DNA from: Thermodesulfovibrio thiophilus DSM 17215
GTDB lineage: Bacteria; Nitrospirota; Thermodesulfovibrionia; Thermodesulfovibrionales; Thermodesulfovibrionaceae
Reading direction: 5' to 3'
Length of the DNA stretch: 64,000 nt
NCBI RefSeq assembly: GCF_000423865.1
Contig: NZ_AUIU01000013.1
Coordinates: 124,001 to 188,000 of the forward strand
A program made the translations under genes and the position numbers. The notes beneath the pieces are model-generated. The model was not told where the DNA came from, did no database searches, and was given only the letters and a program-made list of their open reading frames with translations. Numbering within the stretch: the stretch's first letter is position 1; the number at the start of each line of letters is the position of its first letter. Positions 1-64,000 of this stretch are shown here, piece by piece.

Positions 1-102
1 TCCCATTAGAACTTTAATGCCTTTTTGTGCCAGTTGACGGCTTACTTCAAAACCGATTCCCTTATTTGCACCGGTAACCAATGCGATTTGTTTTGATAGC
101 AT
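1..102 (-). CDS. Short-chain dehydrogenase/reductase, N-terminal fragment
   Basis: The reverse strand from 102 to the window edge reads [20 protein letters not shown] and on, 34 codons without a stop. The TGANKGIG segment is the glycine-rich NAD(P)-binding motif of classical SDR enzymes, placed at residues 10-17 as usual. A strong ribosome-binding site (GAGGGAGG) lies just upstream of the ATG. The rest of the gene is outside the window, so substrate and subfamily cannot be judged. It is divergent from leuD. Confidence 0.85.
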
Positions 103-214
103 ATATGCCTCCCTCTTTTGATAACTTTTCTATACATATACATCAAGATAAGTTGATTACTATTTAATTTATGAAGTAAAATTATAAATTATTTTAATAT
201 AAAGGAGAAATTTT

Positions 215-721
215 ATGAAAATTCGAGGAAGAGTCTGGAAATTTGGCGATAATATTGATACAGATGCTATTATTCCAGCAAGATATCTTAATACATCCGA
301 TGAAAAGGAGCTTGCAAAACATGTTATGGAAGATGCTGATAGAGATTTTCCTTCAAAGGTTAAGCCAGGAGATATAATTATAGCTGGAAAAAATTTCGGA
401 TGTGGATCATCCCGCGAACATGCACCGATTGCAATAAAAGCAGCTGGAATTAAAGCTGTTGTTGCAAAAAGTTTTGCGAGAATATTTTTTAGAAATTCTT
501 TTAATATTGGACTGCCGATTTTTGAAGTGCCTGATCTCATTGATGAAACAAAAAAAGGAGATGAGATAGAGATAGATATGAATACAGGAGAGGTTATTAA
601 TTTAACTACAGGGAAAAAATATACAACAAAACCGATTCCTTCTTTTATGCAGGAATTGATTAATTTTGGTGGGCTTGTAGAATGGACAAAAAATAGATTG
701 TCTAAGGAGGTTATAAGATGA
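215..721 (+). CDS. leuD: 3-isopropylmalate dehydratase small subunit
   Basis: This 168-aa protein is the small subunit that pairs with LeuC to isomerise 2-isopropylmalate to 3-isopropylmalate in leucine synthesis. The swivel-domain signature GKNFGCGSSREHAP (about residues 58-71) is intact. The length fits the short archaeal-type LeuD family rather than the roughly 200-aa enterobacterial form. The ATG follows AAAGGAG at good spacing. The gene overlaps leuB by 4 bp (ATGA), so the two are translationally coupled. leuC is not in the window. The short family can also act on homologous substrates, but the adjacent leuB supports the leucine role. Confidence 0.9.
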   Translation: MKIRGRVWKFGDNIDTDAIIPARYLNTSDEKELAKHVMEDADRDFPSKVKPGDIIIAGKNFGCGSSREHAPIAIKAAGIKAVVAKSFARIFFRNSFNIGLPIFEVPDLIDETKKGDEIEIDMNTGEVINLTTGKKYTTKPIPSFMQELINFGGLVEWTKNRLSKEVIR

Positions 722-1794
722 AAACTTACAAGATTGCTGTAATTCCAGGAGATGGGACAGGGCCTGAGGTTATCAGGGAAGGCGTGAAAGTTTTAGATGC
801 TGTAAGTAAAAGGCTTGGATTTAAACTTGATTACACATATTATGATTTTGGAGGAGAGAGATACCTGCGCACAGGTGAAACTCTTCCAGATGGTGCAATT
901 GATGAGCTTAAAAAGTTTGATGCAATATATCTTGGAGCAATTGGTCATCCTGATGTTAAACCAGGAATCCTTGAAAAGGGAATTCTGCTGAGACTAAGAT
1001 TTGAACTTGATCAGTATGTAAATCTTCGTCCTGTAAAGCTGTATCCAGGAGTTTACTGCCCGCTTAAAGATAAAACTCCAGAGGATATTGATTTTGTGGT
1101 TGTAAGAGAAAACACCGAAGGGCTGTATACAGGTTCAGGAGGATTTCTAAAAAAAGGCACACCGGATGAGGTTGCAATTCAGGTTTCAATAAATACACGC
1201 AAAGGTGTTGAAAGATGCATTCGCTTTGCATTTGATTATTGCAAAAAGAGAAATAAAAATAAAAAACTCACATTATGTGGAAAAACCAATGTCTTAACAT
1301 TTGCTTTCGATCTCTGGGAAAGGACTTTTTATGAAGTTGCAAAGGAATATCCAGACATTGCAACAGATTATGCTCATGTTGATGCCACGACAATGTGGTT
1401 TATAAAAAATCCCGAGTGGTTTGATGTAATAGTTACTGATAATATGTTTGGAGATATAATAACTGATCTTGGAGCAATGATACAGGGTGGAATGGGTATT
1501 GCTGCAGGAGGCAATATAAACCCAGAGGGAGTATCAATGTTTGAACCAATTGGTGGATCTGCGCCAAAGTATACAGGGAAAAATGTTATAAACCCGCTTG
1601 CTGCTATATGTGCAGGTGGAATGATGCTTGAGAATTTAGGCGAAGACACAGCTGGTAAACTAATAGAACAAGCTGTGATAGAAGTGACTAGCAAGCATTT
1701 AAAAAGCCTTTCAGCGGGTAAGATGGGATATTCAACAACAGAAGTGGGTGATTTAGTTGTAAAGTATGCAACAGAATTACCACTGGAGGAGTGA
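718..1794 (+). CDS. leuB: 3-isopropylmalate dehydrogenase
   Basis: This 358-aa enzyme oxidatively decarboxylates 3-isopropylmalate to 2-ketoisocaproate using NAD. The beta-decarboxylating dehydrogenase family features are visible: N-terminal IPGDGTGPEV, VVRENTEGLYTG near residue 130, the metal-binding TDNMFGDIITDL stretch near residue 240, and a GSAPKYTGK segment near the C-terminus. The length is normal for the family. It starts inside the leuD stop and ends next to asd, forming a leuD-leuB-asd amino acid operon. Isocitrate or homoisocitrate dehydrogenase are family alternatives, made unlikely by leuD. Confidence 0.9.
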   Translation: MKTYKIAVIPGDGTGPEVIREGVKVLDAVSKRLGFKLDYTYYDFGGERYLRTGETLPDGAIDELKKFDAIYLGAIGHPDVKPGILEKGILLRLRFELDQYVNLRPVKLYPGVYCPLKDKTPEDIDFVVVRENTEGLYTGSGGFLKKGTPDEVAIQVSINTRKGVERCIRFAFDYCKKRNKNKKLTLCGKTNVLTFAFDLWERTFYEVAKEYPDIATDYAHVDATTMWFIKNPEWFDVIVTDNMFGDIITDLGAMIQGGMGIAAGGNINPEGVSMFEPIGGSAPKYTGKNVINPLAAICAGGMMLENLGEDTAGKLIEQAVIEVTSKHLKSLSAGKMGYSTTEVGDLVVKYATELPLEE

Positions 1795-1796
1795 TA

Positions 1797-2816
1797 ATGC
1801 TTAAAAAAAAGGAAAGATATAATGTGGCTGTTGTTGGTGCAACTGGAGCAGTTGGAAATGAAATGATTTCAGTTCTTGAAGAAAGAGAATTTCCAGTTGA
1901 AAATCTAAGGCTTTTTGCATCTGAAAGAAGCGAAGGAACAAAGCTCAGCTTTAACGGTTATGAAATTCCAGTTGAAACACTCAAGGAAGATTCTTTTGTA
2001 GACATAGATATAGCCATGTTTTCAGCTGGAGCTGAAAGATCTAAAGTATGGGCACCAATTGCAGCAAAATCGGGTTGTGTGGTTATTGATAACTCAAGCC
2101 AGTGGAGAATGAATGCTGAAGTGCCTCTTGTTGTTCCAGAAGTTAATGCACATGATCTTAAGTGGCATAAAGGAATAATTGCAAATCCAAATTGTTCAAC
2201 CATTCAGATGGTTGTTGTATTAAAACCAATTCATGATGTTGCAAAGATTAAAAGAGTTGTTGTAACAACCTTTCAGGCTGTCTCAGGAACAGGTAAAAAG
2301 GCTATGGATGAACTTCTTCAGCAGACAGTAGATTTGCTTAATTTTAAAGATATAACAATTCAGGTATATCCCCATCAGATTGCTTTCAATGTTCTTCCAC
2401 ATATAGATAAATTTCTTGAAAATGGATATACAAAGGAAGAAATGAAGATGGTGAATGAGACACAAAAAATTATGGGAGATTCATCAATAAGAGTTACTGC
2501 TACGACAGTAAGAGTTCCTGTGTTCAGAGGACACAGTGAAAGTGTTAATGTTGAAACAGAAAAAAAGATTACTGCACATGAAACACGAGAACTTTTAAGT
2601 AAAGCTCCAGGAGTTGTAGTGATGGATAATCCTGAAAAAAATGAATATCCACTTCCAATTTATGCATCTGGCAGGGATGAAGTTTTTGTTGGAAGAATCC
2701 GTGATGATGAGTCAATTGAAAATGGAATAAATTTGTGGGTAGTTTCAGACAATTTGCGAAAAGGTGCGGCATTGAATGCTGTTCAGATTGCTGAAGAGTT
2801 AATAAGAATGGTTTAA
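1797..2816 (+). CDS. asd: Aspartate-semialdehyde dehydrogenase
   Basis: The enzyme reduces aspartyl phosphate to aspartate semialdehyde, the branch point to lysine, threonine and methionine. The N-terminal [12 protein letters not shown] is the NADP-binding loop and [10 protein letters not shown] (about residue 130) carries the catalytic cysteine; length is normal (339 aa). I chose the ATG at 1797, about 8 nt after GGAGG. An in-frame GTG at 1791 would sit only about 2 nt from the same ribosome-binding site. Its place before metK and ahcY links aspartate-family synthesis to methionine and SAM metabolism. Confidence 0.93.
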
Positions 2817-2878
2817 CAATTGTAAATAATAAATGGAGGAATGAGCATTTAGAAACTTATAAATTTCAGGAGGGAAAG

Positions 2879-6563
<3,685 letters not shown>

Positions 6564-6596
6564 TTTAATCAGATTAGCAAAAAAAAGAGGTGTTTT

Positions 6597-8327
6597 ATGA
6601 ATATCTTAAGAATCAATATGAGTGCAGAAACTCCTGAAGTTAAAGTAGAACCTCTCGGTGATTATGAAGGACTGGGAGGAAGAGCTCTGACTTCTGCGAT
6701 TGTATCTAGAGAAGTTGATCCACTTTGCCATCCTCTTGGAGCTGACAACAAACTTGTAATAGCACCAGGACTCCTTGGTGGAACAGCAGCTGCCATGTCA
6801 GGGAGAATATCAGTTGGCTGTAAAAGTCCTCTTACAGGTGGAATTAAAGAAGCAAATTCAGGTGGACAGGCAGGGCATGTTTTGGGCAGACTTGGATATG
6901 CAGCAATTGTGTTAGAAGGCAAATCAAAGAGTGATGACGTGTACAAAATTTATATTAATAAAGATGGCGTAAAGATAGAAAAAGACAATTCATTGAAAAT
7001 GCTCCCAAACTATGATTTAATTGAAAAAATTAAAAAAGAATATGGAGAAAAAATTGCCTGTATAAGCATAGGTCCTGCAGGTGAGATGAAGATGTCTGCT
7101 GCTTCTGTTGCTGTTACAGATATGGAATTAAGACCAAGCAGGCACGCAGGTAGAGGTGGAGTCGGTGCTGTAATGGGTGCAAAGGGAGTAAAGGTTATTA
7201 TTCTTGATGATGCTGTAACAACACCAAGACAACCAAAAAATGATGAAGCTTTTAAAGATGCAAACAAGCGTTTCGTTGCAGGACTTCAGAAACATCCTGT
7301 CACAGGGCAGGGGCTTCCAACATATGGAACCAATATTTTGACAAATATAATAAATGAGGTTGGAGCATATCCAACCTATAATTTTAAAGAAGGAAGATTT
7401 GCTGGAGCGAGAAAAATAAGCGGTGAAGTTCAGGCTGAGCTTGAGAAACAAAGAGGAGGCAATCCAACTCATGGCTGTCATCGTGGATGTGTTATTCGCT
7501 GTTCAGGAATCTATCATGACAAAGATGGACGTTATCTTACAAAACAGCCAGAGTATGAAACAGTCTGGGCAAATGGAGGTAATCTAGGTATTGATGACAT
7601 AGACAAGATTGCAATGCTTGATTTTATATATGACAATTACGGACTGGATACGATTGAAATGGGCGTTACACTTGGTGTTGTAATGGAAGCCGGATTAATT
7701 AAATGGGGTGATGCTGATGCGGCTATAAACTTAATTCATGAGGTGGGAAAAGGTACGTATCTTGGAAGAATTCTTGGAAATGGTGCGGCATTTACTGGTA
7801 AAGCCTTTGGAGTTGAAAGAGTTCCTGTTGTGAAGGGTCAGGCTCTTCCTGCCTATGATCCGAGAGCTGTGCAGGGCATTGGAGTAACTTATGCAACAAG
7901 CCCAATGGGTGCAGACCATACAGCAGGATATTCAATTGCTTTGAATGTTTTAAAAACCGGTGGATTTGTTGACCCTCTTAAGCCTGAAGGTCAGGTTGAT
8001 TTATCACGTAATCTTCAGATTGCAACAGCATTTATTGATTCAACTGGGATGTGTTTATTCATTGCTTTTGCCTTACTCGATCAGCCAGATACATTTCAGG
8101 CATTTGTAGACATAGTTAATGGTTTTTATGGATGGAATATGAGTGATAAGGATGTTGTTGACTATGGGAAAAAAGTCCTTGGCTTTGAAAGAGACTTTAA
8201 CCTGCGAGCAGGTTTTACAAAACAACATGACAGGTTACCAAGATTTTTCAATAAAGAGCCCGTTCCACCTCATAATATGGTTTTCATGGTAAAGGATGAA
8301 GAACTTGATCAGGTTTTTAACTGGTAG
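6597..8327 (+). CDS. aor: Tungsten/molybdopterin aldehyde ferredoxin oxidoreductase
   Basis: This 576-aa protein belongs to the AOR family, which oxidises aldehydes to carboxylic acids with ferredoxin at a tungsto-bispterin centre. The N-terminal domain has the family-typical GGRAL, APGLLGGT and SGRISVG segments. Cluster ligands appear as C294, C298 and C302 (CHRGCVIRC, a CX3CX3C spacing rather than the CX2CX3C of the Pyrococcus enzyme) plus C486 (DSTGMC). Pterin-binding segments GLDTIEMG and GADHTAGY are present. The length is slightly short compared with about 605 aa for the classical enzyme. It follows the Cmo-like gene and is closed by a hairpin terminator. The physiological substrate cannot be read from sequence. 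Confidence 0.92.
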   Translation: MNILRINMSAETPEVKVEPLGDYEGLGGRALTSAIVSREVDPLCHPLGADNKLVIAPGLLGGTAAAMSGRISVGCKSPLTGGIKEANSGGQAGHVLGRLGYAAIVLEGKSKSDDVYKIYINKDGVKIEKDNSLKMLPNYDLIEKIKKEYGEKIACISIGPAGEMKMSAASVAVTDMELRPSRHAGRGGVGAVMGAKGVKVIILDDAVTTPRQPKNDEAFKDANKRFVAGLQKHPVTGQGLPTYGTNILTNIINEVGAYPTYNFKEGRFAGARKISGEVQAELEKQRGGNPTHGCHRGCVIRCSGIYHDKDGRYLTKQPEYETVWANGGNLGIDDIDKIAMLDFIYDNYGLDTIEMGVTLGVVMEAGLIKWGDADAAINLIHEVGKGTYLGRILGNGAAFTGKAFGVERVPVVKGQALPAYDPRAVQGIGVTYATSPMGADHTAGYSIALNVLKTGGFVDPLKPEGQVDLSRNLQIATAFIDSTGMCLFIAFALLDQPDTFQAFVDIVNGFYGWNMSDKDVVDYGKKVLGFERDFNLRAGFTKQHDRLPRFFNKEPVPPHNMVFMVKDEELDQVFNW

Positions 8328-8340
8328 AAATCTTTTTTAC

Positions 8341-8368
8341 GGAGCCTGCATAATAACAGGCTCCTTTT
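8341..8368 (+). terminator. Rho-independent terminator after aor
   Basis: A perfect 8-bp stem (GGAGCCTG / CAGGCTCC) with an 8-nt loop is followed by TTTT. It lies 13 bp after the aor stop and only 5 bp before the ATG of the MoaD-like gene. Confidence 0.85.
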
Positions 8369-8373
8369 AAAAA

Positions 8374-8619
8374 ATGCAAGTAAAAGTAAAACTCTTTGGA
8401 GGACTTAAGTCAGGTAATACGTTTCCCATAAACCAAGAGGGAGATATTATATTTGAACCTCAAGGTGATATAACCCTTGGTCAATTAATAGAGAGTCTTT
8501 CGCTAAATAAAAAACCTTTTATAATTGTCTTAAATGGCATAATTACAAATGATTTATCTATCAAGTTAAAAAATGGTGATGAATTAAGCCTTTTTCCGCC
8601 AATTGCTGGAGGGTTTTAA
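8374..8619 (+). CDS. MoaD/ThiS-family small sulfur carrier
   Basis: This 81-aa beta-grasp protein begins MQVKVKLFGGL and ends PPIAGGF, the MoaD/ThiS pattern in which the C-terminal Gly-Gly is adenylated and thiocarboxylated to give sulfur to molybdopterin. Its position after aor suggests pterin supply for that enzyme. One extra Phe follows the Gly-Gly, so activation would need trimming or the protein works differently. No ribosome-binding site is visible, because the aor terminator hairpin ends 5 bp before the start. Confidence 0.8.
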   Translation: MQVKVKLFGGLKSGNTFPINQEGDIIFEPQGDITLGQLIESLSLNKKPFIIVLNGIITNDLSIKLKNGDELSLFPPIAGGF

Positions 8620-8655
8620 GCTAGCGTATGATGTTCTTAGCTTAGGAAACAAATT

Positions 8656-9792
8656 ATGATATCAATAACAGAAATTTTTATATCCTTTTTAAAACTCGGG
8701 TTTACTGCATTTGGAGGTCCTGCAATGATTGTCTATATAAAGGAAATGGCTGTTACTAAAAAGAAGTGGCTTGATAAAGAGAACTTTCAGGAAGGTGTAG
8801 CTCTTGCGCAGGCAATTCCAGGTGCAACAGCAATGCAGGTTGCCGGTTACGTGGGACTTAAAACAAGAGGGATTATCGGAGGGCTTGCAAGTTTTACTGC
8901 TTTTGGATTTCCGGCATTTTTACTTATGCTTGTCCTGTCTTTTCTGTATTCAAAAACACATTCTATCCCTGAGGTTATATCTCTTTTTACAGGATTACAG
9001 GTCATAGTTGTTGCAATTGTTGCCAATGCATTTTTAAGTTTTGCAAAACCTGTTATTAAATCAACTGGTGAGATAGCAGTTGCCATCCTTTCTTTTATAT
9101 TGTTCATGTTTAAACTAAACCCATTTTTAATTATCATAGCGTGTTTTATTATCGCCCAGATAATTTTCAGGGACAGCACAACTAAAAAAGAACAAGCTTT
9201 AAAAATAAATCTTTATGGGATTGGAATTCTTTTGGTTTTTATTTTTGCGGGATTATTTTTTCTTTATTTTATTGACCGAAATCTTTTAACCCTTGCTCTT
9301 ATAATGATGAAGATTGATTTTTTTGCATTTGGTGGCGGCTATGCTTCTTTACCTTTAATGCTACATGAGTTTGTGGAAAATTTTAAATGGATTGATGAAA
9401 AAACATTTATGGATGGTATAGCTCTTGGACAGATAACTCCGGGGCCAATTGTTATAACTTCTACATTTGTTGGATATATTCTTTATGGATTTTCAGGTGC
9501 AGTAGTTGCTACGGTTGCGATTTTTACACCATCATTTATCATTCTTGCTTCTTTAACAGAGCTTTCCCGGAAGATAAGACATTCAAGAGTTTTTTTGAGA
9601 GGCAAAAGAGGACTTCTTGCATCTTTTTCAGGACTGTTGCTTTTTGCTACTGTAAAGTTTTCATCAGCAGTAAGCTGGGATTTGATAAAACTCTGTATGG
9701 TTTTAATCAGTTTTTATGCTCTTGTAAGAAGAGTAAACATACTTTACATTGTCATCGCAGGAGCTCTTTTTTCTCTGTATGCTATGCATTAA
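8656..9792 (+). CDS. chrA: Chromate transporter family protein (long form)
   Basis: A 378-aa integral membrane protein with two homologous CHR halves. The first half has LGFTAFGGPAMIVYIK and ALAQAIPGATAMQVAGYVG; the second has IDFFAFGGGYASLPLM and ALGQITPGPIVITSTFVGY. About 10-12 hydrophobic segments are apparent. Characterised members export chromate, but many anaerobes without chromate exposure carry them, so the natural substrate is uncertain. The ATG follows TAGGAAAC. It is the last plus-strand gene before the convergent comM. Confidence 0.88.
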   Translation: MISITEIFISFLKLGFTAFGGPAMIVYIKEMAVTKKKWLDKENFQEGVALAQAIPGATAMQVAGYVGLKTRGIIGGLASFTAFGFPAFLLMLVLSFLYSKTHSIPEVISLFTGLQVIVVAIVANAFLSFAKPVIKSTGEIAVAILSFILFMFKLNPFLIIIACFIIAQIIFRDSTTKKEQALKINLYGIGILLVFIFAGLFFLYFIDRNLLTLALIMMKIDFFAFGGGYASLPLMLHEFVENFKWIDEKTFMDGIALGQITPGPIVITSTFVGYILYGFSGAVVATVAIFTPSFIILASLTELSRKIRHSRVFLRGKRGLLASFSGLLLFATVKFSSAVSWDLIKLCMVLISFYALVRRVNILYIVIAGALFSLYAMH

Positions 9793-9950
9793 GAACTAAG
9801 CAAACACTCTGATATAGCTTTTCTGTTTTCCTGTATAATGTTGTCATCCATAGAAATATTCAAGATTAAGACAGATAAGTATCAATCAGATTGCTGAGCT
9901 GTTTTGAAATGATAAATAACAGGATGTTACTCTAAAAAAGCTTAAAGATT

Positions 9951-11477
9951 TTAAAAATTCAATCTTTCAAGGCTTCTATACTGAATTGCTTCTGCAATGT
10001 GGTGAGATTTGATATTTTGAGAACCTTCAAGATCAGCAATTGTTCTTGCAACTTTCAGTATCTTTGAATAGGCTCTTGCACTTAGTGCAAATTTTTGCAT
10101 TGCTTTTTCAAGAAGGTTATGACTTTCTTCATCAAGTTTGCAGAATTTTTTTAAATGTTTTGTCTTCATATAAGCGTTACAGAATATTCCTTCATTTTTC
10201 AATCTCTTAAGTTGCATTTCTCTTGCCTTAATAACACGTTCACGAACAGTTTTTGAATTTTCTGTCTGGGTATCATTTTTTAAATCCTGATAATCAACTC
10301 TTGGAACTTCAATGTGTATGTCAATTCTATCAAGAAGTGGTCCTGAGACCTTTGAACGATAACGAATTATCATATTAGGCGTGCAACTGCAGGATTTTAG
10401 ACTATCACCATAGTGACCACAGGGACATGGGTTCATTGCTGCTATTAAAATAAATTTTGCAGGAAATTGCACAGTAGCATAGCTACGTGCCACGCTGACA
10501 AAACCATCTTCAAGGGGTTGCCTGAGCACTTCAAGGACATTCCTTTTAAACTCCGGAAGCTCATCAAGAAAAAGTACTCCATTGTGAGCTAAAGATACTT
10601 CTCCTGGCTTTGGAATCTGACCACCGCCAATTAAAGCAACATCACTTGATGAATGATGAGGACTGCGAAATGGACGAGATGTTATTAAACCTTTACTGTC
10701 AGTAATCATACCTGCAACACTATATATTTTTGTTGTCTCAATCGCTTCTTCTATTGTGATAGGAGGAAGTATTCCAGGTAGTCTTCTAGCCAGCATACTT
10801 TTACCTGACCCTGGAGGACCTATCAAAAGAAGATTATGTCCACCGGACGCTGCAATTTCCAGAGCTCTTTTTACATGAAACTGTCCTTTAACTTCGGAAA
10901 GGTCTTCATAAAAAAAATGTTCATCAACTAAATTGTCATCTATTTTTAATGGCGTAATTGATTTTTCTCCTCTTAAAAACGCAACTGTTTCAGAAAGGTC
11001 ACTAACAGGATAAACATCTATATCTTTAACGACTGCAACTTCATAGGCATTGTTTCTAGGTATTACCAGTTTCTTTATTCCAAATTCCTTTAATTTTGAG
11101 GCTATACAAAGTGCGCCTTTTACAGATTTTATCTTACCTTCTAAAGAAAGCTCTCCAACAACTAAAAAATCATTCAATATCTCTTTTGGTAAATGTCCTT
11201 CTGCTGCAAGAATGCCCAATGCGATTGGAAGGTCAAAGGAAGAGCCCTCTTTTTTAAGATCTGCAGGAGCAAGATTTACAGTAATCTGTTTTATGGGAAA
11301 AGAGAATCCCACATTTTTAAATGCTGCTCTTATTCTATCTCGAGACTCCTTAACAGCGGTATCAGGAAGTCCGACGATATTAAAATGTGGCAGCCCTCTT
11401 TGAGCTAGATCAACTTCAACATCAACTGCGAAGGCATCTATGCCGAGTAAATGAGCACTTAGAACCCTGGCAAGCAT
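9951..11477 (-). CDS. comM: ComM/YifB-family Mg-chelatase-like AAA+ ATPase
   Basis: This 508-aa protein has an N-terminal LonC-like domain (GLPHFNIVGLPDTAVKESRDR) and an AAA+ core with Walker A GPPGSGKS at about residues 220-227, Walker B LFLDELPEF, and a zinc-like MNPCPCGHYGD segment. ComM is a helicase acting in branch migration during natural transformation. I placed the start at the ATG at 11477, behind GAGGAAAG; an upstream TTG at 11489 has no suitable site. The 5' end overlaps the 3' end of the upstream radical SAM gene by 56 bp, so the two are probably co-transcribed. Confidence 0.9.
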   Translation of the reverse strand: MLARVLSAHLLGIDAFAVDVEVDLAQRGLPHFNIVGLPDTAVKESRDRIRAAFKNVGFSFPIKQITVNLAPADLKKEGSSFDLPIALGILAAEGHLPKEILNDFLVVGELSLEGKIKSVKGALCIASKLKEFGIKKLVIPRNNAYEVAVVKDIDVYPVSDLSETVAFLRGEKSITPLKIDDNLVDEHFFYEDLSEVKGQFHVKRALEIAASGGHNLLLIGPPGSGKSMLARRLPGILPPITIEEAIETTKIYSVAGMITDSKGLITSRPFRSPHHSSSDVALIGGGQIPKPGEVSLAHNGVLFLDELPEFKRNVLEVLRQPLEDGFVSVARSYATVQFPAKFILIAAMNPCPCGHYGDSLKSCSCTPNMIIRYRSKVSGPLLDRIDIHIEVPRVDYQDLKNDTQTENSKTVRERVIKAREMQLKRLKNEGIFCNAYMKTKHLKKFCKLDEESHNLLEKAMQKFALSARAYSKILKVARTIADLEGSQNIKSHHIAEAIQYRSLERLNF

Positions 11478-12360
11478 TTCTTTCCTCAAATTTTTTATTT
11501 ATATCATTTAAAATTTGTTGTTTTGAGCGATTCCACTTTGGTGCAATGAGAATATCCTCTGGAGCCATTGCAAAAAGTCTTTGAAGCACAATATCCGGTG
11601 AAAGTCTCTCGATAAAATCAATAACAAAATCAAGATATTCTTCATAATCAAAAACTTTAAATGGATTTTTCTCATACATTTTTGCAAGTACAGTGTTTTT
11701 TACAATCTGAAGCTGATGAATCTTAAGAAATTTTATAGGATGTCTGTTTATCTCATCAGCCATTTGAAGGGATTCATCTCTTGTTTCTGTTGGTAATCCA
11801 ACAATTATGTGCGCTCCCGCAGGAATTCCCATTTCATATGTTTTATATATAGCTTTAAGAAAAGTAACATAGTCATGTCCTCTGTGAATATATTCGAGAG
11901 ATTTATCATAAATTGACTGTAACCCGTATTCCATAATTATAAGATGATTTTTTGATAGTGCTTGTATAAGTTCAAGTTTTTCTTCATCCACACAGTCAGG
12001 TCTTGTTCCTATTGCAAGCCCTACTACTTCTGGAAACGATAATGCTTCTTTATAGAGTTTTTCGAGCTTTTCAACAGAAGCATAAGTATTTGTATATGGT
12101 TGAAAGTAAACCAGAAAAAGCTCAGCTTTATATCGATTTTTTACATGAACTATTCCATTTAAAATTTGCTCACTGAGTGAAAGTTCTGGTGCACAACTTG
12201 GTGGTCTGAAAGACACATTATTACAATAAATGCATCCTGACATTCCAAGAGTTCCATCCCTGTTTGGGCATGTAAATCCTGCATCCACATTTACTTTATA
12301 GACTTTTTTGCCGAAAACTTCTTTAAGATATTGTCCAAATGAATAATAACGATTTATCAT
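11422..12360 (-). CDS. TIGR01212-type radical SAM protein (YhcC-like)
   Basis: A 312-aa radical SAM protein of the YhcC/TIGR01212 type. The cluster-binding cysteines are in GFTCPNRDGTLGMSGCIYCN, with the longer spacing before the CX2C pair that is characteristic of this family and of Elp3-like enzymes. Other family features are GTRPDC, EYGLQS and GAHIIVGLPTETRDES. The function is unknown; a tRNA- or other nucleic acid-related role has been suggested for relatives. The tail is Cys/Arg-rich and lies in the region overlapping comM. Confidence 0.85.
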   Translation of the reverse strand: MINRYYSFGQYLKEVFGKKVYKVNVDAGFTCPNRDGTLGMSGCIYCNNVSFRPPSCAPELSLSEQILNGIVHVKNRYKAELFLVYFQPYTNTYASVEKLEKLYKEALSFPEVVGLAIGTRPDCVDEEKLELIQALSKNHLIIMEYGLQSIYDKSLEYIHRGHDYVTFLKAIYKTYEMGIPAGAHIIVGLPTETRDESLQMADEINRHPIKFLKIHQLQIVKNTVLAKMYEKNPFKVFDYEEYLDFVIDFIERLSPDIVLQRLFAMAPEDILIAPKWNRSKQQILNDINKKFEERNACQGSKCSFTRHRCLRS

Positions 12361-12581
12361 AGTTTTTTCTAATATATTTGAATGAAAATAGTCAATTATT
12401 ATAAGCTTTTATTGTAGTTATTGATCATTATACCAGTAATATTCTGTATTTTGCTGTTTTGAAAGATTTTTTAAAAAAGCTTTAACAAATATCAAAAGAG
12501 TCACATTATCTATAGACAAATTAAGAAATTAATTTAACATATACGTTTGTCATACCTATATGATTACAGATATTAAAAAGC

Positions 12582-12611
12582 TTGAAACAAAAATTTCATT
12601 CCTGCTATTAT
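12582..12611 (+). promoter_or_regulatory. Probable promoter of tRNA-Leu
   Basis: TTGAAA at 12582-12587 and TATTAT at 12606-12611 are separated by 18 bp and end 8 bp before the mature 5' end of the tRNA. The rest of the 12361-12581 gap shows no gene. Confidence 0.6.
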
Positions 12612-12619
12612 TATAAATA

Positions 12620-12701
12620 GCCGAAGTGGTGGAACTGGTAGACACGCACGTTTGAGGGGCGTGTGGGGAAACCCATGCGGGTTCGAGTCCCGCCTTCGGC
12701 A
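12620..12701 (+). tRNA. tRNA-Leu (anticodon GAG)
   Basis: A full cloverleaf can be drawn: acceptor GCCGAAG/CTTCGGC, D-arm with the class II insertion, anticodon stem CACGT/GCGTG with loop TTGAGGG (GAG, reading CUC/CUU), a long variable arm TGGGG-AAA-CCCAT and T-arm GCGGG-TTCGAGT-CCCGC. The discriminator is A and CCA is not encoded. Its 3' end is the attachment site of the downstream element and stays intact. Confidence 0.96.
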
Positions 12702-12703
12702 TT
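12676..12703 (+). repeat. attL, 28-bp direct repeat in tRNA-Leu 3' end
   Basis: The sequence begins TGCGGGTTCGAG and ends CGGCATT, covering the T-arm and 3' acceptor strand of the tRNA. It is identical to 36370-36397. Confidence 0.92.
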
Positions 12704-12750
12704 AAATTCTTTTTAAAAATCAATAAGTTTTGAGTCTATAAAACTGATTT

Positions 12751-12770
12751 AGGGGAAGTCTGGGGGAAAT
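12751..12770 (+). repeat. Paired GGGGAA sites, left end (possible integrase arm sites)
   Basis: Two GGGGAA(G/A)T copies are spaced 11 bp apart (AGGGGAAGTCT then GGGGGAAAT), between attL and the stop of the topoisomerase gene. The right end has the same arrangement in the same orientation at 36289-36308. Arm-type integrase or excisionase binding is inferred. Confidence 0.6.
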
Positions 12771-14906
12771 TTAGTCAGATAGTCTATCCAAATCCTGAAT
12801 GTGGTTTAGGATAGACTCTTTAGCTTTTTTAAAGGTATCATACCATACTTTTGTATCTGGTATTTTGTTAGAGTCAAAAAATTTCATAATAGTATTTTCT
12901 GAATATTTCAGGATTATCTCAGGATTAACTGCATCAAGTTCATAACAGTTATTTAGGTCATGTTCTTTTTTGAATTTAGGTGATCTTGAATCTTTAGGTT
13001 TAACAGGCATGGGTATAAGGTTTTGATAGATTTCTTTCTGATCTGGATTCAGTAGAATTCTAATAACCTTTGCATAATCCTTAAGTCTTTCTTTTATGTT
13101 TCTGTAGATGTCCCATCCTGAGGGGTCAAGGTCTCCGAAGTAAAGAACTACACATTTTTTTCCTTTAGAAGATAGTTCTTTGAATCTATCAATAGCCTCT
13201 TGAATTTTAGTTCTTGAAGTGTATCCTCTACTTGGGAAGAGAAGTAATTGATATTTGGTTGCAATATCTCTAAATAATCTGACAAGGGCGTCTTTTTCAA
13301 TCCACAGTTCAAGGTAGTAATCCTGAAACTCCCATATATTGATTTCTGGTTTTTCTAAGGCACTGAGGAGAGAATCTTTTAGGTAAGCAACAGGGTCGTA
13401 GTTAATAGAGATGGTATTTGGGTGGATCTCATATCTTGAACGATCCTCAAAAACAAAGTAATCTATGATACCGATTTCTCTGGCATCTGTTAAGGAATTA
13501 TCAAGATTTGTATAACTGGAATAGAAATTGGCAATGTAACCAACACTGACAAGCTGATAATAAAGCTGCCTGATGGTAATAATTTTGTATTTCTGGATCA
13601 TGGAATCTATAATGTCTTTGCATTTCAAGAAAAAGACATATCTCCAAGGTTGAATGGATATGCCATATTGGTCTTTGATGAAGGCTTTGGTTATCTTTTG
13701 CCTTTTTGCCTCTTCAACACATTCATCTTTGATTAGTAACCAATTACCATCACCTGTAAGTTTTTTCGGTATTCTTTTGAAAGCACTTTTAATTGTATTG
13801 GTAAGATCAAAATTGATAAAAATCTCCTTTTTATTTGGGTCTCTGTAAGAAATATTAGGAGAGTGATACCAGATGATACACTGTATTTTTTTCTTACCTC
13901 TTACTTCTTCAAGAAAAAAATCAATATTGCTTACAAAATTTTCAGTTATAGCATACAATGATTTTACAATTGTTCCATTCACAACATAAAAATCCTCTTC
14001 AATTGAGTCTGTTGTAACAATTTCAACTGATTGATTTTGATGAGTAAGATATTTGTATTTGAAGATTTTAATTCTTTCTGTTATAGATTTCTTTCCAAGA
14101 AGAAATGGTTTAAGAGGTTTTGCATAATTTCTTAAAAAATTGAAAAAATTGTCTTGACTAATTTTGCATATTTTTGATCTTTTAAGCAAGGTTGGACTGA
14201 TACCGAAAAGAAGTCCAATGTCATAATGGGTATAGCCTTGTTCAAGGAATTCATTGATTAAGTCAATAAGTTCTGACTCTGAGTAAGATTTAATATCACA
14301 GAGAGAGGGTTTTTTAATTTTAACCCGAGGATAGACTCGAGAATTAAAAATAAATTCAATATGGGGGTTAACAGTGATGAATTTTTTAATATATGAGTGA
14401 ATTTTTTCTGATATGTAAGCATCCTCTTTTGGGAGAGGCACTATAAAACAGGTTTCATTTTTATAATCTTGAATTTCTTTAATTTCAACTTTAAGCACTT
14501 CCTTAGGAGATTTTGCTTTTCTATTGAGAAGTGTAATATCATATTGTTTTTGGTGAGAATAAACAGTAACAGGGTAGTTGTCAATATCGGATAACATTAA
14601 AGCAATTTTTAAGCCATGCCCGATAGCCCCCCTCTGGTAAGATTTTTTGAAGTTTTTAGTTGATACAAGCTTTGAGAAATCAATTATAGAGAGAATATCT
14701 TTATCAGTTATAACTCCTCGGTTTTTAATTTTTAAAAAATTATCTTTAAATTCTATTTCTAATTTGTAATCGTGCTTTTCTGCCTCATCTGCAGCATTGT
14801 CTAAAAATTCTTTTACAACAACAAGAGATCTAAAGGATAAAGAAGGTATAAATCTTTGAACTTCATCTAACACAGTATATTGATGGAATATAGGTCTTTC
14901 AATCAT
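12771..14906 (-). CDS. Fused type IIB DNA topoisomerase, topoisomerase VIII-like
   Basis: This 711-aa protein joins both halves of a Topo VI-type enzyme. Residues 1-190 form a GHKL ATPase: N-box KEFLDNAADEAE (E33, N37), a G1-like IKNRG at 60-64 and G2 GAIGHGLK at 93-100. Residues about 205-250 hold a helix-turn-helix-like insert. The C-terminal half matches Spo11/TopoVI-A: winged helix TIRQLYYQL with candidate catalytic Y450, then Toprim with E537 (IEKDA), SRGYTSRT and D592/D594 (GDLDPSGWDI). Single-chain fusions of this kind on mobile elements were described as topoisomerase VIII. The usual adenine-binding Asp of the G1 box appears replaced by Asn62. The start is the ATG abutting tandem repeats and has no clear Shine-Dalgarno. 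A JetD-like nuclease is less likely because the ATPase is in the same chain. Confidence 0.8.
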   Translation of the reverse strand: MIERPIFHQYTVLDEVQRFIPSLSFRSLVVVKEFLDNAADEAEKHDYKLEIEFKDNFLKIKNRGVITDKDILSIIDFSKLVSTKNFKKSYQRGAIGHGLKIALMLSDIDNYPVTVYSHQKQYDITLLNRKAKSPKEVLKVEIKEIQDYKNETCFIVPLPKEDAYISEKIHSYIKKFITVNPHIEFIFNSRVYPRVKIKKPSLCDIKSYSESELIDLINEFLEQGYTHYDIGLLFGISPTLLKRSKICKISQDNFFNFLRNYAKPLKPFLLGKKSITERIKIFKYKYLTHQNQSVEIVTTDSIEEDFYVVNGTIVKSLYAITENFVSNIDFFLEEVRGKKKIQCIIWYHSPNISYRDPNKKEIFINFDLTNTIKSAFKRIPKKLTGDGNWLLIKDECVEEAKRQKITKAFIKDQYGISIQPWRYVFFLKCKDIIDSMIQKYKIITIRQLYYQLVSVGYIANFYSSYTNLDNSLTDAREIGIIDYFVFEDRSRYEIHPNTISINYDPVAYLKDSLLSALEKPEINIWEFQDYYLELWIEKDALVRLFRDIATKYQLLLFPSRGYTSRTKIQEAIDRFKELSSKGKKCVVLYFGDLDPSGWDIYRNIKERLKDYAKVIRILLNPDQKEIYQNLIPMPVKPKDSRSPKFKKEHDLNNCYELDAVNPEIILKYSENTIMKFFDSNKIPDTKVWYDTFKKAKESILNHIQDLDRLSD

Positions 14907-14942
14907 ATATTAGATATAATACCAATATTAGATTTAATACCA
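14907..14942 (-). promoter_or_regulatory. Tandem 18-bp repeats abutting the topoisomerase start
   Basis: Two 18-bp copies with a single mismatch lie end to end (ATATTAGATATAATACCA and ATATTAGATTTAATACCA). Each contains the imperfect palindrome TATTA-GATA-TAATA. They touch the ATG at 14906 and include -10-like TATTAT on the coding strand. This suggests an operator and possibly a leaderless transcript. Confidence 0.5.
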
Positions 14943-15002
14943 AAAGTAGCAATATTGATTGGAATAAGTCTCCATTCGGATTATTATTTAGGATAAGTAT
15001 AT

Positions 15003-16199
15003 TTAATTTTTAATTTGCTTTAATTTTTCTCTTTCCTTGGGATAAAGTGAAATAAGGTTTAAGACTATCTTCTGTCTCTGGAGGTCAATATGAGCATATC
15101 TTGTTGTTGTAGTTATATTGGTATGACCAAGAATTTTAGATATGTCTGATAAGTTAGCTCCTTGATTGAGTAGATTTGAGGCTAATGAGTGTCTGGTGGC
15201 ATCATAAAGTCTAAGATTTTCTGGGAGGTTCAGTTTTTTCCTTATTGATTGCCATAGTCTAATCAATGAATCTTGGCTATAAGGGTTTCTTGTTCTCGGG
15301 TTTATAAAGACAAAAGCCTCAGGCATTTTCCCTCTGATTTGGGATTCAAGCATTGGTTTGAGTTCAGGATGGATAGGAATGACTAATAAGGGAGAGTTTT
15401 TACCTTTTCTTTTTGGTCTGAGTGTATTTTTTGAAAAGCTGGAATCAATGTAGATAATTCCTTGTTTCAAATCAACATTTTTCACCTTCAAAGCTCTTGC
15501 CTCAGCAGGTCTTGTGCCTGTTAGCATTAGAAACAGTAAAATAGGTTTATCTTCGTCTGGGGTGTTTTCTAAAATCCATGTTTGAGTTTGTGGGTCAATC
15601 CACTGGATTTTAGGTTGAGGTTTATCAATCACAGGAAAAGAAGGAATGGTTGCGATAATTTCGAGGGTGGATTTGCAGTAATTCAAAAAGGCTTTGAAGG
15701 TATCAAGATAGTTTTTAACTGTTTTAGAGCTTCTCTTTTGTGATTCCAGAAAGATTTTGTAGTTTTCAAGATCTATTTTTCTGATTTCTCTGACATCTTT
15801 GATATTGAAAAACTCTTTGGCTGTGTTTAGGTGTTTCTTGAAAGTAGGCAAATAAGAGGGTGCTATCGCAGACTTTTTAGTTTCAAAGTATCTATCAATC
15901 AAATTGGATACAAAGAACTTTTGCAATTCTGACTTCACGTATTTAGAGGGGTCAAAGGTATGATTTCTTATTTCTTCGTTGATGAGAGATAGGACTGTCA
16001 AGGCTGTTTGATAGCTATCAAGCGGAATTCCATTTTTTGTGGAATAAATTCTGTATCTCTTCCCCTGATGACTTAGATAAATGAAAAATCTTCTGGGAGT
16101 AGTTTTACATTCTGGGCAAATATAACCTATCTTTTTGATATGTTTGAATTTGCCCTTGCAGTTGGGACACTTTTCCTTTGTCTCAACTGAGCCTTTCAT
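15003..16199 (-). CDS. Tyrosine recombinase/integrase with zinc ribbon
   Basis: A 398-aa phage-type integrase. Residues 11-31 hold a CPNC...CPEC zinc ribbon, about 90-190 a SAM-like core-binding domain, and 215-375 the catalytic domain with R230 (TGTRPAEA), D333/R336 (DATRHS), H359 (ILGHTN) and Y368 (TRYAH). The first His of the HXXR box is Asp here. I start at the ATG at 16199 because it follows GCAGGAGG with 5-nt spacing. The reading frame stays open 27 codons further to an ATG at 16280 with only a weak site. It most likely drives integration into tRNA-Leu. Confidence 0.92.
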   Translation of the reverse strand: MKGSVETKEKCPNCKGKFKHIKKIGYICPECKTTPRRFFIYLSHQGKRYRIYSTKNGIPLDSYQTALTVLSLINEEIRNHTFDPSKYVKSELQKFFVSNLIDRYFETKKSAIAPSYLPTFKKHLNTAKEFFNIKDVREIRKIDLENYKIFLESQKRSSKTVKNYLDTFKAFLNYCKSTLEIIATIPSFPVIDKPQPKIQWIDPQTQTWILENTPDEDKPILLFLMLTGTRPAEARALKVKNVDLKQGIIYIDSSFSKNTLRPKRKGKNSPLLVIPIHPELKPMLESQIRGKMPEAFVFINPRTRNPYSQDSLIRLWQSIRKKLNLPENLRLYDATRHSLASNLLNQGANLSDISKILGHTNITTTTRYAHIDLQRQKIVLNLISLYPKEREKLKQIKN

Positions 16200-16631
16200 T
16201 TTAACCTCCTGCGGATGTTCTTGCAAGAGATAATAAGCAAGTTCGCTCAATTCTGTCAAACAAATCTCTCCCGTGTCCATATAGATAATATTACTCCCGC
16301 TATTTAAGGAGAGATTTTTTATAAGTGAATTATTAAAAGGCTTTAAACTTGAAAACTATTGTCCTATAATAGGATGACTGCTAAAAAGTAGTATCTAATG
16401 CCTCTGTTTAGGAAATTCAAATCCTATGGCAATAAATTTTAGGTTCAAGGCTTTTCTATAGTCTATTATTGCAAATTGGGGATCAGATTAATAAAATCAA
16501 TTATTATTGAAAATTTACAAAATAACTCTTAAAGAGCTAAAAATTACCTTTCATCTTTTCTTAATATGGAGTTTTCATTAAGAGAGGTAAAGTAAATTAG
16601 TTGATATTTTAAACTTTTGAATATCTCGTTT
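16200..16631. other. Intergenic region upstream of integrase
   Basis: This 432-bp AT-rich stretch shows no convincing gene beyond the alternative integrase N-terminus (16200-16280). It contains the 13-bp palindrome TCCTATAATAGGA at 16362-16374 and the 11-bp palindrome CTCTTAAAGAG at 16526-16536. Both are candidate operators with no known binding protein. Confidence 0.5.
16318..16347 (-). promoter_or_regulatory. Possible integrase promoter
   Basis: On the minus strand TTTAAA (16347-16342) and TATAAA (16323-16318) have an 18-bp spacer, upstream of both candidate integrase starts. The palindrome at 16362-16374 lies just upstream. The region is AT-rich, so chance matches are possible. Confidence 0.35.
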
Positions 16632-17306
16632 TTAAAGCCTAAGCATGTATCCCTTTTCCTTCAACCAATCCTTGTATTTTTCATAATCTGGCATAAGCAG
16701 CTTTACTTTATTCCAGAACTTCTTAGAATGGTTCTTCTCTTCAAGATGAACAAGCTCATGAACCACGACATAATCAATAACAGGCAGCGGTGCCATAATT
16801 AATCTCCATGAAAAATTAAGATTTCTCCTTGCACATGAGCCCCATCTTTTTTCTGCATTTGTAATTTTTACTCTGTCATAGATAAAACCTCTTTTTTGAG
16901 AATAGAACTTTACTCTCTCTGATATTTTTTCATAGGCTGCCTGCTTATACCAATTAATAAACACTTGCCTTGCTTCGGACAATGCATCTTTTGACAGGAA
17001 AAAACCATTTTCAAATATTAAAGGACTCTGCTGATTTTCAACTATGGTTAATTTATAATTTCTACCAAGATAGAGAAATCCTTCCCCGTTTACAAATTCC
17101 TTTTTACTGAACTTTGGCTCTCTTGACCTTATCTCTCTTTTTTTCTTCTCAATCCATCTTCTATGTCTATTTACAACCTCAATTATGGCATCATCCTTTA
17201 AATGAAAAGGTGCTTTTACTACCAAAGTGGCTTCATCTGTAATCTGTAAACCTATTGTTTTTCTTTTTGTTCTAATTATTCTGTCTATTTTTATATCACT
17301 TGCCAT
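16632..17306 (-). CDS. YgjP/SprT-like zinc metallopeptidase (DUF45)
   Basis: A 224-aa DUF45 protein. The zinc site HELVH at 183-187 is followed by H193 (KNHSKKFW), and RWGSC at 154-158 is typical of the family. It overlaps the end of hsdR by 11 bp, the last gene of the restriction operon. DUF45 genes are often found beside type I restriction genes. A role in turnover of restriction subunits is plausible but unproven. Confidence 0.85.
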   Translation of the reverse strand: MASDIKIDRIIRTKRKTIGLQITDEATLVVKAPFHLKDDAIIEVVNRHRRWIEKKKREIRSREPKFSKKEFVNGEGFLYLGRNYKLTIVENQQSPLIFENGFFLSKDALSEARQVFINWYKQAAYEKISERVKFYSQKRGFIYDRVKITNAEKRWGSCARRNLNFSWRLIMAPLPVIDYVVVHELVHLEEKNHSKKFWNKVKLLMPDYEKYKDWLKEKGYMLRL

Positions 17307-20300
17307 AGATATGATAGGCTAACTCAATAAGCTTCTGAGCTATTTCATTTCTCTTTTTAAACAAAGAATTTTCTGAACTGTCGTAATCCGAAAAAGAACT
17401 TATTTTCCCTATAAAGTGAGAAATAAGATATGATTTAAGCCTTTTTTGTTTTGGGTAGCTTTCCCAAAAATCAACTTGTTTTATTTCTTCCCTAATAATG
17501 CTTAAGACATCTTGAGTAAGCCCAGTTAGAAACTCTATCTGCGATTCATTTAGCTTCTCAATTGGTTCTTTTCCAAATAACTCCCTCTTCAGAAGTCCCA
17601 AAAAAGGCATCTCTTTCTTTGGTTCAAATCCAAAATTTTTCTCACTCTCACGACCTTTTCTTATTTCCTCTCTAAGATTTTCCAGTTCAGCAGCAAGGAT
17701 ATCCCATTTTTCTTTATATTCTTCAAGCATTTTCTTAAGTCTATCTGAAAATCTCTCATAAAGTTCTGGGTCTTCCTCAAAGTGTTTTTCAATGTGCTCT
17801 ATAATCGCATTTTTTAGCTCCTCTGCCTTTGCTTTATCTGATTTTTCTCTCTTTAGCTTTACTAAAAATCCTTCATCAAGAAGAGGTATTGGTGGAATTT
17901 TGGGGTCAATTCCCTTTGAAATCAGGTATTCCTCTACAATCTCCCTTATTTTTCTGCTTGCCTCTTTGATGCTAAGCTTTTCATCTCTGTATCTCTGTCT
18001 GGCACTTTCTTTTATGAAATTTAGTATTTTCAGGTCTTTGACATATTTTAAAGCCTCTGGGTCTGGAAGTACTGCATCCATCGCTCTATTAAACTTTCTC
18101 ATAAGTGTTATGAATTCGTCTCTTACCTCTTCATCTACAAGAAGGTCAATACACTCATCAATTTCCTCTCTCCAGTTTTCAATCTGATACTTTTTGAAAA
18201 AGTCCATAATTAAGTTATAAATATATCTTAGCTCATCAATGCTTTTTGCTTTATCCTTTACTATCTCCATTATTTCTTCAATGTCTTTGTCAGCATAAAT
18301 AGAGAGAGCCTCCTTTAAATGTTTCAATACTCCAACATAGTCAACTACAAAGCCACAGCTTTTGTTTCTATATACCCTATTTACTCTTGCAATTGCCTGA
18401 AGTAAATTGTGTTCCTTTATAACGTTGTCTAAATACATTACCTGCTCAATCGGAGCATCAAAGCCTGTAATAAGCATACTCTGAACTACTAAAATTCCCA
18501 CATCTCCTGTTATGCCTCTTTCGTTTGCACTTTGAAAGGGCATGTTAAAACTCGCTATTACTCTTTCGTGCTCCACTGGGTCTGTATAGGTTGCATACTC
18601 AGGTGGGTCATTAGGAGCTCCTGAGATTACTACAGCAACTTTTAATCTTTCAAGAAGGGATGTATCAACTCCGGTTTTGTCCTTGGTTTTTAATTCATTG
18701 ATTTTATCCCTAATAGCTTCTTCTAAAGCATTCTTGTATCTTATTGCAGCAAGTCTTGAGGCAGTTACAACCTGTGCCTTAAAGCCGTTAGGAAAGACAT
18801 GAGTAACGTAATGCTCTATCATGTCTTTTGCTTTATGTCTAATTACACCTTCATGCTCAAGATAGGCTTTCCATGTGAATTTGCCAAGTATTTTTCTCTG
18901 CTCATTATCTGCAAAGGTGAATATATCAAGAAATTTCTTATCAAGCTCTGTTTCGTCTCTTATTTCTGCCTCGTGGGCTCTTCCCTCATAAACAATATCA
19001 ACAGTAACACCGTCTTCTACAGCCTGTTTTATTCCGTATTTATCAATATAATCTCCAAAGGTCATCTCAGTTTTCTCAATTGGTGTTCCTGTAAAGGCTA
19101 TTTTTACTGAATTAGGCAAAGACTTTCTGAGATTAGCACCCAAGAGTTTATACTGTGTTCTGTGAGCTTCATCAATCATTATTAAAATTTTTGGTGAAGT
19201 ATTTAGCACTGGAAAATCTGTTTTAAGCTCCCTTTCCTGAAACTTATGAACCATTGCCATAACAAGGTCTGGCGTGTCAGTTCTTAAGAGTTCTTGGAGT
19301 TCTTTGATGCTCTCTGCTGGATGAACTGTAAAACCAACGCTTTTTGAGGTTTCTTTCAGCTGACTGTGAAGAGCCTTTCTATCAGTAATAAAGACTATCT
19401 TATAACTCTGAAACTCAGGGTCATGATAAAGCTCTCTTACGGCAAACATCATAGTTAGTGATTTTCCAGACCCCTGAGTATGCCATATTATTCCACCTTT
19501 TTCTTCTGGAGTTTTGCCTTCTTTTAGTCTCTTGATTAATTTTTTCACTGCTCTAAACTGTTGATACCTCGCTACAACCTTTATGAATCCGCCCTTTGAG
19601 TCTTCTTTAAAAATTGTATAGCTGTGAAGAAGGGCTAAAAGAGTATTTTTTGACAGCATTCCCTGACACAAAACCTGCTGGCTTGATATGCTTCCCTCTG
19701 AACTTATATCTGAAAGGCTGTATGGATAAGGGTCTTTCCACTCTACAAAATGTTCATATCCCGATGTAATTGTTCCGTATTTTGCTATTTGCTTTGAAGT
19801 AGCAACAGAAAACAGATTATACCAAAACAGTCTCTCATTTCCCTCATTCACACCCCTTCTGTTTGAGTATCTCATTATTTGAGTTATTGCCTCACCTATT
19901 GGGTCAGAAATTGCTGGAGATTTGCACTCAATAACCACTAAGGGCAGTCCGTTAACGAAGAGTACAATATCGGGGATAATGTGTTTCTCTGTTCCTGGAA
20001 TATTTACTTTAAATTGCGATATGGCAGTGAAGGAGTTGTTTTCAGAATTCTTAAAATCTAAGAACCAGGCTGTAGGGCTTCTATCACCTGTTTTTCTGTT
20101 TTCGCTTACCGATGTTCCTTCAAGAAGTAAGTCATGAATCTCTCTGTTTACCTCTAAGGGAGTTCTTGACTGAGGTCTTGTTAACTTTTCTATAACCTGA
20201 TTAATCTGGTCTTCTTCAATCCAGTTGTTTATTTTTTTTATTGCCTCTTTAAGCTCACTCTCAAGAACTACCTCTCTGAAACTCTCTCTGAACTTTTTAA

Positions 20301-20460
20301 TTTCGCCTAATATTGGCTCTCCTGTTGAGGAAAAACTCAGTATCTCTCTTATATCTTCAGGATTGTCCTTATTTTGACGATAAAACTTCCATCCAAGCCT
20401 CTGAAGGTGGGCAAGAAAGGGATTCTCTACATAGTGTTCTTCATCAAGTTTTGTAAACAT
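17296..20460 (-). CDS. hsdR: Type I restriction enzyme R subunit
   Basis: A 1054-aa motor and nuclease subunit. Residues about 155-182 form the PD-(D/E)XK nuclease site (D164, E178-C-K180). The SF2 translocase follows, with Walker A QGSGKS around 329-334, DEAH at 430-433 and FTGTPI soon after. The C-terminal third is charged and helical, as expected for assembly with HsdM2S. It begins 3 bp after the hepT stop and overlaps ygjP at its end. All key motifs are intact, so the system looks active. Confidence 0.96.
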   Translation of the reverse strand: MFTKLDEEHYVENPFLAHLQRLGWKFYRQNKDNPEDIREILSFSSTGEPILGEIKKFRESFREVVLESELKEAIKKINNWIEEDQINQVIEKLTRPQSRTPLEVNREIHDLLLEGTSVSENRKTGDRSPTAWFLDFKNSENNSFTAISQFKVNIPGTEKHIIPDIVLFVNGLPLVVIECKSPAISDPIGEAITQIMRYSNRRGVNEGNERLFWYNLFSVATSKQIAKYGTITSGYEHFVEWKDPYPYSLSDISSEGSISSQQVLCQGMLSKNTLLALLHSYTIFKEDSKGGFIKVVARYQQFRAVKKLIKRLKEGKTPEEKGGIIWHTQGSGKSLTMMFAVRELYHDPEFQSYKIVFITDRKALHSQLKETSKSVGFTVHPAESIKELQELLRTDTPDLVMAMVHKFQERELKTDFPVLNTSPKILIMIDEAHRTQYKLLGANLRKSLPNSVKIAFTGTPIEKTEMTFGDYIDKYGIKQAVEDGVTVDIVYEGRAHEAEIRDETELDKKFLDIFTFADNEQRKILGKFTWKAYLEHEGVIRHKAKDMIEHYVTHVFPNGFKAQVVTASRLAAIRYKNALEEAIRDKINELKTKDKTGVDTSLLERLKVAVVISGAPNDPPEYATYTDPVEHERVIASFNMPFQSANERGITGDVGILVVQSMLITGFDAPIEQVMYLDNVIKEHNLLQAIARVNRVYRNKSCGFVVDYVGVLKHLKEALSIYADKDIEEIMEIVKDKAKSIDELRYIYNLIMDFFKKYQIENWREEIDECIDLLVDEEVRDEFITLMRKFNRAMDAVLPDPEALKYVKDLKILNFIKESARQRYRDEKLSIKEASRKIREIVEEYLISKGIDPKIPPIPLLDEGFLVKLKREKSDKAKAEELKNAIIEHIEKHFEEDPELYERFSDRLKKMLEEYKEKWDILAAELENLREEIRKGRESEKNFGFEPKKEMPFLGLLKRELFGKEPIEKLNESQIEFLTGLTQDVLSIIREEIKQVDFWESYPKQKRLKSYLISHFIGKISSFSDYDSSENSLFKKRNEIAQKLIELAYHIYGK

Positions 20461-20463
20461 TTT

Positions 20464-20808
20464 TCAGATTTTGTTTTTTAGTTCTTTAACGATCTCTTTA
20501 AGTTCTGGTATCCTATTCTTGACGATGTCCCATACGACCTCTGCATCTATTCCGAAATATTCGTGTACTAAAATATTTCTTAGTGCAGCTATTTTTCTCC
20601 AATCTATGTTTGTAAGCTTTCTTTTATCCTCAGGTATGTGCTTTGATGCTTCACCAATGTTTTCAAGACACTTTAAAACTGCATAATAAACAAGCTCGTT
20701 ATTATAAAAATCCTGCCAGTTATCTATTTTTTCAATAAATCTTTTTATACGGTCAATTTCTTCCAATATGTCTTGAAGAACTAATTGTAAATCTCTCTTT
20801 TTAGACAT
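20464..20808 (-). CDS. hepT: HepT-like HEPN toxin (DUF86)
   Basis: This 114-aa HEPN-fold protein carries the RX4HXY ribonuclease motif at R77, H82 and Y84 (RNILVHEYF). It overlaps the mntA-like gene by 8 bp, the standard HepT-MntA arrangement. In characterised pairs the nucleotidyltransferase AMPylates the HepT motif Tyr to neutralise it. The pair is inserted between hsdS and hsdR in the same direction with overlapping or abutting frames. Confidence 0.88.
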   Translation of the reverse strand: MSKKRDLQLVLQDILEEIDRIKRFIEKIDNWQDFYNNELVYYAVLKCLENIGEASKHIPEDKRKLTNIDWRKIAALRNILVHEYFGIDAEVVWDIVKNRIPELKEIVKELKNKI

Positions 20809-21097
20809 AGATTACCTCTTGTAGTATTTTGGGAGCAAGTGCTGGTTTTAAAGCAGACTTCATGATTAAATCAACACTTACATTAAGAAGTTCTTCAAGA
20901 TAAAATTTCAAGTCCATGTAATTATCAAAAGTTTTATAACCTTCGGAAAATTCTACGAGAATATCTATGTCGCTTTCATTGGTTTGTTCTTCTCTTGTGT
21001 ATGAACCAAAAATTCCTATTTCTTTAACGCCGAACCTTTTCTTTATTTCATCTCTCTGTTCGTATAGAATTTTCTTAATTTCCTCAATTTTTCTCAT
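20801..21097 (-). CDS. mntA: MntA-like minimal nucleotidyltransferase antitoxin
   Basis: A 98-aa minimal nucleotidyltransferase. GS at 31-32 and D43/D45 form the GSX10DXD catalytic signature. Partnered with HepT by overlap and probably its antitoxin through AMP transfer. The 5' end lies within the last 14 bp of hsdS, so its translation depends on the restriction operon. Confidence 0.88.
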   Translation of the reverse strand: MRKIEEIKKILYEQRDEIKKRFGVKEIGIFGSYTREEQTNESDIDILVEFSEGYKTFDNYMDLKFYLEELLNVSVDLIMKSALKPALAPKILQEVIYV

Positions 21098-22343
21098 CTT
21101 GTAATTCCTTTTCTTCCGAAATAAAATGATTCACTCTTATTTTACCACTAAGTAAATCTTCCATAAGTCCCTTTTTTAATCTTTCAAGTTTTTCCTTGTA
21201 TTTTTCTTCTTTTTCAATTACTTCGTCAATCTGGGAGAGAATTTCAGCAATCCGTTGTTGTTCGGAAAGGGGTGGGAGAGGGATAATTATTTTCAGAAGT
21301 TCAGATGGATTAACTGCAGGATAATTTGATCCTGTAATAAATTTAGATATCTGTTTCAAAAAGATATCATCATACAATACCAAACAAAATAAAAATTCAG
21401 AAAATAACCTGTTTTTAGCTCTTAAAACAGCAAATCCCGTAGAACAAATATACTCATTATATTTTGGTTTAATATAAGCAAAAGCTTTTAAATTTGGTCT
21501 TACAGTTGAGACTATAATATCTTGAGTTTTAACTAAGCGACGTGCTCTACTTGGTGCATTTTCAGTCTTGTAAATTTTAATGCTTGTTATTTGCCCTTCA
21601 ATTATTGACTCAATATCAATATAGAATATGGTTTTATTCTTTTCGTATTTTAATGTATCTGGATTTAAATAAACTTCGTTTTCCAATCTCACCACTTCCC
21701 ACTCCTCGGGTATGCGTCCGAGGGGAGAATCCTTAAATCTATGGGTTTCTTCGCTTCGTATGTTACCGTTTTCATCTATTCCTTTCGTGAGGAGTTCCTC
21801 CATCAATCCCTGTTTTATCCGTTTATATTTTTCAATGAGTTGTTGAGTTTTCTCTAAGCAGTTATCCACAGTCTCAAGAATCTCAGCAATTTTCTGCTGT
21901 TCAGGAAGAGGGGGAAGAGGGATTACAATATTTCTCAGTAATTTCTGATTCAATTTTTCTCTGGTACTGCCAGATATGTAAGACGATATGTCTTCAAAAT
22001 TAATAAAATAACTCAGGAATTCGTTATTCAAAAATTCTGATTTTCCTTTCATGATATGGACATGGTTATTCGCCCAAAATTTACCCTTCATTAAATAAGC
22101 AGTTGTCTCAAATCTAAAAAACTTTCCCCCATCTTCTGCAACCAAAACATATTCACCATCAAAAATCCAGTTATCAATGTAATCTATTATTCCAGTAGCT
22201 CCACAATAAGGGAAACTCCCCTGGATATTTTTTCTAAATTCAGAATCTAAAGGAATTCTCTTGCTGTCTAATATTTCAGTGACTTCTTCCAACTTAACAA
22301 ACTTCCAACCTTCAGGTAATTTTAAAGTAGCATTCATGAGCAT
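21084..22343 (-). CDS. hsdS: Type I restriction specificity subunit
   Basis: A 419-aa HsdS with two target recognition domains. The first starts PEGWKFVKLEEV, the second IPEEWEVVRLENEV near residue 215. Each is followed by a conserved coiled-coil spacer with PLPPLPEQQKIAEIL and PLPPLSEQQRIAEIL. The two halves give the bipartite DNA target, which cannot be predicted from sequence alone. It lies 56 bp after hsdM and overlaps mntA. Confidence 0.95.
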   Translation of the reverse strand: MLMNATLKLPEGWKFVKLEEVTEILDSKRIPLDSEFRKNIQGSFPYCGATGIIDYIDNWIFDGEYVLVAEDGGKFFRFETTAYLMKGKFWANNHVHIMKGKSEFLNNEFLSYFINFEDISSYISGSTREKLNQKLLRNIVIPLPPLPEQQKIAEILETVDNCLEKTQQLIEKYKRIKQGLMEELLTKGIDENGNIRSEETHRFKDSPLGRIPEEWEVVRLENEVYLNPDTLKYEKNKTIFYIDIESIIEGQITSIKIYKTENAPSRARRLVKTQDIIVSTVRPNLKAFAYIKPKYNEYICSTGFAVLRAKNRLFSEFLFCLVLYDDIFLKQISKFITGSNYPAVNPSELLKIIIPLPPLSEQQRIAEILSQIDEVIEKEEKYKEKLERLKKGLMEDLLSGKIRVNHFISEEKELQDEKN

Positions 22344-22399
22344 CTAATTTTTTCCTTTTTCATCACCTATTTCTGACATAGCACAAATTTCTTCAAATT

Positions 22400-24853
22400 T
22401 CAGACTCTTTCATAATAACCAAGCTTTTCTAAAAATTGGTTGAGTTTGCTAATTTCTATGTCTCTCTGTTCCTTCAGGGTAAACAGGGGAATGTTATATT
22501 TATCCCAGAGCTTTTCAAATAATTTGATTAGCTCCCTTTTTTCTGCTTTGAGATATTTTTTCAGCTTTTCGTTAATTAGTTCATAGAATTTATCAAGTAT
22601 CAGTTCCTTTGCCTCTTCATCTGTAAGAGATTTTCTCTTTTCGGCAATCTTATCCTGTAGTTGTTTGGTTTTGATTTTTAATTCTTTGCTGTAGCCCTTT
22701 AATTCCTTATCTTTTTTAGCTAATTTACCTATTAGCTCTTCCCATTTCTGAGCTTCCTTGAGTGCAATATCACTTCCGCTCTTTTTAAGGTCATCAATAA
22801 GCTTTTTCAGATATTTCAATGCCTTACTTAGTGTTTTCTCTCCTTGTTCTTCCTCTTCCCAGTCTTCAATCTCTTCAAGAAGCTCGTTTATCTCTCCCTC
22901 TACTTCAGAGAGCTTAGCTTCTATTGTTTCTATCTCTTGAGCATCTGAGATAAAAAACTTATCCCTTATTCTCTCATCTTCAAGGAGATTTTCACTCCAT
23001 CCAGCTGAAAGGATTGTTTTAAAATCATAGACTAAATCATCCCACCAGTTTGCAAAGACTCCAGCAACTTTGAAATCATCAAGAAGTCCGAGAGGTTTTA
23101 ATTTTTCCTTGAGCAGATTCAAAGCCTTAACTCTGAATTCCCAGAGATTGTTGTTGTCCTGTAATTTCTCAATATCTTCCCTGATTTCAACCCACCATTC
23201 ATTGAGTTTGTCACTGTATTTCTGAAAAGTTTCATTTACATTAGGATTGCCATCAATTATTTCTCTTATTTTGTCTTTATTTTCAATTGTTTCAATGAAT
23301 TCAAGATAATCCTGATTTTTATTTTTCAAAAGAAGATCATAGTTAATTCCAAACTTAGAGAAAAATTCTTCGTAAAGAGCGACTTCTCTCTTGGGTATTC
23401 CACCAATTAGGTGGGCACGGACATCTTCTGGTTCTGGGTCTGGTGAGTTATCCACATACCGCCTGATGTTTAGATTAAAGTCATTCTCTTCTATTTCTTT
23501 GAAGTCAACTATACGGGAGTATTTTGGTATTTCTCTTTTATGTTCAAATACAGTAACAATTTTTTCAATGTCTTCGGGTCTGAGATAATTCTGATTTCTC
23601 CCCTCTCCATATTCTCTGTCTGCATTAATGAAGAGGATTTTATTTTTGAGACTATCTGGTTTTCTCTTATTTATAACGATAATACAGGCTGGGATACCTA
23701 CATTATAAAAGAGTTTTGCAGGAAGTCCAATAATAGCCTCAATGAGGTCATCCCTTAAAATTCCCTCTCTTATAACCTTTTCCTGTCCCCCTCTAAAGAG
23801 AACACCGTGAGGCATTACAGTTGCCATAACTCCATCGTCTTTCAAGCTTGATATCATGTGCTGTAAAAACATGAGGTCAGCTTTTTTACCATTTTCAGGA
23901 GTAAATCCATATTTAAATCTTTCAGGGTAGTTCATATTGTTACGGGTATAATTTTGTGAAAACGGTGGATTGGCTAAAACTCTGTCAAATCTTTTGATAT
24001 AGTCTCCTTCAAGAAACATTGGTTTGGCAAGAGTATCCTCGTTCTCTATGTGAGCATCGGGAATGTCATGAAGAATCATATTCATCTTGCAGATTGACCA
24101 TGTAAGTCCGTTGTTTTCCTGTCCGTAAAGAGCTAAGTTTCTTGGATTTTGTCCCTGCTCTTCTACATAATGCCTTGCCTCTATCAGGAATCCTCCAGAA
24201 CCAACTGTAGGGTCATATACGGTCATTCCTTCCTTTGGTTTAACAAGTCTGACCATTAGTTTTTTAACATGAGCAGGAGTATAAAATTCACCACCCTTTT
24301 TGCCGGCAGAGTCTGCAAACTGCTTGAGAAGATACTCATAGGCAGCTCCAAGAAGGTCTGGAAATTCAAAATCCTCATTGGTTAGTCTGTATTTATTAAA
24401 ATGATGTATTAAGTCAATAAGCTGGCTATCTTTAAGTTTCGTTCTTCCTACTTCTCGGTTAAAATCAATATGCCTAAGAACCCCATTTAGTTCGGGATTG
24501 TATTCCTCAACTGAAGCAAGAGCTTTGTTTAGACTATTTCCCACATCTTCTTTTAAGTTTAGTATATTGCTCCATCTTGCCCTCTCAGGAATGAAGAAAG
24601 TATCACCATAGGAATCGGGATCTTCAAGAAGTTCATTTATTTGTTCTTCCGTTAAACCCTGCGTTCTAAATTCTTGTTCAAGTTCTGCTCTCTTTAATTC
24701 AAACACATCAGAAGCTCGCTTTAAAAAGAGCATTCCAAATATGTATTCCTTGTACTCTGAGGCATCCATCTTACCCCTAAGAATATCAGCAGCTTTAAAA
24801 AGATGCGTCTCAAGTTGTCTTAGGGTGATTTTTGAGTTTGAATTATTTCTCAT
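22400..24853 (-). CDS. hsdM: Type I restriction M subunit with long C-terminal coiled coil
   Basis: An 817-aa N6-adenine methyltransferase. An N-terminal helical domain is followed by the SAM site DPTVGSGGF at about 214-222 and the catalytic NPPF at 295-298. Typical HsdM is about 500-550 aa. Here residues about 530-817 add a very charged Glu/Lys-rich coiled-coil region (for example [13 protein letters not shown]). The ATG follows AGAGAGG. It is the first gene of the operon. Confidence 0.94.
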
Positions 24854-25055
24854 AATAAGCCTCTCTAAATATTACTTATTAAAGTATTTTTGAGTCAATT
24901 TATTTCCAAATAGATTAATCAAATAAGAAAAACACTCAGAAGGAAATTAATTTTATTTTTATTCAAATATTCTCTTTTCTAAATATTGCTGAAATTAAAA
25001 TGTTATATAATTTTATAAGAATGTTTATAAGTTGTCTGTAAGGAGGTTATAAGCA

Positions 25056-26405
25056 ATGGATGAAGAGAAAACAATTGAATTGAATGAAATTGATTTTGAA
25101 CAATCATTAGAAGAAGAGACTGAAATTATACCACAAGATCGGAAAATCTATACTGATAAAGGAGACCCTGAAATAGATTCTCTATATGGAAAATATAAAA
25201 GGGGAAAACTTATATTACAACCCGATTTTCAACGATATTTTGTGTGGGATAATGCAAAATCATCTCGCTTAATTGAGTCTGCTTTCCTTGATATACCTTT
25301 ACCAGTTATTTATTTATCTGAAGGACAAGATGGCAAAGAATATGTAATTGATGGTCAACAGAGGTTAACTGCTTTCTTCTCATTTATTGACGGTAAATTT
25401 CCAGATGGAAAAGATTTTAAATTATCTGGACTAAAGGTATATAAGAATTTAAATAGTAGGACTTTTAAAGAATTAGATGAAGAGTTTCAAGACAAAATTA
25501 AATATTGTAAGATTCGTACCATTACATTTAAAAAAGAGTCAGACCCTGACCTTAAATTTGAAATTTTTGAAAGATTAAATACTGGATCTGTTTCTTTAAA
25601 TGACCAAGAATTAAGAAATTGTGTTTATAGAGGTCCTTATAACGATTTGTTAAAAGAGCTTGCTAAAGATAGAGATTTTATGTATCTATTAAATTTAAAA
25701 ACACCTGAAAAAAGAATGAGAGATGTGGAACTTGTTCTAAGGTTTGCCAGTTTTTACCATTCAACTTATCTTAATTATAAACCACCTATGAGAAAATTTC
25801 TTAATAATGATATGGAGAAATATCAGTACATAACTGACAAAGATAGTATTGAACTAAGAACAGTATTTAAAAATTCAGTAACTATAATTAAATCCTTACT
25901 TGATAAACATGCTTTCAAAAGATTTTACAAAGGAAATGAAAAAAATCCAAATGGATATTGGGAGCCTAAAAAATTCAATGCTTCTCTTTATGATATTTTA
26001 ATGTTTAGTTTTGCACGAGAAGATAAAAATAAAGTCTATCAAAATTTAGATTCTATTCGTGAAGCACTTGTATATCTTATGACTAATGATCAGGAGTTTA
26101 TAGATTCAATAGAACTTTCAACAAGCACAGTTCAGGCAGTAAGAACAAGATTTGATAAATGGAGATTAGCATTACAAGAAATTATAGGAATTTCTCAAAA
26201 GGAAACTCGTTGTTTTTCTCTAAAATTTAAAGAAGAACTTTATAAAAAAGATTCCACCTGTTCAATTTGTGGTCAAAAGATTCATCACATAGATGATGCT
26301 GCAATTGACCATATTGAGCAATATTGGAAAGGTGGCAAGACTATTCCAGAAAATGCTCGGCTGACACACAGATACTGCAATTGGTCAAGACCGAGAAAAG
26401 AATGA
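25056..26405 (+). CDS. DUF262-HNH protein (GmrSD-like nuclease)
   Basis: A 449-aa protein with an N-terminal DUF262 ParB/Srx-like domain (QPDFQR at 55-60, DGQQRLTA at 99-106) and a C-terminal HNH nuclease. The nuclease zinc pairs are C402-X2-C405 and C441, with H419, N433 and H438. GmrSD-type enzymes of this class cut modified phage DNA, and DUF262-HNH proteins are common in defence islands. The ATG follows AAGGAGG. It is divergent from hsdM across 202 bp and separated by 207 bp from the next operon. Confidence 0.85.
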   Translation: MDEEKTIELNEIDFEQSLEEETEIIPQDRKIYTDKGDPEIDSLYGKYKRGKLILQPDFQRYFVWDNAKSSRLIESAFLDIPLPVIYLSEGQDGKEYVIDGQQRLTAFFSFIDGKFPDGKDFKLSGLKVYKNLNSRTFKELDEEFQDKIKYCKIRTITFKKESDPDLKFEIFERLNTGSVSLNDQELRNCVYRGPYNDLLKELAKDRDFMYLLNLKTPEKRMRDVELVLRFASFYHSTYLNYKPPMRKFLNNDMEKYQYITDKDSIELRTVFKNSVTIIKSLLDKHAFKRFYKGNEKNPNGYWEPKKFNASLYDILMFSFAREDKNKVYQNLDSIREALVYLMTNDQEFIDSIELSTSTVQAVRTRFDKWRLALQEIIGISQKETRCFSLKFKEELYKKDSTCSICGQKIHHIDDAAIDHIEQYWKGGKTIPENARLTHRYCNWSRPRKE

Positions 26406-26612
26406 TACGACTAAGAGAAACTTATGGCACAGCATAAAACGAAGTTACATTATTTTATTTTTGCAAACCTTGCTTATAATTTTCTTTTACAAGGTAAGGA
26501 TTTTAGCTGAAAAATTTCCTAAATACTTGCGTAGAAGGATTGTTTACAATTTATAAATTTCATAAAAAGTTGATTTTAAAATAGAATATTTTATATTTAA
26601 TAGGAGGGGATA

Positions 26613-26987
26613 ATGAAAATAAGAACTGATTTCGTAACAAACAGTAGTTCAGTAAGTTATATAATAACGATGTGTGAGGATATGGTTGATATTTATTTGA
26701 GATTCTATAGCCTTGAAGAGAATGATCTTAAAACGGCAAAAATTATAAATACAATTCGTAATGACTTAAGGAAAAACGGAACCTGTGTTTTTCTGGAAGG
26801 TAAAGAAATAATAACTAAAAAAATTACATTTGATACCAGTGAAACTTTAACTGATGATGTAGTAGAAACTCCTATTGAAGAAATGTCGGATGAGGAATTA
26901 TGGTCTTATATTCTTGGTGAATATATCATGAACTATAAACTTTGCAAAGTCTGGGGCTTTGGCATTACACAGATAGAAACATATTAG
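26613..26987 (+). CDS. Small protein with N-terminal TDFVTNSSS motif, unknown
   Basis: A 124-aa protein starting MKIRTDFVTNSSSVSYIIT, then an acidic, weakly structured body and a C-terminal KVWGFGITQIETY. Similar N-termini (FVTNSSSSSF-like) recur in small uncharacterised bacterial and phage proteins to my recollection; I cannot name a family. AGGAGGGG precedes the ATG. Its stop is followed within 3 bp by the GTG of a radical SAM gene. It could be a substrate or precursor of that enzyme, a partner subunit, or a regulator; nothing in the sequence decides. Confidence 0.75.
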   Translation: MKIRTDFVTNSSSVSYIITMCEDMVDIYLRFYSLEENDLKTAKIINTIRNDLRKNGTCVFLEGKEIITKKITFDTSETLTDDVVETPIEEMSDEELWSYILGEYIMNYKLCKVWGFGITQIETY

Positions 26988-26989
26988 CA

Positions 26990-28039
26990 GTGAAAATCAG
27001 ACGTCATAGTAAAGATTACAACTTCATTGGTGATACCCTGTCTGGAATTACTTTTAGATGGGGCAGAAATTTCAAAGAAAACCCTAAATATGCTCCTTGG
27101 CCAGAGCTTGCAGATATTTCTATTTCCAATCATTGTACAAAAGGTTGTAATTACTGTTATCGGAATAGTAGTGAGAATTTTTCATTTATGTCCTTAGAGG
27201 ATTACGAATATATTTTAAATGAGCTACAACATCCTATTTGGGGAAATGTTTTTCAAATTGCTATTGGCGGAGGAGAACCATTGGAACATCCTCAACTAAA
27301 ACAAATCCTTGAATTAACAATATCCAAAAATATCGTACCAAATTTGACTACAAATGGGATTCATATCAACAGTGAATATGCGAAGTATTTTAAAAACAAG
27401 GTTGGAGCCGTTGCGTTATCGGTTGAGGACATTCAGACACTTAATTCAGAGAAGGTAAGAATATTACTCAAAGAATCTGTCAAAACGAATATTCATTATT
27501 TATTAAGCAATAGAAACATCTCTCAAGCAGTTGATATTCTTAAAGGTAAATATAATGAAATTTTTTTAGGGTTAAATAGCATTATTTTTTTGACTTATAA
27601 GCCTCTTGGTAGAGGAAGTTTAGCAGACATCCTGAAGCTGAATGATAACCTGAAGAAATTTATCAAACAGATTGACAATAATAAATGTTCTACACGAATA
27701 GGCTTTGATGCTTGTTTTGTGCCCCTTTTGCTTCACTTTACAAAAATTGATCCAATCTATGTTGATTCTTGTGAAGCTGGTTTCTATTCAATATACATAG
27801 ATGAAAAACTGAATGTAAAGCCTTGTTCTTTTGATAACACGGGAATATATTCATTTAACTTAAGAGAACATTCTTTTTCAGATATTTGGGAGAACAAACT
27901 TAAAAAATATAGAGAAAATGCTTTAAATCTTTGCAATAGAAAGTGCAAAAATAAAAAAGAATGTAGAGGTGCCTGTTATGTCTATAAGGAAATAACACAT
28001 TGTTTCAGTGAAACAAAAGAGGGAGCATTATATGTTTAA
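26990..28039 (+). CDS. Radical SAM/SPASM protein
   Basis: A 349-aa radical SAM enzyme with the CX3CX2C motif CTKGCNYC (C49, C53, C56), the SAM-binding GGGEPLEHP, and a Cys-rich C-terminal region (CEAGFYS..., KPCSFD, CNRKCKNKKECRGAC, THC) typical of SPASM maturases. I chose the GTG at 26990, giving VKIRRHSKDYNF. The frame is open to a TTG at 26942 inside the previous gene, and neither has a clear ribosome site, so coupling is likely. It overlaps the STAND gene by 8 bp. SPASM proteins usually modify peptides, which makes the 124-aa neighbour or the STAND protein a candidate target. Confidence 0.88.
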   Translation: MKIRRHSKDYNFIGDTLSGITFRWGRNFKENPKYAPWPELADISISNHCTKGCNYCYRNSSENFSFMSLEDYEYILNELQHPIWGNVFQIAIGGGEPLEHPQLKQILELTISKNIVPNLTTNGIHINSEYAKYFKNKVGAVALSVEDIQTLNSEKVRILLKESVKTNIHYLLSNRNISQAVDILKGKYNEIFLGLNSIIFLTYKPLGRGSLADILKLNDNLKKFIKQIDNNKCSTRIGFDACFVPLLLHFTKIDPIYVDSCEAGFYSIYIDEKLNVKPCSFDNTGIYSFNLREHSFSDIWENKLKKYRENALNLCNRKCKNKKECRGACYVYKEITHCFSETKEGALYV

Positions 28040-31000
28040 GATTGACTGGCATCAATTTGAAAAAAATGCAGAAGGTTCCCCGCAGAAATTTTTTGAAAAG
28101 TTTATTTATCAAATAGCAGTTCAAAAATACCAATCGTTTGGATTGATAAAGTACTTTTATAACACCCCTGGGTCTGAGTTCTACCTTATTTTGAATAAAG
28201 ATTGTGAACTTGAAAATATTTCACTAAAGGCAGGAGATGCAGTTGGATGGCAAGCTAAATTTTGGTTTAATAGAAGTGATCCAGAGAATTCGCCTTTAGA
28301 TTCGGGCAAAAGAGATGAATTAGTAAAGGAATTTAAAAAATCTCTTGAATACGAACCTAATTTAAAAATTTGGATAATATGTACTCCTGGTCTTTTTTCT
28401 AATACTAAGACTTCATCTGGAATAAAACCATTTGAAGAACTTGAAAAAGCACTTAAGTTAATAAAAGCTGATATAAAGTTGATACTTTGGAATAAACCAA
28501 TGCTTGAAAGTTTTGCTCATGCCGAACCGGAAAAATATGGTTCAATCTTTAACTACTATTGCTCAACTAATTTCTTAAGTTTTAAACTCTTTGAAGCTCA
28601 TTCCAGAAAACGTTTGAATATACTTCAAAAGAGATATGATACCGATCTTTATGTCCCAGGAGAGATTGATAGGGAAATCTTATCTTCCATATTCTATAAG
28701 GACTTGATTGGTAAGCTTCATAACAAAATTAAACATGCTCTGGAAGAAAAAGAAAAACTTGTTAGGGGTCACTTATACCGAGTGGTTATAGATAGATTTC
28801 TTAACTCACAGGGAGCTCCTGAAATATCTGATAAAGAAAAAGAGAAAATTAGAAAGCAAAAGAAGTTAATTGATGCTTTCTTGTCCCTTTACAATAAATT
28901 GCATTCATATGAGGAACAGGAAAATACACTCACATTTATAAAAAGTTTATTGGATACCTTTGATTCAAATAAAGATGAGATCATTACATTAATTAATGAA
29001 TTAGGGCTTCCTGAAAGATTTTACGATTTAGAAGATATAGATATTAACTATGAATTAGACATTCAACATACTTGGGGTTTAATTAATTACCTTTACACTT
29101 TAGCAGAAAATTTGTTGAAAAACATAATTAAAATATACAAGCTTATAAATAACATTTCACGCCAAGTATTTCACGTATTTGCAGAGGCTGGTTTTGGAAA
29201 AACCAACTTAGCTTGTTATCTAACTGAACAACTTTTGAAAAAAAGAGCTCCTGTTATACTAATTCCAGCGAGTGAAATCAATGGCGGAGATTCTATTCAA
29301 AATCAAATTGCATCATTTCTTGGCATAAATGTTTCAAATAATTTTGTTAATTTCATAGGAATACTTGACAGTATTGGTTTCCATTATGGTATTAAAATAC
29401 CTATAATTATTGATGGATTGAATGAAACCCAGCCAAGTGCATCTGCATGGTACCCGCAATTGCAATATATAATTGATGACATAAAGAAGTTTTCCAATGT
29501 TATGCTTATTACAACATGTAGAAATGCTTATGCAAAACAAATATTCGGTGAGGAGCATATTGAGAATATTCCTAATTTTATTAAATTAGAAGGATTTAAG
29601 AATAATATTAAAGAAGCAATAAGTAAGTACTTCCGAAAGTACGAAATAACTGTTAAAAATAAGGATTATAACAGAGAACTTTTAAATAACCCTCTTTTGT
29701 TGAAAATATTTTCTCAAGCTAATAAAGGAAAAACAATAGAAATAAATGAGATCAGTATTTATCCCGCAATTGATTCATATATAACCGAAATAATTGAGAG
29801 CGTCTCAATTCAACATGGTGAGATTAACCCATTAAGAAAAAATCAGGTTTTAAAAGGAATCAAAAATTATTCACTACATCTATGGAACAATAAAATTCGC
29901 GGAACTGCATATCCAGACGAAATTATTAAACTTTTTGACCCAGATTATAACATTAACAAAGATTGGCATGATACTGTCACATATAAAATTATTGATGAAG
30001 GCATGCTTTTTAGAAACATACATGATAATATTGAATTCGTTGAATTTACTCATGACCTTATAGGTGGATATTGTATTGCAAAGTATGTATTTTTTGATGA
30101 TAAAAATGAAGATGAAATTATTAGAAACATAACATCTATTGATAATATATTAAAGCTAACATCTGAAGAAGCGATAGGTAGACATCCACTTGCGGAAGAT
30201 ATTCTTAAAGCCATAGTTTATCTTACACCAGAACATACAGGTAAGCAGTTATTCGAACTTACTAATAATCAAGAAATTCTCAAGGCTTCTTTGCGAGAAA
30301 TAAGAATAATAATATCTAAACCAAAAGGAGTAGAATCTCTAATAAAAAAATTTAAATCCATATCACCCGATAGCACTATACTGTCTACTTTACTTGAAAA
30401 TTTAATAAATGAAATTCTAAGAAGTGATGAAAACATTATTCTATCTGAATTATTAGAAGAGATTTTACTTAAATTAACATTAGTTCAAATAGATTTAAGT
30501 TGGAGTGAAATTATTCGAAGAAAATCTGATAGAATAATCTCCTATCTTCATCAAATAATTGAATTGTTTGAATCTGGAAAGGAATGTAAAGACCATATCA
30601 ATTGGAGGCTATGTTTCATTGGCTTACTTTTATCCTCAACTAATAGATATCTTCGGGATTTGGCAACAAAGACCTTGGTAATAATAGGGAGAAAATATCC
30701 AGAGACTCTTGTAGATGTTTTCATTAGATTAGAAGGAACACCGGACCTCTTTATTCTCGAACGCTTAATTGCCTCAATCTGTGGGGTATTTCTCACTATT
30801 GATAACAAAGAACTATTATTCAGAGTATGTAAACATTTAGAAAAAAACTATATTGAGCAGATTAGAACAACACATGTACTAATACTTGACTATATCATTA
30901 CATTACTTAATTACGCTGAAAAATTTTTTAATTATACTCCTTCTCTAAGGAGACTTAAAGCAAATGGGTTAATTGATTGGCAAAAAGATACTGAATGCTT

Positions 31001-32129
31001 AACCAAAGTCACTGATCCTACATGGGGTTTTGGTCCGGTAGAGTATGATTTTGCAAAGTATAAAATTGGTACTTATTTGGCGCAGTATCGGCATAAAGAG
31101 AATTCTAAACTTCCAACTCTTAAAGAAGCCCTTGCAATGGTTGTATGGAGGATTAAAGAATTAGGATATACAAAGGAATTATTTGAAGAGGTTGATAGGT
31201 CCCTAAATAATCAAGAGCATAAAAAATATGGATACGGTAGTCCCTATTCTGCAACAACATATAGCAAAAAATATAGGGATATTGCATTTTATGAACTTTA
31301 TGGTTATAACATTATCAAAGGAATAAGCAAAGATTTCAAGGACGAAGAAGGATTTAGAGTTTTACCAACATATATAGACCCCACATTTCCCAAAATTTCC
31401 AGTAAGCGTCAGCTGATAACTTGTTGTTTCCTTCCTAAGAAGTCCGATGATGTGCAAGCATGGATAATCAATAATGAATCTCCCTTTATAGAAGAACATT
31501 ATATAAGAAGAGATATAGAAAAAGATAATACAGAATGGGTGATGCTATATGGTCATCTTTTTCAAGAGGGAATTGAGAAGTCAAGGATTGATATTAGTTT
31601 ATACACTATAATAGTCCCAAGAGATTCTGCAAGGAGAGTTATAAGAAAAATTGAAAAGAATGAATTAGATTTATTTATGCTTGTATCCGAAAACCATAAT
31701 GTATATGGAGGAGAAATTCCATGGAGCGAAAACTATTTAGATAGTACCATTACAAATGATATGAGTGGTGACAATATTGAATTGTATTTACCAGTCTCTT
31801 ATTATTCTCGGGAAACAAAGTCAAAAATTGAGGTTTTACATTATGCATATATCCCGTCTAAAAGGCTTGCACTACATTTTGATCTAAAAATAAATATAGA
31901 TGATTTCAATTTATACGAAAAGAATGGTAAGAAAGCATCTTCTTATATTCATGATAATTATTCAAGATTTTTATATTTTCGTAAAGACCTGATTCAACAA
32001 TTTTTAAGTAATCATAGGCAATCTATGCTTTGGATTGAAATAGCCTCTAAATATGGGGCATATGGAGAATATGAAAACAAGTATGATCCTTCATTTCAAG
32101 ACTACCGATTTATTAAATGTTTTTCTTAA
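28032..32129 (+). CDS. Large nuclease-like/STAND NTPase, probable defence sensor
   Basis: A 1365-aa protein. The N-terminal 130 residues resemble a Mrr-like PD-(D/E)XK nuclease fold, with E49 and a QAK at 74-76 (GWQAKFW). A STAND/NACHT NTPase follows, with Walker A AEAGFGKT at 384-391, Walker B IIIDGLNE (D461) and a TTCRNAY sensor. The C-terminal half is helical, HEAT/TPR-like, then ends in an alpha/beta region with EIASKYGAYG. This effector-STAND-repeat layout is that of Avs-type antiphage sensors, though I cannot assign a known Avs type. The ATG at 28032 follows AGAGGGAG; a GTG at 28008 is open upstream. Confidence 0.8.
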   Translation: MFKIDWHQFEKNAEGSPQKFFEKFIYQIAVQKYQSFGLIKYFYNTPGSEFYLILNKDCELENISLKAGDAVGWQAKFWFNRSDPENSPLDSGKRDELVKEFKKSLEYEPNLKIWIICTPGLFSNTKTSSGIKPFEELEKALKLIKADIKLILWNKPMLESFAHAEPEKYGSIFNYYCSTNFLSFKLFEAHSRKRLNILQKRYDTDLYVPGEIDREILSSIFYKDLIGKLHNKIKHALEEKEKLVRGHLYRVVIDRFLNSQGAPEISDKEKEKIRKQKKLIDAFLSLYNKLHSYEEQENTLTFIKSLLDTFDSNKDEIITLINELGLPERFYDLEDIDINYELDIQHTWGLINYLYTLAENLLKNIIKIYKLINNISRQVFHVFAEAGFGKTNLACYLTEQLLKKRAPVILIPASEINGGDSIQNQIASFLGINVSNNFVNFIGILDSIGFHYGIKIPIIIDGLNETQPSASAWYPQLQYIIDDIKKFSNVMLITTCRNAYAKQIFGEEHIENIPNFIKLEGFKNNIKEAISKYFRKYEITVKNKDYNRELLNNPLLLKIFSQANKGKTIEINEISIYPAIDSYITEIIESVSIQHGEINPLRKNQVLKGIKNYSLHLWNNKIRGTAYPDEIIKLFDPDYNINKDWHDTVTYKIIDEGMLFRNIHDNIEFVEFTHDLIGGYCIAKYVFFDDKNEDEIIRNITSIDNILKLTSEEAIGRHPLAEDILKAIVYLTPEHTGKQLFELTNNQEILKASLREIRIIISKPKGVESLIKKFKSISPDSTILSTLLENLINEILRSDENIILSELLEEILLKLTLVQIDLSWSEIIRRKSDRIISYLHQIIELFESGKECKDHINWRLCFIGLLLSSTNRYLRDLATKTLVIIGRKYPETLVDVFIRLEGTPDLFILERLIASICGVFLTIDNKELLFRVCKHLEKNYIEQIRTTHVLILDYIITLLNYAEKFFNYTPSLRRLKANGLIDWQKDTECLTKVTDPTWGFGPVEYDFAKYKIGTYLAQYRHKENSKLPTLKEALAMVVWRIKELGYTKELFEEVDRSLNNQEHKKYGYGSPYSATTYSKKYRDIAFYELYGYNIIKGISKDFKDEEGFRVLPTYIDPTFPKISSKRQLITCCFLPKKSDDVQAWIINNESPFIEEHYIRRDIEKDNTEWVMLYGHLFQEGIEKSRIDISLYTIIVPRDSARRVIRKIEKNELDLFMLVSENHNVYGGEIPWSENYLDSTITNDMSGDNIELYLPVSYYSRETKSKIEVLHYAYIPSKRLALHFDLKINIDDFNLYEKNGKKASSYIHDNYSRFLYFRKDLIQQFLSNHRQSMLWIEIASKYGAYGEYENKYDPSFQDYRFIKCFS

Positions 32130-32154
32130 TCATCGCTCCAATTACTTCAATTTT

Positions 32155-32178
32155 GGATAGTGTAAAATTTACACATCC
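32155..32178 (+). terminator. Hairpin after the STAND operon
   Basis: GGATAGTGTAAA and TTTACACATCC pair around a single A with one bulge; the core GTGTAAAATTTACAC is a perfect 15-bp palindrome. It lies 26 bp after the STAND stop. No T-run follows, so it is either a weak terminator or an operator. Confidence 0.45.
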
Positions 32179-32348
32179 ACTTGATCTCTCAAGGAAACTA
32201 TTTCAGGTAAATCGAATTTTACTGTCATATTTTTTATAAGATTTCAAAATCTAAAGTATTATTTATAATCTAATATAATCTAACGTTATAATTTTTTACA
32301 GGAAATTTTTTCAAACTTTTCTTGTCCATAAAAATTTATTGTAAATGG

Positions 32349-32690
32349 TTAGGCTTCTTTTAGTTTCCTTCTCATCCTCACTCTTGCCTTTACTTTTCTT
32401 GCATAGGCTATCATAAAGGGCTTCATCTTACGATTAATTCTGAAATAATTTAAGCCCATCATAGCTACTTTATAAGGTGTGTAATCATAGTGCTTGGTAA
32501 AAATGGATTCCATCCAGGCATCAATACGAGATAAACGCTCATTTTTCAAATACTGTTTAGTTATGACTTCGTATGCCTCCTTCTTTTCAGTCTCAGAGAG
32601 TTCCCTGAAGACACCAGAAATTATTTTTAGCCTGTCTGACTTAGATAGGCTTAATATGAACTCAATAAATTGCTGAATTGTAAGTTTCAT
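32349..32690 (-). CDS. Hypothetical 113-aa protein
   Basis: I do not recognise this protein. It is helical, with an Ile/Leu-rich N-terminus (MKLTIQQFIEFILSLS), a Lys/Glu middle and a basic C-terminus (KVKARVRMRRKLKEA) that could bind nucleic acid. No strong ribosome site is visible before the ATG. It is the only minus-strand gene between the STAND operon and the maintenance module. Shadow frames on the other strand are shorter. Confidence 0.55.
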   Translation of the reverse strand: MKLTIQQFIEFILSLSKSDRLKIISGVFRELSETEKKEAYEVITKQYLKNERLSRIDAWMESIFTKHYDYTPYKVAMMGLNYFRINRKMKPFMIAYARKVKARVRMRRKLKEA

Positions 32691-32996
32691 ATTTAAATAT
32701 TACTTCTGGGTAAAGGTTAAAGGTTTTATACTTTAGACATATAAAGAATTTATATGTTATGCCTGAAAAAACTGCGAAATACCTTTAAAAGGACGCAAAT
32801 ATCCCTTACCCTTTTAACTTTAAAGGTTTAAAGTTTTTTCGGCATTCCTACTGAATTAAAATAATGTGAAATACGATAAAAACCTCTAATGAGGTAAATT
32901 TGATAATTCTGTTCGGTCAATCCCTACTAAGTTCAACTATTATTATATTACCTTCAGAATAAAAAAATTTGCAATCCAATCATTGTTGCGTGTAAT
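32691..32996. other. Structured intergenic region with nested inverted repeats
   Basis: No gene is evident in this 306-bp AT-rich stretch. It holds an outer inverted repeat GCCTGAAAAAACT (32761-32773) / AGTTTTTTCGGC (32831-32842). It also holds an inner 8-bp-arm hairpin AACTTTAA-AGGT-TTAAAGTT (32816-32835) whose right arm overlaps the outer one and is followed by TTTTC. CCTTTAAAAGG near 32782 and repeated TAAAGGTT words are also present. It could be a terminator, a partition site, or an origin-like region; nothing decides. Confidence 0.45.
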
Positions 32997-33197
32997 ATGA
33001 AAATTATGAAAAAGAAAAAAACTGTTCGCAAAAGAGCTATCCTATTACATATAAGTGTAACTGAGCAAATTGCCAAAGATTTAAAAAAGATTGCAGAAAA
33101 ACAAGGAAGAACAGTTACAGAGCTTGCCAGAGAAGCATTCGCCAAAATTATTCATGAATATGAATGCATAGGAAAGCAAGAAGATTTAGGGGAATAG
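32997..33197 (+). CDS. Ribbon-helix-helix (CopG-like) DNA-binding protein
   Basis: A 66-aa protein with a basic N-terminus then the pattern RAILLHISVTEQIAKDLKKI, and TVTELAREAFAKII. This is the beta-strand, helix, helix layout of RHH repressors. It may regulate the small-gene operon that follows, whose promoter carries a palindrome at 33296-33316. No good ribosome site is visible. Confidence 0.7.
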   Translation: MKIMKKKKTVRKRAILLHISVTEQIAKDLKKIAEKQGRTVTELAREAFAKIIHEYECIGKQEDLGE

Positions 33198-33288
33198 GAT
33201 TTTAGGAAAATTCTCTTAATGATTTATTAACTTCCCATATCAGTAAAAATTTATCTCTATGTTTAAAATTTTTTCTATTAGCAAAGAA

Positions 33289-33316
33289 TTGACAAAATAT
33301 ATACATTGCATATATT
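33289..33316 (+). promoter_or_regulatory. Promoter with overlapping palindrome
   Basis: TTGACA at 33289-33294 and TATATT at 33311-33316 are separated by 16 bp. The spacer and -10 are covered by the inverted repeat AATATAT-ACATTGC-ATATATT (33296-33316), a likely operator. It precedes the three-gene run beginning at 33369. Confidence 0.65.
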
Positions 33317-33368
33317 ATAATAATATATGTTTGCTCTTTGACAAGAAGAAAAATATAGGGGGTTATTT

Positions 33369-33641
33369 ATGGGAGAGTCTAAGTTTAAGTATAAGCCCAA
33401 TGAAATAGAAAGAGCACTGATTGAAACCATGATAAAGGATAAATTCTACTTCCGAATAATCAATCTTGGTGATGAGAATACTACCAGAGAAGAACAGGAA
33501 ATGGAGTTTTTAAAAGCCTATCTTCAGGATGGATATCCTTTAGAGGAAGCTGAGAAAAAGGCAAAAGAGAATTTAGAAAAATTTCTCAAGTTTATAGAAG
33601 AAATGGAAAGACAAAATGGAGGGCAATCATGCATCCATTAA
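33369..33641 (+). CDS. Hypothetical 90-aa protein, paralogue of the 113-aa gene at 33848
   Basis: An acidic helical protein not recognised as a known family. Its central EMEFLKAYLQDGYPLEEAEKK resembles EMALFEGFLKEGYSPEEADKK in the gene two places downstream. AGGGGGTT precedes the ATG. It overlaps the next gene by 13 bp. Confidence 0.7.
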   Translation: MGESKFKYKPNEIERALIETMIKDKFYFRIINLGDENTTREEQEMEFLKAYLQDGYPLEEAEKKAKENLEKFLKFIEEMERQNGGQSCIH

Positions 33642-33847
33642 ATATTCCTGAGCTTGCTTTTTTAATTAAACTTCTTAAAAATCATGAAGGAGAAGCCTAC
33701 GATGCAATGGGAAAACTTGAAGGAGAAGAAAGAGTAAAAAGCGATGAACTTTTGTTCAAATTGCTTATGAATTCAAGTTTTGAACCTGTTGCAAGAATTT
33801 ATAACTTTAACAACTATAGAAATAGAAAAGAGAAAAAAGGAGTCTAA
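33629..33847 (+). CDS. Hypothetical 72-aa protein
   Basis: A short helical protein of unknown function. The ATG follows TGGAGGGC at good spacing. It starts 13 bp inside the previous gene and its stop abuts the next ATG, so the three small genes form one transcription unit. Confidence 0.65.
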   Translation: MHPLNIPELAFLIKLLKNHEGEAYDAMGKLEGEERVKSDELLFKLLMNSSFEPVARIYNFNNYRNRKEKKGV

Positions 33848-34189
33848 ATGTCAGCAGAAAGAGCAGACAATTATAAGGTTTTACAAAATATGAAAAGGAA
33901 AGACCCAAAAACTGCAATAACTATAAAGGAGATAGTAAGTAAAATACTTGAATTTGCCAGAGAAGATGGAACTCCTATAAAAAGTGCGATAGTGATAATT
34001 GATGAAGATATGACAGAGGAAGAAAAGGAGATGGCACTCTTTGAAGGATTCCTCAAAGAAGGCTACTCACCAGAGGAAGCTGATAAAAAAGTAAGGGAAT
34101 GGATGAAAATAGAAAAAGAACTATTTAAGGAAGAATCCTTAAATGAGAGGCTCAAAAATGCAAATATTGAACATAATAGGGATGTCTGA
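33848..34189 (+). CDS. Hypothetical 113-aa protein, paralogue of the 90-aa gene
   Basis: An acidic helical protein with the shared EGYSPEEADKKVREW block. The ATG directly follows the stop of the preceding gene, with AAAAGGAG upstream. Its role is unknown; the location in front of the actin-like gene suggests an element maintenance module. Confidence 0.7.
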   Translation: MSAERADNYKVLQNMKRKDPKTAITIKEIVSKILEFAREDGTPIKSAIVIIDEDMTEEEKEMALFEGFLKEGYSPEEADKKVREWMKIEKELFKEESLNERLKNANIEHNRDV

Positions 34190-34270
34190 GATAATTAAAT
34201 ACCATCCAAAAGAATATATAAGTTAGTGAGATACAGAAAAAGAAAAGCTAAAAATAAAATCATAAGTAAA

Positions 34271-34323
34271 AAACCTCCTTCAGGAGTAATATTCTAATAA
34301 GAAAAAAATCTTGAAGGAGGTTT
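34271..34323 (+). promoter_or_regulatory. Hairpin sequestering the ribosome-binding site of the actin-like gene
   Basis: A perfect 12-bp inverted repeat, AAACCTCCTTCA (34271-34282) and TGAAGGAGGTTT (34312-34323), with a 29-nt loop. The right arm contains the AAGGAGGT ribosome-binding site of the ATG at 34328. In mRNA made from upstream, the site would be hidden. Confidence 0.7.
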
Positions 34324-34327
34324 AAAT

Positions 34328-35476
34328 ATGAGAAAAATTTATCGTTTTAGTTTTGACACAAAGGTTCATAAGGAGGTAATCGAATGTCTTGATTCAATTC
34401 CAAAAAGCATGAGAAGCCTTTTCTTAGCAGATGCAATTCTTTTTGCACGCAAAAAGCTCTTGAATTCCATAGGAGAAAATATTAATGGGAACACAGGAAA
34501 ATCAGTCAGTGCAGATATTAAAAGTCAGAAATCGCAACATACTACATATGCTGGAATAGATATTGGCTCAAGATACACCAAAGTAGTTTATGAGGACAAT
34601 AAAAGTTTTATTTTTAGAAGTATAGCCCATCAGTATGTTTATAATAAAAAGAAAGATAATACTTCAATTATCTCTGTGAATGGGGAGGATTACCTTGTAG
34701 GTCCTGATGCATTCTTAAACCGCCCTTTTAGAAGAGAGTTCATTGGAAGTGATTTATATTGTGCTATTATTGGTTATTGCTTAGGTCAAATAATTAAGGA
34801 AGGGAAAAGGCTATCAGGAATAGCAATCGGACTGCCAATATCAATATTCAAAGAAAAAATCATTTCAAAATTAAAACAGGGAATAAAAAATGCTCAAATT
34901 GAGCTAAATGGAAACGTTATTCCTATTCCTGAAAATATAGTATTTGTTCCAATCGGCTCAGGAGTGTACTATGATTTCATCCTTAGCAATCCCTATTATG
35001 AAGGAAAAGATATGATTGTAATTGATATTGGTTATTTTTATGTGAACTTTCTTTTTATAAAAGATGGAAAAATTATTCATGAAGTATCAAGAACTGAACA
35101 TTCAGATTTTGAATTTATGCTTAATAAAATAGAAATAGAAATTCTTAATAAACATGAAGTATCAGTAGATTTTTCAATGATTGAAACAGTTTTAAGAGAG
35201 AAACGATTTGTATATGATGGTAAGGAATATGAATTTAATGCAGAAGAGATTTTAGCTCAGTATTACATCCCTGAAATTAAATCTAAGATTCAGGAATATG
35301 TTGCATACTTAAAAGGTAAATTTGATTTAAGCACAATCAAAGACATTTTAGTTGCCGGTGGAGTAGCAGAACATTTAAGAGAGCTTGTTAAAGAAGCATT
35401 AATAATTCCAGAACCAATACTTGCAAATGCGAGAGGATATAAAAAATATAGTGAAACTAAAGATTTTCAAGGCTAA
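34328..35476 (+). CDS. ParM-like actin fold with N-terminal ParR-like RHH segment
   Basis: A 382-aa protein. Residues 1-45 (YRFSFDTKVHKEVIECLDSIP, then RSLFLADAILFARKK) read like a ParR/StbB ribbon-helix-helix. After a Ser/Asn/Gln linker the actin/Hsp70 fold begins, with phosphate-1 GIDIGSRYTK at 76-85, phosphate-2 DIGYFYVN at 233-240 and adenosine motif VAGGVAEHL at 342-350. Phosphate-2 lacks the usual Gly-X-Thr. In plasmids ParM and ParR are usually separate; here one chain may do both. Partition or maintenance of the element is inferred. Confidence 0.75.
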   Translation: MRKIYRFSFDTKVHKEVIECLDSIPKSMRSLFLADAILFARKKLLNSIGENINGNTGKSVSADIKSQKSQHTTYAGIDIGSRYTKVVYEDNKSFIFRSIAHQYVYNKKKDNTSIISVNGEDYLVGPDAFLNRPFRREFIGSDLYCAIIGYCLGQIIKEGKRLSGIAIGLPISIFKEKIISKLKQGIKNAQIELNGNVIPIPENIVFVPIGSGVYYDFILSNPYYEGKDMIVIDIGYFYVNFLFIKDGKIIHEVSRTEHSDFEFMLNKIEIEILNKHEVSVDFSMIETVLREKRFVYDGKEYEFNAEEILAQYYIPEIKSKIQEYVAYLKGKFDLSTIKDILVAGGVAEHLRELVKEALIIPEPILANARGYKKYSETKDFQG

Positions 35477-35502
35477 CTAATTTTAAAAAAGGAGATTTTC
35501 AT

Positions 35503-36261
35503 ATGAATAAAACCTCAATAGAATGGTGTGATTATACGTGGAATCCCGTAACAGGATGTTTTCATACTTGCAGAGACACCTACTGTTACAACACCATGAA
35601 GGCAACCTCTCCTTTGAACAGATTCGGAGTAAGATATAAGGATGAAAATGGGAACTTCAAATATGAAAAGAACTGGAGAAAAAGGCAAAAAGAACAGTGC
35701 CATATAGCTCAAAAAGGAGAGATTTATCCCTATGGCTATGATCCTACCTTTTATCCTCACAGACTTGAAGAACCCTTGAGAGTGAGAAAAACTTCAAAAA
35801 TATTTGTAGTGGACACAGGAGACATGTTTGGCAACTGGATACCTGAAGAATGGATAAGACAAATTCTTGAAGTTGTCAGAAAATGTGATTGGCACACATT
35901 TCAGTTTCTTACGAAGAACCCGGAGAGATTAATTAAGTATAAATTTCCTGATAATTCCTGGGTAGGAACATCTGTTAACTCCGACAGGGATAAAGAAAAA
36001 GCAGATACAATAAAAAAGGCAAAAGCAAGGATTAAATTTCTTAGCATAGAACCCTTACTCGGACCTATAACTTTTGATCTTGAAGGTATAGACTGGATAA
36101 TCATTGGGGCTCAGACAGGGAAAAATCCAGTTGTTCCAGATATAAGATGGTTAGAAAATATTATGATAAAAGCAAATAAAAACAGTATCCCAATATTTGT
36201 AAAGAACAATATAAAAATTTTTTCAAAATACGCTATTCAGGAGTTTCCGATATTTATCTGA
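35503..36261 (+). CDS. Phage Gp37/Gp68 family protein (DUF5131), radical SAM-like
   Basis: A 252-aa protein with SIEWCDYTWNPVTGC at the N-terminus, DTGDMFGNWIPEEW near residue 105, FLTKNPERL and IIGAQTGKNP near 203. This is the DUF5131 pattern, a radical SAM-like family of phages and mobile elements with no firm function. The cysteine motif is CFHTCRDTYC (CX3CX4C) rather than CX3CX2C, so cluster binding may be altered. It is the last gene before the right end; an AAAGGAG ribosome site precedes the ATG. Confidence 0.8.
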   Translation: MNKTSIEWCDYTWNPVTGCFHTCRDTYCYNTMKATSPLNRFGVRYKDENGNFKYEKNWRKRQKEQCHIAQKGEIYPYGYDPTFYPHRLEEPLRVRKTSKIFVVDTGDMFGNWIPEEWIRQILEVVRKCDWHTFQFLTKNPERLIKYKFPDNSWVGTSVNSDRDKEKADTIKKAKARIKFLSIEPLLGPITFDLEGIDWIIIGAQTGKNPVVPDIRWLENIMIKANKNSIPIFVKNNIKIFSKYAIQEFPIFI

Positions 36262-36288
36262 AATTGGGATTAAAGAGAAGTTCATTCT

Positions 36289-36308
36289 GGGGGAAGTTTG
36301 GGGGAAGT
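36289..36308 (+). repeat. Paired GGGGAA sites, right end (possible integrase arm sites)
   Basis: Two GGGGGAAGT copies with GGGGAA cores 11 bp apart, the counterpart of 12751-12770, same orientation, between the last gene and attR. Confidence 0.6.
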
Positions 36309-36369
36309 ATTTTTAGGATATTTAGAAAAGTAAACTTATTGAAAATTAAGGAATTTCGTGGTAAGTGCC

Positions 36370-36397
36370 TGCGGGTTCGAGTCCCGCCTTCGGCATT
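36370..36397 (+). repeat. attR, 28-bp direct repeat of tRNA-Leu 3' end
   Basis: Identical to 12676-12703. Only the T-arm and 3' acceptor strand are present, so it is not a second tRNA gene. Confidence 0.92.
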
Positions 36398-36525
36398 TAA
36401 CATGCTCTTGCTATAATATCTTGTAATTTTTTGTTGGATAACATAATTTTTCTATCAGGTTCAAAAAATATTTTCCAGTATGTTAGGTGATAAGTCTTTA
36501 TTGTTTATTCCGGATCAAAAAATTT

Positions 36526-36978
36526 TTACTTGGAAGACTTTTCTTTGATTGCAACAATTCTTTTTGAAATTATAGCTGCTTTTTCAGGATTCACATTTGC
36601 AAGAATTCTACCTGCTACTCGTGGTTTTATGGCAAGAATAAGCATTGTGGCTGTATCATCATCAAGTTTTTCAAGCCTGACTGCAGCTTCTTCTGGAGGC
36701 ATTTGCTCATATATTTTAGCAAGTCTCTGATAGTTTTCTTCTTTTGACTTTTCAAGCTGGGACTTGAGTGTTTCTTGTTGTTTTATCTTCGCATCGATTT
36801 CTTCTTTAAGCTTTTTTAATTCTTCGGTTCTTTTAGATAAATCCTGCTGAAGAATTTTTAATCTGTCTTCTTCAATACTACCAGTTTCTTTTGTAGAAAG
36901 TTGTTGCCCAATCAGAGTCCCTGCTGTCAGACCTGAGACAAGAATAAGTATCGAAAAAAGAATTGTTTTTTTAAGCAT
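36526..36978 (-). CDS. MotE-like flagellar protein
   Basis: A 150-aa protein with an N-terminal membrane segment (about residues 5-22), a coiled coil (about 35-85) and a C-terminal MgtE_N-like helical segment (MPPEEAAVRLEKLDDD). This order is that of MotE, a chaperone for the stator-associated MotC in epsilonproteobacteria. It is the last gene of the flagellar operon and its ATG overlaps the fliJ stop by 1 nt (TAATG). MotC is not in the window, so the partner is unknown. Confidence 0.7.
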   Translation of the reverse strand: MLKKTILFSILILVSGLTAGTLIGQQLSTKETGSIEEDRLKILQQDLSKRTEELKKLKEEIDAKIKQQETLKSQLEKSKEENYQRLAKIYEQMPPEEAAVRLEKLDDDTATMLILAIKPRVAGRILANVNPEKAAIISKRIVAIKEKSSK

Positions 36979-37397
36979 TATTCTCCCCTAATTCGGCTAA
37001 TAAAAGTATCAGAAGTTATTTTCTCTTCAACTTTTTCTCTATGGAGTTTAAGTTTTGTAATCAATCTATCATAAAGCTGATCAATTTTTTTTCTTTCTTT
37101 AAATGCTAATTCATAGGTTTCTCTCTGCTTTTCAAGTTCGTGATTTGTTTGTTCAATGATTTTTTTAATTTCTATTAATTGTTCGGTAATATATGCAATT
37201 TCAGAGTAAAGTATCAAAAGCTTTTCGGAAGATAGTTCCTTATAGGACAAGGGCATAAAATTAAATCTTTCTTCAAGCTCTTTCATACATGTTTCTATTC
37301 TTCGCCTTTCTGACAGAAGAGTGGCAAACTTTTGTTTTTCAACTTCTTCATCCCATTCTCTTAACTTAAGTATCATATTTAATGTTTCTGAATTCAT
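36978..37397 (-). CDS. fliJ: Flagellar export chaperone FliJ
   Basis: A 139-aa, almost entirely coiled-coil protein. Sequence alone is weak evidence, but size and location immediately after fliI fit FliJ, the coiled-coil stalk that sits in the FliI hexamer and links it to FlhA. It begins 3 bp after the fliI stop. Confidence 0.8.
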   Translation of the reverse strand: MNSETLNMILKLREWDEEVEKQKFATLLSERRRIETCMKELEERFNFMPLSYKELSSEKLLILYSEIAYITEQLIEIKKIIEQTNHELEKQRETYELAFKERKKIDQLYDRLITKLKLHREKVEEKITSDTFISRIRGE

Positions 37398-37399
37398 AA

Positions 37400-38713
37400 C
37401 TATTCAAATAAACGGTAAAGTGATTCCAGACTTTCCTGAAAATTTGCTCGTTCATTTATTCCCTGTTTTAGTAGACTGTTTATTTTGTTCATCATTTTGA
37501 TTGCAAAATCTACCTCTGCATTTGTCCCTTCTTTATAAGCTCCAATGTTTATAATGTCTTCATATCTAGCATATGTGGCAAGAATATCAAGAAGTCTTCC
37601 AGCATATTTAAGATGTTTATCTTCAACTATATCTTTCATAAGCCTGCTTATACTTTTTAAAGGTTCGATAGCTGGATAGTGATTTTTGTTTGCAAGTTCT
37701 CTTGATAAAACTATATGTCCATCAAGAATTGCTCTGGCTCCATCGGCAACCGGATCTGTTAAATCATCTCCTTCAACTAAAACAGTATAGATGCCTGTTA
37801 TAGAACCGCCATTTTTTGTAGCCCCAACCCTTTCAAGAAGCTTAGGCATCAGTTTAAAAACACTCGGAGGATAGCCTTTCATTGTAGGTGGTTCACCTGC
37901 TGCAAGTCCGATTTCTCTCTGAGCCATTGCAAAACGGGTAAGGGAATCCATCAGTAACAGTACATGCTTGCCCTGCTGTCTAAAATACTCTGCAATTGCG
38001 GTTGCAAGGAAAGCGCCTCTAATTCGTGCAAGTGCAGGAGTATCAGATGTTGAAGCCACAACTACTGATTTTTTTAATCCCTCTTTGCCAAGGTCATTTT
38101 CAATAAATTCTCTGACTTCTCTCCCTCTTTCGCCAATGAGAGCAATTACATTGACATCTGCTGTGGTGTACCTTGCAATCATACCGAGTAAAACACTCTT
38201 TCCAACTCCACTGCCTGCCATTATCCCAATTTTCTGACCTTTACCCACTGTTATCAGGGTATTTATGGCTCTGATGCCTAAATCAAGGGGTTCTTTAATT
38301 ATTTCTCGTTCAAGTGGATTAATGACATCATTGTATATTGGGAAAAGCTCTCCCTTTATAGGATCTTTATCATCAATTGGGTTTCCAATTCCATCAATTA
38401 TTCTTCCAAGAATTGCATCACTTAATGAAATGTAGCTCTGTTTGCCCTTTACAGCAATTTTTGCTCCTGGTCTGATTCCATAAATTTCACCAAGAGGAGA
38501 AAGTAAAATAGTTCCGTTTTTAAATCCAACAACCTCTGCTTCTACAACACTTTCCTCATTAATGATTTCGCAAATATCTCCAATGCTTGCATTTACTCCA
38601 ATACTTTCCACAATTAGTCCAACAGCTTTGATCACTTTACCATAAATTTTTACTGGATTTATTCTGTCTAAAATTTCTTCCTTGCTATTGAGAAATGCTT
38701 GTATTGAGAGCAT
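37400..38713 (-). CDS. fliI: Flagellum-specific ATPase
   Basis: A 437-aa F1-beta-like ATPase that energises type III flagellar export. Walker A GSGVGKS (about 167-173), GERGREVREF and LLMDSLTRFAMAQREIGL are present. The ATG follows GGAGATAG inside the end of fliH (29-bp overlap). Order fliG-fliH-fliI-fliJ confirms the flagellar rather than the synthase identity. Confidence 0.96.
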   Translation of the reverse strand: MLSIQAFLNSKEEILDRINPVKIYGKVIKAVGLIVESIGVNASIGDICEIINEESVVEAEVVGFKNGTILLSPLGEIYGIRPGAKIAVKGKQSYISLSDAILGRIIDGIGNPIDDKDPIKGELFPIYNDVINPLEREIIKEPLDLGIRAINTLITVGKGQKIGIMAGSGVGKSVLLGMIARYTTADVNVIALIGERGREVREFIENDLGKEGLKKSVVVASTSDTPALARIRGAFLATAIAEYFRQQGKHVLLLMDSLTRFAMAQREIGLAAGEPPTMKGYPPSVFKLMPKLLERVGATKNGGSITGIYTVLVEGDDLTDPVADGARAILDGHIVLSRELANKNHYPAIEPLKSISRLMKDIVEDKHLKYAGRLLDILATYARYEDIINIGAYKEGTNAEVDFAIKMMNKINSLLKQGINERANFQESLESLYRLFE

Positions 38714-39329
38714 TTTCTATCTCCTTAAACCTTTGCTCAATCGTTGATATGATGTGTTGAGACTGCGTTTCAATCCAGCAACCACCTTTTTTTATGTCAT
38801 TTGAAGGCTCTATTTGAAGTTTGGTTCTGTCTATGTCAAGTTCATTAATCTTTTCAGAGATAATTTCATAATCATCTGGATTGAGCTTTATAATAATCAT
38901 TTCTTCACTGAAGGGAACAGCTTTTAAAGCCTCCTGAACAATCGAAAAAGTAACATCTTTATCAAGAGCAATTTTTGTGGCAACAATTTTTTCTGCAATT
39001 TTAAATGAAAATCTTAAAATTTGTGGCAGGAAAAATTCTATCTGTTTGTCTTTAAATTCAGTTAATTCTTTTATCATATTTTTAAAAGCTTCTGTTATCC
39101 TGTCAAGTTCATTTGATTTTTCTTTTATTTCATTCTGACTTTTATTAAATCCTTCTTCATATCCTTTATTAACTCCTTGTTTATGGCCATCTTCATATCC
39201 TTTGTTATAACCATCTTTATATCCTCTCTCCATAACATCTTCATTGGGTTTATTTTCATGGTGTTCAATAATCTTTTTATTTTCGTCAAATGGTAGGGGT
39301 ACATAAGGCTTAATATTATCAGGTGACAA
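38685..39329 (-). CDS. fliH: Flagellar assembly protein FliH
   Basis: Regulator of FliI that docks the ATPase at the C-ring. A region around residues 35-70 has repeated G-X3-G heptads (RGYKDGYNKGYEDGHKQG), a known FliH hallmark, followed by a helical region and a C-terminal V-ATPase-E-like domain. I set the start at the TTG at 39329, 8 nt after GGAGG; a GTG at 39338 abuts that site. It overlaps fliG by 11 bp and fliI by 29 bp. Confidence 0.9.
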   Translation of the reverse strand: MSPDNIKPYVPLPFDENKKIIEHHENKPNEDVMERGYKDGYNKGYEDGHKQGVNKGYEEGFNKSQNEIKEKSNELDRITEAFKNMIKELTEFKDKQIEFFLPQILRFSFKIAEKIVATKIALDKDVTFSIVQEALKAVPFSEEMIIIKLNPDDYEIISEKINELDIDRTKLQIEPSNDIKKGGCWIETQSQHIISTIEQRFKEIENALNTSISQ

Positions 39330-40299
39330 TTGCCTCACCTCCTCTTTTACCGACTACAATTTTCCCCTCCTCTTCAAGTCTTCTTGCAACCCTTACAATA
39401 TTCATCTGAGCTTTTTCTACATCAGCAACTCTTACAGGTCCCTTTGTCTCCATCTCTTCTTTGATTATCTGCACAGCTCTACTAGACATATTTTTAAATA
39501 TTTTTTCTTTAAGCTCCTCAGATGCCATTTTAAGTGCTAAAACAAGGTCATCTGTTGCAATTTCTTTAAGAATTGTTTGTATACCTCTATCGTCTACAGA
39601 AATAAGGTCTTCGAATGTAAACATTAATTTTCTTATTTCATCAGCTAAAATAGGGTCTTTTTCTTCAATATGTTTAATAATTAGCTCTTCGGATGTTCTA
39701 TCCATCTGATTAAGGATCTCAGCAACTGTTTTAACTCCTCCAATCCTTCTTGATTGAGTATATGAACTGAGCTGTGACTGTAGAACATCCTCAAGCTCGC
39801 TAAGGATTGTAGGAGAAATCTGATCAAGATTCGCAATTCTTTGAGAAATCTCTATTTTAAGCTGCTCAGGAAATTTGCTTAATACTTCAGCAGCCTGAGT
39901 TGGTTCTAAATGTGCTAAAACAATCGCTATTGTCTGTGGATGTTCTCTCTGAAGCATTGTTGCTATGGAGCTTGGGTCGAGCCATCTGAGGATATCGAAA
40001 GCTGAAGCACCACTTTCAATCTTGCTTATAAGTTTTGCAGCCTGTTCTTCTCCGAATGCTTTTGTAAGTATTGTTCTTATATATTCTTCATCAACAGTTA
40101 CAGGAGCTGTTCCTATTTTCTCTGAAAATTCTTTAAGAACAGTCTCAGCTTCTTCCTGTGTTAATTTTATTCGTGACATCATAGGAAGAATTCTGGCAAG
40201 TTCAATAGGATCAAAATGTTTAAAAAGTTCTGTTGCAGCATCTTCTCCAATTAAAGAAAGAAGAGCAGCAGCTTTTTCTATGCCTGAAAATTTTCTCAT
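39319..40299 (-). CDS. fliG: Flagellar motor switch protein FliG
   Basis: A 326-aa rotor protein. It contains the EHPQTIAIVLAHL motif of the middle domain (about residues 118-130), and the C-terminal torque helix region with DDLVLALK and MSSRAVQIIKEEME. Length is normal. It abuts fliF. FliG interacts with FliF, FliM and the stator. Confidence 0.96.
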   Translation of the reverse strand: MRKFSGIEKAAALLSLIGEDAATELFKHFDPIELARILPMMSRIKLTQEEAETVLKEFSEKIGTAPVTVDEEYIRTILTKAFGEEQAAKLISKIESGASAFDILRWLDPSSIATMLQREHPQTIAIVLAHLEPTQAAEVLSKFPEQLKIEISQRIANLDQISPTILSELEDVLQSQLSSYTQSRRIGGVKTVAEILNQMDRTSEELIIKHIEEKDPILADEIRKLMFTFEDLISVDDRGIQTILKEIATDDLVLALKMASEELKEKIFKNMSSRAVQIIKEEMETKGPVRVADVEKAQMNIVRVARRLEEEGKIVVGKRGGEAIVT

Positions 40300-41814
40300 T
40301 TATTCTGCTATCCACTCTCTAAGAATCGCAATTACCTGTTTGGGATTATTTTTAGCCATCTGTCTTATTTCTTCTCTTATATCTCTTTCCTTGAATAAAG
40401 ATGATCCAGTTTCATCAGATATTACAATTTCTTTTTTAGCTATTTTCCCCTCAGCAGGTTTTTTAAGCAATTCTATTATAGGCTTCACCACAAAAATGAT
40501 TAGAAGTACAATTATAATAAGTGGAATAATGTATTTAAGAATTGTTTTTATAATACTCATATAATCAATTCCAGCTTTTTCTTCCTGTACAACTTCAAAT
40601 GGAATGCTTTCAACTATCACGTAGTCCCCTCGTTCTTGATTGTATCCTATTGATGCCTGAACAAGTTCCTGATATTTTTTAATCTCATCCTCGCTTCTTG
40701 GTGTATAAACTTTTTTACCTTTTTCTTCTCTGTAAATTCCATCAATTAGAACAGCTACAGATATTTTTTTAATCTGTCCGGTAGACTGAAGAATTTTGCT
40801 TATGGTTTTGCTTACTTCATAGTTTATACTTTCCTGCTGTCTCTGGGATTGCACATTTTGGACAGTTGTTGGTTGCTGTTGCCCTGGTTGATTTGAAAGA
40901 ACTCCAGGAATTCCTCCTGGTTGAGGAACCATTGTTTTTTCCTGTGTTCTCTGTTCACTTCTTATTGCAATGGTATCAGGGTCATATTTTTCTTCAAGTC
41001 TTTCAACTTTTGAAAAATCAATATCCGCAGAAACTCTAACAATTGCTTTCCCTTTTCCAACAATATTTTCAAGCATGCTCTGGATATTTTTCTCATAAGT
41101 TTTTTCAATATTTCTTCTGTATTCAATCTGAGTGGCTTCCACTAACTGCGTTGGATCTTTTGGTGCAGAAAGAAGATTGCCATACTGGTCAATTACAGTA
41201 ACATATTGGGGCGAGAGTCCTTCCACACTACTTGATACAAAATGCACCACGCTTGAAACCTGTTCTTTTGTTAGGTTTCTACCAGGTTTAAGCTTTAAAA
41301 CCACTGATGCTGTTGGATGGTCCTCCTTTTCTGTAAATATTGTTTTTTCTGGAATTGCTATATGAACTCTTACCTGGTCAACTTCCTGAAGTTGTTTTAT
41401 TGTGCGTTGAAGTTCTCCCTGAAGGGCTCTGATATAGTTTACACGTTGTGAAAATTCTGTAAGTCCGATGGATGTTTTATCAAATATTTCAAAACCTACT
41501 CCGCCTCCAGATGGTATACCTTGTGAAGCAAGTTCAAGCCTCAATTCATGCACTTTATCAGAGGGAACATAAATTGCAGTATCTTTTACCTGATATGGAA
41601 TTTTTTTCTCTTTAAGCTTATTTATGACATTTCCGGCATCTTCAGCGGAAAGATTGCTGTATAAAATCTGATAATCCTGTTTTGGTAGCCATAAAACTAA
41701 AGTTAAAATTATTGCCAGAACAATAACGCCAACACCACCAAGAGCTAATTTTTTATTGAGAGGCATATTTTTGATATTGTCTAATATTGTTTTAGCTCTA
41801 TCTGTTATTGCCAT
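40300..41814 (-). CDS. fliF: Flagellar MS-ring protein FliF
   Basis: A 504-aa MS-ring protein with two transmembrane segments (about 23-45 and 428-448). The periplasmic YscJ-like region carries the GVGFEIFD and FSQRVNYIRALQGELQRTI motifs. The C-terminal FliG-binding tail ends in QVIAILREWI. Its stop abuts fliG, its start follows fliE by 6 bp. Confidence 0.97.
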   Translation of the reverse strand: MAITDRAKTILDNIKNMPLNKKLALGGVGVIVLAIILTLVLWLPKQDYQILYSNLSAEDAGNVINKLKEKKIPYQVKDTAIYVPSDKVHELRLELASQGIPSGGGVGFEIFDKTSIGLTEFSQRVNYIRALQGELQRTIKQLQEVDQVRVHIAIPEKTIFTEKEDHPTASVVLKLKPGRNLTKEQVSSVVHFVSSSVEGLSPQYVTVIDQYGNLLSAPKDPTQLVEATQIEYRRNIEKTYEKNIQSMLENIVGKGKAIVRVSADIDFSKVERLEEKYDPDTIAIRSEQRTQEKTMVPQPGGIPGVLSNQPGQQQPTTVQNVQSQRQQESINYEVSKTISKILQSTGQIKKISVAVLIDGIYREEKGKKVYTPRSEDEIKKYQELVQASIGYNQERGDYVIVESIPFEVVQEEKAGIDYMSIIKTILKYIIPLIIIVLLIIFVVKPIIELLKKPAEGKIAKKEIVISDETGSSLFKERDIREEIRQMAKNNPKQVIAILREWIAE

Positions 41815-41820
41815 TTTTTA

Positions 41821-42114
41821 TCAAACCTGCATACGCCATATTTCATCATATGCTGTTAATACTTTATTCCTTACCTGAATGAGTGTTTGCAATGTCATAT
41901 CGGCTTTCTCCATTGCAAGGACAACCTGATGAATGCTCAACTCTCCCTTTGAAAATGATTCAATTGCCTTTTGAGCTTCCTGTTCTACCTGAGACGCTTC
42001 CTTTATTGCATCTTTTAAAGCCTGTTCAAAGGATTCCTTTTCTGAACCTTGAAGATTTTTTAAATCCTGTAAACTCTTTCCCAGAAGGTCATTTATGTTT
42101 TTTATCTCTGTCAT
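41821..42114 (-). CDS. fliE: Flagellar hook-basal body protein FliE
   Basis: A 97-aa protein with the conserved C-terminal region SIHQVVLAMEKADMTLQTLI followed by VRNKVLTAYDEIWRMQV. FliE connects MS ring and rod. Its position between flgC and fliF is standard. Confidence 0.95.
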   Translation of the reverse strand: MTEIKNINDLLGKSLQDLKNLQGSEKESFEQALKDAIKEASQVEQEAQKAIESFSKGELSIHQVVLAMEKADMTLQTLIQVRNKVLTAYDEIWRMQV

Positions 42115-42125
42115 TTAAAAACCTC

Positions 42126-42533
42126 CTAAACCTTTAATATATCAAGTGTTCTCATGAACATATCTTTATATGAGTTTACCATGGTAAGATTTGCTTCATA
42201 TGCACGAGAGGCGGATATGAGATTGATCATTTCTTCCATAGGATTTATGTTCGGATAGTTTACATAGCCATTTTTATCTGCATCAGGATGAGAGGGATCA
42301 TAAACCACTCTGAAAGGTCTTTGATCTTCAACTATTTTGTTTACATCTACACCCTGAGAAATTTGATCATATATGTATGTTGTAAATACAACATCTTTTC
42401 TCCGATAAGGTCCTCCATCTGGTGTTTTGGTAGAATTTACATTCGCAAGATTTGAGGCAATTACATTGAGTCTTACTTTCTGTGCTTCAAGCCCGGTTGC
42501 AGATACTTTAAGAGGTAAGAATATATCTTGCAT
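42126..42533 (-). CDS. flgC: Flagellar proximal rod protein FlgC
   Basis: A 135-aa rod protein. VSATGLEAQKVRLNVIASNL at the N-terminus is the rod/hook signature and the C-terminal MINLISASRAYEANL is typical of FlgC. It overlaps flgB by 1 nt. Confidence 0.96.
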   Translation of the reverse strand: MQDIFLPLKVSATGLEAQKVRLNVIASNLANVNSTKTPDGGPYRRKDVVFTTYIYDQISQGVDVNKIVEDQRPFRVVYDPSHPDADKNGYVNYPNINPMEEMINLISASRAYEANLTMVNSYKDMFMRTLDILKV

Positions 42534-42868
42534 TAACTACCTCCTTTAACAGCACTTTTAATCATACGTATTTTTGTTGAAATAAGCTGTGTAGCGGTAT
42601 TATACATAAGCATTGTTTCTGCAACTTTTGTCATTTCTACTTCTATGTTGACAGTATTTTCATCTCTGTTTGGCATAGTTGTTGATGCTTCTATGATTTT
42701 ATAGGATTGCTCGTCAGTTTCAACTGCTCTTTTAAGCTCTTCCTGAAAATTTAGATCTTTTGCCTTGTATTTAGGCGTATCAGCATTTGCTATATTTGAA
42801 GCAAGAATTTTTTGCCTGTAGGCACATATATCCATTATTTTTTCAAGAAGTTTTATTGAATCATCCAT
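42533..42868 (-). CDS. flgB: Flagellar proximal rod protein FlgB
   Basis: A 111-aa rod protein with the N-terminal YRQKILASNIANADTPKYKA signature. An AATGGAGG ribosome site precedes the ATG, and a sigma-54-like element lies upstream (42897-42911). It is the first structural gene after the regulatory genes. Confidence 0.94.
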   Translation of the reverse strand: MDDSIKLLEKIMDICAYRQKILASNIANADTPKYKAKDLNFQEELKRAVETDEQSYKIIEASTTMPNRDENTVNIEVEMTKVAETMLMYNTATQLISTKIRMIKSAVKGGS

Positions 42869-42893
42869 ATTTAGTTACCTCCATTAAAAATAA

Positions 42894-42911
42894 CATACAA
42901 ATTGTATGCCA
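42894..42911 (-). promoter_or_regulatory. Sigma-54-like promoter upstream of flgB, with palindrome
   Basis: On the minus strand TGG at 42911-42909, then 10 nt, then GT at 42898-42897, close to the GG-N10-GC rule (GC replaced by GT). The same bases include the 15-bp palindrome CATACAAATTGTATG (42894-42908). Sigma-54 activators encoded just upstream make regulation plausible. Confidence 0.4.
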
Positions 42912-44183
42912 TTAACTATCTTTAAAGCCATACTCTTTAATTTTATTTCTCAAAGTTCTTACGCTGATTCCAAGAATTTTTGCTGCCTTGGTGCGATTAC
43001 CCTCTGTTTTCTGTAGTGCATCCATTATTAAATCTTTTTCTGCTGTTTTTAGTTTGCCTGTTTTAATAAAACTTTTTTCTTGAAAAACAGTTGCGTCCTC
43101 TGATAGTCTCAATTCACCATCATGACTAAGCACGGCAGTCCTGTATATAAAATTCTCAAGTTCTCTCACATTTCCTAGCCATGATCGGTTGATTAAATAT
43201 TTTTTCATCTCTTCTGTAATTGTAAAACTTTTTAACATCTTATCTGAAAGTCTTTTTAAGAAAAGTTCTGCAAGAGGCACTATATCATCGCTTCGTTCTC
43301 TAAGTGGGGGTATTCTTAAAGGAAATACATTGATCCTGTAAAAGAGGTCTTCTCTGAAATTGCCTTTTTTTACCTCCTCTGCAAGGTCCTTATTCGTAGT
43401 GGCAATTATTCTTACATCTATTGGAATAGGCCTGGTTCCTCCAACTCTGTCAACTTCTTTTTCCTGAATTACTCTTAAGAGTTTTGCCTGAAGCCTGTAT
43501 GCCATCTCACTGATTTCATCAAGAAGAATAGTTCCTCTGTTGGCAAGTTCAAATTTCCCCAATTTTCTTTCAGTTGCTCCTGTGAATGCTCCCTTTTCAT
43601 GCCCAAAAAGCTCTGCTTCAAGAAGTGTTTCGGTAATTGCAGCACAATTTATTGCAACAAATGGTTGATTAGCTCTCGGGCTATATTTATGGATGTATCT
43701 TGCAATTACTTCTTTACCAACTCCACTTTCTCCTGTAACTAAAACAGTGATGTCTGTTTTTGCTATTTCCTTTGCGATTTCAAGAATTTTCCTCATTTCT
43801 CTGGATTCTGCAATAATGTTTTCGTCACTGGGAAGAAGCCTTGAAATAAGAGATTTCAAAGTTTCCATTGAAAAAGGCTTCAATATATAATCCACAGCAC
43901 CAAGTTTCATTGCTTTTACAGCATCCTCAACATTTCCATATCCTGTAATAACAATTACAGGCGTGAATACACCCTTTTTTCTGATTTCAGAAAGAAACTG
44001 CAACCCGTCCATTTTTGGCATTTTTACATCTGTTATGATTAATGAAAAATTACTCAGATTCACGTTTGATAAGACTTCTAAGGGATCCCGATAGGTAGTA
44101 GGATTGAAACCAAAACGAGACATTGCTTCTTTTAAAGCAAACCTCATATCAGGTTCATCATCTATTATCAGAACGGATTTCAT
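42912..44183 (-). CDS. Sigma-54 response regulator, FlrC/FlgR-like
   Basis: A 423-aa activator. Receiver domain with phospho-acceptor D52 (IITDVKMPKMDG), AAA+ domain with the GESGVGKE Walker A and GAFTGA loop that contacts sigma-54, and a C-terminal Fis-type helix-turn-helix (NRTKAAKILGISVRTLRNKI). It overlaps the kinase gene upstream by 4 bp. It probably controls flagellar class III genes, including flgB onward. Confidence 0.92.
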   Translation of the reverse strand: MKSVLIIDDEPDMRFALKEAMSRFGFNPTTYRDPLEVLSNVNLSNFSLIITDVKMPKMDGLQFLSEIRKKGVFTPVIVITGYGNVEDAVKAMKLGAVDYILKPFSMETLKSLISRLLPSDENIIAESREMRKILEIAKEIAKTDITVLVTGESGVGKEVIARYIHKYSPRANQPFVAINCAAITETLLEAELFGHEKGAFTGATERKLGKFELANRGTILLDEISEMAYRLQAKLLRVIQEKEVDRVGGTRPIPIDVRIIATTNKDLAEEVKKGNFREDLFYRINVFPLRIPPLRERSDDIVPLAELFLKRLSDKMLKSFTITEEMKKYLINRSWLGNVRELENFIYRTAVLSHDGELRLSEDATVFQEKSFIKTGKLKTAEKDLIMDALQKTEGNRTKAAKILGISVRTLRNKIKEYGFKDS

Positions 44184-45271
44184 TCCAGAGGCAAATAAAC
44201 TGCAAATTCTGTGCCTTCACCTGTTTTACTTTTCACTTCAATTCTTCCACCATGCGCGGATATTATGCTATTTGTAATACTTAAGCCAAGCCCTGTTCCT
44301 CTGTCTTTCGTAGAGAAAAACGGGTCAAAAATCCTTTCAATAATTTCTTCGTCAATGCCCTGACCAGTATCTTTGACTGTAAGTTTTACACATTTATCAC
44401 AAATACTGGAATTGATAGTAATACGTCCACCTTCAGGCATTGCCTGATAGGCATTGACAATAAGATTAATCAATGCCTGTCTGATAAGCGAAAAATCAAG
44501 AGGTACTACAAGTTTATTATTCATTTTGATTTCAGTCGCTATTGCAGCACTGCTGAATAATTCCTTGAACTCTTCTGTTATTTCTTCAACCAATTCATTA
44601 ATGCATACAGGAGTTTTTTTCACTGTCATTCCTCTTGTAAAGCTCAGCATATTTTCAAGTGTATTCCTCAGCATTCTTACAGAACTCGAAATTCTTCTTG
44701 CATAATCTCCATGAATGCTTTCTTTAATATCTTCTGATATCATATTTGCAAAAAGTTCAATACTTCCAAGAGGATTTCTTATTTCATGAGCTATTTTCAT
44801 GATAAGAGAGCCCATTGCTGTGAGTCTTCTGTTTCTTTCGTTTTCTGCTTCAAGCTCTTTTACTCTTGTAATGTCTTTACAGAGGAAAACATGTCCGATT
44901 TTCTCTCCTTCTGAATCAAGAACATCTGATTGAGAGAGGATTGCATAAAACGGTTTTGCAGATTTTGCTGGATATATCAAGTCATTTTCAATTTTTATTG
45001 GTAAATTGTTTTGTCCTGTAACCTCTTCTGTCTTCACATTAAACAGAAGTTCAGCAGCACGATTGATTAATCTAATGACACCATCTCTGTCAAAAAAAAC
45101 AACAGCTATGTCAATACTGTCGATTATGCTGCTTAAGAGCCTCTTTTTTTGATCAACCTCTTCAGTAAGAATTTTAATTCTTTCTTCAAGGATGCTGTAA
45201 TATTTAATTAATGTTTCTGATGCTGTATTAATTTTTAATATGGCTTCACTTAAAAGGTTTTCGTTTTTCAT
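44180..45271 (-). CDS. PAS histidine kinase, FlrB/FlgS-like
   Basis: A 363-aa soluble kinase without membrane segments. Coiled coil at 20-45, PAS domain at about 45-135 and HisKA with H162 (IAHEIRNPLGSI), then HATPase with DTGQGIDE and GTGLGLSITNS. It overlaps the response regulator and TPR genes by 4 bp each. No sensor membrane domain, so the signal is cytoplasmic, probably assembly state of the basal body as in FlrB-like kinases. Confidence 0.9.
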   Translation of the reverse strand: MKNENLLSEAILKINTASETLIKYYSILEERIKILTEEVDQKKRLLSSIIDSIDIAVVFFDRDGVIRLINRAAELLFNVKTEEVTGQNNLPIKIENDLIYPAKSAKPFYAILSQSDVLDSEGEKIGHVFLCKDITRVKELEAENERNRRLTAMGSLIMKIAHEIRNPLGSIELFANMISEDIKESIHGDYARRISSSVRMLRNTLENMLSFTRGMTVKKTPVCINELVEEITEEFKELFSSAAIATEIKMNNKLVVPLDFSLIRQALINLIVNAYQAMPEGGRITINSSICDKCVKLTVKDTGQGIDEEIIERIFDPFFSTKDRGTGLGLSITNSIISAHGGRIEVKSKTGEGTEFAVYLPLE

Positions 45272-46863
45272 AGTTTTTCAAGAAGTGCTCTTGCTGCTTC
45301 AGCGAGTTGTCCTTTTGAATTAACTACTTTTTCAAGATATGTTTTATCATTTGCAAGTTTTCCATACTGATAGTATGCCCACATAAGAGAGTCATTGTCT
45401 TTTGTTCCCATGTCTATAGCTCTTTTATAGTATTTCAGTGCTTCTTTTGTTTTTTTTGAAAGATAAAAATAGTCAGCAGCCTTTAATGTAGCTTCAGCAG
45501 ATCCAAGCCTTGATGCTTCAAGCCAGTAAGAAATTGCTTTTTTTCTGTCTCCAAGCGAGTATTCAAGATTACCCGCCAGTGTTAAAAGATCAGGGTCTTT
45601 GATTGATTGTGATGCTTTTCTTAAATAGGCAAGGGCTGTGGTTTTATCTCCTTCTTTATTAAGAATCTGAGCATAGAGAGCCATAGCCGAGGGATTTTTA
45701 TCTTTTAATGGCTCTAAAAGTTTTTTAGCTTCCTTGTGTTGACCGTCATTTATCAGAATTCTGGAGTATGGAAGTACAGCTTCTGCTCTTCTTGGTCCTG
45801 TCTGTATTTTTCTCAATAAATTTTTGGCTTCTTTATATTTACCCTGAGAAATAAGAAAACTAGCTGAATCAAGCAATGAAGAAGAGTCTTCAGATAAGAA
45901 CGGATATACCTTTACAATATAATCTGCAGCTTTATCGGGTTTCCCATGCATGATGATTTTTGTAAATTCTTCAATTTTTTTGCTTCTTAATTCTTTATCT
46001 CTTAACGCTAAAATCATTTTCAAAGCTTCATCGTAGTTATTCTGATTCATATAAATTGCATAAAGCTTGAGTCTTAATTCATCAGTTGGAATATATATAT
46101 ATATATCATTTGCAATTTTTAAAGCTTCATCTATTTTGTTCTGCACAAGATACAACTCAAAAAGCATTTTTTTTGCTTTGACTGTATCATATAGTTTTTT
46201 TGAGTTTTCTACTGTTTTTCTTAAAATCAATTCTGCTTCTGGGAACTTCCCTGCTTTTATTAGAACTTCTGCTTTATCGAGATCATACTTGCTTTTTTTT
46301 AGTTTCAAATTTTTCTTAAACTCTTTTAAAGCCTCTTCTGGTTTACCTGTTAGAACAAGATATTTGATTTTCAATAAAACCGCATCTGGTTCATTGAAAT
46401 CTTTACTGTCTAGTTTTTTTAAAATGTTTTCCAGAAGTTTTAAGTCACCTCTATACAGAGCAATCCAGCCGTTTCCAATCATTGCCTGCCTATCAAGTGG
46501 TGCTTTGACCTGATTAAGATAAAGTTCTGCTTCCTTGAATTTATTAATTTTTAAATACGTAAGTCCTAAATATAGAGTAGCTTCATTAATATAGGTAGAA
46601 TTTTTAAAATCTCTTAAAAGTCTTTTAAGCGGAATTGTTGCTTCATAGTAGTTTCCAAGAAAATAATCTGCTTTGGCAAGTCCAAGAAGTGCTCTATCAG
46701 CAAAGTTTGGATTTTCAGTATATTTTTGAAAAAACTCCTTTGCATGTAGGTAATCCTCCATTTTCAGAAGATCTTCTCCATTCTTCAAAGGATCTTCAGC
46801 AGAGGCTATGCTTACCATCAGGATTAATATAGCAAAAGCAAGCTTACATATCTTGAATTTCAT
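45268..46863 (-). CDS. TPR-repeat lipoprotein-like/periplasmic protein
   Basis: A 531-aa protein with a signal peptide (about residues 1-22, ending ASAEDP) followed by about 12 TPR-like repeats through the C-terminus. It lies between the sigma-54 activator and the kinase with overlaps of 20 and 4 bp, so it is made with flagellar regulators, although I know no standard flagellar homologue. A run of eight AT repeats (46092-46107) is within the coding region. A periplasmic scaffold role is inferred. Confidence 0.8.
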   Translation of the reverse strand: MKFKICKLAFAILILMVSIASAEDPLKNGEDLLKMEDYLHAKEFFQKYTENPNFADRALLGLAKADYFLGNYYEATIPLKRLLRDFKNSTYINEATLYLGLTYLKINKFKEAELYLNQVKAPLDRQAMIGNGWIALYRGDLKLLENILKKLDSKDFNEPDAVLLKIKYLVLTGKPEEALKEFKKNLKLKKSKYDLDKAEVLIKAGKFPEAELILRKTVENSKKLYDTVKAKKMLFELYLVQNKIDEALKIANDIYIYIPTDELRLKLYAIYMNQNNYDEALKMILALRDKELRSKKIEEFTKIIMHGKPDKAADYIVKVYPFLSEDSSSLLDSASFLISQGKYKEAKNLLRKIQTGPRRAEAVLPYSRILINDGQHKEAKKLLEPLKDKNPSAMALYAQILNKEGDKTTALAYLRKASQSIKDPDLLTLAGNLEYSLGDRKKAISYWLEASRLGSAEATLKAADYFYLSKKTKEALKYYKRAIDMGTKDNDSLMWAYYQYGKLANDKTYLEKVVNSKGQLAEAARALLEKL

Positions 46864-47836
46864 TGTCTTTTATACCCAATCTCTTCATCTTTTCGATGAG
46901 TGTTGTTCGATTTATATTTAAATATTTTGCTGCTCTACTTTTAATCCATTTATTAACATTTAATGAGTGTAGAATTAATTTTTTTTCGTATTCCCTTAAA
47001 ACTTCGTTAAAGTCTATTGCAGAACTGAAAGGATTAAAATCATCTGGAATGAACTCCCTTGAAAATGAGTTTTCTCCAAATCTTATTCTCTCTGGAATGT
47101 CTTCAAGACTAACTACACCATTATCATTCAAAACATAAAAGCGTTCAATTAAATTCTCAAGTTCTCTTACATTGCCTGGCCAACTATAGTTTAAAAAAAT
47201 TTCCATAACTTCTGGTTTAAGTTGCAATGAGTAACCAAATTTTTGAGAAAATTTTTTCATAAAATATTCGGATAAAAGTGGAATGTCCTCTTTTCTTTCT
47301 CTTAGTGGAGTGATTATTAAAGGTACAACATTAAGTCTCCAGAAAAGATCTTCTCGGAAATTCCCCTTTTTTACTTCTTTCTCTAAGTCTTTATTTGTTG
47401 CTGCAATAATTCTTACATTAACCTGTACAGGTCTGGTTCCTCCAACTCTTTCAAAGCTTCTTTCCTGAATGACCCTCAATATCTTTACCTGAAGATGTAC
47501 GGGCATATCACCAATTTCATCAAGAAAAATTGTGCCTTCATTTGCCAGTTCAAATCTTCCTGGACGACAGTAAACTGCTCCTGTGAATGCTCCCTTTTCA
47601 TGGCCAAAAAGTTCAGATTCAAGAAGTTCTGAAGGTATTGCAGCGCAGTTAATAGGGATAAAAGGCTTTGTTGATCTTGTACTTCTCTGATGAATCATTT
47701 TTGCAACCAATTCTTTACCTGTGCCACTTTCACCAATTATTAAAGCTGTGCTGTCAGCTCTGGAGAGTTTATCAATCATTGTAAGAATTTTTTGAATAGA
47801 TTCAGACTTTCCAACAATTATAACTTTATCATTCAT
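46844..47836 (-). CDS. Sigma-54 activator without N-terminal sensory domain, FlrA-like
   Basis: A 330-aa enhancer-binding protein that starts directly with the AAA+ module: Walker [15 protein letters not shown] loop, Walker B FLDEIGDMP and a C-terminal Fis-like HTH (AAKYLNINRTTLIEKMKRL). FlrA/FleQ masters usually carry an N-terminal receiver-like domain, absent here. Its position as first gene of the flagellar operon suggests a master regulator. A palindrome covers its start codon. Confidence 0.88.
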   Translation of the reverse strand: MNDKVIIVGKSESIQKILTMIDKLSRADSTALIIGESGTGKELVAKMIHQRSTRSTKPFIPINCAAIPSELLESELFGHEKGAFTGAVYCRPGRFELANEGTIFLDEIGDMPVHLQVKILRVIQERSFERVGGTRPVQVNVRIIAATNKDLEKEVKKGNFREDLFWRLNVVPLIITPLRERKEDIPLLSEYFMKKFSQKFGYSLQLKPEVMEIFLNYSWPGNVRELENLIERFYVLNDNGVVSLEDIPERIRFGENSFSREFIPDDFNPFSSAIDFNEVLREYEKKLILHSLNVNKWIKSRAAKYLNINRTTLIEKMKRLGIKDNEIQDM

Positions 47837-47852
47837 GTCATAAATATGACAT
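47835..47852 (-). promoter_or_regulatory. 18-bp palindrome over the start of the sigma-54 activator
   Basis: ATGTCATA-AA-TATGACAT, perfect 8-bp arms, overlaps the start codon (47834-47836) and the bases just upstream. A possible autoregulatory operator or translation-blocking hairpin. Further into the divergent gap, AGTATAATATT (47927-47937) and AATATTATACT (47983-47993) form a spaced inverted repeat with -10-like boxes on both strands. Confidence 0.5.
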
Positions 47853-48027
47853 ATTGGAAACTAAAATTTCAATAAATATTCTTTCTAGTTCATTTATTTA
47901 ATGCAATAATATCATGCAATTGTATAAGTATAATATTTTCAAGTTTGAGAAAATATCGATTTATATACTCTTTTTTTTCTATAATATTATACTTTTCAAA
48001 GTCGAAGTTTTTTAATGGAGTTATTAA

Positions 48028-49368
48028 ATGCGAGTAATAATTGTGGGTGCTGGAGATATAGGCTATCAAATTGCTAAATTTTTAACTTATGAAGGAGTTG
48101 ATGTTGTTATTATTGATAGAGATGGGAGTAAACTTAGAAGAATTACTGAAGAGCTTGATATTGCAACAATTGAAGCAGAAGGAAGTGATCCTTCAGCATT
48201 CAAAGAAGCAGGAGCGGATAAAGCAGATTTAATAATTGCAGTTACAAATAGTGATGAAACAAATATGATTGCCTGCCTGCTTGGTAAGGCAATTTTTAAT
48301 ATAAATCGTAAAATTGCAAGGATAAGAAATCCTAATTACTTTTTTAACAAAGAACTCCTTAGTGAATCGAATCTTGACATAGACCCTGCGATTAATCCAG
48401 ATTTTGAGGCTGCTCAGGCAGTGACAAAACTACTTGAGCATTCATTCGCTAGTGAAATTATAGAGTTTGAGCAGGGGGAAATAATAATAATAGGTATCAA
48501 AATTCCAGAGGATAGCCCGATTAAAGAAAAAAAGTTGAAATCGATCAGAACATTGTTGCCAAAAGATTTTATTATAGGAATCATTGAAAGAGACGAAGAT
48601 GTAATAATTCCATCTGGAGAGGATATCTTACAAGTTGGAGATATTGTTTATATTCCATTAAAAAAAGAAGAAATTGAGGAAGTTGCTCAGAGTCTAGGAG
48701 TTTATACAGAGCCTGCAAAAAAGATAATGATTCTTGGTGGTGGACGAATTGGTTACTATATAGCCAGCAAAATGGAAAGTCAGTTAGATATTAAGATTAT
48801 AGAGAAAGATGCGGAGAGATGTAATTTTTTAAGCAAACTCCTTAATAAATCTCTAATTCTTCATGGAGATGGAGCTAATAAACAGCTTTTGATTGAAGAA
48901 AATATAAGTAATATAGATGCATATATTGCTTGCTCTAATAACGATGAGTTGAATATCATGTCATCACTTCTTGCCCAGAAACTTGGAGCTAAAAAGGTTA
49001 TATCCATTATAAATAGAACAGACTATGTTCCTCTTGCTCATAACTTAGGAATTCAGTCTGTTTTAAGTCCAAGGTTGATCACTACTAGTATTATTCTTCG
49101 ATATGTAAGAAAAGAAGAAATTTTATCTCTTATAGCAATTGCTGAAAATAAAGCTGAAATTATTGAAGGGGTTGTAAATAAAACATCATCTCTTATAGGA
49201 CAGACACTGAAAGATAAAATTTTCCCTAAAAATACAACTCTTGGAGCAATTAAACGAGATGAAAGAATTATAATTCCAAAAGGTGAAGATTTTATTAAGG
49301 AACAAGATAAATTAATTATATTTACACTGAGAGATTCTATAAAAGAAATTGAAAAACTTCTAGCATGA
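48028..49368 (+). CDS. trkA: Trk potassium uptake protein TrkA
   Basis: A 446-aa regulatory subunit with two tandem RCK modules. Each begins with a Rossmann NAD-binding site, VGAGDIGYQIAKFL at about 5-18 and LGGGRIGYYIASKM near 235, and each ends with a TrkA_C domain. It forms a gating ring under TrkH. An ATGGAG ribosome site precedes the ATG. It overlaps trkH by 4 bp. Confidence 0.95.
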   Translation: MRVIIVGAGDIGYQIAKFLTYEGVDVVIIDRDGSKLRRITEELDIATIEAEGSDPSAFKEAGADKADLIIAVTNSDETNMIACLLGKAIFNINRKIARIRNPNYFFNKELLSESNLDIDPAINPDFEAAQAVTKLLEHSFASEIIEFEQGEIIIIGIKIPEDSPIKEKKLKSIRTLLPKDFIIGIIERDEDVIIPSGEDILQVGDIVYIPLKKEEIEEVAQSLGVYTEPAKKIMILGGGRIGYYIASKMESQLDIKIIEKDAERCNFLSKLLNKSLILHGDGANKQLLIEENISNIDAYIACSNNDELNIMSSLLAQKLGAKKVISIINRTDYVPLAHNLGIQSVLSPRLITTSIILRYVRKEEILSLIAIAENKAEIIEGVVNKTSSLIGQTLKDKIFPKNTTLGAIKRDERIIIPKGEDFIKEQDKLIIFTLRDSIKEIEKLLA

Positions 49369-50813
49369 ATTACAAAACTATAATCAATATTGTTGGTACG
49401 GCTCTTATTATTCTTTCAATTTTTATGCTTTTATCAGTTTTTGTATCAATTCTCAATCACTCTTCAGATACTTTTGCACTGGGATTGTCATTTTTTTTAA
49501 CTTTATTTTCTGGAACAGTTATGCTTTCAATAACAAAACAATACACACATGAAGAACTAATGTATCGAGAAGCTTTTATGACTGTAACTTTTACATGGAT
49601 AGTAATTACTTTTTTTGGTTGTCTCCCTTATATTTTTACTGGTAGCGTTGTTTCTTTTACAGACGCTTTTTTTGAATCAATGTCAGGATTTACAACAACA
49701 GGAGCAAGTATTTTTATGGATGTGGAAAAATTGCCAGCTGGCTTACTATTCTGGAGAAGTATGACTCAGTGGATAGGTGGAATGGGAATTATAGTATTTG
49801 CGCTTGCAATTCTACCTATTATGGGAACAGGGGGAATGCAGTTGTTTAAGGCTGAAGTGCCTGGTATCACTGTTGATAAACTTAGACCGAGCATTATTGG
49901 TACAGCAAAAGCATTATGGTTTATTTATATAGGAATAACAGGAATTATCGTAGTTCTTTATTACTTTGGTGGTATGGATATTTATGATGCATTTTGTCAT
50001 GCTTTTACTACTATTTCAACTGGTGGATTTTCCACAAAAAATGCAAGTATTGCTCATTTTAACAATCCATTACTTGATTATATATCAAGCTTAGGAATGT
50101 TTCTTGGAGGAATAAATTTTGCTTTGTATTTTTATTTGTTAAAAGGTACTATCAGAAAATTTTTTAAAAATGCTGAGTTCAGATTTTATTGCTGTATAAT
50201 TACTATAACAGTTATACTTATAACAATAGACCTATGGCTTTATGTTTATAGTTCTTTTTCCGACTCGCTTAGATATGCTATTTTTCAAGTTGTCTCAATG
50301 ATGACTACCACAGGTTATGCAACAGCAAATTATTTAAATTGGAGTGCATTCTCACAGTTGATTTTATTGATTATTATGTTTTTTGGAGGCATGACCGGAT
50401 CTACCGGAGGCGGTATTAAACATGTCAGGATTTATCTAATGATTAAGCAGATATATAGAGAATTTTATCAACTAATTCATCCCAGAGCAGTTTTAGTATT
50501 AAAATTAGATGAAAAAATTCTCACCAAAGAATTACTTGGAAGTATTTGGGGATTTGTTTTTCTTGCGATATTTGTTTGCATAATTGCAAGTATTGCAATG
50601 ACATCAACAGGTATGGATTTGATAACCTCTGTTTCAACAGTTATCTCTACAATGAACAATGTCGGTCCTGCTATGGGAGAAGCTGGTCCTGTTGGCAACT
50701 ACTCATCAATACCTATTGCAGGGAAGTGGATACTTATTTTCTGTATGCTTGTTGGAAGACTTGAATATTATACAGTGTTAATTCTTGTTACTCCAGCTTT
50801 CTGGAAAAAATAA
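49365..50813 (+). CDS. trkH: Trk potassium transporter TrkH
   Basis: A 482-aa membrane protein with four SKT pore loops. The selectivity-filter-like sequences SGFTTTGAS (about 108-116), ISTGGF (about 220), TTTGYAT and MNNVGPAMG are visible. About 10-12 membrane segments. Operon with trkA confirms K+ uptake. Confidence 0.95.
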   Translation: MNYKTIINIVGTALIILSIFMLLSVFVSILNHSSDTFALGLSFFLTLFSGTVMLSITKQYTHEELMYREAFMTVTFTWIVITFFGCLPYIFTGSVVSFTDAFFESMSGFTTTGASIFMDVEKLPAGLLFWRSMTQWIGGMGIIVFALAILPIMGTGGMQLFKAEVPGITVDKLRPSIIGTAKALWFIYIGITGIIVVLYYFGGMDIYDAFCHAFTTISTGGFSTKNASIAHFNNPLLDYISSLGMFLGGINFALYFYLLKGTIRKFFKNAEFRFYCCIITITVILITIDLWLYVYSSFSDSLRYAIFQVVSMMTTTGYATANYLNWSAFSQLILLIIMFFGGMTGSTGGGIKHVRIYLMIKQIYREFYQLIHPRAVLVLKLDEKILTKELLGSIWGFVFLAIFVCIIASIAMTSTGMDLITSVSTVISTMNNVGPAMGEAGPVGNYSSIPIAGKWILIFCMLVGRLEYYTVLILVTPAFWKK

Positions 50814-50881
50814 TTTTTCTGTGCGAATATTATTTTTGTTTAGATTAACTGCACTGGTTAAACATGGTTTTATTATTGGGA

Positions 50882-51607
50882 TTATTGAGATAATCCTGTT
50901 TTTTTCTTAAGTGTTGCAATTTCTTCCTTTGTAAGAGGTCTCAGTTGACCTGGTTTTAACTCTCCGAGCTTTACTCCATCGATGGCTATTCTGATTAATC
51001 TAATAACAGGATGACCGACTCGTTCGAGCATTTTACGAATTTGTCTTTTTCGTCCTTCCTTAAGAGTAATTTTTATCCATGAATTGGCTTTCAATTTTTT
51101 TACAAGATGCACACTTGCTGGAACAGCAAACTTTCCGTCAATCTTAATTCCTTTTTTTAATTTTTCTATATTTTTATCTTCTATCAATCCTTCAATTTTA
51201 ACCATATAAGTTTTTTCAATTTCTGAACCTGGATGCATTACTCTGTAAGCAAGTTCTCCGTCATTTGTAAGCAGAAGTAGTCCTTCTGAATCATAATCAA
51301 GTCTTCCAACTGGATAAATTCTGAATTTAATACCTTTCAAAAAATGCTTTATTGTCATTCTTCCCTGTGGATCAATAAGTGATGTAATCACTTTCCTTGG
51401 TTTATAAAAGGCATAATAAACCTTTTGCTGCGGTTTAATAAGAAGATTACCATCAACTTTTATATAATCTGTTTCTGGATCAGCTTTCTGCCCTATAGTT
51501 GCGATTTGTCCGTTTACTGTAACTTTTCCCTCTTTTATCAGCTCTTCTGCTTTTCTGCGGGATACAATTCCATATTCACAAAGGATTTTCTGAAGTCTTT
51601 GTATCAT
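50882..51607 (-). CDS. rRNA pseudouridine synthase, RsuA/RluB family
   Basis: A 241-aa enzyme with an N-terminal S4 domain (LCEYGIVSRRKAEELI) and the catalytic Asp in GRLDYDSEGLLLLTNDG. KEGRKRQIRKMLERVGHPVIRL is the family C-terminal block. RluB acts at 23S U2605; RluE, RluF and RsuA are relatives, so the target is a likely but not certain call. It starts 2 bp after the surA-like stop. Confidence 0.9.
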   Translation of the reverse strand: MIQRLQKILCEYGIVSRRKAEELIKEGKVTVNGQIATIGQKADPETDYIKVDGNLLIKPQQKVYYAFYKPRKVITSLIDPQGRMTIKHFLKGIKFRIYPVGRLDYDSEGLLLLTNDGELAYRVMHPGSEIEKTYMVKIEGLIEDKNIEKLKKGIKIDGKFAVPASVHLVKKLKANSWIKITLKEGRKRQIRKMLERVGHPVIRLIRIAIDGVKLGELKPGQLRPLTKEEIATLKKKTGLSQ

Positions 51608-51609
51608 AG

Positions 51610-52611
51610 CTAATCCATAATCTCAACATAAGCCTTTTGACGGAGGCTTCTTATCCAGAGTTTATATTCGTTCCAGAATTTTTCATTTTCCAGAAGATTT
51701 CTTACATAATTGATCAATCTTTCAGATCCTTTTTTAAAACAGATGCCATCAAGTCTGAAAATAAAAATACCATGTTCAGTCATAATTGGTTCACTTACCT
51801 GCCCTATGTTCATTTTTGAAAGTAAAATCGCAAGCTGAGGAGCTATTTCATTTTTTTTTAATACTCCGATTGATCCTCCTGATCTGGCTGAAACATCTTC
51901 ACTGAATTGAGATGCAATTCTATTGAAAGGTTCTCCCTGAATAAGTCTTTTTAAAATTTCATTTATTTTTATTTTTAATTCCTCTTCATTTTCTCTTTTT
52001 TTTAAAAATATCTGACTTACATAATAACCATCATCATCACATGAGAGCTCAGGATTAGCTGCGATATAATTGTTTATTTCTTCATCAGTAACAATTATCT
52101 TACTTTTTACAAACATATTTGATGCTCTGCCAATTATTACTTGTTCTTTAAGCAGTTTTTTATAATCTTCAAAAGTCATTCCTTCTTTCTGAAGGGTTTC
52201 ATTAAATGCTTTATCTGACATTTTATATTTTTTCTTTATATCATTTATTGCTGCATCTATTTCAGAATCACTGACAAAGATTCCAAATTTTTCAGCTTCT
52301 TCTATCTGAAGCTTTGTATCAATGAGCTTTTCAAGTAATTCCTCCTGATGTTTTTTGAAATATTTAAATCTTTCGTCAGGATTGAGTGATTTAATTTCAT
52401 CATTTGCAACAAATTCCATATATTTATAGAGTTCGCTCCATGTTATTACTTCTTTGTTAACTACAGCTACAACTTTATCAAGAAAAAATTTATTTTCTTC
52501 CGCACTGGCTGAAGATTGAAATATAGATTGGAAGTTGAAAAATGAAACTAAAATTACCAGTAAAACTGATAGTTTTAAAACATAAACTTTACTACCTAGA
52601 AAATATTTCAT
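51610..52611 (-). CDS. SurA-like periplasmic peptidyl-prolyl isomerase
   Basis: A secreted chaperone of 333 aa from the chosen start (ATG at 52611). An N-terminal signal peptide (KYFLGSKVYVLKLSVLLVIL, about residues 2-21) is followed by a SurA-N domain (VVAVVNKEVITWSEL) and one parvulin domain (SQFSEDVSARSGGSIGVLKK). E. coli SurA has two parvulin domains. An open frame extends 24 codons upstream into hypE, but the signal peptide decides the start. Confidence 0.85.
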   Translation of the reverse strand: MKYFLGSKVYVLKLSVLLVILVSFFNFQSIFQSSASAEENKFFLDKVVAVVNKEVITWSELYKYMEFVANDEIKSLNPDERFKYFKKHQEELLEKLIDTKLQIEEAEKFGIFVSDSEIDAAINDIKKKYKMSDKAFNETLQKEGMTFEDYKKLLKEQVIIGRASNMFVKSKIIVTDEEINNYIAANPELSCDDDGYYVSQIFLKKRENEEELKIKINEILKRLIQGEPFNRIASQFSEDVSARSGGSIGVLKKNEIAPQLAILLSKMNIGQVSEPIMTEHGIFIFRLDGICFKKGSERLINYVRNLLENEKFWNEYKLWIRSLRQKAYVEIMD

Positions 52612-52624
52612 GTAATAAACTCTA

Positions 52625-53623
52625 TTAACATATTCTTGGTAGTTGTTCTCCTGGAAGCATGTCAACCATTCTTGTGCCTCCAATTAATGTTTTCAATAAG
52701 ACTTTACCTCCTTGACCTGTAACCTCTCCAATTATTGTAGATTCTATCCCGAATGGATGCTTTTTCATCAAAGTAAGTATTTCCTCTGTAACTTCCGGTT
52801 TAACAATAGCAATAAAAATACCTTCATTAGCTACAAATAGAGGATCAAGTCCAAGGAGGTCGCATGCTCCTTTAACAGTATCATGAACTGGAATTGAATT
52901 TTCATAAATTAAGATATCCTTGCCTGAGTCAAGGGCAATTTCTTTAAGTGTGGTTGCAACTCCACCACGTGTGGGATCTCGCATAATTTTGATAAAAGGA
53001 GCGAAGTATTGGAGAATTTCGTTAATTAAACCATTTAATGCTCTGGTGTCACTCAAGACGGGCGGTTCAAAGATAAAATCATTTCTTTCAGCCATTACAG
53101 CAATTCCATGATTCCCTATAGATCCACTTAAGATAACTTTATCTCCAATTTCTACTTTCATAGGAGACAGTTCGATATTATCTGATAATATGCCAACTCC
53201 TGAAGTATTTATAAAAATTCCATCTCCCTTACCTTTGTCAACAACTTTAGTGTCTCCAGCAACTATTTTTACTCCTGCTTTTTTTGCCGATGCAGCAATG
53301 CTTTTTAAAATCTTTTCAAAGTCAACCATTGGAAGACCTTCTTCTAATATAAAACCTGCTGTTAGATAAAGAGGTGTAGCACCCACAACAGCTAAATCAT
53401 TTACAGTGCCGTTTACTGCAAGGTCACCAATATTTCCACCAGGAAAAAATATTGGTGATACAGTGTATGAATCAGTTGTTATAGCAATTTTTCCAGAATG
53501 ATTAAGAGATATCACAGCAGAGTCCATAAGTGAGGAAAGCTCAAATACTGGTACGACGTATTTTGTTATAAGTTCATGCATTAATTTGCCACCACTTCCA
53601 TGACCAAGAAGGATTCTATCCAT
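52625..53623 (-). CDS. hypE: Hydrogenase maturation protein HypE
   Basis: A 332-aa enzyme that dehydrates the HypF-carbamoylated C-terminal Cys to thiocyanate for CN ligands of NiFe hydrogenase. The ATP-binding GHGSGGK, ITTDSYTV and GDLAVNGTVNDLAV motifs are present and the protein ends PRIC with the essential terminal Cys. Other hyp genes are not in the window, so the gene is separated from its partners here. Confidence 0.95.
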   Translation of the reverse strand: MDRILLGHGSGGKLMHELITKYVVPVFELSSLMDSAVISLNHSGKIAITTDSYTVSPIFFPGGNIGDLAVNGTVNDLAVVGATPLYLTAGFILEEGLPMVDFEKILKSIAASAKKAGVKIVAGDTKVVDKGKGDGIFINTSGVGILSDNIELSPMKVEIGDKVILSGSIGNHGIAVMAERNDFIFEPPVLSDTRALNGLINEILQYFAPFIKIMRDPTRGGVATTLKEIALDSGKDILIYENSIPVHDTVKGACDLLGLDPLFVANEGIFIAIVKPEVTEEILTLMKKHPFGIESTIIGEVTGQGGKVLLKTLIGGTRMVDMLPGEQLPRIC

Positions 53624-53758
53624 TCATGCTCCTTATCAATTCGATTGTTTCTGTAATATTATACAAAAATAGTTCAAGTAATAGGTAATTATCTACTTGC
53701 TTACTGATGTTTTAATTTTATGATCGGTTTTTTAAATTAAAAAGCCACGAAAAGAAAG

Positions 53759-53790
53759 TTTACAGGGGTTCTGAAACGAACCCCTGTAAA
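53759..53790 (-). terminator. Terminator of the 70-aa gene
   Basis: Perfect 13-bp arms (TTTACAGGGGTTC / GAACCCCTGTAAA) with a 6-nt loop, ending 7 bp after the stop at 53797. On the minus strand a T-rich stretch (CTTTCTTTTC) follows, so it fits termination in that direction. Confidence 0.85.
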
Positions 53791-53796
53791 ATGAAT

Positions 53797-54009
53797 TTAA
53801 TTCAGCTTCTCAGAGCCAAAGTTTACTTTGTCTCCATTTATAAATCTGGTAATCATAAAACCTACTGCTGAGACAATCATACATTCCTGTTTGAACTGGC
53901 ATAACTTGCAGCTTTGTGATTCTTCAGAAGGAGAATGAATGCATTTTACAATTTCAGGAAGGTATGCAATCAAAGTGGACATGTCAACAGACACTTTCAT
54001 GTCATGCAT
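53797..54009 (-). CDS. Small Cys-rich protein, unknown
   Basis: A 70-aa protein with C23, C34, C37 and C43 (SCKLCQFKQEC), a possible metal or Fe-S site, then a hydrophobic MIVSAVGFMITRFI. I know no family. The ATG follows AGGAGGG. It is monocistronic, with a strong terminator behind and a structured leader in front. Real gene status rests on ribosome site, terminator and codon pattern. Confidence 0.65.
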   Translation of the reverse strand: MHDMKVSVDMSTLIAYLPEIVKCIHSPSEESQSCKLCQFKQECMIVSAVGFMITRFINGDKVNFGSEKLN

Positions 54010-54401
54010 AGAAGCCCTCCTTACTCTGGCATTAATGCTGCCATACTGGGTTATTTTTATCCCGCCATTAAAAAGCAGAAGATGTCCCAGCAGGCGGATT
54101 TCCTCTGCTTTTACATATGAGTTTCAAATAACACAAACTGTAACTTTAAAATATCTATCCTTGATCAGGAAGATGAGAAAAAATCAAGTTGTTAATTAGC
54201 TTTCGATTTCTGTTTGAGATTTCCGAATCGTATGTTCAATATGGAATAAAATTTATCTTACCAGTTCTATTAAGAATATTTCAATTTTTTAAATTTATAT
54301 GTTGTTTAGTAATACAAAACGATATCAAAAAAGTTATTGTAAATCTGTTTATTTGAGGTAAATTTGCAGATAATAGTTAATCTCTATTACAATCTAGATA
54401 G
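54010..54401. other. Intergenic region between Cys-rich gene and heme kinase
   Basis: This 392-bp region holds the structured leader described at 54059-54112 toward the minus-strand gene. Open frames on the plus strand (53935-54199) lack a ribosome site and look spurious. From 54200 to 54401 I see no gene and no clear promoter for the kinase. Confidence 0.5.
54059..54112 (-). promoter_or_regulatory. Candidate attenuator/riboswitch-like leader of the 70-aa gene
   Basis: On the minus strand a 9-bp stem AAAAGCAGA (54112-54104) / TCTGCTTTT (54079-54071) is followed by T's and looks like a terminator. An alternative pairing joins ATCCGCC (54099-54093) with GGCGGGAT (54066-54059), with one bulge. 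It uses a loop segment and would compete. The pair would lie in the 5' leader, 50-100 nt before the ATG. Confidence 0.45.
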
Positions 54402-56336
54402 ATGAAACTAAAAAATCTTTCAATAAATACGAAATTTACACTGTCAATAGCTTTAATAATTTTTGCTTTCTGTATAATGTTTTCATTTCTTTTATATTAC
54501 CATCTAAAACAAAAAGTTATCGAGGATGCGAATGAAAAAACAAGAATTATTATGACTCAGATTGACGCACTTGGCAATTATGTAAAAGATGAGCTAAGGC
54601 CAGCTATATTTAAACTACTTTATGAAACAGGGAAAAAAGATGAGTTTATTGTTGAAGGAATGTCAACCACTCATGTGAGATTGAGTGTTATGAGGAGATT
54701 TAATAATAAAATAAAAAACTATACGTACAGAAGAGTTTCAACAGATCCTATTAATCCAGAACATAAAGCAGATGCATTACATGTTCAATTAATTGAATAT
54801 TTTAAAAAAAATTCTGATAAAGAATCATGGAGCGGAATTATAAAATCAGGAGATCAGGAAATTCTTATAATGGCTAAACCGGTTAATATTGAAAAAGGGT
54901 GTTTGATATGCCATGGAAAAATTATTAATGCACCAAAAGCTTTACTTAAAATGTTTCCACGATCAAATGATTTTACGTGGAAAGATGGTGATGTTATAGG
55001 TGTTGAATCTGTTTCCATGCCTATTGCTTCAACGCTTGGAGAAATAAAAGGAGTTGCAATATCAACATTTCTTTTTGGTGCGGTTACTCTTCTTTTTCTT
55101 TTTGTTACTCTTCATGGAGCATTCTGGAGCTTCGTGATTAAACCATTAAAAAGATTAAGCTTGTTATTCAGAGGCATAGTAGAGGGGACTGAGCCGCTTA
55201 ATCAAACTATTGAAGTAAAAACAAAGGATGAAATAGGAGAACTCATTTTTTCATTTAATCAGATGGCAAAATATTTATATGAAGCACAGGAGGCTACAAA
55301 AAAACATGCTGAAACTCTTCAGACAATATTTGAAGGTATCACAGATCCTCTTGCGCTTGTAAATCCTGACTGTACAGTAGAAATGACAAACCATGCATAC
55401 AGAGTCTGGATGAAGGAAGGTAGATCAGCGGTCTTTACTAATAAATGCGATATAGAAAAACTTGATAGTGATAAATTGTGTCCGGTTTATTTCCTTAAAA
55501 AAGTCGTAGATACTAAAAAGCCATTTTCAGAGTACTGGGAAGGGGATGACGGGAAATATTATTTTATTCATCTCTATCCAATATTTGATGATTCAGGGAA
55601 TGTGATTAAAGTTGTCCATTATGTTAAAGATATTACGGAGAAACGAAAAATAGAAGACCAGATGCGAATTACAGAAAAACTTGCAGCAATTGGACAACTC
55701 TCAGCAGGACTTGCTCATGAGATTAATAATCCACTTGGCGGTATAAGGCTCTGTTTTAACAATTTAATTTCAACTAAAATGGATGAGGAAACAAAAAAGA
55801 TGCATATTGAAGTTATAAATCATGGCCTTATAAAAATCCAGCAGATTATAAAACAGCTTCTTGATTTTTCAAAACAAACAGAGTTAGTCAAGTCATCCGT
55901 TCCGATCAATAGTCTTGTGGAAAATGTATTGAAATTAACTGAATATCTTATATCAAAAAATGGTATTACTGTTATAAGGAAACTTTCACAAGATATTCCT
56001 GAAATAATGGTTGATTCAAATAAAATAGAGCAGGTTTTCTTAAATATTGTGCTTAATGCAATTCAGGCAATGGATGGAAGACAAAAAATTCTTACAATAG
56101 AGAGCTATATGAAAAACGATAGATGTTTTGTTTCATTTACTGACACAGGTCATGGTATTCCTGAGAGTATACTTCCTAAGATTTTTGATCCATTCTTCAC
56201 AACCAAGCCAGTTGGACAGGGAACAGGACTTGGACTATCTGTGAGTAAATCTATTGTAGAGCAGCATAATGGCAGGATTCTTGTTGAAACCTCAAAAGCT
56301 GGTACAACATTTATTGTGGAGTTACCGATCAAATGA
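54402..56336 (+). CDS. Membrane histidine kinase with heme-c sensor domain
   Basis: A 644-aa kinase. Two membrane segments (about 13-33 and 220-245) flank a periplasmic DUF3365/Tll0287-like domain with a CXXCH heme-binding motif (C167, C170, H171). HAMP (about 245-300), PAS (about 305-410), HisKA H439 (AHEINNPLG), HATPase with GTGLGLS follow. It overlaps its response regulator by 4 bp. The covalent heme suggests sensing of redox state or of a small gas, which is inferred. Confidence 0.92.
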   Translation: MKLKNLSINTKFTLSIALIIFAFCIMFSFLLYYHLKQKVIEDANEKTRIIMTQIDALGNYVKDELRPAIFKLLYETGKKDEFIVEGMSTTHVRLSVMRRFNNKIKNYTYRRVSTDPINPEHKADALHVQLIEYFKKNSDKESWSGIIKSGDQEILIMAKPVNIEKGCLICHGKIINAPKALLKMFPRSNDFTWKDGDVIGVESVSMPIASTLGEIKGVAISTFLFGAVTLLFLFVTLHGAFWSFVIKPLKRLSLLFRGIVEGTEPLNQTIEVKTKDEIGELIFSFNQMAKYLYEAQEATKKHAETLQTIFEGITDPLALVNPDCTVEMTNHAYRVWMKEGRSAVFTNKCDIEKLDSDKLCPVYFLKKVVDTKKPFSEYWEGDDGKYYFIHLYPIFDDSGNVIKVVHYVKDITEKRKIEDQMRITEKLAAIGQLSAGLAHEINNPLGGIRLCFNNLISTKMDEETKKMHIEVINHGLIKIQQIIKQLLDFSKQTELVKSSVPINSLVENVLKLTEYLISKNGITVIRKLSQDIPEIMVDSNKIEQVFLNIVLNAIQAMDGRQKILTIESYMKNDRCFVSFTDTGHGIPESILPKIFDPFFTTKPVGQGTGLGLSVSKSIVEQHNGRILVETSKAGTTFIVELPIK

Positions 56337-57709
56337 AAGAAAAAATTCTGATAGTTGAAGATGATCCTGCAATGAGACTTGGAATGAGTCATTTTCTTGG
56401 ATCATGCGGATATTATATTAAATCCTGTGATGATGGATTAAAGGCAATGTCAATACTAGATTCAGAATTTTTTGATATCGCCATTATTGATCTGAGACTT
56501 CCCGGAGTTGATGGTCTTAGTTTACTTAAACACATAAAAAATAGATACTTACAAACAGGTGTGATTATTATAACTGCATTTGCTGAAGTTAAGACCGCTG
56601 TTCAGGCGATAAAAGATGGAGCTTTTGATTACATTGCTAAACCATTTACAAATGAGGAGCTTATTCTGGTAATAGAAAGATTGCTGAAATTCAGAAATCT
56701 TGAAATGGAAGTGCAACACCTAAGCGAAATGGTTAAAAAAAAGGAGGGTTTTGAAGGATTAATATACGCGACTCCTGTTATGAAAGAAATAATTGATAAA
56801 ATTGAAGCAGTATCGAAAACAGATGTACCTATTCTCATTCAGGGTGAAAGTGGCACAGGCAAAGAATTAGTTGCAAATGCTATTCAAATGCATAGTCTGA
56901 GAAAAAATATGCCATATATCAAAATAAATTGTGCTGCAATACCTGAAACTCTTTTTGAGTCTGAACTTTTTGGATATGAAAGAGGCGCTTTTACAGGTGC
57001 CATTGAAACCAAAAAGGGAAAATTCGAGCTTGCAAATAGAGGTACATTATTTTTTGATGAAATCGGTGATATGCCCCTCGCTCTTCAGGCAAAACTTTTA
57101 AGAGTTATCGAAGATGGAATTATTTATCGTCTTGGAGGTAAAGAACCAATTCAGATTAACATTAGATATATTTATGCAACAAGTAAAAATCTTAAAGAAT
57201 TAATAAAATCTGAAAAATTCCGGGAAGACCTTTTTTACAGAATAAATGTCATGCCGATATTTATACCACCTTTAAGAGAAAGGAAAGAGGATATCCCGGC
57301 ATTAATTGAGAATTTTTTAAATATTTTTTCAGAGAAATATAGTAAACAGAATATTACTATTTCTTCTCTAGCATACGAGGCTTTGCTATCTTATGACTAT
57401 CCTGGCAATGTTAGAGAATTAAAACACGCAATAGAAAGAGCTGTACTTTTATCCAGTGATGGAGTGATTGATGTTAAACATTTGCCTGATGAGTTTTTGC
57501 CTGTAAAAGCCTTTCAGAATGATTGCATAGTTAATAAAATTACACTTAAAGAATGTCTGGAAAGCTTTGAAAAAAATCTTATAATTAAAGCACTTCAAGA
57601 ATGTGGAGGCAAAAAAATAGAAGCAGCTAAAAAACTTGGTATAAGCAGAAAAGCTTTATGGGAGAAAATGAAAGCTTATGGAATAGACAGCGGAGGGGGA
57701 GGGATTTGA
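56333..57709 (+). CDS. Sigma-54 response regulator paired with the heme kinase
   Basis: A 458-aa activator. Receiver D53 ([11 protein letters not shown]), AAA+ with GESGTGKE and GAFTGA, and Fis-type HTH ([19 protein letters not shown]). The last residues (SGGGGI) are encoded within the 3' end of tRNA-Ser on the opposite strand, an overlap of 19 bp. Target genes are unknown. Confidence 0.93.
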
Positions 57710-57777
57710 ACCCCCGGTAGGAGATACCCTACAGCGGTTTTCAAGACCGCCGCCTTAAGCCACTCGGCCACCCCTCC
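57691..57777 (-). tRNA. tRNA-Ser (anticodon UGA)
   Basis: Minus-strand cloverleaf: acceptor GGAGGGG/CCCCTCC, anticodon loop CTTGAAA (TGA, reads UCA) on stem GCGGT/ACCGC, long variable arm, T-arm GGGGG-TTCAAAT-CCCTC, discriminator G. No encoded CCA. It overlaps the end of the response-regulator gene on the other strand. Confidence 0.95.
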
Positions 57778-57795
57778 AATTTCTTATTATACCAG

Positions 57796-59025
57796 TTATT
57801 CATACCTTAATGCATCAATTGGATTGAGTAATGAAGCTTTATAGGCTGGATAAAAACCAAAGAAAATACCAACGAAAGCGGAGAATCCAAAGGCTATTAA
57901 AGTTGAAAGTACAGAGATACTAACAGGCCATTGCATTGCTGCAGAAACAATCAAGGAAGCAATAATACCAAATACTAGTCCAATAATTCCACCGATTGTT
58001 GTTAAAAATACTGACTCTATAAGGAACTGCATTCGTATATCTTTTGGCTTTGCACCAACTGCTATTCTTATCCCAATCTCGCGGGTTCTCTCTGTTACTG
58101 AAACCAGCATAATATTCATAATACCTATTCCTCCAACAACTAAAGAAACCGATGCTATAGCTCCTAAAAGGATTGACATTGTTTGCGTTGATTCTTTAGC
58201 AGCCTCAAGCATTTGTGTAAGATCTCTCACTGTAAAGTCATCTTCCTGCTTTTGTCCTATTCTGTGTCTCTGTCTGAGGAGAGCTGTTATCTGCTCTGTA
58301 GCTAAAGACATCTCTTCAAGCGAGTTTGCTTTAACATATATTATTTTAACTCTGCCTGGAAGAACTTGGCCAAAAAGTGTTCTTTGTGCTGTGGTAATTG
58401 GAACATAGATGATATCATCCTGATCCTGTCCCATCATAGATTGACCTTTTTCTTCAAGAACGCCAACAACTTCAAAAGGAATTTTTGTAATTCTGATGAT
58501 TTTACCAACAGGATCAAGATCTCCGAAAAGCTGTGTAACAAGGGTTTGGCCTATAACCGCCACTCTTGTTCCACTTCTAACGTCCTGCTCTGTTAAAAAT
58601 CTTCCTGAAGTAACATTCCAGTCTCTGACTATTGTCATATCAGGAGTCGTTCCAATTACTCCAGTTGACCAGTTCTGGTTTGCAAAAACAACCTGTGCTG
58701 TCCCTGAAATCACAGGTGCAACCGCAGATACTGCAGAGCACTCCTTTGCTATTGCCTCAGCATCTGCCATTGTAAGAGTTTGTTGTGTTCCTGCTCCCAT
58801 TCTTATACCACCCTGTGTTGTTGAACCAGGCAAAATAAGAATCATATTGCTTCCTATGCTTGATATCTGTTCTGAAATTTTCTCACTTGCACCTGTTCCA
58901 ATTGCAACCATTGTTACTACAGCGGCAACCCCGATGATAATACCAAGTATGGCAAGAAAAGAACGCATTGCATTAGCTATAAGAGATCGTAACGCAATGT
59001 TAACTATTGATGATATCGCTATCAT
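57796..59025 (-). CDS. MacB-type ABC transporter permease
   Basis: A 409-aa FtsX/MacB-family permease. An N-terminal membrane segment precedes a large periplasmic domain (about 45-280), and three C-terminal segments end at [32 protein letters not shown] is the family marker. MacB of E. coli fuses this part to the ATPase; here they are separate genes overlapping by 4 bp. It is the last gene of the exporter operon. Confidence 0.92.
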
Positions 59026-59705
59026 GATTTTGTATCACTTATTATTCTACCATCTAAAAATCTTATCTGTCTTTTACCGAATGCTGCTATATCTGGTTCA
59101 TGAGTAACAATAATTGTTGTAAGACCCCGAATTTCATTTAAATTTTTAAATATCTCCATTATCTCAATGCTTGATTTGGAATCAAGATTGCCTGTTGGCT
59201 CATCTGCAAATATTATTGATGGATTATTGACCAAAGCGCGGGCAATTGCAACTCGCTGTTGCTGTCCTCCGCTTAACTGTCTTGGATAGTGATGTGCTCT
59301 TTCCTTAAGTCCAACTGCTTCAAGCATATGTAGTGCTCTTTGTTTCCTTTCCTTAGATGGAACTCCAGCATAAATGAGAGGTAGTTCAACATTCTCTAAA
59401 GCTGTAGCTCTTGGAAGTAGATTAAACTGTTGGAATACAAAGCCGATTTTTTTGTTTCTTATTTCAGCAAGTTGATTAACATCCATTGTTGATACATCAA
59501 TGCCTTCAAGATAGTATTTCCCAGATGTGGGAGTATCAAGACATCCAACAATATTCATAAATGTGGACTTGCCAGATCCTGACGGGCCCATAATACAAAC
59601 AAACTCTCCTTTTTCTATGCTAACTGAAATACCGTGAAGCACTACCAATTCATTTTCGCCGAATTGATAACTTTTGATAACATTTTCAAATTTTATAACC
59701 TGCAT
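59022..59705 (-). CDS. MacB/LolD-type ABC transporter ATPase
   Basis: A 227-aa ATPase. Walker [24 protein letters not shown] signature, Walker [13 protein letters not shown] and H-loop THEPD are intact. It sits between the adaptor and permease genes. The products would form a tripartite exporter with the TolC-like protein. Confidence 0.95.
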
Positions 59706-59707
59706 AG

Positions 59708-60871
59708 TTAAAACCTTGGTGAAGGAGGCTTGCCTGTAGAAGACTTATTGTTTTTTTTGTTTGTCTGTATATCAACAATGACTTCTTGTCCTTCCTTTAT
59801 ATCTCCCTCAACAAGTTCGGTCCATTCTCCATCAGTTATTCCTGTTTTAATGTTAACTCTTACTGGTTTTCCATCTCTTATAATCCAGACTCCCTGCTGT
59901 TTTGAAGGAGCAGCATTTGGCATTTTAAATCTTAAAGCAGTATTTGGAATTTTAAGGACATTGGTCTTTTCCTGAGTTACAAAAGTCACATTTGCTGTCA
60001 TTCCAGGTTTAAGAAGCAGATGAGTGTTATCAACAGCAATGACAACATCGTACGTTACAACATTTTGCACAACTGTTGGAGATAGCCTTATCTGAGCCAC
60101 AACTCCTGTAAATCGTCTATCAGGATAGGCATCTACTGTAAATGTTGCTTCCATTCCTGTTTTTATTTTTGATATGTCCGCTTCATCAACATTGGTATCA
60201 ACCTGCATTTTGGTGAGGTCTGGAGCGATGGTAAATAATGTTGGAGTTTGAAAACTGGCTGCAACTGTCTGTCCTACTTCAACATTCTTTGCAATTACCA
60301 CACCGTTAACCGGAGATACAATTCTTGTATATCCGAGATTTGTTTTTGCCTGTTTTACTCCTGCCTCTGATTTTCTGACTTGAGCCACAGCCATCTCATA
60401 TTGAGCTCTAGCACTGTCATAGGCTGTTTCAGCGTCATCAAGCTCACTGCGAGAAATAAGATCACGTTTAAAAAGTTCCTGTTTTCGTTTAAGAGTTCTC
60501 GCAGCATCTTTTAAAGTAATATCAGCCTTAAAAAGATTTGACCTTGCATTGTAAAGGTCTGCTTCAGCCTGCTTGAGTTCATTTTCAAAAGGAGTTGGAT
60601 CAATCTGTGCAATGAGCTGATCTTTTTTAACAAGAGAGTTATAGTCAGCATATAAATCCACAATTGTCCCGGAAACTCTGGTACCAACTAGGATGGTTGT
60701 TACAGGATTAACATTTCCTGTTGCGGTAACTGTCTGGATAATGCTACCTCTTTGAACTTTAATAGTCTTAAATTCTGTTTTTGTTGAATCTGAAAAAATA
60801 ACAATTAAGGTTACTGCAATTATAAATAAGGAAATTCCTGCAGTTAAAACTATTTTTTTCTTATTCTTCAT
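59708..60871 (-). CDS. MacA-like membrane fusion protein
   Basis: A 387-aa periplasmic adaptor of the HlyD family. An N-terminal membrane anchor (about 5-25), biotinyl-lipoyl halves ([12 protein letters not shown] and [18 protein letters not shown]), a long coiled coil (about 75-175) and beta-barrel domain follow. It starts in the tolC stop (overlap 4 bp). Substrate unknown: antibiotics, lipids or peptides are possible. Confidence 0.93.
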
Positions 60872-62181
60872 TTCTCCATTCCTACTGTTTTCAGTATTTG
60901 TGCATAGGTTACATTATAATCATAAACTGCCTGCCAGTATTGTGTATTTGATTGTTCATAAAGAACTATAGCGTCAACAACTTCAATTGAGCTTCCTATG
61001 CCAACCTCGTATCTTCCCATTGCCAGTTCAAGATTTTCTTTTGCCTGTTTTAAAGTAATTTTTAGAGTATCAATTTTCTGAGAAGCTTCTTTAAGCTGTA
61101 CAAAAAGATTTTTTATCTGGGAAATTATCTGTTGTCTTAGAGACTCTTCTTTATAGGAGTAATAAGATGTATCAGCCTTTGCCTGTTTAAGCTTATATGT
61201 AGTTGACCATCCACTAAAAATAGGAAGATTCATCTGAAAAAGAAGTGTCCATTGTCTATCCAGAGGGAAATCTTCGTTGGAATAACCATAGGTTCCTGTA
61301 CCTGTAAATACTGGCAAATACTCTTTCTTAACGAGTTCTTCACTTGAGATTGAAGCCTTTTTATTAAGCTTCATTGCCTGAAGTTGTGGATTCCTTTGTA
61401 TTGCGATATTTAATGATTCATTTTCATCGAGTTTTCTTACAGCATATTCTTCGTCTTTTATAGCAAAATCCGGTATATCAATGATACCCATTGCTACTTT
61501 TAAATTTAAAAGAGCCTGTTTTAGTTCTTTTTGAGCGGTTATTAAATTGAGCTTTGCATTACTCACCTCAACCTCTGCTTTTGTTACTTCTATTTTTGGT
61601 TTAAGCCCTACATCATAAAATCCTTTTGCAAGATCAAGATGTCTCTGTGCCTGTCTTAAAACTTCTTCAGCTGTCTGCTTCTGTTTCTGTGATTTAAGAA
61701 GGTAAAAATATGCTTCTTTAACATTATAAATGATCTGTAAAACTGTATCTCTATCCTGCCATTCTGTTGCTTTATAAAGCTCTTGCTGGATTTGTACCTG
61801 TTTGGATGTTTTTCCAAAATCAAAAAGCGTTTGCGTAAGGCTGAGCTGTCCTGAATACTCATTTGAGTATTCACTTCCTGAATATGAATATCCATTGTAC
61901 TCTTTCTTCCCTCCTCTGTTTTCCTGATAGCGTCTCTGATATCCCAACGATAAATCTAATTGAGGGAAATAACCTGAACGGGCTTCTCCTATTTTGAAAA
62001 AACTTTTTTCCACACCAAATTTTGAAGCAATCACTTCAGGATTTTTCGTTAAGGCTATATCGATACATTCATCTAAAGAAAGAACTTCAAGTTCTTCAGC
62101 AAAAACTGGAAATAATGCTGTATCGATAATGAAAAATAAAGCCAGCAATGTAACTGTAATAAAAACTGATATTTTATTCAT
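60868..62181 (-). CDS. TolC-family outer membrane efflux protein
   Basis: A 437-aa outer membrane factor with a signal peptide (about 1-28) and two OEP repeats with long coiled coils. The LSLDECIDIALTKNPEV and LSLTQTLFDFGK segments are typical. It is the first gene of the exporter operon and indicates an outer membrane. Confidence 0.93.
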   Translation of the reverse strand: MNKISVFITVTLLALFFIIDTALFPVFAEELEVLSLDECIDIALTKNPEVIASKFGVEKSFFKIGEARSGYFPQLDLSLGYQRRYQENRGGKKEYNGYSYSGSEYSNEYSGQLSLTQTLFDFGKTSKQVQIQQELYKATEWQDRDTVLQIIYNVKEAYFYLLKSQKQKQTAEEVLRQAQRHLDLAKGFYDVGLKPKIEVTKAEVEVSNAKLNLITAQKELKQALLNLKVAMGIIDIPDFAIKDEEYAVRKLDENESLNIAIQRNPQLQAMKLNKKASISSEELVKKEYLPVFTGTGTYGYSNEDFPLDRQWTLLFQMNLPIFSGWSTTYKLKQAKADTSYYSYKEESLRQQIISQIKNLFVQLKEASQKIDTLKITLKQAKENLELAMGRYEVGIGSSIEVVDAIVLYEQSNTQYWQAVYDYNVTYAQILKTVGMEK

Positions 62182-62310
62182 CCTGTTACCATTGTAACTT
62201 GAAAAATTCTGTTATAATCACTACTGTATATTTTATTTATTAATTGAACACTTCCTGTTTTTTCCGTCATTATGTCCCACAATTACGCTTATTCATATAT
62301 ATATTATATA

Positions 62311-62351
62311 TCAACAACTTCCAATAGAAAACATACATACAAAGTTGTTGA
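62311..62351 (+). promoter_or_regulatory. Inverted repeat upstream of mtgA
   Basis: Perfect 10-bp arms TCAACAACTT (62311-62320) and AAGTTGTTGA (62342-62351) with a 21-nt loop, about 60 bp before the ATG, in the 231-bp gap between divergent tolC and mtgA. No T-run follows on either side, so an operator or mRNA leader hairpin is more likely than a terminator. Confidence 0.4.
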
Positions 62352-62412
62352 AGCAGGCATACAATATTGCGAGGTAACATAATTTTTAAAATCTTGTATT
62401 GAATGATAAAAT

Positions 62413-63228
62413 ATGAAAATGTTTAGATGGCCTTTCAAGATTATAATTCTTATAGTTTTTGTTTATTTTGTTTACATTATTATTTATCCATTTATGGTAG
62501 ATGTTTCTTCTCTGAAAAAGAAGAATCCAGAACTTACTGCAATGATGAAATATCGTATTGAACAGTGGGGGAAAAAGGGTAAAAAAATAAAGATAAAAAA
62601 AATATGGATGCCATTAAACAGAATCTCACCCTATCTTGTTAAGGCAGTACTTATTGGTGAGGATGATAAATTTTATAGACACTCAGGATTTGATATTGAT
62701 GGCATAAAAAAAGCAATTGAAAAAGATATCAGGGGAAAAAAACTTAAATACGGTGGTAGCACAATTACACAACAACTGGCAAAAAATCTCTATCTCAGTC
62801 CATCTAAAAATCCTGTAAGGAAGATTCAGGAAGCAATAATTACATGGAGGATTGAAAAAACACTTTCTAAAAAAAGAATTCTTGAACTTTATTTGAATGT
62901 TGCAGAGTGGGGCGAGGGAATTTTCGGAGCTGAGGCAGCAGCAAGACACTACTTTGGTAAGTCAGCTTTTGACCTTAATCCTATGGAATCAGCAAAACTT
63001 ACCGCTTCTCTCCCAAATCCAATAAAATATAATCCTACTGGTAATTCAAGATTTGTGGAGAAGAGGGCCCATCTCATTTATTTTATAATGCAGAAAAGAG
63101 GAATAATCAAGGAGGAGTATACAGAACCTGAAAGTGATGATGTCACGCCTGTTTTGCAGGAAAAAAAGGAGGAAACAGAAAAGCCTTCTAATCCAGAGAA
63201 TGAAAACGTCCAGCCTCCTTTAAAATAG
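62413..63228 (+). CDS. mtgA: Monofunctional peptidoglycan transglycosylase
   Basis: A 271-aa GT51 enzyme that polymerises lipid II. An N-terminal anchor (about 6-30) is followed by EDDKFYRHSGFD (catalytic Glu), GGSTITQQLAKNL, RKIQEAI and LNVAEWGEGIFGAEAAARHYFGK. No transpeptidase domain follows, only a charged tail (EEKEETEKPSNPEN-like). The tail overlaps the 3' end of the convergent malQ by 41 bp. Confidence 0.93.
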   Translation: MKMFRWPFKIIILIVFVYFVYIIIYPFMVDVSSLKKKNPELTAMMKYRIEQWGKKGKKIKIKKIWMPLNRISPYLVKAVLIGEDDKFYRHSGFDIDGIKKAIEKDIRGKKLKYGGSTITQQLAKNLYLSPSKNPVRKIQEAIITWRIEKTLSKKRILELYLNVAEWGEGIFGAEAAARHYFGKSAFDLNPMESAKLTASLPNPIKYNPTGNSRFVEKRAHLIYFIMQKRGIIKEEYTEPESDDVTPVLQEKKEETEKPSNPENENVQPPLK

Positions 63229-64000
63229 CTTCAACTTCCTTCAAAATAGGTAATTTTATTATTTCATCAACTGTTACAGGAAGTTTTCTCTGCCAGTTTG
63301 GATATTCCATGATAGTTCCTGGAAAGTTTGCCTGTTCTTCCATGAAAAGCAAATCTTCAGGATACATAAGAAAATATCTTGATTGAGTATTGGCAAGAAA
63401 TTTTATTATGGCAAAAAGTAGTTCTTCCATTTCAGACTTTGAATTATCAGGAAGATTTTGAAGTTCTTTTATCAATCCCTCATTGTTTAAAAGGTTGATA
63501 ATTTTTTCTTTGTCCCTTTGTCTTTCTGATAAAGCTTCCTCTACCTGAGACTCATTGAAGATGGAGAATTGCTTTCTAAGTTTAATATCCCTTGCATTCC
63601 AAAATCCTCTGAGTGTGGGTAAGTCATGAGTGGTTATACTGCACAGAGCATCTACTGGATAAAGATGCGATGATTTATATGCAGAACCATCTTTTTCAAA
63701 ATAAAATACCTTCCATGAACATATTTTCCTCTTAATTAACTCGTTTTTCATCCATTCCTCTGCTGTTCCAAGGTCTTCTCCAATAACTCCTGTTCTGTTT
63801 AACTGACTTTCAAGAGCAATAATACCAAGCAAATCTTTCCATGGATATTTTACATATGCGCCCTGTTCAGGATTACTGTCTTCAGGTATCCAGAAAGCTC
63901 TAAATAGCCCTAGAGCATGGTCAATTCTTAATAAAGAACTGTTCATGTTGCATTTTAAGAGTTTTATAAAAGGAATATACGCCTGGTCTTTTAGTTTAAA
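63188..64000 (-). CDS. malQ: 4-alpha-glucanotransferase, C-terminal part
   Basis: The frame continues upstream of the internal ATG at 63946 to the window edge (LKDQAYIPFIKLLKCNM at its start), so the gene is partial. GH77 markers include LLRIDHALGLFR (catalytic region), GVIGEDLGT (acid/base Glu) and TTHDLPTLRGFW. The C-terminal end is KEAGRFHSLD. The enzyme disproportionates maltodextrins in glycogen metabolism. Confidence 0.9.
   Translation of the reverse strand, partial: FKLKDQAYIPFIKLLKCNMNSSLLRIDHALGLFRAFWIPEDSNPEQGAYVKYPWKDLLGIIALESQLNRTGVIGEDLGTAEEWMKNELIKRKICSWKVFYFEKDGSAYKSSHLYPVDALCSITTHDLPTLRGFWNARDIKLRKQFSIFNESQVEEALSERQRDKEKIINLLNNEGLIKELQNLPDNSKSEMEELLFAIIKFLANTQSRYFLMYPEDLLFMEEQANFPGTIMEYPNWQRKLPVTVDEIIKLPILKEVEAILKEAGRFHSLD

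Follow-up and report, generated by a model that had tools for sequence, protein, structure and literature searches.

A fused type IIB topoisomerase-like protein with a Mini-A-type cleavage half in an integrative element of Thermodesulfovibrio thiophilus

Does the genome of Thermodesulfovibrio thiophilus DSM 17215 encode a single-chain relative of topoisomerase VIII (Topo VIII), as the original prediction proposed for a 711-residue protein, or does the cleavage half of this protein belong elsewhere? We addressed this question in a 64,000-nucleotide stretch of contig NZ_AUIU01000013.1 (positions 124,001 to 188,000 of the forward strand), here called the window, whose own numbering is used for all coordinates. 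Two groups of type IIB proteins form the background. Topo VIII enzymes are for the most part homodimers of a fused chain, and Mini-A is a small homologue of the A subunit found in viruses, as described in excerpts of three reviews (PMC7614492, PMC8185306, PMC8084294). The function of Mini-A is given as unknown in the excerpt of PMC8084294. Coordinates for the gene, its domains and the surrounding element are given in Table 1.

Table 1. Features of the fused gene and its element in the window
Feature	Coordinates	Strand	Remarks
tRNA-Leu (gag), integration site	12620..12701	+	
att repeat, left (tRNA-Leu 3' end)	12676..12706	+	
Fused type IIB topoisomerase-like protein, 711 aa	12771..14906	-	GHKL + H2TH-position segment + transducer + Mini-A
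Mini-A module, residues 416-709	12780..13661	-	Winged helix + Toprim + Mini-A C-terminal ELDA motif
Toprim DxD (D592, D594)	13125..13133	-	Putative metal site together with E537 (13296-13298)
RQLYY, residues 446-450	13557..13571	-	Y450, predicted catalytic tyrosine; R446, partner Arg
Transducer domain, residues 272-387	13746..14093	-	K359 aligned with TSESK/TSDGK lysine of Topo VI-B/VIII
Helical 'HTH-like' segment, residues 204-263	14118..14297	-	Topo VI-B H2TH position; absent from 589-aa G014 relative
GHKL ATPase domain, residues 1-197	14316..14906	-	N1 box E33-N37 and RGxxGxG 92-98 kept
N2 box NxG (N62, G64), not DxGxG	14715..14723	-	From alignment; 4/4 distinct fused proteins
Tyrosine integrase, 425 aa	15003..16280	-	PF00589 5.5e-24; identical DNA in G004
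Variable cargo	16632..32129	.	YgjP, type I RM (HsdR/S/M), HEPN/MNT pair, GmrSD-HNH (NsnA-like), radical SAM, Avs2-like NTPase
ParM/PRTRC-D-like actin, conserved right end	34328..35476	+	PF17989 1.6e-10, PRTRC_D 4.1e-13
DUF5131 protein, conserved right end	35503..36261	+	
att repeat, right	36370..36400	+	Homology with G004 element ends exactly at 36400

Domain architecture of the fused protein

The gene is a single open reading frame on the minus strand, running from 14906 to 12771 with an ATG start and no internal stop. The original prediction gave no strand, and the three motifs that it named, RQLYY, IEKDA (residues 536–540) and GDLDPSGWDI (residues 591–600), are all present. The hallmarks of the type IIB superfamily occur together in the one chain: a GHKL ATPase domain, a transducer domain, a winged-helix tyrosine and the acidic Toprim residues, with an alteration in the N2 box. 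The predicted catalytic tyrosine and its partner arginine were assigned by numbering against R102 and Y106 of Top6A (PMC13040014). Matches of the fused protein to the curated Pfam models HATPase_c (0.0042) and TP6A_N (0.022) and to the NCBIfam model for Topo VI-B (1.4e-7) lie under the respective cut-offs, and a search of PDB sequences with the single protein gave no match. An AlphaFold2 model of the full-length protein has a pLDDT of 75 and a pTM of 0.44, a value at which the arrangement of the domains is not predicted. The best Foldseek match of this model is Topo VI-B (1mx0, E = 5.9e-12). VIA matched residues 4–387 to Topo VI-B and residues 523–676 to Topo VI-A, each with a Z-score of 12.0, and also matched the model to JetD/MksG, the Wadjet nuclease, with a Z-score of about 11. 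Together with the profile comparisons and the phage family match given below, the Foldseek result bears out the predicted combination of GHKL and Spo11/Topo VI-A-like domains in a single chain.

The N-terminal half is a type IIB B half over its full length, nearest to those of Topo VIII and Topo VI. Profile comparison matched it to Topo VIII-B across both the GHKL and transducer domains (3.7e-9) and, with a larger sequence set, to Topo VI-B (6e-8), while same-genome controls scored 0.0077 (MutL), 0.052 (GyrB) and 0.46 (histidine kinase). Against PDB sequences, the N-half profile retrieved MutL only (E = 0.006). In the alignment, K359 coincides with the transducer lysine that is conserved in the TSESK motif of Topo VI-B and the TSDGK motif of Topo VIII, and E33, N37 and the RGxxGxG lid are retained. 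The N2 box reads NxG in all four distinct fusions, against DxGxG in every Topo VIII and Topo VI-B in the alignment. The DxGxG motif of GHKL ATPases contacts adenine. With NxG in its place, nucleotide use by the fused proteins may be weakened or changed.

A helical insert in the middle of the protein (about residues 205–250) had been regarded as foreign to Topo VI-B, a view that the alignments do not support. In the model, helices at about residues 204–263 lie exactly between the GHKL and transducer domains, and the same segment aligns with the H2TH domain of Topo VI-B and with a reduced helical segment in Topo VIII. Since the H2TH domain has this position in Topo VI-B, the segment is, as judged from the alignments, its positional equivalent. 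Structure prediction of the insert, which the original prediction had put forward as a check, recovered the helices (at about residues 204–262), but the segment modelled on its own (pLDDT 74) had no significant match in the PDB.

Relationship of the cleavage half to Mini-A

We place the C-terminal half in the Mini-A family rather than in the Topo VIII clade, an assignment that sequence comparisons support well but not overwhelmingly. The phage 'DNA topoisomerase' family phrog_6247 matches the C-terminal 290 residues of the fused protein at E = 1e-51. In hhalign comparisons this half scores 7.8e-60 against Mini-A, 2.3e-7 against Topo VIII, 4.4e-4 against JetD and 0.014–0.065 against Topo VI-A. 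A Mini-A profile built partly from the fused protein itself gives 413 bits. The corresponding Topo VIII profile gives 32 bits, which come from the GHKL part only and are no better than those of unrelated GHKL proteins. Searches with tblastn returned 76 phage and 16 plasmid records, with the C-terminal part of the protein hit in all matches listed. Among them are phages of the NP1/JG054 group, which encode a textbook Mini-A according to the excerpt of PMC7614492, and an archaeal plasmid with a gene that is annotated as 'Topo Mini-A'.

The comparisons drew on Topo VIII sequences from P. polymyxa pPPM1a, two Pseudomonas megaplasmids, Halalkalicoccus and Synechococcus, Topo VI sequences from haloarchaeal plasmids and Nitrospirota genomes, and JetD sequences from Nitrospirota. 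A scan of the A. degensii plasmid pADEG01 with PF21180 gave no match. As the JetD-rooted tree was unstable (JetD plus fusions, support 30/0), the best-sampled tree omits JetD and a long archaeal Mini-A branch and includes bacterial Topo VI-A. In the best-sampled tree, the fusions and Mini-A are split from Topo VIII and Topo VI-A with support of 100/99, and Mini-A (92/97) and the fusions (94/80) form sister groups.

These trees bear directly on whether the protein could be an ordinary Topo VIII with a divergent A moiety, a reading that we consider improbable. It has in its favour a common architecture, the single chain, the location in an integrated element and a B half that is closest to Topo VIII. 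Two earlier, smaller trees also did not reject a clade of fusions and Topo VIII (p = 0.23 and 0.24), and it is for this reason that we call the Mini-A placement well rather than overwhelmingly supported. With broader sampling of Topo VI-A, however, that clade is rejected (AU p = 0.0066), and the Topo VIII profile finds nothing in the fused protein beyond its GHKL part. The Toprim motif likewise follows Mini-A, reading GDLDPSG rather than the HDADAAG of P. polymyxa Topo VIII, and PF21180 matches Topo VIII (43.7 bits) without matching the fused protein. The designation Topo VIII-like therefore holds for the single chain and the integrative setting but not for the cleavage half.

The Mini-A proteins of the NP1/JG054 group of Pseudomonas phages and of the archaeal plasmid P-7H_11 resemble the fused protein throughout the winged helix and Toprim domain at 28–35% identity and have the motifs RQxYY, WxEK, GDxDPSG and ELDA in common with it, but are stand-alone proteins of about 300 residues to which no B half is attached. 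Topo VIII of P. polymyxa pPPM1a and its relatives likewise has GHKL, transducer, winged-helix and Toprim domains in one polypeptide and is carried on plasmids or integrated elements, but its clade does not include the cleavage half of the fusion, and its N2 box is DxGxG. Topo VI has the same four domains, fold matches to both of its subunits, the segment at the H2TH position and the transducer lysine in common with the fusion, but is made of two subunits rather than one open reading frame, and similarity of its A half to that of the fusion is barely detectable by hhalign.

Kinship with JetD was considered separately and rejected. The Toprim fold is alike, as seen in the VIA comparison and in a PADLOC match to JetD3 (2.4e-9), but profile similarity is weak, the aligned JetD proteins have no YY at the position where the fusion has RQLYY, and no SMC partners were seen beside the fused gene. 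The adjacency of JetD and the fusions in the JetD-rooted tree has support of only 30/0. The phylogenetic check that had been proposed for the C-terminal half found no supported grouping with JetD, and the closest matches of the ATPase half are Topo VIII and Topo VI-B.

The integrative element and its conserved ends

The predicted integrative element is present and can be delimited. It is 23.7 kb long and is bounded by a 31-nt direct repeat of the 3' end of tRNA-Leu (97% identity). The integrase gene lies 96 bp upstream of the topoisomerase-like gene on the same strand. A second element of the same family, with the same ends, occupies the same tRNA-Leu gene in Nitrospiraceae bacterium UBA2600 (G004). 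The tRNA, topoisomerase-like and integrase region (12570–16454) is 99.1% identical between the two, and the right end (32355–36400), with small ORFs and the genes for the ParM-like actin and the DUF5131 protein, is 98.7% identical. Between these conserved ends all of the DNA differs, and the G004 cargo includes genes for Hsp70-TPR, UvrD and a PLD-SNF2 helicase. Near-identical ends around different cargo, as deduced from these two elements, make the fused enzyme part of the mobility and maintenance backbone and not of the exchangeable defence cargo. The topoisomerase-like and integrase genes are 100% identical in DNA sequence between the window and G004 while one chromosomal flank is only 68% identical, which argues for recent transfer. 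In a search for an empty site, the right flank and tRNA-Leu were not neighbours in the genome G001, and the element boundaries therefore rest on the att repeats and the second element. No relaxase, conjugation or replication genes were recognised among the element genes searched.

The presence of defence cargo in the elements speaks for a different reading, in which the protein is a nucleotide-gated effector that makes DNA double-strand breaks, in the manner of Spo11, JetD/MksG or Gabija, and is directed at other DNA, in defence or competition, instead of having a topological role. The JetD-like Toprim matches and the altered DxGxG motif of the fusions point the same way, as does the Ammonifex Topo VIII, which only cleaved DNA according to the excerpt of PMC7614492. 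We nevertheless regard such an effector as unlikely. The fusions retain both the catalytic tyrosine and the transducer, do not group with JetD in hhalign, and lie beside it in the JetD-rooted tree with support of only 30/0. The gene also lies in the conserved integrase end, outside the swapped cargo, a position that speaks against an effector without excluding one.

Several features of the element were noted in passing. Words resembling TGGGGGAAGT are repeated just inside both att sites (12750–12775 and 36288–36312) and are possible arm-type sites for the integrase. The variable cargo contains, on the plus strand, a 1373-aa NTPase (28008–32129) that matches PADLOC Avs2 at 4.3e-89 and a protein with GmrSD_N and HNH domains (25056–26405) that matches PADLOC NsnA at 1.3e-90. 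Directly before the Avs2-like gene (26613–28039, plus strand), a gene for a 124-aa protein overlaps one for a radical SAM/SPASM protein with a weak viperin-like PADLOC match (1.5e-14), and the two could form a peptide/maturase pair.

Proposed activity and distribution of the fused family

On balance, we favour the interpretation that the protein is a single-chain type IIB topoisomerase-like enzyme, built from a Topo VI/VIII-type B half and Mini-A, which belongs to the backbone of an integrated-plasmid-like element and acts on that element's own DNA. Two chains would form a homodimer in which the GHKL domains would close, probably upon the binding of nucleotide, presumably ATP. The transducer would relay this closure through K359 to the winged helices, where Y450 would attack DNA with the assistance of R446 while E537, D592 and D594 of the partner Toprim domain hold Mg2+. 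A second duplex could then pass through the resulting covalent double-strand break before resealing and, in line with the established type IIB mechanism and by analogy with Topo VI (PMC13040014), this strand passage would take place without a C-gate. The enzyme would most likely relax or decatenate the DNA of its own element while this is being excised, replicated or segregated as a circle, or integrated. The adjacent integrase, together with the ParM-like actin encoded in the same backbone, suggests that the protein helps the element to excise, to segregate as a circle or to integrate.

None of the excerpts of the three reviews cited above mentions a Mini-A fused to a B half, and in them Mini-A stands alone, with no ATPase partner. 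Set against those reviews, the fusion of Mini-A to an ATPase half is new, and the 77 Topo VIII proteins of the primary surveys (Gadelle 2014, Takahashi 2020) may include such proteins. More tentatively, and with greater doubt than confidence, we suggest that the fusions represent a third type IIB holoenzyme family, in which Mini-A carries a fused B half of its own, and that phage Mini-As are either remnants that have lost the B half or borrowers of a B partner in trans. If this is true, the Nitrospirota proteins reveal the past or present role of Mini-A. The fusion links Mini-A with Topo VIII, groups that have been described as only distantly related, and offers a natural single-chain subject for the study of Mini-A cutting, DNA passage and nucleotide control. 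Mini-A is common in phages: in one scan of viral contigs, at least 530 stretches encode a relative, of which 80 were kept. All 80 stand alone, and the median length of all matched ORFs is 307 residues. No GHKL half was found by HMM either fused to these 80 proteins or within about 3 kb of them. Viral contigs scanned with the fused protein or its N-terminal half gave no relative, an absence that is weak evidence because the scans used short degenerate patterns.

Among 296 Nitrospirota genomes, five have a Mini-A match, four of them as a fusion (the window's genome included) and one as a stand-alone protein. The taxonomy of these relatives agrees with the Nitrospirota setting of the original prediction. 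The four genomes hold five fused genes: that of the window, two in G004, and one each in G014 and G253. A pattern-based scan of genome contigs, other phyla included, found three loci, and the lack of further loci in it is likewise weak evidence. G004 carries the identical copy at tRNA-Leu and a paralog of 50% identity at tRNA-Val, and both this paralog and the one in G014 have an integrase and a tRNA gene in their vicinity as well. The relative in G253 (CG02_land Nitrospirae) has 779 residues and 30% identity, and this copy ends early. The G014 relative (L026, 12336–14105) has 589 residues and has cleanly lost residues 125–247 in frame, that is, the end of the GHKL domain and the segment at the H2TH position. 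Given this deletion and the early end of the G253 copy, some members of the family may be in decay or may work without ATP.

These shortened copies, together with a fossil C-terminal fragment in G004, would suit a decaying or non-catalytic relic that hitchhikes with the integrase, and many Topo VIII proteins look inactivated according to the excerpt of PMC7614492. For the protein in the window we consider such a relic very unlikely, as its reading frame is fully open and the catalytic residues of the cleavage half are intact in all fusions, whose sequences are only 30–50% identical.

The fossil fragment (L175, 9894–10055, G004:C16) lies inside the G004 element, contains stops, derives from another fused topoisomerase-like gene and is the trace of an earlier element. 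The surroundings of the G004 paralog (L021, G004:C8) include DruA, NurA and a HerA-like ATPase, and just upstream of the topoisomerase-like gene at this locus is a gene for a 449-aa protein without a Pfam match, which is common to G014. Matches of the Topo VIII profile across Nitrospirota were rejected as evidence of Topo VIII, as this profile hits many GHKL proteins. Another Nitrospirota genome contains a Toprim half of canonical Topo VIII-like type that is truncated (L197, 1903–2529, G134:C34; profile 1.3e-66), and several Nitrospirota genomes carry adjoining Topo VI-A and Topo VI-B genes of bacterial Topo VI (L191–L196).
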